DNA of 41,787 nt, from positions 1 to 41,787 of IMG/VR virus record IMGVR_UViG_3300012928_000011; one strand, given 5' to 3'. The position numbers and the translations under genes were made by a program. Source of the stretch: a virus. The notes below the pieces were generated by a model, which had not been told where the DNA came from, searched no databases, and saw only the letters and a program-made list of their open reading frames with translations. Below, in pieces: positions 1-41,787 of this stretch (position 1 is the stretch's first letter; every line of letters begins with the position of its first letter).

Positions 1-87
1 CCTGCACTACGCAGGAGTCACTGGTTCACTGCTAGTGTCCCACCTTTCATGAACGAGCAGGGCCCACTCCCTCCTCCAGTCCAATGA
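1..87. other. Discordant GC-richer left end, possible chimeric contig end
   Basis: This stretch has stops in all three forward frames, including TGA at 85-87 in the frame of the long gene that follows. By my count about 58% of the first 90 bases are G or C, clearly richer than the surrounding phage DNA. No start codon or ribosome binding site links it to the following gene, whose reading frame is already open at base 88. I infer an assembly junction or contig-end artefact. A genuine upstream gene end is possible but no coding pattern supports it. Confidence 0.4.
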
Positions 88-2286
88 CCAGAGAGAACTG
101 GTATCCAAGGTGCATTTGATAAAGTTGCAGAACAATTTGATCAACTGATTGCTCTTAAGAAGAAGAAGGCAGAGCAATCTACGGTAGCAAATGAGATCCA
201 ACAGATAGAAGTTAAGGAAGCTACCGAGGAGATCAAGGAGAGTAATGAGTTAAAGAAAAAGTCTACTGAAATTCAGAAAGAATTTCTAGCATTTAGTAAT
301 GAGATTGAAAGTGATGCTGAGCAACAGCAGATAGAAAAAGTCGCAGAAGATACAGATCCAACAACTGATACATTAAAAATCGACAATCGTCGTGATGATG
401 AAGAGGATGAGGAAGAAGAACAGGAAGAGAAGCGTGGCGGAGGACTTGGTGGACTCCTGGACTTCGGTCTGGATCTATTAGATGGTGGAAGTTACTTCGG
501 TCAGTCTGCTAGTGTAGGTAGACGTGGTGCTAGTAGGATTGTTCAACGAACAGCACTAAGACTTGGTGGTAAGGAGTTTGCTAAGCGTGGTGCAGTAAAA
601 GCAGCGCAGTCAGTAGTCACCAAAGCAGCTGCTGCTATCTCAGGCAAAGCAGTTGTTGGATTCTTGCGTCCTATCTTCAAGCGTATTCCTATTGTTGGTG
701 GACTGATTGACTTTGTTGTGTCTCTTGCATTGGGAGAACCAGTAGGTAGAGCAGCAGCAAAAGCAATTGGTGCTTCACTTGGTGGTGCATTAGGCACACT
801 GATTCCGATTCCATTTGTTGGAACAGTTGCTGGTGGTATTCTTGGAGATCTAGTTGGTGGTTCTATCTATGATGCTATCGTAGGTAATGGTGGCAGTGCT
901 CCTGCAGCAGAACCAGAAGTCAAACAGCAAGTTGCTGGAAATGATTTCGATCCAGACAACCCAACTGAAACACAACAAAAAGTGCTGGACATGTCAGAAC
1001 AGATGGGTAATCCTCCTCCAGAGAAACTAGCATCGGGTGGTGTCATGGCAGGTGAAGCAGGACCTGAGGCAGTGTTTAGTCTGAGTTCTACTGAAGGTAG
1101 GAAGGTAGTTGATGAAGCATCGTCGGTGCAGAACACATCGATGTCTGCACTACCATTCATCCTAGGTATCACACAGAATGTAACTGATCTAATTTCTGGT
1201 CCAGCAAAACCATACATCCAGCAAGAGATTGGAACTCTAGAAAGATTGTTTGGCATTGCAAAGTTCAATGTCAGTGAGGTTGTTGGTGATGGCATCGATG
1301 CTGTTAAATCTGCAGGACAAAAGGTAGGCATTGATATCCCTGGAACAGGCAAGGGTGGTGCTGAGGGTGCAGAAGGACAGAGTTCAATGACTAGCAACAC
1401 TCCTGGTGGATCAGTTACTCCAGTTAATGTTCCATCTGGTGATGTAAAAGAGAGAGCGAAGGCTGCATTCCAATTCTATAAGTCAAAAGGATTCTCAGAT
1501 TCTGGTGCTGCTTACATGGTTGGTAACCTGATGCAAGAATCTTCACTAAATCCTGCTGCTAATGGAGACAACGGACATGCGTGGGGTCTAGCACAGTGGA
1601 GAGATGATGCAGCATCTGGTGCAAGATGGATTAAGTATAAAGAATGGGCAGCAGCAAACAACAAAGAACCTGGAGACTTCTACGCACAGTTAGAGTATAC
1701 TATTGTTGAGGGCAACCAATACAACTCTGGTCTGACAAAGATGAAGGGTGATAATGTCCAAGAACATATGCAATTCATCAAAGCATACGAAGGTTACAGT
1801 GAAGAAGGTAACCGTTTTGGATATGGTCAAGACATTCTTAATAATGTTCAGGAATATAGAGGAGGACCAGGCACTACTCCACCACTAACTTCACCACCAT
1901 CAACACCTGCTACTACTCCAGATGCAAATGGTGATGAAGATGGAGGACATACTGCAGAAAGTCCTGGACCAACAGGTGATACACCTGCTCCACCACAAAC
2001 AGTTGCTACAGATACTGCAGCAAATGGTGGTCACACAATGGAGAATCCTGGTCCTGTCTTTCAGGCACCACCAATGCCTGCTAACCTACAGGCAATGGAA
2101 GCTAATGATCAATACGATACTATTACTATCCAACCTATCATCTACGAGGGATCAACAAATGTTGTAGGATACAAGAAGAGTAGTGACATGGGAGATGAAG
2201 CAGGAGTTGCTCATTTCTACTATGACCAGACAGGGCAGAGAACAACTCTCGATGCACTGAAGGCAGCAAGGTTACAGAATAACTGA
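88..2286 (+). CDS. Virion structural protein with tail-lysozyme domain (5' truncated)
   Basis: The frame is open from 88 to the TAA at 2286 (732 residues) with no Met or obvious start before about 664, where only a TTG occurs, so the true N-terminus is probably missing. The visible order is: a charged Lys/Glu-rich coiled-coil-like segment (first 90 residues); an acidic run; a Gly-rich stretch; hydrophobic glycine-rich segments (about 190-270); then a domain encoded at about 1440-1860 resembling the phage tail lysozyme family (Phage_lysozyme2). That domain carries the motifs GNLMQES and WGLAQW, and the Glu of QESS (1537-1539) is the likely catalytic acid. A Pro/Thr-rich tail follows. The order ASGGV then a hydrolase domain recurs in the downstream M23 protein, so the two may be distant relatives. 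Its place before the gp27/gp5-like pair suggests a tail-tip enzyme that cleaves peptidoglycan glycan strands during DNA entry. The lysozyme assignment is good; the exact virion location is inferred. Confidence 0.75.
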   Translation, partial: PERTGIQGAFDKVAEQFDQLIALKKKKAEQSTVANEIQQIEVKEATEEIKESNELKKKSTEIQKEFLAFSNEIESDAEQQQIEKVAEDTDPTTDTLKIDNRRDDEEDEEEEQEEKRGGGLGGLLDFGLDLLDGGSYFGQSASVGRRGASRIVQRTALRLGGKEFAKRGAVKAAQSVVTKAAAAISGKAVVGFLRPIFKRIPIVGGLIDFVVSLALGEPVGRAAAKAIGASLGGALGTLIPIPFVGTVAGGILGDLVGGSIYDAIVGNGGSAPAAEPEVKQQVAGNDFDPDNPTETQQKVLDMSEQMGNPPPEKLASGGVMAGEAGPEAVFSLSSTEGRKVVDEASSVQNTSMSALPFILGITQNVTDLISGPAKPYIQQEIGTLERLFGIAKFNVSEVVGDGIDAVKSAGQKVGIDIPGTGKGGAEGAEGQSSMTSNTPGGSVTPVNVPSGDVKERAKAAFQFYKSKGFSDSGAAYMVGNLMQESSLNPAANGDNGHAWGLAQWRDDAASGARWIKYKEWAAANNKEPGDFYAQLEYTIVEGNQYNSGLTKMKGDNVQEHMQFIKAYEGYSEEGNRFGYGQDILNNVQEYRGGPGTTPPLTSPPSTPATTPDANGDEDGGHTAESPGPTGDTPAPPQTVATDTAANGGHTMENPGPVFQAPPMPANLQAMEANDQYDTITIQPIIYEGSTNVVGYKKSSDMGDEAGVAHFYYDQTGQRTTLDALKAARLQNN

Positions 2287-2292
2287 TAAATA
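2285..2292 (+). promoter_or_regulatory. T4-type late promoter (GATAAATA)
   Basis: GATAAATA overlaps the stop codon of the preceding gene and lies about 80 bases before the ATG at 2375. It matches the T4 late consensus TATAAATA except at the first base. The same core occurs before several other genes in the window. Confidence 0.55.
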
Positions 2293-2318
2293 CATAGGTG
2301 AAACTAATTTCACCACAC

Positions 2319-2377
2319 GATTACATCAATTCCGAAAAAAAATCTCCGCAAAAAATTAGGAAAAAAGGTCGAGCATG
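2319..2377 (+). repeat. 59-base intergenic element, copy A
   Basis: An A-rich element running from GATTACA through ATTCCGAAAA and TCTCCGCA to TCGAGCATG, ending on the start codon of the M23-domain gene. An ungapped copy of the same length lies at 9962-10020; by eye 46 of 59 positions match. The conserved blocks are outside any gene except for the final ATG. I do not recognise the element. A leader/translation signal or a recombination site are both possible. Confidence 0.6.
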
Positions 2378-4537
2378 GCAGCAGGCACCGAGAGTTACGA
2401 AGCACCCCAATATGGAAATCTTGCTGGCGCTATTGGCGGCAAGATTGGTAGTGCTCTCACGATGGCAGCGGGAGCAAGACGTAATCGTGATGATGAGATC
2501 GATGAGTTAAAGAAAATCCCAGAGGATGAGAGGACAGACGAACAGAAACAGAGACTAAAAGATCTACAGTCTCAGGGGTTTGGTTTCATTGCAAAGAAAG
2601 CACTGGGCACTGAGTTCGGTGGAGATATGAGGAGGAGAACCAAAGGGTTCTTCCAGATGAATCCTGATGATCAGGATGATCCAGCATTAGATAAGAAGAA
2701 AAGATTTGAAGCACTGTTGCGAGCACAACCAACAGGAAATCAATCAGCACCTGGAGAACCACCAGAGGCACCAAAAGTAACTCAAGATGGTGGTGTTCTA
2801 GGAACATTTGCTACTGGTATCATTGAGAAGATCAGTCTTCTCTCTAAGAAGGTAGATGATCTCAAGAAAGTAGAGCAGAAAGATCCGACACCTAAGGTTG
2901 TAGTAAACCTCAGTAAGAATGTAGGTAGTGTCAGAAGATTCTTCTCGAAGAATAATAAAATTGAAGAAGAACAAGTAAAGATCTCGCAGCAGCAGTTAGA
3001 GCAGCAGAAAGAAGAAGCTGCTGATGCAAAGCAACAGAGAGCAGAGGACATAGCAGAAGGTAGAAATAGATCTGCTGACGGTGAAGCTATTGACAACAGA
3101 AGAAAAGGATCCACTCTCAAGGGAATGCTTGGTGGTATTCTTGATTTTGCTGGTGACATGCTTGGTTTCGGTGGTCGTCGTGGCGGTCGTCGAGGTGGTG
3201 GTGGTCGTCGAGGGGGACTAGGTGGTCTCTTCGGTCGTCGTGGTAGACGTGGTGGTAGACGTGGTGCATCACGTAACATGAGCAGGGGCAGGACACAATA
3301 CACTGCACCAGTCGGACCACAACCGATGAACTCTTCTACACCATGGGCAGCGAAGGGTGCTGGTGATCGTGGTGGTCAATTTGGACAGCAAGGATTTGCT
3401 CCAAGAATGGAGTCATCACCAATAAAGATGGCGAGTGGTGGCATTGTTGACAATCCAACCACGGGTCAGGCAGTTATCCCACAGAACAAACTGACTGAAG
3501 CAGTTAAAACTAATCAAGATAACGTAAAGAAAGCAGATCCTTTTGCTAAGGTGATGCAACTGCCTACCATGGCAGCAGGTGCTCTTCTCATGTCTACTGT
3601 TGGTAATGTTATCAACAACATGGGTGGTGTTTCTAGACTGTTCCGTCCAGTTTTGTCTAGGATGTTTGTCCCTGCTGCTACAGCATTTGGTCTGCCTGCT
3701 AATCTAATCACTGCATTCTTTGGTGGTGATGCTGCAGCAGCAAAAGGACTTGGGATAGGAGGTAAGAAAGGTAAAGGTGGAGGAAAAAATGGTGGCGGCA
3801 ATGGCGAGAACCCATCATCCAATGTCACACCTGGATCTACTATTGGTGGAGGAACAATTACTGGTGGCGGATCTGTTGATGGATTTGGTATCAGTTCTGG
3901 TTTTGGTATGCGTGACATCATGGGTAGAGGACCCAAGATGCATTGGGGTGTTGATTATAGAACTCCTCAAGGAACTAAACTATCTCTCAAGAGACCAGGA
4001 AAAGTTATTGCCACCACACCACCTGCAATAGGTAACAACGGCGAAGTATATGTTCAGCATGATGATGGATCTAAGTCTAGATACTTACACATGAGTGCTG
4101 TAGCAGTCTCTCCTGGAGAAAGAGTTGAAGCAGGAGGATTCCTTGGTAAAACTGGTGGAGAACCTGGAACTCCTGGCGCTGGTCCTACTACTGGTCCTCA
4201 CCTACACTTTGAATACTATGCACCTGGAGCATCTGGTCCTTCCGATGGTTCTGCTCTTGCATCAACTATCTTCAGTGTTGGTGGACAACTTTCACCTAGT
4301 GCTGCACCACCAGTAGTTCAACCAACCACTACTCCTACTGCAACACCACAGACACCTCAACCTGCTGCAGCAACTCCAAAACCTGGACAACCAACAACAC
4401 TGCCACCTATTGTTCTTCCTGCTCCACCAAAACAAGATACAGGTGAACCAGCTGACAACACAGGTAATGGTGGTGCTCAACTTCCAGTGAGAAATCCTAA
4501 CGCACCAATGTCACTGCTCGGAGGAGTTAAACCATAA
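2375..4537 (+). CDS. Virion structural protein with M23 endopeptidase domain
   Basis: 720 residues starting at ATG 2375, just after a GGTCGAG-like stretch. In order: a charged N-terminus; a Gln/Glu-rich coiled-coil-like stretch (about 190-232); an Arg/Gly-rich tract (about 266-304); a hydrophobic region (about 395-460); then an M23 (LytM/lysostaphin-type) peptidase domain. Its zinc site is visible as HWGVD (H523, D527) and HLH (609-611), with H572 in YLHMS as the likely additional catalytic His. A Pro/Thr-rich tail follows. M23 enzymes cut peptide cross-links in peptidoglycan. Next to a lysozyme-bearing protein and the hub genes, it most likely works at the tail tip during infection rather than in late lysis. 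The stop overlaps the next start (TAATG). Confidence 0.8.
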   Translation: MAAGTESYEAPQYGNLAGAIGGKIGSALTMAAGARRNRDDEIDELKKIPEDERTDEQKQRLKDLQSQGFGFIAKKALGTEFGGDMRRRTKGFFQMNPDDQDDPALDKKKRFEALLRAQPTGNQSAPGEPPEAPKVTQDGGVLGTFATGIIEKISLLSKKVDDLKKVEQKDPTPKVVVNLSKNVGSVRRFFSKNNKIEEEQVKISQQQLEQQKEEAADAKQQRAEDIAEGRNRSADGEAIDNRRKGSTLKGMLGGILDFAGDMLGFGGRRGGRRGGGGRRGGLGGLFGRRGRRGGRRGASRNMSRGRTQYTAPVGPQPMNSSTPWAAKGAGDRGGQFGQQGFAPRMESSPIKMASGGIVDNPTTGQAVIPQNKLTEAVKTNQDNVKKADPFAKVMQLPTMAAGALLMSTVGNVINNMGGVSRLFRPVLSRMFVPAATAFGLPANLITAFFGGDAAAAKGLGIGGKKGKGGGKNGGGNGENPSSNVTPGSTIGGGTITGGGSVDGFGISSGFGMRDIMGRGPKMHWGVDYRTPQGTKLSLKRPGKVIATTPPAIGNNGEVYVQHDDGSKSRYLHMSAVAVSPGERVEAGGFLGKTGGEPGTPGAGPTTGPHLHFEYYAPGASGPSDGSALASTIFSVGGQLSPSAAPPVVQPTTTPTATPQTPQPAAATPKPGQPTTLPPIVLPAPPKQDTGEPADNTGNGGAQLPVRNPNAPMSLLGGVKP

Positions 4538-5931
4538 TGTCAAACTCAGTCAAGAAATTTGAACCTCAAGAAGTGATCATCACTGATGTATCTGGCATTA
4601 GATATGATGTTACTAAAGCAGTTGGAATGTTCTCTTACTATGAGGACATCTATCAACCATTCGTTACAGCAAACCTGCTGATGATTGACAGTGGACAAAA
4701 CTTTATCGGCAACCTACCTATCCAAGGTGGAGAAGAAGTTACTGTCAAAGCAAACAACATTAAGAAGGAACCAGTAGAATATAAGATGCTTGTCCAGAAG
4801 ATCGTTAACAGATCTGTTCAAAGGAACATGCAATACTATACTCTAGTGCTTACATCTAAGGAAGGATTGCAGAATGATACTGCTAGAGTTACAGAAAAGT
4901 ATAAGGAAAACCCAGAAACAATTGTCTCAGATATTCTCAAGAATATATTGAAGACTGACCAAGAATTGTTTGCAGAAGAATCTCAATTCAAGATGAGTGT
5001 CTTCCCTAATGGTAGGAAGTGTCATGCACTGGTGCAGTCACTGATGTATAAGACAGTATCAAAGACCACCAAGTTTAATAAAGGTGGTGGTGCTGATGAT
5101 GGAAAGAATGAGTCCGAACTAGGTGGCAACAATAAGAAGCAGGCATCAGGCACAGCAGGTTATCTATTCTTTCAAAACAAGAGTGGATTCATCTTCCAAT
5201 CTATGGATAGACTGTGCTCCGATGGCACAGATTCTTTCGGTGGCACACCACCAGTAGAAACATATTACTCAAGACCTTCTGTTGGAATGCCACCTGATCA
5301 GGTATACTATAACATTGAGAACTATGCATTCGATGGTGACATTGACATGTCTGAGAAGTTGAACAACGGAATCTTCTCTTCACACATGTGCTTCTTTGAT
5401 ATTTCTTCTCAAAAGTATGAAGAGTATACTTATGACATGTCAAAGACATTCAATAACATGTCACATCTTGGTAGTCAGACAACACTAGCAAAGTATCAAA
5501 AAGAATTGGCAGCAAGACCTAGCAGAGTGATGAGCATCCTGCTAGACCATGAAGCATGGTATAGCGGTGAAGATGTTGCTAACCCAGAAGAGGGTGGTGA
5601 TGCACAGTTCCCAGACTATGCTAAGCACTACACTGCACAAGCAATTGGCAGACATTACTTGATGGATACTCACCGAGTTCAGATCGAGATCGCTGGCAAC
5701 TCAGACCTAATGGTTGGAGATAAGATCAAGATCATGCTACCTAACATGGTAGCAGAGAAACTAAGAGAGGAGCAACCATATGATGAGGAAGCAAGTGGCA
5801 CCTACCTAATCGCTGCACTATCTCACAACTTTGCATTCGTTACTGATAGTGGAGAACCTCAGTTCTTTACTAACTTGGAACTCATTCGTGACACCATGGG
5901 TATTAAAGAGTATGACTCTAAGGTTAAATAA
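4537..5931 (+). CDS. Baseplate hub protein, gp27-like
   Basis: 464 residues starting at the ATG in a TAATG overlap, with a GGAGGAG purine block about 10 bases upstream. The sequence resembles the T4 gp27-type hub of cyanomyoviruses: a beta-rich N-terminus (EVIITDVSGIRYDV, then YEDIYQPFVTANLLM), a central segment typical of tail-tube-like tudor folds, and a C-terminal section with VGDKIKIMLPN and a LIAALSHNF strand. gp27 forms the trimeric ring joining the tail tube to the gp5 spike, and its place directly before an OB-fold gp5-like gene fits. A Gly/Lys/Asn-rich loop (about 183-205) looks like an insertion. The family call rests on recalled similarity and gene order, not a search. Confidence 0.7.
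   Translation: MSNSVKKFEPQEVIITDVSGIRYDVTKAVGMFSYYEDIYQPFVTANLLMIDSGQNFIGNLPIQGGEEVTVKANNIKKEPVEYKMLVQKIVNRSVQRNMQYYTLVLTSKEGLQNDTARVTEKYKENPETIVSDILKNILKTDQELFAEESQFKMSVFPNGRKCHALVQSLMYKTVSKTTKFNKGGGADDGKNESELGGNNKKQASGTAGYLFFQNKSGFIFQSMDRLCSDGTDSFGGTPPVETYYSRPSVGMPPDQVYYNIENYAFDGDIDMSEKLNNGIFSSHMCFFDISSQKYEEYTYDMSKTFNNMSHLGSQTTLAKYQKELAARPSRVMSILLDHEAWYSGEDVANPEEGGDAQFPDYAKHYTAQAIGRHYLMDTHRVQIEIAGNSDLMVGDKIKIMLPNMVAEKLREEQPYDEEASGTYLIAALSHNFAFVTDSGEPQFFTNLELIRDTMGIKEYDSKVK
5923..5930 (+). promoter_or_regulatory. Possible late promoter (GTTAAATA)
   Basis: GTTAAATA lies at the stop codon of the gp27-like gene, 20 bases before the next ATG. It departs from the TATAAATA consensus at two positions, so it may be chance from the Val-Lys-stop codons. 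Confidence 0.25.
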
Positions 5932-5950
5932 GAGTAGGAGTTATTAAAAG

Positions 5951-8884
5951 ATGGATCAATCTTTATCGTCACTGTATCCCATACACCAGATTGGTTCTGA
6001 TGGATTCTCCTGGTGGATCGGTCAGGTAGAGACCAACAAAAAGGATGACCCTAAAAGGTCTGGTAGATATCGTGTGCGTATCATTGGACAGCACCTGAAG
6101 ACAGGTGAGAATGCTACTTCCACATCGGAACTACCATGGGCACACATCATGATGCCTGTGACCACACCGTTCATTGAGGGTGGCACTGGTGGTGCATCTC
6201 CTGGACTGCAGCGTGGTTGCTTTGTTGTTGGATTCTATCTAGACAATGACAAGCAGAGACCTGTCATCATGGGTTCTATTGGTGGTGTCAAAGGTGCAAC
6301 CAAAGAATCATTCCAAGACGATGATCCATCTGCTCCACTCAACTTTAAACCTGTCGTTGACCCCAAGACTAATCCAAAACAGAACCGTTCTCAAGAGACA
6401 CAGAGCGGTAAGAATAAGAGTGGTGCTAACACAGACAAAGGTGTCATTGATGCAGACAAGGCAGACCTGAAAGATGGTGCTCCACCTGTATTGCTAGCAG
6501 CATATGCACAGCACAGTGAGACTAACCCAACTGGTGGTAAGAGTTGTGTTGTTGTTGCTAACCCTAACTGTGGACAGGAGAACAATCTTCGTAGTGGTCT
6601 GACTAGAATCGTTGGCGATCTTCTCGCTGCTAACCAAGCATCAGGAGGAAACATCGGTGACTTCTATGTCAGTAAGATCAACGGTCTACTCTATGATGGT
6701 ATTGGACAAGCACGCTATCACATCAGTCGTGTAGTCAGACTAGTCAAGAGTTTCATTGCTAGAGGAAAGACAGAGATCACAAAGGCACTGCGTGGTGCTA
6801 TCGATTTCTTGAACAAAACTCTACTAACAACAGAGGTAGTGGTAGGTAACACTGGACCACTCGCAGATCCAGAGAAAGCATTCAAACCAATCACAGAGAA
6901 GAGCAACAGACTCAAGACAATCAAGAAGATCTTTGATGATATCTTTAAGTCTCTTGGTTGTAGTATCGCAGACATCACTGATGTTATTGCAAGATTCATC
7001 ACTGATCTGTTGATGGGATTCATCACTGATGTATTCAACAATGCTGCATGTTTTATCGACACACTAGTTGATGGTATCTTGAATGAGATCCTTGCTAAGT
7101 TTGATCAACTTGTCCAGACAATCCTTGCACCTATCCAAGCAATCCTAGAAGCAATTGCTGCACCATTGAACTTCATCGGTGGCATCATCAATAAGTTCAT
7201 GAAACTGTTGGGCATCACTTGCACGGGACCTGGACAGAAGTGTGAACCAATCCAACAGAAATGCACAGACTGTGGCAACGAAGAGGATGATTCACTTGAC
7301 AAACTACTGAAGCAGATCGAGTCTGGTATTGGTGATCAGTCTCTCTTTGTTTGTGATGAAGCAAAGCAAGTTCCCAAGAAGAAACCTACAGAGATTACAT
7401 TTGTTGGTGGTGTTCCCAATGATTTCGTGCCATCTCCAGACAATGAACCACCATCAGGTGATGCTGTCATTGATTATCCAATCCCACCAGTAGATCCTGA
7501 TGAACCTTTCGATGATGATCCTGTTGATGAAGAGGATCTACCTGAAGATGGAGGTATCACATTCCCTATAGAAGATGAGGACGATCTACCTACTCTACCA
7601 CTGGGCAATGAACCATTCATTGAAGTATACACAGACAGTAATCTATACAATGAAGGAGATGTTGTCACCTACAACCTGATAGGCGTCAACATTCCTAACG
7701 GAACTCAGTTTGACTATGAACTGTCTGGTCCTACCATCACACAAGATGACATTGATGGACCACTGACAGGAGAGTTTACTGTCACAAACAATACTGCTAC
7801 TGTTTCTGTTCCCCTTGCAAGAGATGAGGAAGTAGAACAGACACCAGAACTATTGATCTTCACTGCTACCACTAAGACTCCAATCATATTGGACACAGAT
7901 AATGATGGAACAACAGAAGAGTTCCCACTAACAACTTCTACTGATGTTGCAATTGACAGTGGTATTTCTGATCCAGTAGCACCAGATCCATCTCAGGTTG
8001 CTGTTTGGAATATTGCTACAGACAAGAGTTCGTATCAGGAAGGAGAAGATGTTCTAGTCACAGTAACAACAGAGTATGTTGCTGACGATACTGAGGTTGA
8101 CTACTACATTGTTGGTAGTGGAATCACAGCAGAAGACTTTGTAAGTAGAACACTATCTGGAACTCTAGTCATTAAGAATGGTGCTGCTGCATTTGTCATT
8201 GGTATTGAGGATGATAGCACTGTTGAGGGTGTAGAGAACGCAACCATTATTCTTTCAGGCAAGGGAGTCAGCGCAGGATTCTCTATCACTGAAGAAGGTG
8301 GTGAGGAAGACATAGATGATGGTGGTGGTGAGGAAGATAACTTTGTGATTAAGAAACCAGTTGCAGGTGATCCTATCACTGATGAAGGTGGTGCTATCGT
8401 AGAGATTCCTATCAAGGTTCCTGGTGGACCATATCAAACTGCACCACAGATCATCATCACTGGTGGTGGATATGGTTCTGGTGCTGTTGCTCTACTCAAC
8501 GACAAAGGATTTGTCACTGAAGTTCGTGTCACTAGACAAGGAATCAACTACGTTCCTAACACAGCTAATGACAACAATCTACAGTGTGTTATCGATTCGT
8601 TCACTCTACTATCTCCTGGTAGTGGATACACTGAGGCACCTGTTGTTCTGGTCAACGGCGAGAGAGATATTGCAGAGGCAGTCATCGATCAAAGAGGATT
8701 TGTTGTCAGTATCAGAACACTTGATAGAAGCAGGCGTTACACAGATATGCCTACCATCTCACTACTGGGTGGTGGCGGTGGTGGTGCTCGCTTCTTACCT
8801 AACATGGTTTGCCTAGATAGTAGTGAACTTGAGCGTAGAGGTTACGCCAAGATTGGAACTGGTTCTTACGTTGATTGTCCATAA
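5951..8884 (+). CDS. gp5-like baseplate hub protein with OB-fold and Calx-beta-like domains
   Basis: 977 residues from ATG 5951. Residues about 15-115 look like the gp5/VgrG-type OB fold (SGRYRVRIIG, LPWAHIMMPVT, GCFVVGFYLDN, PVIMGSIGG), which sits at the base of the membrane-piercing spike. A long amphipathic helical region follows (about 210-420). Next is a four-Cys cluster (C424, C431, C438, C441), an acidic Asp/Glu/Pro linker, and two beta-sandwich repeats resembling Calx-beta modules (about 551-660 and 685-782). The C-terminus has Gly-rich repeats of the GSGY type. Unlike T4 gp5 there is no lysozyme domain between the OB fold and the rest; lysozyme and M23 domains sit in two upstream genes. 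A weak AGGAG lies about 13 bases before the start. Confidence 0.75.
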   Translation: MDQSLSSLYPIHQIGSDGFSWWIGQVETNKKDDPKRSGRYRVRIIGQHLKTGENATSTSELPWAHIMMPVTTPFIEGGTGGASPGLQRGCFVVGFYLDNDKQRPVIMGSIGGVKGATKESFQDDDPSAPLNFKPVVDPKTNPKQNRSQETQSGKNKSGANTDKGVIDADKADLKDGAPPVLLAAYAQHSETNPTGGKSCVVVANPNCGQENNLRSGLTRIVGDLLAANQASGGNIGDFYVSKINGLLYDGIGQARYHISRVVRLVKSFIARGKTEITKALRGAIDFLNKTLLTTEVVVGNTGPLADPEKAFKPITEKSNRLKTIKKIFDDIFKSLGCSIADITDVIARFITDLLMGFITDVFNNAACFIDTLVDGILNEILAKFDQLVQTILAPIQAILEAIAAPLNFIGGIINKFMKLLGITCTGPGQKCEPIQQKCTDCGNEEDDSLDKLLKQIESGIGDQSLFVCDEAKQVPKKKPTEITFVGGVPNDFVPSPDNEPPSGDAVIDYPIPPVDPDEPFDDDPVDEEDLPEDGGITFPIEDEDDLPTLPLGNEPFIEVYTDSNLYNEGDVVTYNLIGVNIPNGTQFDYELSGPTITQDDIDGPLTGEFTVTNNTATVSVPLARDEEVEQTPELLIFTATTKTPIILDTDNDGTTEEFPLTTSTDVAIDSGISDPVAPDPSQVAVWNIATDKSSYQEGEDVLVTVTTEYVADDTEVDYYIVGSGITAEDFVSRTLSGTLVIKNGAAAFVIGIEDDSTVEGVENATIILSGKGVSAGFSITEEGGEEDIDDGGGEEDNFVIKKPVAGDPITDEGGAIVEIPIKVPGGPYQTAPQIIITGGGYGSGAVALLNDKGFVTEVRVTRQGINYVPNTANDNNLQCVIDSFTLLSPGSGYTEAPVVLVNGERDIAEAVIDQRGFVVSIRTLDRSRRYTDMPTISLLGGGGGGARFLPNMVCLDSSELERRGYAKIGTGSYVDCP

Positions 8885-9963
8885 TGTCACAAGAGAAAGC
8901 AACAGAACAGAAAGCTAGTCCTGAACAGGATAAGTTACAGGCGAAAGGTCCAGCAAGACCTGAAGGTGCTGATGCACCTGAAGAAGGTCAGTTTAGTAAT
9001 GAAGATTTTAATGTCATTGCCACCAAGCATGGGTGGACAATGGGAACCTACACAAACAAGGATGGATCTACTGGTTTTATTCTAACTAATGGTCAGTCAA
9101 TGTTCCATTTCGATGTGAACGGTAACATCGTCATGGCAACAGGTAAACCTGGACAGTCAGGTTGTGGTGGTAACGTTGTCATTCATGCTAAAGATCACCA
9201 CGAGAAGACTGATACCTATGCTCTACATGTTCGTGGCAACGATGATGAGCAGACTAAAGAAGAAGACGGTAGCACCACAAAGTCAGCACCATATTCTATC
9301 TACGTTGAAGGTGATGTTGCCATCGAATCACAGGGTGGTGATGTTGGACTAAAAGGAGATAACATAACACTAAATGCAGTCAACAATTTAACTTTACGCG
9401 CAGGAGAGAATATTAACATAGAACCTGCTGAAGGTCAAGGTAAAGTAAACGTTACTGCTGCTGATATCAACATGGATTCATCATTCACTAGATTTACTAC
9501 TAGTGGTGGTTTTTATGTTGATGGATCAGGTGAGTTCTCAGTCAATCAGAAAGATCAGGTAGGTGCATCGACATCTATCAATACTATCGGAACAGTCAAC
9601 CAAGTTATCAAAGGTGACTACAATCTACGAGCAACTGGCAATCTACAACTAGAGTCAGACTTTGGTCACCTACTGTTCAAAACAACCAAAGGTGGTATGG
9701 CAAGAATCATCAATGGTGATGATACTACCACTGTAAGAGGTTTGAAGGATTTGACAGTCCTTGGTAAATCAGTGAACCTTGACGAACCACCTGCAGCGTA
9801 TAAGATGACATTAGGATCATCAATGAAGGGTTCACTAGAAATCAAAGGTGCATCGTTCTTCAATGCTACGTTCGTCGGAGCATCCATCTTTAACAGCACC
9901 AACGTCAACATCGTTGGTAAAACTGCTGTCACCATGACAGGTAAATCAATTTTCCTAAACTGA
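8884..9963 (+). CDS. Baseplate spike protein, gp5 C-terminal beta-helix type
   Basis: 359 residues. I place the start at ATG 8884, which overlaps the upstream TAA, rather than at a TTG nine bases earlier. After a charged Lys/Glu/Pro-rich N-terminus there is a small domain (HGWTMGTYTNKDGSTGF), then a long run of short beta repeats (VAIESQGGDVGLKGDNITL, LTLRAGENINI and similar) typical of the triple-stranded beta-helix needle of gp5/VgrG spikes. Next to the OB-fold gene, this suggests the hub has been split into two polypeptides, with this one forming the puncturing needle. No metal-binding HxH tip motif of PAAR type is evident at the C-terminus. Role confidence is good; exact homology is inferred. 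Confidence 0.75.
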   Translation: MSQEKATEQKASPEQDKLQAKGPARPEGADAPEEGQFSNEDFNVIATKHGWTMGTYTNKDGSTGFILTNGQSMFHFDVNGNIVMATGKPGQSGCGGNVVIHAKDHHEKTDTYALHVRGNDDEQTKEEDGSTTKSAPYSIYVEGDVAIESQGGDVGLKGDNITLNAVNNLTLRAGENINIEPAEGQGKVNVTAADINMDSSFTRFTTSGGFYVDGSGEFSVNQKDQVGASTSINTIGTVNQVIKGDYNLRATGNLQLESDFGHLLFKTTKGGMARIINGDDTTTVRGLKDLTVLGKSVNLDEPPAAYKMTLGSSMKGSLEIKGASFFNATFVGASIFNSTNVNIVGKTAVTMTGKSIFLN

Positions 9964-10020
9964 TTACAAGAATTCCGAAAAATTTTCTCCGCACCAAAAT
10001 ACCCAAAAAAGTCGAGCTTG
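9962..10020 (+). repeat. 59-base intergenic element, copy B
   Basis: Second copy of the element at 2319-2377, of identical length, running from GATTACA to TCGAGCTTG. Here it begins at the stop codon of the spike gene and its last three bases form the start of a TTGACA -35 box. The purine-rich middle differs most between copies, while the ATTCCGAAAA, TCTCCGCA and TCGAGC blocks are kept. Confidence 0.6.
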
Positions 10021-10046
10021 ACAAATCGCTCATATCCGAGTAGGAT
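10018..10046 (+). promoter_or_regulatory. sigma70-type promoter
   Basis: TTGACA (10018-10023), a 17-base spacer and TAGGAT (10041-10046) make a good housekeeping-sigma promoter reading into the small-gene, cpeT and tRNA cluster. A T4-late motif follows 32 bases later, which suggests both early and late expression of the cluster. Confidence 0.6.
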
Positions 10047-10078
10047 GACTCTGTAAGGGTTCAAGGGTCATAGTGACT

Positions 10079-10086
10079 CTAAATAA
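10079..10086 (+). promoter_or_regulatory. T4-type late promoter (CTAAATAA)
   Basis: CTAAATAA lies about 20 bases before ATG 10107. CTAAATA is the variant of the late motif commonly reported in cyanomyoviruses. Confidence 0.5.
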
Positions 10087-10106
10087 CTATTGAATGATTC
10101 TTCATT

Positions 10107-10301
10107 ATGCACTACAAACCATATAGTCCTGAGTGGCATAGATATAGATATTTGAAAGAAGCATTGGACAAGTATCTTGACGATTACGTTGAGAACGATA
10201 TAATCATGGATGATATTCTCGACATTATCTGCGTTCGTCAAGAAGCAGCACATGCTGAATATCATAAACTTGAAGATCTGGAACTTAAACTACGAGAATA
10301 A
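10107..10301 (+). CDS. Small conserved-type phage protein of unknown function
   Basis: 64 residues starting at ATG 10107, the first in-frame ATG after the late promoter motif. The sequence is largely helical and charged, with a Tyr/Arg-rich N-terminus and an acidic centre (EALDKYLDDYVENDI). There is no membrane segment, no Cys pair and no recognised motif. The stop is followed one base later by the next ATG, so it is probably translated as part of the same operon. I cannot assign a function. Confidence 0.65.
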   Translation: MHYKPYSPEWHRYRYLKEALDKYLDDYVENDIIMDDILDIICVRQEAAHAEYHKLEDLELKLRE

Positions 10302-10302
10302 C

Positions 10303-10617
10303 ATGCTCTCTACTCAATACCGCCTGCGACTAGAGTTCATTTGCAAGAAAATTGCAAATAAGGAAGAAGTCAAACTTGACGATATGATCTGGGCAGAGAA
10401 ACTCGCTAAGCGTTACACTACTGCCAGAGATTGGTTGAAGCAAGCACGAAGACAAGCTGCTCAGGATATCCAAGAGGGCAGCATCGAGGATTTTATGAAT
10501 AAAATGGGTTTAGGTGATCCTGACCCTAACAACTGGAGAGAAAGATTCGATGGAGCAGACGACATTAATGAATGGTTTGGAAGAGACAAACCAGACGACT
10601 GGAGACAACGTGACTAA
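10303..10617 (+). CDS. Conserved hypothetical protein of cyanomyoviruses
   Basis: 104 residues. I chose ATG 10303 because the frame extends upstream only across the preceding gene, and the one-base gap is typical of this operon. The N-terminal half is helical (RLRLEFICKKIANKEEVKLD, then MIWAEKLAKRYTTARDWLKQ). The C-terminus is acidic and Trp-rich, ending in a DKPDDWRQRD motif that I recall from hypothetical proteins of cyanomyoviruses in the same neighbourhood. No catalytic residues stand out. The stop overlaps the next start (TAATG). Confidence 0.7.
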   Translation: MLSTQYRLRLEFICKKIANKEEVKLDDMIWAEKLAKRYTTARDWLKQARRQAAQDIQEGSIEDFMNKMGLGDPDPNNWRERFDGADDINEWFGRDKPDDWRQRD

Positions 10618-10748
10618 TGAATGATTTTCTAGTTCTTAATCATGTCAAGTATCGAAAGAAGCATCATAAGGAAGAAGTTGAGGAACTGAAAAGACAGATT
10701 CTTGAACTTCAGGCAGAAATCTCAACGTTGAAGGCAATGCAAAAATGA
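10617..10748 (+). CDS. 43-residue coiled-coil peptide
   Basis: ATG 10617 overlaps the preceding TAA, and the TGA at 10746-10748 overlaps the next ATG at 10745, so the small frame is fitted exactly between two neighbours by translational coupling. The peptide has a basic patch (KYRKKHHKEE) followed by a heptad-like Leu/Ile series (EELKRQILELQAEISTLKAM) suggesting a short dimeric or trimeric coiled coil. No transmembrane segment is visible. The exact overlaps are the main support that it is a real gene. Function unknown. Confidence 0.55.
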   Translation: MNDFLVLNHVKYRKKHHKEEVEELKRQILELQAEISTLKAMQK

Positions 10749-10927
10749 GCGATCCTAGAGCAGAAAATGAAGAGAAGTGGCGAGTAGCAACCAATAAAGT
10801 AATTGCTGCGAACCTAGTTGAGAATATTGAAAAATTACTCAAAGGTGAAGCAAAGCATTATATTTGTTCTGACAAGTTTACGACTCACGAAAAAATTGTA
10901 ATCGAATACAACCACACAAAGAAATGA
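10745..10927 (+). CDS. Small protein of unknown function
   Basis: 60 residues, with ATGA overlaps at both ends (start 10745 with the preceding TGA, stop with the ATG at 10924). The N-terminal two thirds are a charged helix (AENEEKWRVATNKVIAANL) and the C-terminus contains a single Cys in HYICSDKFTTHEKIVIEY. There is no recognisable domain. Its position immediately before the glutaredoxin-like gene implies co-expression but not a shared function. Confidence 0.6.
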   Translation: MSDPRAENEEKWRVATNKVIAANLVENIEKLLKGEAKHYICSDKFTTHEKIVIEYNHTKK

Positions 10928-11169
10928 TTCCACTAACAGCAGTCATCTACAGCAACGGATCACAAGAATGTGAGAGAGCAGCACAACTGCTAAAATCACT
11001 TGGTGGTGAATTTCTAGAATATCGACTCGACACGCATTTTACACAAAGAGCGTTTGAGCAAGAATTTGGACCTGGAGCAGATTATCCACAGATTGCCCTT
11101 GGCGCAAAGCACGTAGGACATCTGAAGGAAATGCTTCATTATGCACAAGAACACGAACTATTGAAATAA
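10924..11169 (+). CDS. Glutaredoxin-like protein with SxxC in place of CxxC
   Basis: 81 residues, close to the normal glutaredoxin size. The thioredoxin-fold pattern is visible: a first strand TAVIYS, the active-site loop, a helix ERAAQLLKSLG, a strand EFLEYRLD, the cis-proline segment DYPQIALG, and a final HVGHLKEML helix as in glutaredoxin GG-type ends. Where glutaredoxins have CPYC this protein reads S13-Q-E-C16, so the N-terminal nucleophilic Cys is replaced by Ser. Relatives in cyanophages are often called NrdC/glutaredoxin and may serve ribonucleotide reductase. With only one Cys, ordinary dithiol reduction looks unlikely; glutathione binding or another thiol role is possible. It overlaps both neighbours by ATGA and TAATG. 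Confidence 0.7.
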   Translation: MIPLTAVIYSNGSQECERAAQLLKSLGGEFLEYRLDTHFTQRAFEQEFGPGADYPQIALGAKHVGHLKEMLHYAQEHELLK

Positions 11170-11783
11170 TGGACGTTTTAGGAATCTTTGCAACACCTAT
11201 TGCAAAATACGATGAGTTATTGAATGAACAGGCATGTTTGCAGATTCTAAAAAAGATCCGAATGTTGCCATATTACAAACCTCCGTATACAACAACATCT
11301 TTCAGATCTGAGGACCGTAATGTTCTCGGAATGTTCCCAGATGTCAAAGAAGTCCTAGAAATGATGTTTCTTGATTTTGCAAGATCTACACTAGGAGTAA
11401 AACCAACTTGTGACTTCAAAATCATGAGTTCATGGGCAACAATGACTGTTCCTGGTGGAGAATCAATTAAACACTCACATTGCAACTCATACTGGTCTGG
11501 TGTGTTGTATTTGTCTAAGGATACAAGTCCAATCTTGTTCCATAGAGAAAAACGTGCTACAATAGTCCTAGATGTAGAAAATATTACAGAATACTCTTCT
11601 AATGAAGTAGCACATACTCCTTCAATGGGTCAAGTTGTCTTTTTTCCAAGTCACTTGACTCATCAAGTTAGCAGAAACAGAAGTGACGATGATCGCTTCT
11701 CTATTGCATTCAATATTCTGCCTAATGGTCTCTTCGGACTTCATGACTCAACAGCACATATTTCTGTGTTGGAACTCACATAA
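11169..11783 (+). CDS. Putative 2OG-Fe(II) oxygenase (2OG-FeII_Oxy_5 type)
   Basis: 204 residues from the ATG in a TAATG overlap. The fold pattern of the phage/marine 2OG-FeII_Oxy_5 group is visible: an N-terminal FATPIAKYDE strand; IKHSHCNSYWSGVLYL with candidate iron ligand H102 or H104; then VVFFPSHLTHQVSRN (H162/H165) followed by DRFSIAFNILP, where the Arg would bind the 2-oxoglutarate carboxylate. These enzymes couple 2-oxoglutarate decarboxylation to hydroxylation; the substrate is unknown. It sits between the glutaredoxin-like gene and a hypothetical, away from the oxygenases that flank the fibres. Confidence 0.75.
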   Translation: MDVLGIFATPIAKYDELLNEQACLQILKKIRMLPYYKPPYTTTSFRSEDRNVLGMFPDVKEVLEMMFLDFARSTLGVKPTCDFKIMSSWATMTVPGGESIKHSHCNSYWSGVLYLSKDTSPILFHREKRATIVLDVENITEYSSNEVAHTPSMGQVVFFPSHLTHQVSRNRSDDDRFSIAFNILPNGLFGLHDSTAHISVLELT

Positions 11784-11786
11784 ATA
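11779..11786 (+). promoter_or_regulatory. T4-type late promoter (CATAAATA)
   Basis: CATAAATA overlaps the stop codon of the oxygenase gene and lies 17 bases before ATG 11804, directly upstream of a strong ribosome binding site. Confidence 0.5.
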
Positions 11787-11803
11787 ACGAAGAAAGGAGA
11801 AGC

Positions 11804-12076
11804 ATGGTCGTAACCTACCAATTATCTCAAAGGTATGTGTATCTTGAAGGTAATGCGGTTCGTATGTATTTCATACAAGGTCTGCCATATACTTTCGATG
11901 AACTGCCAAAAGGTGTCGAAGAGATGCCTCAAATACAGACCGAGGCGCTACAAGACAAAGATTACGATATGGAAGAACTCTATAAAGTGTCTTCCTATCT
12001 GATAGAAGAAGAGTGCCATCCTTTGATGTTCGATATACCGTTAGACAACCCTTCTATGTTACCACAAGATGATTGA
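11804..12076 (+). CDS. Small acidic protein of unknown function
   Basis: 90 residues. The start is fixed by an AAAGGAG site at 11793-11799, the best Shine-Dalgarno sequence in this cluster. The protein begins with a beta-like segment (VVTYQLSQRYVYLEG) and becomes acidic and Pro-rich toward the C-terminus (DMEELYKVSSYLIEEE). Its last eight bases overlap the start of cpeT, so the two are probably translationally coupled. I do not recognise a family, and the coupling is the only hint of function. Confidence 0.65.
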   Translation: MVVTYQLSQRYVYLEGNAVRMYFIQGLPYTFDELPKGVEEMPQIQTEALQDKDYDMEELYKVSSYLIEEECHPLMFDIPLDNPSMLPQDD

Positions 12077-12608
12077 TCAATTTTATGAATGGTTTGAAGG
12101 AAGATTTAACAATAAAATCCAAGCATTTTCGCATCCATCAAAATTTGCATACATCGTTGTTGAGCACCGTGCTGTAAACAACCATGGACTGTTTTATGGC
12201 GAGCAAGCATACTTCAATCAAACCAAGAAACCATACAGACAGTTTATCTTGCAAATTTCTGAGGTTCATGATAAAATTATCGTGAGATCGATGGAACCTG
12301 TAGATAAGTCTCTTTATCTGGGTTTCAATAATCTCAACATCCTAGGTGCAAGTCCGTTGACATACAAGAGCGGATGTGATACAATATTTACTTACCGTCC
12401 TGAAGCAAAACAATACCTTGGCGAGATCGAACCAGGGTGTGGTTGCATGGTAAAATGGGGAGAGAAAGATTCGTATCTCCAAAATGTTGCAGCATTGGGA
12501 GAAGGGTGGTATAATGTAGAGGACAAGGGGTTTGATCCTCAAACCAATCAGCAACTCTGGGGTTCCAGACATGGCAGATTCTTGTTCAAGAAAGAGATGC
12601 CACTCTAG
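12069..12608 (+). CDS. cpeT: CpeT/CpcT-type phycobiliprotein lyase
   Basis: 179 residues, near the usual CpeT/CpcT length. Characteristic segments are visible: WFEGRFNNKIQAFSHP; LFYGEQAYFNQTKKPYRQF; SGCDTIFTYRPEAKQYLGEI; EPGCGCMVKWGEKDSYL; and FDPQTNQQLWGSRHGRF. CpeT-family proteins bind bilin chromophores and help attach them to phycobiliproteins. Cyanophages carry this gene, which points to a phycobilin-containing Synechococcus or Prochlorococcus host. The ATG at 12069 lies inside the upstream gene. The TAG stop (12606-12608) lies inside tRNA-Thr, so RNase P cleavage at the tRNA 5' end would remove the stop codon from that transcript. Phage versions may have altered lyase activity. Confidence 0.85.
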   Translation: MIDQFYEWFEGRFNNKIQAFSHPSKFAYIVVEHRAVNNHGLFYGEQAYFNQTKKPYRQFILQISEVHDKIIVRSMEPVDKSLYLGFNNLNILGASPLTYKSGCDTIFTYRPEAKQYLGEIEPGCGCMVKWGEKDSYLQNVAALGEGWYNVEDKGFDPQTNQQLWGSRHGRFLFKKEMPL

Positions 12609-12671
12609 CTCAGCTGGTAGAGCAGGGCTTTTGTAAAGCTCAGGTCGCAGGTTCAAGTCCTGTGAGTGGCT
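12599..12671 (+). tRNA. tRNA-Thr (TGT)
   Basis: 73-base cloverleaf with acceptor GCCACTC/GAGTGGC, D arm GCTC/GAGC, anticodon stem GGGCT/AGCTC with loop TTTGTAA, T arm GCAGG/CCTGT, and discriminator T. CCA is not encoded. It reads ACA, a frequent Thr codon in the structural genes. Its first ten bases are also the last ten of cpeT. Confidence 0.93.
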
Positions 12672-12673
12672 TC

Positions 12674-12746
12674 GGGGGATTAGCTCAGTTGGTAGAGCAC
12701 CTGCTTTGCAAGCAGGCTGTCAGGAGTTCGAGTCTCCTATCCTCCA
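12674..12746 (+). tRNA. tRNA-Ala (TGC)
   Basis: 73-base cloverleaf with acceptor GGGGGAT/ATCCTCC including the G3:U70 pair that identifies tRNA-Ala, anticodon stem CCTGC/GCAGG with loop TTTGCAA, T arm AGGAG/CTCCT, and discriminator A. CCA is not encoded. It starts two bases after tRNA-Thr. Confidence 0.95.
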
Positions 12747-12870
12747 TAACGGATTGGCGACATCCGTGCTCACGTCTCCGAGAGAAAAAAGAATCGGAAC
12801 CACAAACCCGCGTGAGAGAAAGGTGGGATCCCTTTCGGTGCCACCGCTGCTGACGAGCAGCGGTTATTTT
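12747..12870 (+). ncRNA. Unassigned structured RNA within the tRNA cluster
   Basis: The 124 bases between tRNA-Ala and tRNA-Asn fold into a series of hairpins: P1 ACGGAT/ATCCGT (12749-12754 with 12762-12767); P2 CTCACG/CGTGAG (12769-12774 with 12811-12816), enclosing P3 TCCGA/TCGGA (12777-12781 with 12794-12798); P4 GGTGG/CCACC (12822-12826 with 12841-12845), which competes with AAAGG/CCTTT (12819-12823 with 12831-12835); and a terminator. It does not form a cloverleaf and holds no convincing coding frame. T4 also has stable non-tRNA species in its tRNA cluster, but I see no sequence match to them or to the glutamine riboswitch motifs of cyanophages. Boundaries are approximate: the 5' end assumes processing at tRNA-Ala. 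Confidence 0.5.
12844..12870 (+). terminator. Intrinsic terminator
   Basis: An 8-bp stem CCGCTGCT/AGCAGCGG with GACG loop (12844-12863), followed by TTATTTT. It ends the structured RNA and could limit read-through into tRNA-Asn, tRNA-Leu and the oxygenase gene. Confidence 0.8.
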
Positions 12871-12873
12871 CAT

Positions 12874-12945
12874 TCCCAAGTAGCTCAGTGGCAGAGCCGC
12901 CGACTGTTAATCGGCTGGTCGCTGGTTCAAATCCAGCCTTGGGAG
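12874..12945 (+). tRNA. tRNA-Asn (GTT)
   Basis: 72-base cloverleaf with acceptor TCCCAAG/CTTGGGA, anticodon stem GCCGA/TCGGC with loop CTGTTAA, T arm GCTGG/CCAGC, and discriminator G as usual for tRNA-Asn. CCA is not encoded. It begins four bases after the terminator T-run. Confidence 0.95.
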
Positions 12946-12949
12946 CTTC

Positions 12950-13031
12950 GTCGGTATGGCGGAATAGGTAGACGCGCTAGGTTTAGGTTCTAGTGAAGCA
13001 ATTCGTGGAGGTTCAAGTCCTCTTACCGACA
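12950..13031 (+). tRNA. tRNA-Leu (TAG)
   Basis: 82-base class II tRNA with acceptor GTCGGTA/TACCGAC, anticodon stem CTAGG/TCTAG with loop TTTAGGT, a short variable arm (GAA/TTC), T arm GGAGG/CCTCT, and discriminator A. CCA is not encoded. It reads CUA, which is common in the phage genes here. Only one base separates its 3' end from the next ATG. Confidence 0.92.
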
Positions 13032-13032
13032 T

Positions 13033-13605
13033 ATGATTAAACACACACCGTATATTATCGAATATCCTGGGTTTGTAGATCCTAGAACAACTGCTGCACT
13101 ACAGCAAAAGGCATCTATACTACTCAAATACAATCCTAAGAATACTACATTTCATAGAAAGAATAGAGGTTACCATCTAGGTGAGTATAAGCATGTTGAT
13201 GGTATGCAAGAACTCAACTATGAGATTGACAAGATCGGCAAGAAAGCATTCATGCGATACTATAGAGACTGTCCTCTAATCGCATATAGTATTATCCAGA
13301 GTCAGGGATTCGTCTCTAACTATGTGTATCGTTTTTATGACAAGTCAGATCACTATAACTGGCATGTAGATCGTTCTCACGATGACCTACAGTTTATAGT
13401 GTCATTTCTTCTCTATCTGAACGATGGGTTCGGCGGTGGTGATACTTTGTTCATGAATGACAGACTTAGAATCCGACCACAAAATGGTAGCGTCCTAATG
13501 TTTCCTTGTGGACCACATTTCCTACACAAATCTACAAAAGTTACATATGGTCAAAAACATGTTATGTGGAACTGTTTCGGACAAAGAGGACCCGCCCCCG
13601 TATAA
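13033..13605 (+). CDS. 2OG-Fe(II) oxygenase, prolyl-4-hydroxylase-like
   Basis: 190 residues from ATG 13033, one base after tRNA-Leu. The double-stranded beta-helix motifs are clear: HVD (H111, D113); FLLYLNDGFGGGDTLF as the conserved Gly-rich turn; VLMFPCGPHFLHKS with distal His H162 or H165 (H165 fits spacing); and a basic GQKHVMW near the end where 2-oxoglutarate would bind (Lys rather than the usual Arg). No ribosome binding site can lie between the tRNA and the ATG, so translation may use sequence inside the tRNA or a near-leaderless processed mRNA. The substrate is unknown; it directly precedes the giant virion gene. Confidence 0.85.
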   Translation: MIKHTPYIIEYPGFVDPRTTAALQQKASILLKYNPKNTTFHRKNRGYHLGEYKHVDGMQELNYEIDKIGKKAFMRYYRDCPLIAYSIIQSQGFVSNYVYRFYDKSDHYNWHVDRSHDDLQFIVSFLLYLNDGFGGGDTLFMNDRLRIRPQNGSVLMFPCGPHFLHKSTKVTYGQKHVMWNCFGQRGPAPV

Positions 13606-13608
13606 ATA
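13601..13608 (+). promoter_or_regulatory. T4-type late promoter (TATAAATA)
   Basis: An exact match to the T4 late consensus, overlapping the stop codon of the oxygenase gene and 35 bases before the giant gene's ATG. This is the strongest late promoter in the window. Confidence 0.75.
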
Positions 13609-13643
13609 AACTTTAGGAAAACGACAACTGGGCTTGGGTAATT

Positions 13644-16600
13644 ATGCCTCTCACAAGACTTGATAACCTGTATTCAAGTAAAACTGGTAAGTATCTTTAC
13701 GTATCACCAGACGACTTTAATGCTACGGATGAACTAGACAACAGAGGTAACTCACCTTTACGTCCATTCAAGACAATCCAAAGAGCATTTATCGAAGTTT
13801 CCAGATATTCGTATCTGCCTGGTGCAAACAACGATAGGTTCGACCAGTTCAGCATCATGCTGATGCCTGGTAACCACTATATTGATAACCGTCCTGGTCT
13901 AGTCACCGAGACTGCTGTTGAGGCACGTTATTTTGACGCTGCCAATCTTCTTGAGGGTAACCGTCAGGAAGTGATTGATCGTGCTGTAGCACAGGTATCT
14001 GTTCAGCACCCTGATTTCTACTATCCTGGTGATCCTCAGACTGGTGCATGGTCTCGCTTCAAGGATGCATATCGTCTGATTCAGAAGAACAGAGACGAAC
14101 TGATTGACAGAGCAACTGCACAGATTCCTGTTGCTCACCCTGACTTTGTATATCCTGGTGACCCAACAGAAGGACTGTGGTCACGTTACAAAGATGCATA
14201 TCGTCTGATCCAACTCAATAAGGATCTGATCTCTCAAGATGCGTTCGACTTCATGAACGCAACTTCCCCACCATCTCCTCTGCCTAATGGTTACGGCACT
14301 TCCTGTGTTCGTGACATCGGATTCCTGATCGATGCGATCTCTCTCGATGTTCATGAGGGTGGTGGTAACAAGTATACTAGAAAGTATATCACCAACTACT
14401 TTAATGATGCAGGCACTGATTGGACTGGAACTGTTGACCGTTACACTCCAACTGATGCAACTTATGATCCTGCAACTGGTCTAACCACACTTACATTTGC
14501 ACAACCACACAGCATTACTGGTAACGATCAAGTTTACCTGGATGAAGGTGCTCTAACCTTCACCTGTGCAATGGATGGAGATGATGCTGAGAAGTCCTAT
14601 CCTCGTGTTGGCATCGATCCTTTCGCACTGAGAGGTTATGATGTAACTGCAACTACTGCAAACAGCATCACCATCCAAGGTGGTATCTCTGGTCCTAACA
14701 AGTATTTCCAACCAAGTGCTGCAGACTACAACCCTGTAACGGGTGAGATGGTTGTCACTGTTGGACAACATGGTCTAGGTGTTGGCCGCGGCGTTGTTCT
14801 AGAAGATAACTCCTTCACCTTCACTTGTGCTCTCGATGGTAACGTCGAGCAGAAGACATACCCACGTCCTGGACAAGATCCATTCGCAGGTAAGTCAATT
14901 GCTATCACTGCAGTTGGTTCTACATCACATACTGCAACTGATTCTACCTACAATACAGCAACTGGTATTGTTACCCTAGAGATCAACAACCACGGTTTCT
15001 CTAGTGGCGACTACATCCTGGTTGAAGATGAGTCCCTGTCCTACACTTGTGAACTAGACGGCGACACTGTTGCTAAGGCATATCCACGTCCTGGATACGA
15101 CTATCCTTCAGGTCGCTGGTTGGAGATCACTGTTATTGATGGCAATAACATCTCCATTGACATCGGTTCTTCCGAGTATCAAGGTGCTCACACTTTTGTA
15201 AGTGCTGCTGCTGATGGTATCAAGCGTCAAGATGGCACTTTCACACTTCAAGTTGGCACTTCCTCCGACACTTCTGCTCATACCTTCATCAGTGCAACTG
15301 CACAAGCAATCAAGCACGAACCACAAGATGTTCACACATTCGTAAGCGCACTCGCTAACGGTGTTCGTGTTGACAAAACTGGTGGTCTTCGTGGTGAAGA
15401 AGCATCTTCCCTGGTTGCTTTCTCGAAAGCAGTTGAGTTGATGAAGTTGGCGATCACCAACAACTATGCTTCTACATCTTCTCCTGGTAGCGAGTATCAG
15501 GATCTGACAGTTGTTACTGGTGAAGCAGTCTACGGTGATGGTAATGGTGACGTTACTAACACTGACCCCACTGCATGTTCTGACGTTCAGACTTACATTG
15601 ACAACCTGTATGCTACTATCGATAGCATCTTCAATGATACTGATCTAAGAGTTAACAACGGAGCATTCCTCCTCAGCAACGTTCTACCTGCTGAATCTGT
15701 ATCTGATAAGATCTCTGCTGGTCATGCTAAGTGTAAGCGTGACACGAGTTTTGTCCTGGATGCAATTGCACTAGACGTTCATGAAGGTGGTGGTAACCGC
15801 TACACCAGAAAACTACTCCAGAACTATTTCGACTCTACAGGTAACAACTGGGTAGTCAATGGTCTGCAAGGAGAGACTGCAGAATCTCTCACTGCATTTG
15901 CTAAACTCTTCACTGAGATGAAGAAAGCAATCACCAACCAACTGTATTTCAAGGACATTGGTATCACTCCTGGCGATGCTATCTTTGGTAACAGCAACAG
16001 TCCACAGGAGAATCTACCTTCTGGTAACCCTGCTGCATGTGCTGACATCCAGTCCCAGATTGATACTCTAGGTGCAATCGTTACTCAAATCATTAACGAC
16101 GAGAACCTAACCAATCTACCTGACGAGTCTACATCTGATGTTATCTCTGCAGGATATGCTAAGTGCAAGCGTGACTCTGGTTTCATTGTTGACGGTATCA
16201 TCAATGACCTTCGCACTGAAGGTAACGCAAACACCATCACCAACGCAAAAGCATACTTTGATCGCTTCGGCAATCCTATTGCTAATGGTGTCCTGGGTGA
16301 AGAAGCAGAATCTATTACTGCATTCAATGGTATTGCAACATTCGCTAAGAAAGCAGTTACCAACCAACTGTTCTTCAAGGATCTGACTATCTCTGCTGGT
16401 CCTGCATACGCTAATGCTAACACTCCTGAGATTCCAAACCTAGCATCAGGTAACGCTGCTACTTGTGTAGACGTTCAGGCAACGATTGACACTCTCATCA
16501 AGATCCTGACTGATGTTATCGAAGTTGGTAACTTGGATGAACTAGCAGCAATCAAAGTTACTGGTGTTCTCCCCTCGTTCAACTACAACAGAGCACTGGA

Positions 16601-19600
16601 AGAGTGGCAGGACAATTCTATTGTTGACCTAGCAAACCCTGACAACGTTCTTTACAAGTTCAACGCTGCAACTGGTGGTTGTATCGTTCCTAGAGGTTGT
16701 TCACTGATTGGTTACGACCTCAGAAGAACAGTTGTTCGTCCTCTGTATGTTCCCGATCCTGCTGATACTTCACAGGAAAGAACTTCTATCTTTAACCTAA
16801 CTGGTGGTTGCTACCTGTGGCAGTTCACTATCAAGGATGGTGACCTCTCTGCACAATCTCCTCTGTATGATGCATCTGCTGGTGTTGGTAAGGTATACTA
16901 CAAGAAAGGTTCTACTGAACTAGCGATTCCTGAGTATTCGCACCATAAGATCTGCATCATGACGTATGCAGATAGAACTGATCTGGACAACTACTACGAT
17001 AAGGTAGGTAAGTCCTTCCAACAGTTCCAAACTGATATCGATGATGGTGGACTGGAAGCTCTGGTTCAAGAGAATAGAATCGTTGGTCCTCTGTCTGACA
17101 GCAGAACTATCGAAAGCATCAGAATTGATGACTCTGCAACCTTCACTGGTAACGCATCTAGCAGCACAATTCTGAACAACGTTACTAATGCTGAGAGTCT
17201 TGAAGTAGGATATGAGATCACATCTCCTGATGTTAACGTCTCTATCGCTCCAAACACTAGAATTGAGAGCATCTCTGGCACTACAGTTACGCTGAACCAA
17301 GCGATCTCTGGAACTGGTAACATCTCGTTCCTCGCATCCTTCGGTTATGCTAACATCACGATCACTACGAAGATCGACCACGGTTACTTCGAGGGTCAGT
17401 ATGTTGCTATCATCAACTCTGGACTGTCTGATGAGATCAACGGAACCTGGAAGGTTACCAAGATCGATGGCGACAATCCTAAGATCTTTGAGTATGAAGT
17501 ATACAACAATACCGCAGCATCGCTCGGATTGGTATCTGGACAGACATATCTGTCGGGTGAAGTCGGTGGTGTCTCCACAAACGCGGTAGTTCTTGCGGAA
17601 ATTGACTCTGTTGAGTCCGCATCTCCGTATGTTTTCAACTGCTCTATCCGCTCTACCTGGGGTCAGTGCGGCATGTGGGCGGATGGATCCAAGGCAACTG
17701 GATTCAAGTCGATGGTTGTGGCGCAGTATACGGGCGTTTCGTTGCAGAAAGACGACCGTGCGTTCATCCGTTATGATGCACTAACTAACACCTGGAACCA
17801 AGCATCACTCACTGATGCATTCGCTACTGTTCCTTATCACACCAAGGGTGATGCATACTGGAAGGATGACTGGAGAAACTTCCACATTCGTGCTTCTGAT
17901 GACTCCTTCATCCAGTGCGTCTCGGTCTTCGCTGTTGGTTTCTTCGATCACTTCCTGATGGAAAGTGGTGGTGACATGTCCATCACCAACTCTAACTCCA
18001 ACTTCGGTAACACATCTCTACACTCTGTTGGTTTCAAAGGATTCTCCTTCAACCAAGACAAGGGTGGATATATCACTGACATCGTTCCTCCCGAGATTGT
18101 ATCTTCCAGCAACGAAGTTATCAACCAGTGGTATACTCTAGATGTTCCTGCATCTAACTCTAGAACTAACCACACCAGACTGTATCTTGCTGGCGACGGT
18201 ATCACTGATCCCGATGATCGTCCAGCATCTTCTATCAATGGATACAGAATTGGTGCTAAGTCTGGTGAGACTCTAGCGGTTGACCTTGCACGTTATCCAA
18301 TTGAACCCACTGGTCCTATCGAGTTTGAACAGACTCTGGAACCAAATGGATTCAAGTCCTGGACTGTTGGTATCGAGACACTGACACCTAATAGTGCAAA
18401 CGTTGACAACTATGCACAGGATGCTGCTAATCAGATTGAAGATAACAAGGCACTGATTCAAGCAGAAGGTTATCAGTATATCATTGCTAAGTATCCTGAA
18501 CTACTCACCAAACCAAACATCACGATTGGTAAGTGTGAGAGAGACATCGGATACTTCGTTGACGCTGTTGTCAATGACCTGAGACTAGGTGGCAACATCA
18601 ACTCTATTCAGGCAGCAGAAGGTTACTACATCGCTGGTGAAGTTGCATACATCGCTGGTGAACTAAACGAGACGATCGATTCTCTTGATTATGTCAAGAA
18701 CGTCATGATCGCAGCAATGCGTAACTTTGACTATCTGGTTAGAGACGCTGAGACATTCAGTGGTTCTGCAGTCGTCAACGTTCCCTCTACTCAGGGTCTG
18801 ATGATTGGCATGAGAGTTGTTGAGTATGATCCTAGCGATTTCAGCAACGGTAAACTCAACATCAGCAACACACCAATCTACACCAACATTCCTGAGAATT
18901 CATTCATTAAGAATATCATCAGTGACACTCAGATTGAACTGGGTATCCCTGGTGCTAAACTGACCTCTGGTTCTTCTAGAAACGCTGTTGGTAGTGTTAC
19001 TGGTGCATTCCTCTACTTCACCCTAGAGAACCCTGCATGGGCAACTATCAGTCCTTCTGTTGATGAAACTATCACTCAGGACGCACAGGTTGACGGCAAC
19101 GGCAATCCTCTCCCCGAGTGCCAGAACATTGCAACCACCATCGAAGGTTACTTCAATGAGATCTTCCTGGTTCTGAACACTGGTTACACTGCACTGGGTG
19201 GCAGAGAAGTTGATGCATACAACGCTATCATTGCTAACAAGCGTTTCATCGCTGCAGAAGCAGTCTACAGAGTCGCTAATGATCCTGCATTCGCAGGCAC
19301 TAAACTGGGTCAAGGTCTACTAGCATCGACTGGTGAGACAATTCAGGATGCTTGTGTAGACGACGTTGAGAACACTCTTGCTGCGATTGCATACAACATC
19401 AAGTTTGGCGGCAACAACAAAGTCTACGATGCAGCAGAACTGTATCTGACTGGTGCTCATCTCGATGGAGAAGAACCAGAATCTGTTGCTGCATTCAACC
19501 TCGCAAGAGACCTGGCAATCCTAGCAATGCGCCAGGAGACAATCACAATTCAAGGAACCCATGGTCTAACTCAGACAATTGACAGTCAAGTCCTTCCTGA

Positions 19601-22600
19601 GTATGATCAGAATGGTCAACTTGTAACTCCTCCTTGTGCAGACATTGCACTCGCGATCACCACATCAACAGCACTTATCACAACTGCTATCAACGGTGGT
19701 TCGATTGGTAACAAGACTCTGCCAGTATTCAGTGCTGTAACAAGAGTCGAACCAACTTCTGATCTGACTGGTCTATCTGCTCGCGCAACTCTATTCACTC
19801 TGGCAACAGGTGGTGTTGCTGGTAACCCCAACCCTCACGATCTAGAGTCTGGAACACCTGTAAGACTGGTTCCACGTCCTAAGGCAGGCACAAATCCTGA
19901 CAAGCGTGTTATCAGACTACCAAAAGGTTTCGATACCAATACCAAGTATTATGTCATTGCTCCTGGTAGAAACCTCTATCCTGAGAACTTCTCTGTAAGC
20001 AACAGTGTCATCACTGTTACTGAAGCAGCAGGAACCAGTTTCACAACTGCAAATGCAACTAGAGCAACTGTTCCTGGAATCTATCGTTCACTGGTTGCAC
20101 AACCTAAGATTGATACTGATGGAACTGCACTCGCAAGAGGAACTGGTCTGCGCTTTAACCTAACTGTTAATGCAGATGGTTCTATCGAGTTCGGCAATGC
20201 TGCTAACAATCTAGATGGAATCGCTAACGGTGGTTCTAGATTCGAGATCGGTGACATCGTTGTTGTCGGTGACGGTCAACTAGGTGGATCTGGTGCTCCT
20301 GATCTAGAGATCGAGATCACTGCTGTATCTCCTGCAGAATATCCTGGTGTATTTGATGGCACTGAGACTAACAAGTTGATGCTTGCTACCTCTCCTGAGA
20401 ACGCAGCAGCAGGTATCTACATGTATTCTTCGGAGACTGACTCCGTTGATCCTGAAGTTGAGATTGTAATCAACAGCTTCGTTCTTGATACTAAGTATGA
20501 TCTCCACAAGTATAAGTCCAACGTTGTTGGTGCTTCTGAGATCGAGACAAACGTTGCTCACATCTTCGATGTTCCTGCTCCTAACACCACTCCACAGAGA
20601 GTCTTTGTTAGAGTTGCAAGTGACATCCAAGGTTCTACACTACCTCAACTGAGTGGATCTGCATCGACCATCTCCACACAAACTGAATACTTCATCCGTT
20701 ACGTTTCTAACAAGCGTGTCACCCTGCACAACACCGCAGCAGATGCTGAGTCTGGTGATAGAGCACTGACCTTTGTTTCTGGAACAGGTAACAACTTCTA
20801 CATCTATGCTAACAAGCGTCCATCTCCACTGAGATTTGACCCTGTATACAGCACTGCAACTAATCAGTCTGGTCTCTGGTATCTGAATGTTGCTGACGAG
20901 TCTAGCAACGGAACTGCAAACTACAACCGTTACAGTATCCTATCTAGATTCCATGGTGGTAACGAACTAGCAAACGACTTCCAGACTAAGACTGATCCTA
21001 CTCTGGATACACGTTACACTCGCGTCGAAGATAAGCGTGAGAAAGAAGAGCGTGTCTACAGAATGCGTTATGTCGTTCCTAACTACCTGGAGACAGTTCG
21101 TGATCCTCTCAATGGTTTCGTCATTAAGACTAGAACTGATGACAAGCGTCGTCTGATTCCACAGAGAGTCCGCCTGAGACCTATCGCAGGTAACCCCAAC
21201 AACGTTGCATCCTTCTACAACCCTGTAGGTGCTAACGAGCAGATTGGTTTGAACAAGACTGAACTGATTGCTGATCAGATCAGAACAATCGATCCATCTG
21301 TTGTTGATCTGCTACCTGAACAGCAGAACCTGTATGATCCATACCTAGCACCAAAAGTAATCGAGTTTGACTCTAAGATTGCTGCTACGGTTCAGTCTGC
21401 TAGAAAGGTTACTCCTGCTGGTCAAACTGATGAGTTCCTAGAACTGACTCTGTTCGATCATACGATCGTCAACCAGTCCGTTAAGAACGAGATCTTCACC
21501 GTTGTTAGAACTAACTTCCTGCAAGGTGGATTCCTCCAACCTAATGCTACTCAGTCTAACGACAACAACAGAATTACCTGGGAGACTACTTCTGGTAACG
21601 CTGCATCTTCTGGTTCTGCATATCTGCAGGCATGGTTCAATGATGTAAACACAGCACAGATCACTCTGGTTCTGAAAGATGTTCAGGGTGAGATCACCTA
21701 TGATCCTGCTAGCACTGTCATCTTTACCCAATCCAATGGTGCTAACGTTGAACTGACTGACGTTCCTAACTCCTTCGGTGATTTTGACTATAAGGACAAG
21801 TCTAAGCGTGAGAACTTCCTCTACAGAGTAGAAGGTTCTAACGTCTACACAATCGCTCCTGGTGATACAATCACTGACGACACTGGTCAGAACACTTACT
21901 ACGTTGATACTATCGAAGATCAAGGCGACTTCGATGATTGCTTCTACATCTTCGACATCGATACACTGCAGAAGCGTATTCCTAACCAGCAAGATGGTAT
22001 CTACTACCTGACTTGCCTACGTGGTAACATCTCTCCATTCCCAACTGGATCTGGTGTTGGCGAGAACTTCAGAAACTTCAAGTTCTCTCAGCCTATCTCT
22101 CAACTGTATCCTATCAACTTCAAGAATGACCCACTGTGGTTCCAAGTTGATGGCACAACTGGTGTAAGAGATACAAATATCCTTGACGTTCCTCAGACAT
22201 TCTCTGCTGCTGACAACTACGTTCACGGTCTAGTTACTGTTAACGATGCTAAGGGTAGTGAGACCAAAGAGATGGTCGAAGATATTATCCGCAACACAGC
22301 ACTTAATCAGTATCAGTATACCAACAGCACAACTGATTCTAACGGTGACATCATCGATAACAGAATTCAGGCGCAGGAAGGTAACGCAACCTCTGGTTCT
22401 GAAGACAGATTGATTCCTATCTCTGGTGACTCTCAGTTCCCAACAGAGCGTAAGCTCTACATCGAACTTAGAAGACCATCCATCGCAAGATCTGGTAACC
22501 ACACGTTTGAATACCTAGGATTCGGTCCTGGTAACTACTCTACTGGTTTCCCACTGCGCCAGGAAGTGGTCCTAACAGACAAACAGGACTTCTATGCTCA

Positions 22601-25600
22601 AGCGAAGCGTGAGGACGGTGGTATCGTCTTCTACACGGGTCTGAACTCTAACGGTGACCTCTACATCGGTAACAAGAAAGTCAACGCTATTACTGGCGAA
22701 GAGACATTCCTTGAGTCTGCAGAACTAGTTGATTCTGAGGACGAAGATGAGGATATCGGCACCCTCGTTACAACGTTCGACTCACCTGTAACGTTCAACT
22801 CTACTATTACAGTAGCAGGTAAGGCAACTCTCAACGCTCCCGTTGAGATCAACGTTGAGGCAAGCGAAGGTGATGCACTAAGAGTTCTCTCTAACATCGG
22901 TGCTGGTGACGATCCTACACTGTTCAATGGTTCCTGGAGAACACAATCTGACGGTGACATCGTTATCGCTAAGAACCAGATTAAGGCAGCAGTCTTCTAT
23001 CTGAATGCACGTCCAAAACCTGGAGCACAATACGGTCAGTCCTACACCTGGAGAACTAACTATCTCGCAGGCGAACCTTCCAACATTGTTCCTTGGCAGG
23101 AGACCAACTACTTCTATGCATCACAGAATGTTTCCTACGGTGGCAATGATCCAGAAGCTGGAGATATCATCTATAAGGGTAGCTCCATCGGTCAAAGTGG
23201 TTCACTTGGTTGGATTCTAACTAACCAGTTCAAGTCTGCTGAGACATCTGTTCAGACTATTACTGCAGATGGCACACAGAACCTGACCATCTCCTGGATT
23301 GCAACTGAAACCAACAACTCTATTGGTATCAAGGGCAACTCCACAATTAGAATCTCGAACTTCAGCAACCCTGTTGTTAACGGAACATGGGAGATCGTTG
23401 ACTGGGATGAAGGAACTTCACCTGGACAGCAAACACTCAAGTTCAGAATCAGCACACCAATTGAAAACGGCACTATCTACAACTGGGTAGATCAAAATGC
23501 TGGTGCTGACCTACAGTTCTCTGTTTCTAACTGGAAGGAGACTGGAGTCCTGGGTGCTGAAACTCTCAGAACATACACTGAGCAGCGTGGTGACTTCAGA
23601 CTGGGTATCAACACTGTAGCAAGAGCAGCACACTCTGCTGTCCTAACTGCTAACGTTGATGACTTCACAACACCAAGAGCAACCCTGGATGTTGTCGGAA
23701 CAACATTCATCAGTGGTAGAACTCTGGTTGAGTATAATCTTGCTGGTGAAGTATCCGACAACCGCTACGATGATAACAACCTCAACAGCGATCAGCGTGA
23801 GGGTCTAACTGGTGCTTCACTAGCATCACAAGGATTCATTCCTCAGGACAATGCACTGCTGGTTGGTGGTGATAGCAATGATCTAGAGCAACGTGCAACT
23901 CTCCGTGTTTCTACTACGGACAATGCATCTAATGCTCAAGGCATCGGTTATCAAGAAGGTGGTAAGGTTGGTATCAACACAACCCTAGGACTACAAGCAC
24001 GCGATGAACTGGATCGTAACCTAGTTGTTGTCGGTGATGGTAGAATCACTGGTAACTTCTTGATGGAGCAAGACATCAGTGTAGACGGTGGAGACATCAA
24101 CACTACATCTGAGACCTTCAACCTGATCAACAACAACGCAAACATCATCAACTTTGCTGGTGATGGTCAGTTGATCGACATGTTCAGCAACACTACCAAC
24201 GATCAATCGATCACCATCGGTAGTAACTCCAACTTCCAGACGGTCAGAATTGGTAACAACTCTGCAAGATCTATCTTCAGTGTTCATGCTCAGTCTGCTA
24301 ACGCTCTGGTTGACATCGCATCGGTTGCTGACGACGCTACTAACTCCTCTCAGGTCTTCATTGGTGGAGCATGGGCAAACACGGACTCCAAGGTCGTCCT
24401 AGGATCCTCTCAGACCGTTGCTGCTGGTAACCTGGAGATCGGTAGCAAGGTTGCTGCTGGAACTGGAGTCTCTAGACTCTTCACTCAGACTGGAAAAGCA
24501 AGACTGTTTGACGATGACAGAACGCAGATCATTGAAGCATTCACGAAAGCGAATGACATCACGATTGCATCTCTGGGTGGATCTACAACTATCAGAAACT
24601 CCCTGAAGGTTCAAGCATCTGCAACCATTGACTCCAACATCATCCTGGACGGTGGAACAACTGCTGGTATTGTTGAGATTGTAAGAGGTAGATTCTCTAC
24701 TCCTATCAACCTCCACAACCTTGGTTCACTTGACGTTCCTAACCTGGACTTCTATAAGTATTCTACCACTGGTAGATTCCTTGATACAGAAGGTAACAGA
24801 TTCTGGGGTGGATCACAAGACCAAGCAGGTGGTGGTAGAATCGGAGCATTCGATAACATCCAAGCAGCACCTGATGCAGCACGTATTTCTGGACAGTATA
24901 CCTTCAGATTCGCTGATGGTGGCACAGGTTCTGGCGCTGCATTCGATGTTGGTGTTGCATTCGATGGCACCGTTACTATTGAACTAGTCGCTGCAGGTTC
25001 TGGATACGCTGATAACCAGACACTAACTATCCGTGACACTCAACTGGGTGGCGGTGGTGCTCCTGATATCACCTTCGACATCAACGGTGTTACTGACGCA
25101 AGCGAGGTGTTCATCCTCCCAATCACAACACCTGCTGCATCTGACTTTGACATCGGTGATCTGATCCTTCTGGACCGTGGCAACGCTGCATCTCCTGACG
25201 CAGTTACTCCACAGGGTGGATCACAGGTTACTAACCTGAGAGATCAGCAGTATTCTGAGATCATGCGTGTTGTCGGTCTTGACAACCTCACCAACCCACT
25301 TGATCCTCAAGGTTTCAGAATCTCTGTTACAAGAGCACAAGAAGGAACTGGTGATCCTGCTACTGGTGATGGTTGGACTAACCACCCTGATGGTTGTGTC
25401 ATCGCTAAACTTGACAAGCAACCTGCAGCATCCTTCATCACTGGTAAGGACGTTGGTGGTCTTAATGGTTCACCTACTACTCCTGATGGTATCCTGGATG
25501 AACCAAGAGCTGGTATCGATGGAACCAGTGGCAACGTAAGAATCGGTGTTGCTGAGTTCGGTGGAGTTCTGACTACACTAGACCTCCTGAGAATCGACCA

Positions 25601-26642
25601 GTCTGAGATCGTTGGCGTTGCTGCAGTTGTCAGCACTGACATTCAGTCCCTGATTGTTACCGATGGTGGTGATCCTGCTGTTGTTAACTTCAAGGTTGAG
25701 TCTACAACTGGTAACACAACTATCGCTGGTAACCTCGGCACAGGACTCGGATTCAATAAGTTCACTGTTGCTGGTGCATCTGGTAACACTAACATCGCTG
25801 GAACACTCACTGTAGAGAACACCATCACACTGAATGGTTCTACTGTTCCTAACCAAGAGTTCTTCACCATCACTAATGGTGGTCCTTCCTTCGAGGATGA
25901 CGGTGTAACGGTTGACGTTCCACTGAGAACTACCTTCCAAGTTGATAGTGCAACTGGTAACCTGTTGATGAACGGTGGTAACATCAATATCTTCGGAACT
26001 GATGGAACCACACCACGTCTGACATTCAACAACTCTTCGGGTGACTTTACTACCTACGGTTCGTTCTCTGCCCTTGGCGATGGAATGTCCTCCTTCGGTG
26101 GTCCTGTCACGATGGCGGGTGACCTAACCGTCAACGGTGGTGATCTAACTGTCAACCAGAACGGCGTTGAAGTCTTTGCTGTAGATGATGATGGTTCACT
26201 GAATATCGGTGGCATCTCTAACTACTTCTCCAGCACTGGTGGACGTAAGTGGGTCGTTGTTAACAACAACCTCATCAATGCTGTTGCTAACGTTAACTAC
26301 TTCGTTGACATCTCTGGAACATCACTGTTCAAACTACCTGCGAATGCTCAAATGGGCGATATGATTCGCATTATAGATATAGGTGGTATCCTTTCATACG
26401 ACAAGTCTCTAGTTGTTCGTGCTCCTAATCTCGTAAGGATTCAGGGTTCGATCAGTAACACAGGAACTACTGTCACGGGTAACACTCTAGGCGAGAACTT
26501 CTCACTCACTCACGATGGTGGTGAACTGGTTGTTCAAACACCAAACGCAGCATTCGGTCTTGTTTATGCTGGCACTTCTGACGCTGATGGTGGTCCTGGA
26601 GCGAATCCCAATAAGGCAGGATGGTATCTAATGGACGTATAA
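13644..26642 (+). CDS. Giant virion structural protein (4332 residues), tail-fibre-like
   Basis: The start is ATG 13644, after an exact late promoter; there is no clear ribosome binding site. The N-terminus (MPLTRLDNLYSSKTGKYLY, then GNSPLRPFKTIQRAF) resembles very large structural proteins of cyanomyoviruses, some annotated VrlC or tail-fibre-like. Visible repeats: two tandem 43-residue units (106-148, 149-191); three units around C308, C395 and C469 sharing DG...YPR.G.D; HTF.SA repeats (about 510-580); and at least five helical modules with paired Cys motifs (C.RD....DA at 221, 697, 841, 1631, 1904, each with a nearby C.D.Q..ID-like helix). The C-terminal third is built of short beta repeats (NLGTGLGFNKFTVAGASG type), suggesting a fibrous shaft. 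There is no enzyme motif, transmembrane segment or signal peptide. Position before the collar proteins and adhesins suggests a side-fibre or baseplate-periphery component. Confidence 0.75.
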   Translation: MPLTRLDNLYSSKTGKYLYVSPDDFNATDELDNRGNSPLRPFKTIQRAFIEVSRYSYLPGANNDRFDQFSIMLMPGNHYIDNRPGLVTETAVEARYFDAANLLEGNRQEVIDRAVAQVSVQHPDFYYPGDPQTGAWSRFKDAYRLIQKNRDELIDRATAQIPVAHPDFVYPGDPTEGLWSRYKDAYRLIQLNKDLISQDAFDFMNATSPPSPLPNGYGTSCVRDIGFLIDAISLDVHEGGGNKYTRKYITNYFNDAGTDWTGTVDRYTPTDATYDPATGLTTLTFAQPHSITGNDQVYLDEGALTFTCAMDGDDAEKSYPRVGIDPFALRGYDVTATTANSITIQGGISGPNKYFQPSAADYNPVTGEMVVTVGQHGLGVGRGVVLEDNSFTFTCALDGNVEQKTYPRPGQDPFAGKSIAITAVGSTSHTATDSTYNTATGIVTLEINNHGFSSGDYILVEDESLSYTCELDGDTVAKAYPRPGYDYPSGRWLEITVIDGNNISIDIGSSEYQGAHTFVSAAADGIKRQDGTFTLQVGTSSDTSAHTFISATAQAIKHEPQDVHTFVSALANGVRVDKTGGLRGEEASSLVAFSKAVELMKLAITNNYASTSSPGSEYQDLTVVTGEAVYGDGNGDVTNTDPTACSDVQTYIDNLYATIDSIFNDTDLRVNNGAFLLSNVLPAESVSDKISAGHAKCKRDTSFVLDAIALDVHEGGGNRYTRKLLQNYFDSTGNNWVVNGLQGETAESLTAFAKLFTEMKKAITNQLYFKDIGITPGDAIFGNSNSPQENLPSGNPAACADIQSQIDTLGAIVTQIINDENLTNLPDESTSDVISAGYAKCKRDSGFIVDGIINDLRTEGNANTITNAKAYFDRFGNPIANGVLGEEAESITAFNGIATFAKKAVTNQLFFKDLTISAGPAYANANTPEIPNLASGNAATCVDVQATIDTLIKILTDVIEVGNLDELAAIKVTGVLPSFNYNRALEEWQDNSIVDLANPDNVLYKFNAATGGCIVPRGCSLIGYDLRRTVVRPLYVPDPADTSQERTSIFNLTGGCYLWQFTIKDGDLSAQSPLYDASAGVGKVYYKKGSTELAIPEYSHHKICIMTYADRTDLDNYYDKVGKSFQQFQTDIDDGGLEALVQENRIVGPLSDSRTIESIRIDDSATFTGNASSSTILNNVTNAESLEVGYEITSPDVNVSIAPNTRIESISGTTVTLNQAISGTGNISFLASFGYANITITTKIDHGYFEGQYVAIINSGLSDEINGTWKVTKIDGDNPKIFEYEVYNNTAASLGLVSGQTYLSGEVGGVSTNAVVLAEIDSVESASPYVFNCSIRSTWGQCGMWADGSKATGFKSMVVAQYTGVSLQKDDRAFIRYDALTNTWNQASLTDAFATVPYHTKGDAYWKDDWRNFHIRASDDSFIQCVSVFAVGFFDHFLMESGGDMSITNSNSNFGNTSLHSVGFKGFSFNQDKGGYITDIVPPEIVSSSNEVINQWYTLDVPASNSRTNHTRLYLAGDGITDPDDRPASSINGYRIGAKSGETLAVDLARYPIEPTGPIEFEQTLEPNGFKSWTVGIETLTPNSANVDNYAQDAANQIEDNKALIQAEGYQYIIAKYPELLTKPNITIGKCERDIGYFVDAVVNDLRLGGNINSIQAAEGYYIAGEVAYIAGELNETIDSLDYVKNVMIAAMRNFDYLVRDAETFSGSAVVNVPSTQGLMIGMRVVEYDPSDFSNGKLNISNTPIYTNIPENSFIKNIISDTQIELGIPGAKLTSGSSRNAVGSVTGAFLYFTLENPAWATISPSVDETITQDAQVDGNGNPLPECQNIATTIEGYFNEIFLVLNTGYTALGGREVDAYNAIIANKRFIAAEAVYRVANDPAFAGTKLGQGLLASTGETIQDACVDDVENTLAAIAYNIKFGGNNKVYDAAELYLTGAHLDGEEPESVAAFNLARDLAILAMRQETITIQGTHGLTQTIDSQVLPEYDQNGQLVTPPCADIALAITTSTALITTAINGGSIGNKTLPVFSAVTRVEPTSDLTGLSARATLFTLATGGVAGNPNPHDLESGTPVRLVPRPKAGTNPDKRVIRLPKGFDTNTKYYVIAPGRNLYPENFSVSNSVITVTEAAGTSFTTANATRATVPGIYRSLVAQPKIDTDGTALARGTGLRFNLTVNADGSIEFGNAANNLDGIANGGSRFEIGDIVVVGDGQLGGSGAPDLEIEITAVSPAEYPGVFDGTETNKLMLATSPENAAAGIYMYSSETDSVDPEVEIVINSFVLDTKYDLHKYKSNVVGASEIETNVAHIFDVPAPNTTPQRVFVRVASDIQGSTLPQLSGSASTISTQTEYFIRYVSNKRVTLHNTAADAESGDRALTFVSGTGNNFYIYANKRPSPLRFDPVYSTATNQSGLWYLNVADESSNGTANYNRYSILSRFHGGNELANDFQTKTDPTLDTRYTRVEDKREKEERVYRMRYVVPNYLETVRDPLNGFVIKTRTDDKRRLIPQRVRLRPIAGNPNNVASFYNPVGANEQIGLNKTELIADQIRTIDPSVVDLLPEQQNLYDPYLAPKVIEFDSKIAATVQSARKVTPAGQTDEFLELTLFDHTIVNQSVKNEIFTVVRTNFLQGGFLQPNATQSNDNNRITWETTSGNAASSGSAYLQAWFNDVNTAQITLVLKDVQGEITYDPASTVIFTQSNGANVELTDVPNSFGDFDYKDKSKRENFLYRVEGSNVYTIAPGDTITDDTGQNTYYVDTIEDQGDFDDCFYIFDIDTLQKRIPNQQDGIYYLTCLRGNISPFPTGSGVGENFRNFKFSQPISQLYPINFKNDPLWFQVDGTTGVRDTNILDVPQTFSAADNYVHGLVTVNDAKGSETKEMVEDIIRNTALNQYQYTNSTTDSNGDIIDNRIQAQEGNATSGSEDRLIPISGDSQFPTERKLYIELRRPSIARSGNHTFEYLGFGPGNYSTGFPLRQEVVLTDKQDFYAQAKREDGGIVFYTGLNSNGDLYIGNKKVNAITGEETFLESAELVDSEDEDEDIGTLVTTFDSPVTFNSTITVAGKATLNAPVEINVEASEGDALRVLSNIGAGDDPTLFNGSWRTQSDGDIVIAKNQIKAAVFYLNARPKPGAQYGQSYTWRTNYLAGEPSNIVPWQETNYFYASQNVSYGGNDPEAGDIIYKGSSIGQSGSLGWILTNQFKSAETSVQTITADGTQNLTISWIATETNNSIGIKGNSTIRISNFSNPVVNGTWEIVDWDEGTSPGQQTLKFRISTPIENGTIYNWVDQNAGADLQFSVSNWKETGVLGAETLRTYTEQRGDFRLGINTVARAAHSAVLTANVDDFTTPRATLDVVGTTFISGRTLVEYNLAGEVSDNRYDDNNLNSDQREGLTGASLASQGFIPQDNALLVGGDSNDLEQRATLRVSTTDNASNAQGIGYQEGGKVGINTTLGLQARDELDRNLVVVGDGRITGNFLMEQDISVDGGDINTTSETFNLINNNANIINFAGDGQLIDMFSNTTNDQSITIGSNSNFQTVRIGNNSARSIFSVHAQSANALVDIASVADDATNSSQVFIGGAWANTDSKVVLGSSQTVAAGNLEIGSKVAAGTGVSRLFTQTGKARLFDDDRTQIIEAFTKANDITIASLGGSTTIRNSLKVQASATIDSNIILDGGTTAGIVEIVRGRFSTPINLHNLGSLDVPNLDFYKYSTTGRFLDTEGNRFWGGSQDQAGGGRIGAFDNIQAAPDAARISGQYTFRFADGGTGSGAAFDVGVAFDGTVTIELVAAGSGYADNQTLTIRDTQLGGGGAPDITFDINGVTDASEVFILPITTPAASDFDIGDLILLDRGNAASPDAVTPQGGSQVTNLRDQQYSEIMRVVGLDNLTNPLDPQGFRISVTRAQEGTGDPATGDGWTNHPDGCVIAKLDKQPAASFITGKDVGGLNGSPTTPDGILDEPRAGIDGTSGNVRIGVAEFGGVLTTLDLLRIDQSEIVGVAAVVSTDIQSLIVTDGGDPAVVNFKVESTTGNTTIAGNLGTGLGFNKFTVAGASGNTNIAGTLTVENTITLNGSTVPNQEFFTITNGGPSFEDDGVTVDVPLRTTFQVDSATGNLLMNGGNINIFGTDGTTPRLTFNNSSGDFTTYGSFSALGDGMSSFGGPVTMAGDLTVNGGDLTVNQNGVEVFAVDDDGSLNIGGISNYFSSTGGRKWVVVNNNLINAVANVNYFVDISGTSLFKLPANAQMGDMIRIIDIGGILSYDKSLVVRAPNLVRIQGSISNTGTTVTGNTLGENFSLTHDGGELVVQTPNAAFGLVYAGTSDADGGPGANPNKAGWYLMDV
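13959..14216 (+). repeat. Tandem 129-base (43-residue) duplication
   Basis: Units at 13959-14087 and 14088-14216 encode residues 106-148 and 149-191 of the giant protein. Both units share HPDF, YPGDP, a W-S-R-(F/Y)-KDAYRLIQ end and an N-R-x-E-x-IDRA start. The DNA has diverged more than the protein, so the duplication is not recent. Confidence 0.8.
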
Positions 26643-26647
26643 AACAC

Positions 26648-28351
26648 ATGGCATTCTATCAACAGATCAAAACAGCAAAGGCAGCTGCCATCGGAACAAT
26701 TATGCCATGGGTCGGGAATATTTCTGATATTCCCGATGGTTGGATCGTGTGTGATGGCACACAGGTTTCTGCCTCAGATTTTCCATTGCTTGCTAGAGCA
26801 ATTGGAGACACATACAATCTATCTACGACAGTTACTCAAGGTCTGATTAATACTTTTACTAGCAATGCCTCAACAGAGTCAGGTAGAATTCCTGACACAT
26901 ACATCTTCTCACCTATTGATGGTAGTGGTGGCGGTGCTACTTTTGCTGTTATTGTTGCTGACGCAGGAACACAAGGTGGTGGTGCTCCTAATGGTGTTGG
27001 CGGATCAGTTACTGTTCAAAGATTGCAACAGGGTGCTAACTACGAAGTTAGTGATGTTCTAACTATCCCTTCTGGTAATTCTGGTGGTGGATCTGACATC
27101 CTAATCACTGTAGCATCAGTTGAACAAGGATCTGTCTCTACATTTGGTGGAGAGTTCCCCGACTATCAGGGAGAGATTGTTCTTCCTGCTCTAATCAACA
27201 GACCTCTGGTTGATATGGAGCAAAGTTATCTTGGACCAGGATCTCCTACTGGTAGAGTATTTGATCTAGATTCAACTGCTGTATCTGAAGTTAGTGCATT
27301 CATTGGTGTAAACTCAGACACAGGTGTTCCTACAGCATTTAACGACGTTGCTACTGACGTTGTGTTTGAACTAAACGAAAGAACAACAGCACCTGCTGGT
27401 GATAGTGGAGAGATTTCATACTACTACGGTGGTAAACTACAAGCAAATACTATTGTCACAGGATCTGGTCAGGGTAACCGTGTTATGTTCTTTGGTCCTA
27501 GAAAACTAGGAAGAGGACACATCAAAGGTCACGGTCATGGTGGTAGAATTGATACTATTGTAAAAGATCCCGAGTCACAACCAGGCGAAGGTGTCATCCC
27601 ATGGTCAAACATTAACTTTAACTTTGACGCACAGGTTGATACTTCTGATAACGACATCTTCGTTACCAATGATAACGAGTTTGAACTCGAATTTAATATG
27701 AGTGATCAAGATAGAGGTAGATCTGGTTTTGGTGGTGGTATCCCAGGACGTGTTGTTGCTGGTATTAACGCAGAGAACCCACCAGTTAACTGGACACCAA
27801 AAAACGTTGCATGGACTCCTATTAAATCAGTCTTGACGCAACCACTAACACATAGAACATTCAATGAAGGTGTTGGTCTAAAGAAAGGTGCGTTGTCTGG
27901 TGGTATTGCAGGATTCAACAAAGGTCCTGGAGGAAGAGAAGCAGTAGACTATGGTCAGAATGGCGAACAGGTAACACAGTTCAGTAATGGTTTGACTAAC
28001 TGGTATCCAGATCTTCTACAATATGAAGGTGATGGACAGAATGATCCCCTAGCAGATGCTTCAGCATTCAATACCTACGATACTTTTAATAGTAATGCAG
28101 GTTGGGACTTCACTAGAACAACTCAGGGTGTTGCTGCATCGAGAGACATCATTCTTGCACACACTCATGACGAGTTTGATGTAACATTTGATCTCTCTGG
28201 TCTAAGACCATTAAATAGTTTAAACGTATATGTTACTGCACCAGCAAGTAACTTGAACCTAGATAATGCAAGGAACGTTGGTGTATTCCAGATTAACTTC
28301 AACACGACTCAACCTGGAATGACTTCAGTATATGTAATCAGAGCATACTAA
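26648..28351 (+). CDS. Tail collar domain protein (gp12-like), copy 1
   Basis: 567 residues. I use ATG 26648, just after the stop of the giant gene; an upstream in-frame alternative lies within that gene and lacks support. Residues about 14-60 form a phage tail collar domain (GTIMPWVGNISDIPDGW, VCDGTQVSASDFPLLARAIG). A Gly-rich segment is followed by a beta-rich body. Near residue 290 there is a His-rich motif (GHIKGHGHGG) and near 505 HTHDE; such His pairs coordinate metal in T4 gp12 and fibre tips. It ends SVYVIRAY, matching the ends of the other collar proteins here. Probably a short tail fibre or receptor-binding subunit. Confidence 0.75.
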   Translation: MAFYQQIKTAKAAAIGTIMPWVGNISDIPDGWIVCDGTQVSASDFPLLARAIGDTYNLSTTVTQGLINTFTSNASTESGRIPDTYIFSPIDGSGGGATFAVIVADAGTQGGGAPNGVGGSVTVQRLQQGANYEVSDVLTIPSGNSGGGSDILITVASVEQGSVSTFGGEFPDYQGEIVLPALINRPLVDMEQSYLGPGSPTGRVFDLDSTAVSEVSAFIGVNSDTGVPTAFNDVATDVVFELNERTTAPAGDSGEISYYYGGKLQANTIVTGSGQGNRVMFFGPRKLGRGHIKGHGHGGRIDTIVKDPESQPGEGVIPWSNINFNFDAQVDTSDNDIFVTNDNEFELEFNMSDQDRGRSGFGGGIPGRVVAGINAENPPVNWTPKNVAWTPIKSVLTQPLTHRTFNEGVGLKKGALSGGIAGFNKGPGGREAVDYGQNGEQVTQFSNGLTNWYPDLLQYEGDGQNDPLADASAFNTYDTFNSNAGWDFTRTTQGVAASRDIILAHTHDEFDVTFDLSGLRPLNSLNVYVTAPASNLNLDNARNVGVFQINFNTTQPGMTSVYVIRAY

Positions 28352-28352
28352 G

Positions 28353-29237
28353 ATGGCAGTCAACAACAACTATACTAAGGTTAGGTCACACTATGGTGGT
28401 TACATTGGATCTATTCAGGTCCACTCGACACCGTATCTTGCAAACCTCAATGATCCTAACGGAGCAAACTTTCAAGAGTATGTTCCTGCTGGTTATTTGA
28501 AGTGCGATGGATCTGTTAGGAATGCAGCAGACTTTGTTGCACTATCACAAATCCTAGGTGTAGGTCAGAACTCTAAGTTTAGAAAGTCTAATGTAGATCT
28601 TAGAGAGGCAGATCAAGATACAGGAGATCTAGGACAGTTCCAACTACCTGATCTTGGATCTAAAGTTATCATTCCATCTAGATCAGTTGGTGACTATCTG
28701 AATACATTTGTTGGTGACACTGAAGAGACTAGAGTTGGACCTGCTGTTGAGGTTATATGTAATGAAGGAACACAGTTGACGTGTGACTTTATTGGTAACT
28801 TCCGTGGACTACCAGTAGAGACATCATATGATTTTAGATCTAGTCCTAAGTATCAATTCGAGACTACATCACAGGCAGCATTCCTGGACATTGAGAACTT
28901 CCAAGGTCATGCTCACAATGCAAACACAAACTATCTGAACTATACTACTAACCATGCTGTTGGTGGTGATGGTAAAGACGGTGGTAATGCTAGTGGTAAC
29001 TCTGGAGCAGGTAATGCTCTGGAACAGAGTGAAGCAAACACCACAGCACTATCATCACACACTCATAGAATTACAAAACCAACACAGTATATCCACAACT
29101 TCCAATATCAGCACCAACCATTTGACATCCCTGCAGATAATGTCAACACGACATTGAATGTATCTGTAGAAAATATCAATAAACTAGATGCTGTAGTTAC
29201 TCCCTTTATTATTGTCACATACATCATCAAAATCTAA
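28353..29237 (+). CDS. Tail collar domain protein (gp12-like), copy 2
   Basis: 294 residues starting one base after the previous stop. The collar signature is at about 45-65 (PAGYLKCDGSVRNAADF), followed by FQLPDLGSKVIIP, the usual strand after the collar. Two metal-binding-type motifs, HAH (186-188) and HTH (236-238), lie in the Gly/Asn-rich C-terminal half. The protein ends VTYIIKI like its neighbours. It is much shorter than the two other collar proteins and may be a minimal version of the same trimeric fold. Confidence 0.75.
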   Translation: MAVNNNYTKVRSHYGGYIGSIQVHSTPYLANLNDPNGANFQEYVPAGYLKCDGSVRNAADFVALSQILGVGQNSKFRKSNVDLREADQDTGDLGQFQLPDLGSKVIIPSRSVGDYLNTFVGDTEETRVGPAVEVICNEGTQLTCDFIGNFRGLPVETSYDFRSSPKYQFETTSQAAFLDIENFQGHAHNANTNYLNYTTNHAVGGDGKDGGNASGNSGAGNALEQSEANTTALSSHTHRITKPTQYIHNFQYQHQPFDIPADNVNTTLNVSVENINKLDAVVTPFIIVTYIIKI

Positions 29238-29248
29238 GGGGTTGAGAT

Positions 29249-31060
29249 ATGGTTGTTCCAAGGACTCAATGTATTTCGATCATTGACGAATCATCTCCAT
29301 CTAGGACTAGACACACTAACGATTGGAATAATTTTAGAGCAAACTTCCCTAACAATAGTGGAACTGGTCGTGAGTTCTGGTTGCTGCAACCAGCAGGTAG
29401 TAGATGGAGCTTTAGTGATCTAAACAGACCAAATAATTTCTTGAATGACTCTCTCGCCAATGGATCTGTTGGTGGGGGAACTTTTACTGTCAACAGAGAT
29501 AATGGTAACGTCTCTCAAAGATCTGATTGGTTTGCTATTACAAATCTATCGTCACAACCGCCAGGATCGTATGTATCTGTGTGGTTGGATGTCTCTGGTT
29601 CGATGGTATACAATACTGTTCGAGCATCCTATGAGTATTTTGTTGAACGATGCACCAATGCTGGCATCAATATTATTCTTGAGACTAGTAATAGTGGTGA
29701 GAGATGGATTCCTGGTCACAATGAATTCTTCCTACCCAGTGCATCATTCTCTACTGATCCAAACTTTCTAACCAACTTCAATGAGCAGAACAGTATAACC
29801 ATTCCCTATGGTGGTTCTGCTACGTTGTCGTGGATTGTATTTGGAGACACTACTAGCGCAGAAATTAGTGGTGTTGGAGCAGTTGCTGACCCATCTGGAA
29901 CTGTTACTGTAAGTCCAGCGGCAACTACAAACTATCAGTTGACTGCAGTAGGACCAGTAGGAAATAGTATTAGAGTAGTTACAGTTACAGTTCTACCACC
30001 ACCGCCACCCACAGTTACATTTACTGCAACCCCAACATCATACATCAGACCTGGACAATCAACATTGTCTTGGACAGTTCAAGGTGTCAGTATCACTGAC
30101 ATTGATATCAATGAGGGTATTGGTAATGTGCTACCACTCACCACATTTAATGCCAGTGGTGTTGGAACTGGTAGTATTGTTGTCAATCCAAATATCAGTC
30201 GTAATTATACTATAACAGCAAAAAATTTCGGGGGTGCTCAGGGGTCACAGACATCAAAATCAGTTCTCCTTACTGTATATGAACCGACAGTTGCAAATAT
30301 AATTGCTGTCCCTAATCCTATCACTGTAGGACAACAAACAAACCTACAATGGACAGTCACTGGTGATGCTACAAATGCACAAATCTCTCCTGCTATCACA
30401 GCAAATGGTGAGGTTCTGTTATCAAGTAATGCAAACGTATCACCAAACGTAACTACAAGATATACTTTAACTGCTAATGGTCCTGGTGGATTTGATGAAG
30501 ATTTTGTAGATGTTAAAGTATGTCAGATACCAACAGTTAGTGGTAACTTCCCAGTCAATCTAGATTATGGAGAAAATTTTACTGTAGATGTCACTTTCGG
30601 CAATGCTACTAGTGGTGCTGGTGTGACCATTACATATACTAATGTCGAAGGTGTTACATCAACTGAAACTCGTAATATAGGAACAAGTGCATCGGACGAA
30701 GATAATACTACCGATACTGTAACCTTCAATTCAAATGTTCCATGGGATAATTTTGGACCAGAACGTATTGTATATCAATTGTTTGCTTCTGGTTGTGGTG
30801 GAACAGTATTCGCTTCAGCAGTTACTGTTGATGTAGAGATTGATCAGTTACCTGATCTGTTCAACATCCAAGACTCTCTAGATCAAATACCATCAGACCA
30901 AGTAGAAGCACCTGATTTTGATATTGTTCTTAGTGATCCTATTGTGGTTGATGATATAGATATTCCAGTAGAGATCAAATCTAACAAACCAATTCAGGTT
31001 AGGTTTGACGATGAGGATCCAAATCTAGAAACCAATTGGTATGACGTGAGGCAAATCTAA
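29249..31060 (+). CDS. Adhesin-like protein with vWA-type MIDAS motif and Ig-like repeats
   Basis: 603 residues starting at ATG 29249, with AAGGGG eight bases upstream. The N-terminal domain (about 1-180) contains SVWLDVSGSMVYNTV, whose D114-x-S116-x-S118 matches the metal-ion-dependent adhesion site of von Willebrand A domains. Only about 65 residues follow the motif before the next domain, so it is a shortened or permuted relative rather than a standard domain. Then come Ig-like repeats with the pattern G...L.W.V.GD and SPN.TT.YTLTA (about 190-430), a Pro-rich spacer, and a C-terminal module (last 73 residues) shared with the next two genes. Likely a tail-fibre tip or cell-surface-binding protein. 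Confidence 0.7.
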   Translation: MVVPRTQCISIIDESSPSRTRHTNDWNNFRANFPNNSGTGREFWLLQPAGSRWSFSDLNRPNNFLNDSLANGSVGGGTFTVNRDNGNVSQRSDWFAITNLSSQPPGSYVSVWLDVSGSMVYNTVRASYEYFVERCTNAGINIILETSNSGERWIPGHNEFFLPSASFSTDPNFLTNFNEQNSITIPYGGSATLSWIVFGDTTSAEISGVGAVADPSGTVTVSPAATTNYQLTAVGPVGNSIRVVTVTVLPPPPPTVTFTATPTSYIRPGQSTLSWTVQGVSITDIDINEGIGNVLPLTTFNASGVGTGSIVVNPNISRNYTITAKNFGGAQGSQTSKSVLLTVYEPTVANIIAVPNPITVGQQTNLQWTVTGDATNAQISPAITANGEVLLSSNANVSPNVTTRYTLTANGPGGFDEDFVDVKVCQIPTVSGNFPVNLDYGENFTVDVTFGNATSGAGVTITYTNVEGVTSTETRNIGTSASDEDNTTDTVTFNSNVPWDNFGPERIVYQLFASGCGGTVFASAVTVDVEIDQLPDLFNIQDSLDQIPSDQVEAPDFDIVLSDPIVVDDIDIPVEIKSNKPIQVRFDDEDPNLETNWYDVRQI

Positions 31061-32457
31061 TGGCAATTATATACACTAGTAATGATCTTCCAAACTCATA
31101 CGGAGGATATACCAATGGTGCCTGGGGCACCTTGATGAATACTTATGGCAGACGATTTACGCCAGGAACTGGAGAAGGTAATGCGTTTGTAGGTGTCACG
31201 TTTAATTTCAGTGTTACTGTAAACTTTCCATATCCTGGAAACTATACAGTCAAAGCATCAGCTGATAATTTTGGATCTCTTAGAGTTGCAGGTAATAACT
31301 GTGGTGTCTCTGGATTTAACAATGAATCTACTACAACTTTCTTTGCTAATGCTGGAAATCAGACAGTTTCTGGATCAGTTCGTAATGGTTCTGGCACTAA
31401 CTATGATACCAACCCATATGCTATTGCATTCACAATTGATGCACCAAGTCAACCACCAGCACCATCAGGAAGCATCTCGATCGATAAGTCTAGCATCATT
31501 GCTGGACAAGACTCTGCAGTTATAACTTGGTCTGCTAGTGGATTTATTAATTCGGTTTCAATTTCAAATATAGGTAGTGTTGGAACTTCTGGATCTCAAA
31601 CAGTTAGTCCAAGCACCACTACAATCTATACTCTCACGGTATCTGGTGATGGTGGAACTATTACTGATAGTGTTACCCTAACAGTATATCAACCTGTCAG
31701 TGTCAGTATTTCTGCTGCTCCAGCTGCTATTATTGCTGGAGGAATTTCTCAACTAACTTGGGTTACTTCTGGAGACGCAACTTCAGCATCACTTGATCAA
31801 GGTAATGGTGCTGTTCTGCTATCTTCTAGTAGAAATGTAAGTCCTAATGCAACAACCACATACACATTATCTGCTTCTGGTCCTGGTGGATCTGATAGTG
31901 ATTCTGCTACTGTTACTGTATATCAAAGACCAACATTAACTAACAGTGTTCCAACAGGTGTTGATTACAATGGAACCTTTACTGCTAGTGTCACTACAGA
32001 GTATGCAAATAGTGGTGTAAGTGCATCATATATTTACTATTATCTTGATGGAACAACAGACACAGCAGTTGTCAATGGATCTCCTAATGCTGATTCTTTT
32101 AGTGCTGGTGAGGTAACTCAAGATTTATCAACAGTAGTTCCTTGGACTGATTTTGGTCCTAACCTTATTATTGTTACTTTCACTGCATCTGGTGATGGTG
32201 GTGTTGTAAATCAAAGTGAAACTATTAATGTTAACATTGACCAACTACCTGACAATATCACTATTCCTGAGAACTTAGATGAAATACCAGAGGATCAAGT
32301 TGAAGCACCTGATGAAGAAACAGTCCTTAGTGATCCTATTGTAATTACTGGCATAGATATACCAGTAGAAATCAGATCTAACAAACCAATTCAAGTTAGA
32401 TTTGACGATGATGATCCAGACATAGAATCTAACTGGAAAGACGTTCAACAAATCTAA
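31060..32457 (+). CDS. Adhesin-like paralogue with lectin/PA14-like head and Ig-like repeats
   Basis: 465 residues from the ATG in a TAATG overlap with the preceding paralogue. The head (about 1-125) is a beta-sandwich-like domain with YTVKASADNFGSLRVAGNN and a later NPYAIAFTI strand. This resembles sugar-binding PA14/lectin-like domains in phage fibres, though the assignment is tentative. Two Ig-like repeats follow (SSIIAGQDSAVITWSASG; PAAIIAGGISQLTWVTSGD), then the shared C-terminal module ending SNKPIQVRFDDDDP...VQQI. It is the middle member of a three-gene tandem family whose members differ mainly in the N-terminal head. Confidence 0.7.
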   Translation: MAIIYTSNDLPNSYGGYTNGAWGTLMNTYGRRFTPGTGEGNAFVGVTFNFSVTVNFPYPGNYTVKASADNFGSLRVAGNNCGVSGFNNESTTTFFANAGNQTVSGSVRNGSGTNYDTNPYAIAFTIDAPSQPPAPSGSISIDKSSIIAGQDSAVITWSASGFINSVSISNIGSVGTSGSQTVSPSTTTIYTLTVSGDGGTITDSVTLTVYQPVSVSISAAPAAIIAGGISQLTWVTSGDATSASLDQGNGAVLLSSSRNVSPNATTTYTLSASGPGGSDSDSATVTVYQRPTLTNSVPTGVDYNGTFTASVTTEYANSGVSASYIYYYLDGTTDTAVVNGSPNADSFSAGEVTQDLSTVVPWTDFGPNLIIVTFTASGDGGVVNQSETINVNIDQLPDNITIPENLDEIPEDQVEAPDEETVLSDPIVITGIDIPVEIRSNKPIQVRFDDDDPDIESNWKDVQQI

Positions 32458-34226
32458 TGGCACAATCAACTGTAACTGTCTCTTTTGCTTTTGGTGGATC
32501 ATCAGGAACTATTCCTGGTGGTGCTCAGAATATCACCATGCAAATTGGCGGCGCTAGGGGAGGATCTGGAGGATTCGACGCTGGTGGTCCTGGTGGTGCA
32601 GCAGGAAATGGTAGGTTTGGAACATTTTCCATCCCATCATCATCCTCAGATAGAAATTGGGCAGCATATATTGGTGCTGTAGGATCTAATGGTCCTGGTG
32701 GATCTGGTGCTGCTGTTGGTGGTCCTGGTGGTAACTTATCAGGTAGAAGTAATGGTAATGGTGGTAAAGGTGGAGATGATGGCACTAGTGGATGGTCTGG
32801 TTGTGCTGCTGGTGGTGGAGCAGCATCTGTCTTCCGTCTAGCTGGTGCTCGCGTAGTCACCGCTGGTGGCGGTGGTGGTGGAGGAGGAGGATCCTTCTCG
32901 TGTGGTGGTCCTCAACGTCCTGGAGGCAATGGTGGTGCTGCTGGTGGTTTTTCCAACGGCAATCCTAGTCTAGCAAATGGTGGTGCTGGTGGTAACAAAG
33001 GTGGCGGAGACGGCGGCGGCGGTGGAGGCGGCGGTGGCGGTCACACTGGTGGCGGTGGTGCTGGTCCTGGTCAAGACTGTCAGTATGGCGGCGGCGGTGG
33101 CGGTGGCGGCAGTTCCGTCTACAATGCTAGTGTTCTGAACTTAATTGCACAAGGTGGTGTCAGTGGTAATGGATTCGGATCACTACAATATAATTTAAAA
33201 GTTGCTGAGATTAACTATTTCCAGTTAGACAAATCAAGTATCATTGCTGGTCAAAGTGCAACTCTATCGTGGAGTGTAACAGATTCTGAGTCTCAAAGTA
33301 TTAATGCAGGAATTGGTAATGTCTCTGCTGTAGATACTAGAAATGTTTCTCCAAACTCAACCACACAGTATAAACTAACTGCTATTGGTCAGGCAGGTAA
33401 TGATGAAGCGTTTGCACTTCTTACTGTATACCAACCAGTTGTTGCTAACTTGAGATCTAATGGACAAAATGTCTCTACATCTATTACTAGAGGACAGACT
33501 GCAAACTTAGATTGGGTTGTCACTGGTGATGCATCTTCAGCATCAATTGACCAAGGTATTGGTAATGTTTTGCTGACAAGTAATACAAATGTCAATCCTA
33601 CTGTAACCACCACATATACTCTGTCAGCTAGTGGTCTTGGAGGATCAGACACTGATGGTGTTACTGTTGTTGTAAATCAACCACCAGAGATATCATATAG
33701 TGCTCCATTGCAAATCAATTATGGTGACACGCTATCAATTCCTATCACATACAGATATGCAACTGGTGGTGTGAGTATCAGTGCTATCTATCAACAGAGA
33801 GATCCAAACACAGGTAACTCTGTAAACGTTACACAAAATCTTTCTCTGCCAGGAACAAACTCAGATGAGTCTGGTGCAGCAGTAACTAACACTGCAAACT
33901 TTATTGTTCCCTGGACATTACATGGAACATTTGCTATCTCATTTACTGCTGTTGCTGGTGGTGCAGGTGGATCAGTTTCTAGCAATACTGCTATTGGTGT
34001 TGTTGTTGACGAGGCACCTGATAACATTACTATTCCAGATAATCTGGATGAACTACCACTTGATCAGGTTGCAGCACCTGACGAATCACTAGTTATTAGT
34101 GATCCTATTGTTGTGACAGACATTGAGGTTGCAGCAGAGATTAGATCTAACTTCCCCATCCAAGTTAGATTCGATGATGACGATCCAGACATAGAAACTA
34201 ACTGGAATGACGTTCGTCAAATCTAA
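32457..34226 (+). CDS. Adhesin-like paralogue with polyglycine head and Ig-like repeats
   Basis: 589 residues from the ATG in a TAATG overlap. Residues about 1-225 are extremely Gly-rich, with runs of eight or more Gly around 140 and 185-215, GGPGG motifs and little else. The beginning (STVTVSFAFGGSSGTIPGG) resembles glycine-rich phage fibre domains, and the tracts recall the polyglycine-II sandwich adhesins of T-even-like phages (S16 gp38 type); homology is unproven. Two Ig-like repeats and the shared 73-residue C-terminal module follow. GGC/GGT/GGA codons alternate, making the DNA (about 32860-33115) locally GC-rich and repetitive. Likely a receptor-binding tip protein. Confidence 0.7.
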   Translation: MAQSTVTVSFAFGGSSGTIPGGAQNITMQIGGARGGSGGFDAGGPGGAAGNGRFGTFSIPSSSSDRNWAAYIGAVGSNGPGGSGAAVGGPGGNLSGRSNGNGGKGGDDGTSGWSGCAAGGGAASVFRLAGARVVTAGGGGGGGGGSFSCGGPQRPGGNGGAAGGFSNGNPSLANGGAGGNKGGGDGGGGGGGGGGHTGGGGAGPGQDCQYGGGGGGGGSSVYNASVLNLIAQGGVSGNGFGSLQYNLKVAEINYFQLDKSSIIAGQSATLSWSVTDSESQSINAGIGNVSAVDTRNVSPNSTTQYKLTAIGQAGNDEAFALLTVYQPVVANLRSNGQNVSTSITRGQTANLDWVVTGDASSASIDQGIGNVLLTSNTNVNPTVTTTYTLSASGLGGSDTDGVTVVVNQPPEISYSAPLQINYGDTLSIPITYRYATGGVSISAIYQQRDPNTGNSVNVTQNLSLPGTNSDESGAAVTNTANFIVPWTLHGTFAISFTAVAGGAGGSVSSNTAIGVVVDEAPDNITIPDNLDELPLDQVAAPDESLVISDPIVVTDIEVAAEIRSNFPIQVRFDDDDPDIETNWNDVRQI

Positions 34227-34227
34227 C

Positions 34228-34234
34228 CTAAATA
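34228..34234 (+). promoter_or_regulatory. T4-type late promoter (CTAAATA)
   Basis: CTAAATA begins just after the stop of the polyglycine adhesin and lies 27 bases before ATG 34262, in one of the few intergenic gaps in the fibre block. Confidence 0.5.
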
Positions 34235-34261
34235 CTTAACGGGATAAAATCTTAACATCAG

Positions 34262-37200
34262 ATGCCATATCAGTTTAGTGCCAGTCCGCTGTATGTTGAA
34301 GAGGGACAGTCTATCCAGTTTCGTTACGAAGCTCCCCCTCTGTTCAACGACATCACTCAAGTTGAGATTCAGATTGGCGAGCTTACTGTTTTCTGGGTTA
34401 TTGAGACTAAGCTTGAGGACTTTGAACCTGATCCGTTCTTCCTTAGAGATATTGATGGCGCAGAACCTGACGTTCTTTTCACATATGCAGCAACCACAGA
34501 TCCCGACAATGGTGTTGCATATACAGGACAGGCAGGTGAACCCAATCCACTAAGAGAAGGCGAAGAAGTTATTACAATCACTGGTCTTGATCCTGGAACA
34601 CAGGCACCATTGATTGTCAGTTCTAATGTTATTGATGAGAACGACTGGTCCTATCGTCTGAGAATATACAACGAAGGATCCAGCAGTTATGGTGCGTGGG
34701 GTGCATGGACTAGAGCACTAAACAATACTGTATCTAACAACGATCAGATTCAGGTAAGACTGGTATCTTCTGGTGCGCCATCAGATACAAAGAATGTTGT
34801 TGTTACTGTTGGAACAGGTTCTGCTACCTGGAACATTACGACTGGTGCAATCCCAGTCAACACACCAAACCCAGCACCAGACTTTGGTTCACTAAACAAT
34901 CTACCACTTGGTGTTCTTGTATACAGTGATGTTGCACAAATTCTAGGACTAACTACTGCTGCTACCATTAGTGTTGACAATGGTGCCGAGATTGCAGTAT
35001 CTAACTTCAACTCTACATTTACTAATGCTAGTGGATATGAAGTTCTCAATAATGTTTCATCTGGATGGGGCAACAACCTGACTGTAAATAATGGTCAGTA
35101 TGTTCAGTTGAGAGGCACATCATCTCTAACACCAACAGCAACTATTAACTTCAGTGTTACTGTTGGTGATGGTGCTGGTATTTCTGTATGGCAGGTTACA
35201 TCTGGACAAGGTGTTGATGATAATCCAAGTAACTGGACATTCCAAGATCTAGTCAATCAGATTCCTGGTCAGACTGGTCTAAAATCAGAAGTTGCATCTG
35301 GTTCTTCTACATCAGTTGCTGGTAGAAATGTAGCACTGGTCAGTGGACTTGATGCTGGTCTATCTGTTCCTGTTGTAATTAGACCTGCCGATACTAACAT
35401 TGTTCCTAAAATTAGTATCAACGGTGGTTCTTCAGGTCTCATCAATAATGTCACAGTTCAAAATGGTGACACCATCGAACTAGTTGTTGATAACTCTACA
35501 GATATTACTGATCCTTTGGTTCCTGGTCAGGGTGTAGTTACTGTTGGTATCAATGTAGGAAATAGATTTATCCAAACATGGTCAGTATCAAACTGGACTG
35601 GTCCAGATACTATCCCATCGTTCACACCCATCAACCAAGTTATTAATAGAACTCCTGGTGGTTCTAGTGTCATTGGTCCTATTGGATTGACTGACTTCAA
35701 CCTACCAATTACTATCAGTGCAACAGCACCTGAATCATATAACGAGTTCAACTTTGCTACGAATGAGGACATTGGTAATGTTTTGTTCTCTATCAATGGT
35801 GATGCAGCAACTGTAGGACCACGCACAGTTAATCCTGATCCTGGTGGTAACCCTGTGTTCATCACTATTATCATGGAACAACCTGGAAATGCAGATCTAG
35901 AACCTGTTCAAGGACTATCACATTATGGTCAGACAGTAATTACATTTGGTGATGCATCTCCATTCCAGTTGAGATCTATCAACTATGCTGTAAAACCAAT
36001 CCCACCTGCATATCTTGGTGTGTGGTATTCTGAGAAGAATGCATTCTTCAATGATGATGCATGGATAGCAGCAGGTGAAGATCCTAACAACGCTAAAGAT
36101 TACTATAGAGCACCTAAGTTTGATGGTTACTCTATTGGAACTGTTGTTCCTATCACCAAAGAAACACCACTGAATGATGGTAACTTTGGTTATGGTGATA
36201 TTGAAGAGAGATACCCTGGATTCTTGCCATGTGATGGTGCATCCTACTCAGCATCAGATTATCCCTGGTTGTGGGAAGCAATTGGTAACACATATGGTGG
36301 CAACGCTACATATATTCCTGCAACTAAATCCTACACTGGAAACTTCAATGTCCCAGACTATCGTAATGTTAGAATGGTGGGTGCTGGTATTGTTGATGCG
36401 AACAGAGGATCATCTTCATTCGTTCCTGTAACTAGTGCTGGTGGTTCGTTTGAGATTACTGGATCAACTGGTGGTTACTGGTATGTTGATGATGTTGATG
36501 TTGCTGGTCCAGATCCACTAGAACAGGTTATTGCACCTGCTGGCAGCAGTGATGGCATTGCATCGGATTACTTCACATTAGGAACTCCAAGAACATTTGG
36601 AACAGAAGAACTAGAGGCAGATGTTGAATTCACTGTTACTGGTGAAGTTGTTGCTAACATCGGTCCTGTTAGTGATGTTTCTGTTCGTCCTCCACAGCAC
36701 GAACACGAACTAATCAGTGGACAAATTGATAGTGATGATGGAGATCCACTCATTCCATGGTTCACCAGAGCATACTATGGCACCAGTGCTGGTGGTTCAC
36801 AGAACTGGAGTGGAAGACCTGACGGTGATACTGATGCTGTTGATGATGGTTATTGGGAAGATGCAAACTTCTGGAACTTTGGTAGAATTGAGACAGAGAC
36901 TGAGAACTCTGGTAGAGGATCGATCCTAGATCTGTTGCCTGGTAGAGGTAGCAGCAGCGTAGCATTTGGTAACTACTGGGGTTCACCATTCTCAGAAATC
37001 AGTGGTCTAAGTGATGATTACTTCACCAAGAATGGTAACCCCAACAACGGGGATGCTGGTGTTATTGACACAGAAGCAACTCGTGCTAGAATAGATAACT
37101 ATCTGTCTATCTACACTGGCACACTAAATCACTCTCACTTGTTAGGAACTGATCCTGTTACTAATCCACAGACTGACTTCTCTTATGGTAACGTCAACTC

Positions 37201-37435
37201 AGACGCTACTGCATTCAGACAAGGACTGGCAACATTCAACTCTACATTCTCACTCAAATTTACTCAGAATGCCACGACAGATGGTGGAGCAGGTGTTGAT
37301 ATCGAACTGAACCCAGCAACATTTGCATGGAACAATACCAGCAAACCAATCCCTACTGCTGCTATGAATCCACAGCGCAAGGTTCCTATCATCGCACCAT
37401 TCCACAAGGTTAAATATATAATTAAGGCATATTAA
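34262..37435 (+). CDS. Large tail-fibre protein with C-terminal collar domain
   Basis: 1057 residues from ATG 34262. The first 600 residues are beta-rich Gly/Asn/Thr/Ser sequence with repeated units containing VTVG.G, W.VTSGQG and T(I/V)S(V/I)(D/N)(N/G)G, and no enzyme motif. A collar domain lies at about 645-700 (YPGFLPCDGASYSASDYPW, then FNVPDYRNVRMVG). Metal-type His motifs are HEHE (from H813) and HSH (957-959). The end, HKVKYIIKAY, matches the other collar proteins. I infer a long or short tail fibre whose tip is the collar/HxH part, with the N-terminal part attaching to the baseplate. It is immediately followed by oxygenase and chaperone-like genes. Confidence 0.75.
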   Translation: MPYQFSASPLYVEEGQSIQFRYEAPPLFNDITQVEIQIGELTVFWVIETKLEDFEPDPFFLRDIDGAEPDVLFTYAATTDPDNGVAYTGQAGEPNPLREGEEVITITGLDPGTQAPLIVSSNVIDENDWSYRLRIYNEGSSSYGAWGAWTRALNNTVSNNDQIQVRLVSSGAPSDTKNVVVTVGTGSATWNITTGAIPVNTPNPAPDFGSLNNLPLGVLVYSDVAQILGLTTAATISVDNGAEIAVSNFNSTFTNASGYEVLNNVSSGWGNNLTVNNGQYVQLRGTSSLTPTATINFSVTVGDGAGISVWQVTSGQGVDDNPSNWTFQDLVNQIPGQTGLKSEVASGSSTSVAGRNVALVSGLDAGLSVPVVIRPADTNIVPKISINGGSSGLINNVTVQNGDTIELVVDNSTDITDPLVPGQGVVTVGINVGNRFIQTWSVSNWTGPDTIPSFTPINQVINRTPGGSSVIGPIGLTDFNLPITISATAPESYNEFNFATNEDIGNVLFSINGDAATVGPRTVNPDPGGNPVFITIIMEQPGNADLEPVQGLSHYGQTVITFGDASPFQLRSINYAVKPIPPAYLGVWYSEKNAFFNDDAWIAAGEDPNNAKDYYRAPKFDGYSIGTVVPITKETPLNDGNFGYGDIEERYPGFLPCDGASYSASDYPWLWEAIGNTYGGNATYIPATKSYTGNFNVPDYRNVRMVGAGIVDANRGSSSFVPVTSAGGSFEITGSTGGYWYVDDVDVAGPDPLEQVIAPAGSSDGIASDYFTLGTPRTFGTEELEADVEFTVTGEVVANIGPVSDVSVRPPQHEHELISGQIDSDDGDPLIPWFTRAYYGTSAGGSQNWSGRPDGDTDAVDDGYWEDANFWNFGRIETETENSGRGSILDLLPGRGSSSVAFGNYWGSPFSEISGLSDDYFTKNGNPNNGDAGVIDTEATRARIDNYLSIYTGTLNHSHLLGTDPVTNPQTDFSYGNVNSDATAFRQGLATFNSTFSLKFTQNATTDGGAGVDIELNPATFAWNNTSKPIPTAAMNPQRKVPIIAPFHKVKYIIKAY
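37409..37416 (+). promoter_or_regulatory. Possible late promoter (GTTAAATA)
   Basis: GTTAAATA lies 27 bases before ATG 37444, the same spacing as the CTAAATA motif before 34262. It lies inside the codons of the conserved VKYIIKAY end, so it could be coincidence. Confidence 0.25.
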
Positions 37436-37443
37436 ACTATAAC

Positions 37444-38172
37444 ATGGCAGTCGCACATAATGCAGATCCCACTGTTGGTAAGGTCCAACAGTGGAGACCA
37501 CTTGAGTTGATGCAAGATCCAAACATCACCAAGTCTGAATTCACTGATTTTATTGGAGTATGGGAAAACTTTGTTCCTGCTCCATTTTGTGACCAATGTA
37601 TTGGTTGGTTTGAGAATCTATTGAACAAGCGTGGTTCATTTGTTGGACCAGAAGATTTTAGTTTTGGTGACAAGGGTGATCAACAGGAACAGTTTGATGA
37701 TCACTTTATGAATGGTGCTACTCAGTATGGTAGCAACATGACAAGGAAGGATGTATCTGTTCTTGCTAACTATGTCAACCAAGGCATGACATATCAGGTG
37801 AATCAATTCCTGAAGTCATGTATGGTTCACTATATGGCAGAGTTTGGACAACTAAAGAATGTCCCCATGATCTCTGCTGATGTCAAGATGCAGAAGACAT
37901 TACCTCAAGGTGGATACCATCAATGGCACTATGAAAACTCTGCTGCATCACATGCATGTAGAGAAGTTGTGTGGATGATTTATCTCAACGATGTCCCCGA
38001 TGGTGATGGTGGTGAGACTGAGTTTTTGTATCAAGGTAGAAGAATTAAACCAACAAAAGGCACAGTTGTATTCTTCCCTGCAGGCATGACACACGTTCAC
38101 AAAGGAAACACACTGTTCAACGGAGATAAATATATCTTGACAGGATGGTATATCAAGACGGCACTAGCATGA
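37444..38172 (+). CDS. 2OG-Fe(II) oxygenase
   Basis: 242 residues from ATG 37444. Iron-site motifs are WHYE (H162, E164, an HxE rather than HxD pair), VWMIYLNDVPDGDGGETEF as the conserved strand-turn, and TVVFFPAGMTHVHKGN with distal His H217 or H219. These are followed by KYILTGW, where a basic residue would bind 2-oxoglutarate. The N-terminal 80 residues (ENFVPAPFCDQCIGWFENL) match the start seen in prolyl-hydroxylase-like phage proteins. It lies directly after a fibre gene and overlaps the chaperone-like gene by ATGA, which suggests coordinated late expression and possibly fibre modification. Confidence 0.8.
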   Translation: MAVAHNADPTVGKVQQWRPLELMQDPNITKSEFTDFIGVWENFVPAPFCDQCIGWFENLLNKRGSFVGPEDFSFGDKGDQQEQFDDHFMNGATQYGSNMTRKDVSVLANYVNQGMTYQVNQFLKSCMVHYMAEFGQLKNVPMISADVKMQKTLPQGGYHQWHYENSAASHACREVVWMIYLNDVPDGDGGETEFLYQGRRIKPTKGTVVFFPAGMTHVHKGNTLFNGDKYILTGWYIKTALA

Positions 38173-39092
38173 CCTCAAGCACACCGATCATAAGGAAACC
38201 ACTATTGCAGTTGGATCTAATTAACAATACGATCCTGCAAGCACCTAACAGTGCTACTACATTGTCGGATTTCAACACTGCATCTCTGCAAAATCTAGAA
38301 TTTGAAGAGGAACTTAAGACTAAGTTCCTTGAGATGATTGGAAGTTTCTGGCACACAGAAGAAGATACTCTTGACTTCTTCAGTTATTTTAATGATGGCA
38401 CCTACATGGCGCAACGTAAGAGACAGAAGTATGACTTCAAGTCTGAGTCTCTTTATTGGTCAGAATATCAGTTCAAGAGTAGCACTCCAGAACAAGCAAC
38501 GCAGGTATATAATACTGCACTAGCATTGTTTGCTGTTGCTGCTAAGCGTAAGACTGATGTTGCACTCAAGAAGACTGAAGCACTAGACAAAGAGATCAAC
38601 TTCTTTGAATCTAAGTGGATCAAGAGATCTAGAGAGAAGCAGTTGATGCTCAACGCTAGTGATTGGCGTGTTCTTCCTGATGTTGAAGATTCTTATGAAG
38701 GTGAGAAAGCACTGTGGATTGCATGGAGAGCAAAGATTAGATCTATTGCTGTTCCTACACCAGAACAATATGATGATAAACTAGAATTTGCAAAAACTCT
38801 ATATAATCAAGTTTATCCAATTGATCCTAAAAACTACAGAAAACTATATGAGGGTGTAGAGAATCCACCAGCATTCATGGATCCTGATGATTCTGAGCAA
38901 TGGACAAACTACGATGATGATGCATCATCTGACTTCCTTGACAGCAGAATGATCAACAAACTGATGTATGCTAAGCAGAGAGCATCTGGTAGCAAGAGAG
39001 TTAAGCAAGAAGTTCTTGACATCATTAAACTGATGCAAGTAGATTCAATCTATCCTGATTTCGATAGCAGTCAATTTATCCTGGACGACTAA
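38169..39092 (+). CDS. Protein with tail-assembly-chaperone-like segment
   Basis: 307 residues. I start at ATG 38169, which overlaps the preceding TGA (ATGA), rather than at an upstream in-frame ATG inside the oxygenase. Residues about 160-195 contain LNASDWRVLPDVEDSYE followed by ALWIAWRAKIRSI. This matches the SDW..LPD..LS.E....W..YR..LR pattern of phage tail fibre assembly chaperones (Phage_tail_APC). The rest is helical and charged, with an acidic C-terminus (NYDDDASSDFLD). Its position after the fibre genes supports a role in folding or assembling fibres. The segment match is good; the large flanking regions are unassigned. Confidence 0.6.
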   Translation: MTSSTPIIRKPLLQLDLINNTILQAPNSATTLSDFNTASLQNLEFEEELKTKFLEMIGSFWHTEEDTLDFFSYFNDGTYMAQRKRQKYDFKSESLYWSEYQFKSSTPEQATQVYNTALALFAVAAKRKTDVALKKTEALDKEINFFESKWIKRSREKQLMLNASDWRVLPDVEDSYEGEKALWIAWRAKIRSIAVPTPEQYDDKLEFAKTLYNQVYPIDPKNYRKLYEGVENPPAFMDPDDSEQWTNYDDDASSDFLDSRMINKLMYAKQRASGSKRVKQEVLDIIKLMQVDSIYPDFDSSQFILDD

Positions 39093-39093
39093 T

Positions 39094-39768
39094 ATGTTTT
39101 ATGAATGTGAGATTCTTAATGAACAACAACTGACACACATTAATGATCTATACGACAAGGCAGAGTATACACAGGGAACTGTATCACAACGTGATGAGAA
39201 TAATGTAGATACATCCGTCAAGGATAACTATGTTATGTCTCAGCATACATCACAGTTTAGAAAGAGTCTGGAGATTATTCAGCAGGGTATCAATGATGCC
39301 ATTGCATTCAGATCTACTTTCGTTGTGAAAGAGATGACAGTTCCTCAATTGACAGAGTATCGTGAGGGTGGAAAGTATAATCCACACATTGATAACATCA
39401 CTGTCCAAGGACTAAAAGCACACCACAGTATCACATTGTTTCTCAATGACCCTGATGAGTATGAGGGTGGGGAACTAGTAATTACTGATGGTGACATGCC
39501 ATTCAAATTTAAACAGAAAGCAGGCACAGCATTAGTGTATCCTACAGGATACATGCATTATGTTGCACCTGTCACATCTGGTAAGCGTCGTGTTGCATTG
39601 ATGTGGGCAACTAGTCTTATCGAAGACTTCTTCATGCGTCATCAAATTCTTAACTTTGGTAAGAGTATTGAGAGACTGCTGAAAGAATATCCTGATGCAC
39701 CACAGGAAGTTCTTGTGCCATTTGAACAAGTAAGAACCAACTTTGTGAGAGAATATGGAAACCTATGA
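39094..39768 (+). CDS. PKHD-type 2OG-Fe(II) hydroxylase (PiuC-like)
   Basis: 224 residues, one base after the preceding stop. The full PKHD/P4H signature is visible: YREGGKYNPHIDN (H98, D100), FLNDPDEYEGGELVI, AGTALVYPTGYMHYVAPV (H155), and GKRRVALMWATS with Arg165 for 2-oxoglutarate. The C-terminal extension (about 170-224) is helical. PiuC-like proteins are often found in T4-like cyanophages. Its protein substrate is unknown. The end overlaps the next oxygenase by 14 bases. Confidence 0.85.
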   Translation: MFYECEILNEQQLTHINDLYDKAEYTQGTVSQRDENNVDTSVKDNYVMSQHTSQFRKSLEIIQQGINDAIAFRSTFVVKEMTVPQLTEYREGGKYNPHIDNITVQGLKAHHSITLFLNDPDEYEGGELVITDGDMPFKFKQKAGTALVYPTGYMHYVAPVTSGKRRVALMWATSLIEDFFMRHQILNFGKSIERLLKEYPDAPQEVLVPFEQVRTNFVREYGNL

Positions 39769-40270
39769 TAATGTGTTTGGTGACTATGACTTTGCACAAA
39801 TTATAGAGGACATGGCACGACCACAGTGGAGATATGGTCATGCATCAGTATCAAAAGATCATGATATCCCATTTTGGGAGATGAAACTGGATGCTGAACC
39901 GTTTTATACTGAGCATCTCCTAAATATCATTAGAGACGTGACGAATGAACCTGACTTAGAGTTAGAACGTGTCTATGCAAATGGACATGTCTTTGGTGAT
40001 AAGGCACTGCCTCACACTGATGGTCATTATGATGATTGTAGAACGTTCCTACTATATGCAAATCATATGTGGGATCATACCTGGGGTGGCAAGACTGCAT
40101 TCCGAGGTAGTGATGGCAAATGGACATATGTTGAACCTGCACCTAACAAGGCAGTATTCTTCAATGGACGTATGACACACTATGCAGAAGAAGTCTCTAG
40201 AACATTCAATTCATTAAGAGTTACAATCGCCTGGAAGTTAAATGGAGCTACACGCAAACTACACTATTGA
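39755..40270 (+). CDS. 2OG-Fe(II) oxygenase
   Basis: 171 residues from ATG 39755, within the end of the PKHD gene. The motifs are ALPHTDGH (H87, D89), FLLYANHMWDHTWGGKTAF, AVFFNGRMTHYAEEV (H142), and SLRVTIAWKL with Arg155. This gives a complete HxD...H and Arg set, so the protein should be catalytically competent. It shares the general fold but little sequence with the neighbouring PKHD enzyme. Two overlapping oxygenase genes in a row suggest joint action, or different sites on related substrates. Confidence 0.85.
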   Translation: METYDNVFGDYDFAQIIEDMARPQWRYGHASVSKDHDIPFWEMKLDAEPFYTEHLLNIIRDVTNEPDLELERVYANGHVFGDKALPHTDGHYDDCRTFLLYANHMWDHTWGGKTAFRGSDGKWTYVEPAPNKAVFFNGRMTHYAEEVSRTFNSLRVTIAWKLNGATRKLHY

Positions 40271-40595
40271 TTACTTGCAAGACTTTATTGAAGAGTCTGC
40301 CAAGCGTCAAGAGAAAACTGTTATCTTCCTGCGTTCTACTGGATGGAACAGCAGCAGTGATGTTGATGCAATCAATGCATCATATGATCTGTATAGAAAC
40401 AGACTACCAGTAGATATATTTGGTGCTCTACAAGAGTCTGAGTATGTGTTTATCATGTGTGATAATGTAGAAGAGGCAATGGAATGGTGTGAGGATCTAT
40501 TCCCAGTCAATCAGGCATCATGCACCAGACCAGAAGATTACATCTTCTATGGTGTCTACAGTCCTCTCGGTCAACTACTAGCGGATAACGAATAA
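40242..40595 (+). CDS. Small conserved-type protein of unknown function
   Basis: 117 residues from ATG 40242, overlapping the oxygenase by 29 bases. It has an acidic C-terminal half (SEYVFIMCDNVEEAMEWCED) and a strand-like KTVIFLRSTGW, with three Cys residues and no recognised motif. The overlap at both ends (TAATG with the next gene) shows it belongs to the fibre/oxygenase operon. I do not recognise a family. Confidence 0.65.
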   Translation: MELHANYTIDYLQDFIEESAKRQEKTVIFLRSTGWNSSSDVDAINASYDLYRNRLPVDIFGALQESEYVFIMCDNVEEAMEWCEDLFPVNQASCTRPEDYIFYGVYSPLGQLLADNE

Positions 40596-41467
40596 TGTTT
40601 GCAGCAGAACTTGACGTATCAAAAGTATACCGCTTGAGTGATAAGTCACTGCTGCACAATCATGCAGTGATGTGGCCTCAATGCACATCTCTGGTGGATA
40701 GTAAATATCCAGAAATCTTCACAAATACACAAATTGATAAATTACAAAAAGTCCTAGGATTTACTTTTCTTGATCCTGACTATTTTGTTCCAAAGTCCAC
40801 AACCAAGTATGTAGAGATCTACTACAACGATGAGATCGAGCAGATTGAGGCAACTACTGATATGTCAGTAGAATATCTGATGGACAAACAAGAATGGTAT
40901 CAACTATCGCTTGAGTTAGATCCTATCGAAGGAATTAGAGAGAGGATGTTGAACCTCTTCGAGAGGATTGGACCCAACCAAATTAGAATTGGTAAGTTTA
41001 AATTTGATGCTGATGGTAATACTATTAGCATGTCACATACACCTCAGCGTATCACAAAGTTGCTGCAAGGTTCTAGACTCTATCAATTCATCGAGAGAAT
41101 CTCACAACAGCAGCACAAAGTGTGGTTTGAGCACAACAAACTGAATCGTAATATTGTTGTCCACACACGTCGTGATTACACCAATAGAGTATATGCATTC
41201 CCTGCAAATGCAGCAGATAAACAGGTTGCATCACTAGACTGGCGTAAGAAGAAGAGACCCAAGTCTGAGATAAGAGAGAACTGGGTTGATCGTATTGAGC
41301 AAGTATATGAGATGATTAGTGCAGACGATGCGGCATGGATTCGCACACTAATTGATCATGATGACCAAGAAATTGACTTCTCATTTGTATTCAGTGATAC
41401 TGGTGCGCTCGAAGACGTGCTAGTATACAAGAGAGAGGCGAAGAACTTCCAATCGTTCCGCCCCTGA
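40595..41467 (+). CDS. Hypothetical protein of unknown function
   Basis: 290 residues from the ATG in a TAATG overlap. The sequence is of mixed alpha/beta character, with an N-terminal segment DVSKVYRLSDKSLL, a conserved-looking centre (IGKFKFDADGNTIS), and a basic patch near 215-230 (DWRKKKRPKSE). No catalytic motif, membrane segment or Cys cluster is visible. It is the last gene of the late block before a sigma70-type promoter. Function unknown. Confidence 0.65.
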   Translation: MFAAELDVSKVYRLSDKSLLHNHAVMWPQCTSLVDSKYPEIFTNTQIDKLQKVLGFTFLDPDYFVPKSTTKYVEIYYNDEIEQIEATTDMSVEYLMDKQEWYQLSLELDPIEGIRERMLNLFERIGPNQIRIGKFKFDADGNTISMSHTPQRITKLLQGSRLYQFIERISQQQHKVWFEHNKLNRNIVVHTRRDYTNRVYAFPANAADKQVASLDWRKKKRPKSEIRENWVDRIEQVYEMISADDAAWIRTLIDHDDQEIDFSFVFSDTGALEDVLVYKREAKNFQSFRP

Positions 41468-41492
41468 CCAGTCTTTAAACTGCCACACACGC

Positions 41493-41521
41493 TTGACCAG
41501 CGTCGCTTAATGCTTTATACT
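41493..41521 (+). promoter_or_regulatory. sigma70-type promoter
   Basis: TTGACC (41493-41498), an exact 17-base spacer, and TATACT (41516-41521) form a strong housekeeping-type promoter. It is placed 28 bases before the helicase ATG at 41550 and marks a switch from the late operon to a host-sigma-driven gene. No late motif is present here. Confidence 0.75.
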
Positions 41522-41549
41522 ATATGCATCAACGCGACAGACCTTCACT

Positions 41550-41787
41550 ATGCAACTCCGCCCCCACCAGCAGCGTGCTCTAGATGCTATGCTGACTGCT
41601 GACAAGGGTCAGATCCTGGTGCCTACTGGTGGTGGCAAGACTCTCATTGCCATCAAAGATGCTGTCAGGCGCTATGCATCCGCAGAGTCTCCGCAGACTA
41701 TTGTGGTTGTTGCGCCTCGCATCATGCTCGCTACTCAACTGTCTTCTGAGTATCTTGAGCACATAGATAATGCTAACGTCCTGCACG
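41550..41787 (+). CDS. Superfamily II helicase, N-terminal part (cut by window end)
   Basis: 79 residues are visible before the window ends. The sequence opens with RPHQQRALDAML (Q-motif-like), then ILVPTGGGKT (Walker A, motif I) and IVVVAPRIMLATQL (motif Ia), diagnostic of an SF2 DEAD/DEAH-type helicase. It begins directly at the helicase core, unlike T4 UvsW, which has an N-terminal DNA-binding extension, so it is likely the shorter cyanophage helicase type. It would unwind DNA or RNA during replication or recombination. The gene is GC-richer than the structural block and is preceded by a sigma70-type promoter. No Shine-Dalgarno sequence is evident. Confidence 0.85.
   Translation, partial: MQLRPHQQRALDAMLTADKGQILVPTGGGKTLIAIKDAVRRYASAESPQTIVVVAPRIMLATQLSSEYLEHIDNANVLH

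Follow-up and report, generated by a model that had tools for sequence, protein, structure and literature searches.

Collagen P4H works with PDI, and mimivirus L230 is presumably also to be counted among the collagen hydroxylation systems. If the model proposed below is right, these systems and the cyanophage locus described here would share a prolyl hydroxylase placed beside a folding helper and a fibrous-protein substrate. They differ in that the fibres of the window (the whole stretch of DNA analysed, 41,787 nucleotides of IMG/VR virus record IMGVR_UViG_3300012928_000011) are without collagen repeats, and in that the putative helper, C, carries a motif of phage chaperones and shows nothing suggestive of PDI. 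Cellular PKHD-type hydroxylases (PiuC, Sbal_3634), for which we know of no link to phage fibre genes, align over their full length with the oxygenase O2 of the locus, although O2 scores under the NCBIfam cut-offs. The oxygenase O1 resembles the virus-encoded PBCV-1 vCPH (PDB 5c5t), which comes from a giant algal virus, whereas O1 has an HxE motif and is linked to the genes of a tail fibre and a chaperone. O1 also shares its fold with PPHD and HIF PHD2 (Z 19.0-19.2 over 177-194 residues), but at 16-18% identity, and the substrates of PPHD and PHD2 are known (EF-Tu and HIF, according to the PDB titles). No prior description of the fibre-O1-C-O2-O3 cassette was found in the open-access literature.

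The window virus is a Syn1/S-RIM44-like cyanomyovirus, and all features described here are on the + strand. A short tail fibre gene with a Collar domain (34262..37435; PF07484, E 1.7e-8; phrog_4924, E 0) is followed by O1 (37444..38172), C (38145..39092 as called), O2 (39094..39768) and O3 (39755..40270). Beyond O3, the block extends by two conserved genes of unknown function: U1 (40242..40595; phrog_4883), also found near C in relatives, and U2 (40595..41467; phrog_4851), which closes the cassette and whose order is kept. The initial annotation had placed three 2OG-Fe(II) oxygenases and a chaperone-like gene directly behind the last fibre, and this was confirmed: O1 starts 8 bp after the fibre gene, and O1, O2 and O3 match PF13640 above the curated cut-off (E 8.7e-12, 1.3e-14 and 7.2e-7, respectively). 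U1 and U2 were missing from that annotation. The accompanying description of overlapping genes holds for O1/C as called (28 nt), O2/O3 (14 nt) and O3/U1 (29 nt), but not for fibre/O1, with its 8 bp gap, nor for C/O2, which are 1 nt apart. For C, a start at 38169, giving an ATGA overlap with O1, is favoured by relatives and by sequence. Purifying selection acts on 9/9 genes tested (dN/dS 0.07-0.25, window versus Syn1). The numbers of promoter-like and terminator-like sites across this region were near chance (25 versus 22.3 and 6 versus 3.8, respectively), and the Rfam search gave 0 matches. A helicase gene lies downstream of the cassette in the window and in some relatives; the promoter-like site that precedes it (41493-41521) was discounted as evidence, because such sites occur near chance level.

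O1 is without the canonical HxD motif and carries HxE in 58/58 sequences, in all of which H162, E164, H219 and K229 are invariant (triad: H162, E164 and H217/H219). In O2, H98, D100, H155 and R165 are invariant, as are H87, D89, H142 and R155 in O3 (12 sequences each). In the three proteins, roles were assigned to these residues by the family pattern. Judged by these conserved metal and 2OG residues, O1-O3 are intact 2OG-Fe(II) oxygenases. The AF2 model of O1 (pLDDT 86) was compared by Foldseek, and the top matches were the protein prolyl hydroxylases PBCV-1 vCPH, PHD2 and PPHD; vCPH ranked first and was also the best profile match of the 58-sequence O1 alignment, and PPHD, solved with EF-Tu, gave a Z of 19.2. 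On the model, the fold of O1 is thus nearest to that of known protein prolyl hydroxylases.

For O2, a PDB profile search returned 3dkq, which covers profile positions 1-216 of 218 at E 1.7e-39, and PiuC (9ghl, 6.2e-35), and NCBIfam PRK05467 was matched at E 6.9e-39 with 133.6 bits, under the equivalog cut-off of 143. O3 had weak PDB matches to OGFOD1 and PHD2 and scored under the cut-off of the FlmC-family NCBIfam model; nothing useful on the FlmC name was found in the literature. The O3 homologues carry the RefSeq name 'DNA endonuclease V', which was rejected for O3: Pfam gives Oxy_3/Oxy_4 alone, over residues 81-158 of 171, with no nuclease domain. The name derives from PHROG/RefSeq naming alone, and by its sequence O3 is an oxygenase.

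The chaperone-like assignment of the middle gene was borne out: C matches phrog_4697 'tail assembly chaperone' (3.7e-128), and 40/58 members of its family match Phage_tail_APC (PF16778) at E values of up to 5, the best being 4.1e-7, with the copy in the window unmatched. C also matches PDB 2kz6 (4.3e-6). The core motif shared with Phage_tail_APC and 2kz6 lies around residues 169-199, but C is about 315 aa long with large added parts. Its whole-protein fold gave 0 PDB matches at E up to 0.001, and in BFVD the good matches were three cyanophage relatives only, the next match, at E 0.024, being a tail assembly chaperone protein. On this sequence evidence C is a relative of tail assembly chaperones. 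The fibre encoded at 34262-37435, whose homologue in S-PM2 is S-PM2p226, is likely the client of C and is the proposed oxygenase substrate. Its C-terminal tail ends in KYIIKAY, is conserved in 14 fibres and is present in variant forms across the 213 loci tallied (tail-end consensus K-Y/H-L/I-I-K-A-Y/F). A histidine in the fibre C-terminus was considered as a mark of O1; the correspondence was perfect in a first set, but the residue is absent in O1-bearing S-WAM2-like loci, and no fibre residues tracking the presence of O1 were found.

The order fibre-O1-C-O2-O3 was found in 12/13 named phages whose locus was read; the cassette of S-H9-1 is O1-C-O2. IMG/VR loci were gathered by similarity to O1 (best 80 of 589 relatives) or to C (best 80 of 111), and 93/141 were retained after thinning, with loci too short on the relevant side omitted from each count. 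Among these best relatives, the fibre is directly 5' of O1 in 91/91 contigs and C directly 3' of O1 in 87/87, values that are valid for orthologues, since keeping only the best relatives leaves distant paralogues under-represented. O2 follows C in 70/73 contigs of the same set, and U1 lies within 3 kb of C in 35/36 contigs of sufficient length. O1 and C remain paired without O2 and O3 in several loci (L141, L145, L152, L222, L227, L238 and others). Co-occurrence of oxygenases and fibres across cyanophages stands as far as O1 adjoins a fibre in 91/91 contigs, but not for the 10/78 rows of the tree (a quick tree with long branches for S-H9-1, S-RSM4, L060 and L152) that are without O1-O3. These rows, 33/165 before thinning, are S-WAM2 and its relatives, which have fibre and C; in O1-lacking loci C is directly behind the fibre gene, and elsewhere O1 stands in between. 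The oxygenases are dispensable in some loci that have fibre and chaperone. Distant O1 relatives occur elsewhere in the genomes, for example by gp3/uvsW or talC. Outside the fibre block of 13 genomes, which are related and not independent, 19/54 Oxy_3 matches lay within 2.5 kb of the block ends versus 1.6 expected (block end set at U1 for S-WAM2 and S-RSM4, in which U2 is unannotated). The association of oxygenases with fibres is far from chance, and it is well supported that oxygenases and chaperone form a dedicated fibre-linked system across many genera.

The best explanation, to which we give a probability of roughly 0.6, is fibre hydroxylation by a late, tightly packed cassette that would mature the tail fibre. 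C would hold the freshly synthesised fibre by its C-terminal part, where the conserved tail lies, and O1, translated just before C via the ATGA overlap, would hydroxylate fibre side chains before or during trimerisation. O2 and O3 may contribute further, more dispensable hydroxylations. The fibre would thereby be stabilised, or its receptor contact set; because of the O1 fold, proline is the first guess for the hydroxylated residue. The proposal of a fibre hydroxylation system survives in its fibre-linked gene set and in the protein-prolyl-hydroxylase fold of O1; its analogy with collagen-type prolyl hydroxylation finds no support in the window. More tentatively, and with the odds somewhat against it, O1 and C may be a working pair of hydroxylase and folding helper, in which C presents the C-terminal part of the fibre to the natural HxE-type iron site of O1 during trimerisation. 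No tail-fibre hydroxylation system of a phage would precede it; it would be present in most of one large marine cyanomyovirus branch, and podoviruses and phages with collagen-like fibres would have versions of independent origin.

A collagen-like substrate in the window was rejected on the Gly-X-Y runs of its fibres, the longest being 6 triplets, and on the absence of PF01391 in 13/13 related cassette-type genomes; among the 14 genomes searched, ACG-2014f alone was positive. In other marine phages, a sister oxygenase stands amid genuine collagen-like fibre genes: ACG-2014f and five more contigs have an O4-like oxygenase near such genes (Gly-X-Y listing of ORFs below 50% Gly and, above this, of those longer than 350 aa). 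A fibre gene followed by a small gene and then by a P4H-like oxygenase occurs in podovirus S-TIP37 and in contig L181.

Two further oxygenases had been listed, and both are real, each above its cut-off: O4 (13033..13605; PF13640, 4.3e-10) and O5 (11169..11783; PF13759, 1.8e-18). O4 does directly precede the giant fibre gene (13644..26642, 4332 aa; phrog_4527 'short tail fiber protein', E 0), ending 38 bp short of it. It is P4H-like (phmmer against PDB: bacterial P4H, E 0.006), and a homologue is found 5' of the giant fibre in 5/12 related genomes (one weak), plus Syn1. The giant fibre is a possible substrate of O4, which would act on it as O1 would on the short fibre. O5, a putative 2OG oxygenase, is located among other genes, with cpeT and four tRNAs between it and O4; it is not specifically tied to fibres and not clearly in the fibre system.

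Joint late expression could by itself account for where the cassette lies. The oxygenases might hydroxylate host proteins (e.g. EF-Tu or a ribosomal protein) and so tune late translation or stress sensing, the fibre operon providing only the timing. The EF-Tu-bound PPHD and the PHD2 among the nearest folds of O1, the best, if weak, PDB matches of O3, and the likeness of O2 to cellular PKHD hydroxylases all agree with this. We consider it unlikely: the adjacency to fibre and chaperone among the best relatives (91/91 and 87/87) would be coincidental, and other late positions are plentiful.

That O1-O3 are non-catalytic fold scaffolds aiding C in fibre assembly is suggested by the Glu that replaces the usual triad Asp in O1. 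It is distinctly improbable, because O2 and O3 have invariant triad and 2OG residues and because the invariance of the four O1 residues in 58 sequences would be odd in a dead enzyme; moreover, the title of PDB 4uwd describes a PHD2 D315E variant solved with Mn(II), for which a literature search gave no paper. That the enzymes have a free amino acid or another small molecule as substrate, or serve to draw down 2OG and so steer nitrogen signalling, is very improbable. PolD, a biosynthetic enzyme, is row 6 of the Foldseek matches of O1, but nearly all remaining close folds have protein substrates; a role in 2OG balance is proposed in PMC3037559, but draw-down leaves three distinct conserved enzymes around a fibre chaperone unexplained. 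A role of O1-O3 in DNA repair, proposed in PMC3037559, PMC9146016 and PMC11288001 and favoured by the downstream helicase and by oxygenase paralogues adjoining uvsW in S-RIM2, is scarcely credible and was rejected as the linkage of the cassette, because the cassette ties to fibre and chaperone and Oxy_3 matches cluster at the fibre block, while a helicase lies within 5.5 kb in only 13/36 contigs (best relatives), the O1 fold is of the protein hydroxylase type, the endonuclease name of O3 is one of naming alone, and no AlkB-type Pfam match was found at E up to 0.01 (O1-O4, Oxy_3/Oxy_4 alone; O5, Oxy_5/Oxy_3 alone).

The 2OG oxygenases of cyanophages, which are among their commonest unexplained genes, are generally assigned to DNA repair or to the balance of 2OG. 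In the present cassette, a conserved set of them is linked with a tail fibre and the corresponding chaperone, and a wrong name that has been propagated, 'DNA endonuclease V', is corrected. If fibre hydroxylation is true, the adhesion parts of phages would bear an oxygen-dependent modification, which models of host recognition built on sequence only would overlook.

The last 7.8 kb of the window matched, at ~90%, Synechococcus myoviruses belonging to the Syn1/S-RIM44 group. In this region the short tail fibre gene (34262-37435, Collar domain) was directly followed by the oxygenase gene O1 (37444-38172), the chaperone relative C (38145-39092, phrog_4697), the oxygenase genes O2 (39094-39768) and O3 (39755-40270), and the conserved genes U1 (40242-40595) and U2 (40595-41467); a helicase gene (named from Syn1) lay after an 82-bp gap. 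The five 2OG-Fe(II) oxygenases called in the initial annotation were genuine: O1-O3 and O4 (gene at 13033) passed the PF13640 cut-off, and O5 (gene at 11169) passed that of PF13759. As called, C overlapped O1 by 28 nt; its relatives start about eight residues later, where the C start (ATG, 38169) and the O1 stop (TGA, 38170-38172) form an ATGA overlap, a common arrangement for coupled translation. For all nine genes tested, dN/dS between the window and Syn1 was 0.07 to 0.25.

Elsewhere in the window, four tRNA genes (Thr, Ala, Asn, Leu; 12599-13031) occupied the interval separating cpeT from O4, just ahead of the giant fibre gene (13644-26642). The curated cut-off of PF00502 (Phycobilisome) was exceeded by residues 95-131 of the giant fibre (28.5 bits, E 1.8e-6), and no individual stretch reached it by itself; this match may be due to chance or to a repeat.

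The gene neighbourhood of C or its homologue was examined in 13 named cyanophage genomes. IMG/VR was searched with O1 and C profiles (best 80 of 589 O1 relatives and best 80 of 111 C relatives, 141 loci, 93 after thinning), and every open frame was scored against profiles of the cassette genes. The order fibre or structural gene, O1, C, O2, O3 was the same in 12/13 named genomes. S-RSM4 carried an extra small gene between C and O2, and S-WAM2 had fibre, C and U1 without an oxygenase at that locus; S-H9-1, outside the 13, carried O1, C and O2. Among the thinned contigs, the fibre profile ended directly 5' of O1 in 91/91 of those reaching far enough, and C started directly 3' of O1 in 87/87. The grouping of oxygenases and chaperone behind the fibre recurs in other cyanophages; a co-occurrence analysis of oxygenase and fibre types had been proposed. 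O2 and O3 were each found after C in 70/73 contigs (L141, L145 and L152 were without O2), U1 in 35/36 and the helicase in 13/36. Given the near-constant adjacency to fibre and C, the oxygenases belong with the fibre and the chaperone, whereas the helicase is often nearby but only loosely associated. In contig L133 (around 11507-12051), O3 appeared broken across three frames, by decay or sequencing error. The 13 genomes contained 90 PF13640 matches, 36 of them O1-O3; 19 of the 54 others lay no more than 2.5 kb from an end of the fibre block (1.6 expected), a figure that is descriptive and not an independent test, because these genomes are related.

A search with the S-WAM2 chaperone retrieved 62 loci, mostly fibre, C and U1 without O1. 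O1 was present in seven of these loci (L222, L227-L230, L238, L246), with neither O2 nor O3 adjoining C within the stretch covered. In a tree built from 78 C proteins, two changes were needed for O1, three for O2 and four for O3, and O1 was present in 63/63 members of the large branch containing the window; O1 is thus the steadiest oxygenase, O2 and O3 being lost somewhat more readily, and neither the fibre nor C depends on any of the three.

The O1 AlphaFold model (mean pLDDT 86) had as its top structural match the viral collagen prolyl hydroxylase of PBCV-1, followed by HIF prolyl hydroxylase 2 (PHD2) and the Pseudomonas putida P4H. Structural realignment gave Z scores of 19.2 (P. putida P4H, solved with EF-Tu), 19.0 (PHD2) and 18.5 (PBCV-1), and sequence profiles concurred (5c5t, 1.3e-5; bacterial P4Hs, about 5e-5). 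Residues H162, E164, H217, H219 and K229 were invariant in 58 sequences. The metal triad of O1 is HxE, whereas that of the podovirus S-TIP37 protein is HxD; Glu can occupy this position, since a PHD2 D315E variant exists in the PDB (4uwd, by title). O2 is a PKHD/PiuC relative across its whole length, scoring below the NCBIfam cut-offs. The small protein O3 belongs to PF13640 and retains an intact HxD...H...R; its best PDB matches, both weak, were OGFOD1 and PHD2. Most O3 homologues are named 'DNA endonuclease V' in RefSeq, as in PHROG; the oxygenase domain alone was found in O3, and for this 2OG oxygenase family the name is a propagated error.

C falls in phrog_4697, a family of tail assembly chaperones. 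PF16778 (Phage_tail_APC) was matched by 40/58 C members scanned (best 4.1e-7), the window copy alone giving no match, and the C profile matched the solved protein 2kz6 (4.3e-6) across the motif, in which D173, P178, D179, W191, R195 and R199 are conserved. The C model was confident (87.6), and no whole-protein PDB fold match was obtained at E up to 0.001.

An analogy with collagen-type hydroxylation was not supported in the window: its seven fibre-like proteins contained no run of more than six consecutive Gly-X-Y triplets, and PF01391 was found in 0/13 related genomes. The last residues of the cassette fibre are conserved (K-Y/H-L/I-I-K-A-Y/F, few variants) with or without O1, which makes this tail a likelier docking or folding element for C than a modification site. 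A His beside the tail seemed linked to O1 at first and does not track it. The fibre-like protein at 32457-34226 (20.5% glycine, poly-glycine stretches) resembles a glycine-rich adhesin and is possibly a different kind of modification target.

Outside this cassette, a single-protein scan found the order tail fibre, small gene, P4H-like oxygenase only in S-TIP37 and contig L181. ACG-2014f (L185, NC_047714.1 13505-25052) encodes a protein with a collagen triple helix (PF01391, 1.9e-36); two genes and a glycosyltransferase come next, then a P4H-like oxygenase placed ahead of a fibre gene, the same position that O4 has in the window. With this oxygenase as query, 12 loci were obtained, seven at ≥44% identity. 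An ORF with at least 22 Gly-X-Y triplets was present within the fetched stretch in 6/7 of these (directly adjoining the oxygenase in L254, L256, L257 and L258; the sequence of the seventh, L253, ends just upstream) and in 1/5 weaker loci (L260). Among 2043 ORFs of at least 150 aa in the cassette loci, 19 had at least 15 triplets and none more than 23. In the two proteins counted, most of the proline occupied X and most of the threonine Y, so even the collagen-like proteins are not a textbook X-Pro-Gly target. These marine phage loci (L185 and L254-L258) are a cleaner place than the window to look for fibre hydroxylation. Other O1-like paralogues were located by gp23, gp3 and uvsW (S-RIM2, S-RIM12), by talC (P-SSM2), amid unrelated genes (S-SSM7, syn9, S-SSM4, a Rhizobium phage), within an oxygenase cluster (HTVC008M) and behind a deaminase-like gene (Sf-CH8).

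Earlier reports propose DNA repair or 2OG balance as the role of cyanophage 2OG oxygenases (PMC3037559, PMC9146016). When S-TIM4 was put through host-adaptation experiments, mutations arose in tail genes and also in a 2OG gene (ORF23), whose product was absent from the particle-associated proteins. Another report lists prolyl 4-hydroxylase among abundant viral genes, refers to tail-fibre collagen and states that viral use of the enzyme 'remains cryptic' (PMC9301287); the concept of fibre hydroxylation by viruses is therefore not in itself new. No published description of the fibre-chaperone cassette was found in an open-access library, and the novelty appears to lie in the conserved phage cassette and in its link with a tail chaperone. 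The data establish the identities of the cassette genes, oxygenases whose active-site residues are intact, the O1 fold, the kinship of C with chaperones and the conserved gene order. In the likeliest mechanism, C would bring the fibre substrate and the enzyme together, and the oxygenases would act on the fibre, modifying its residues.
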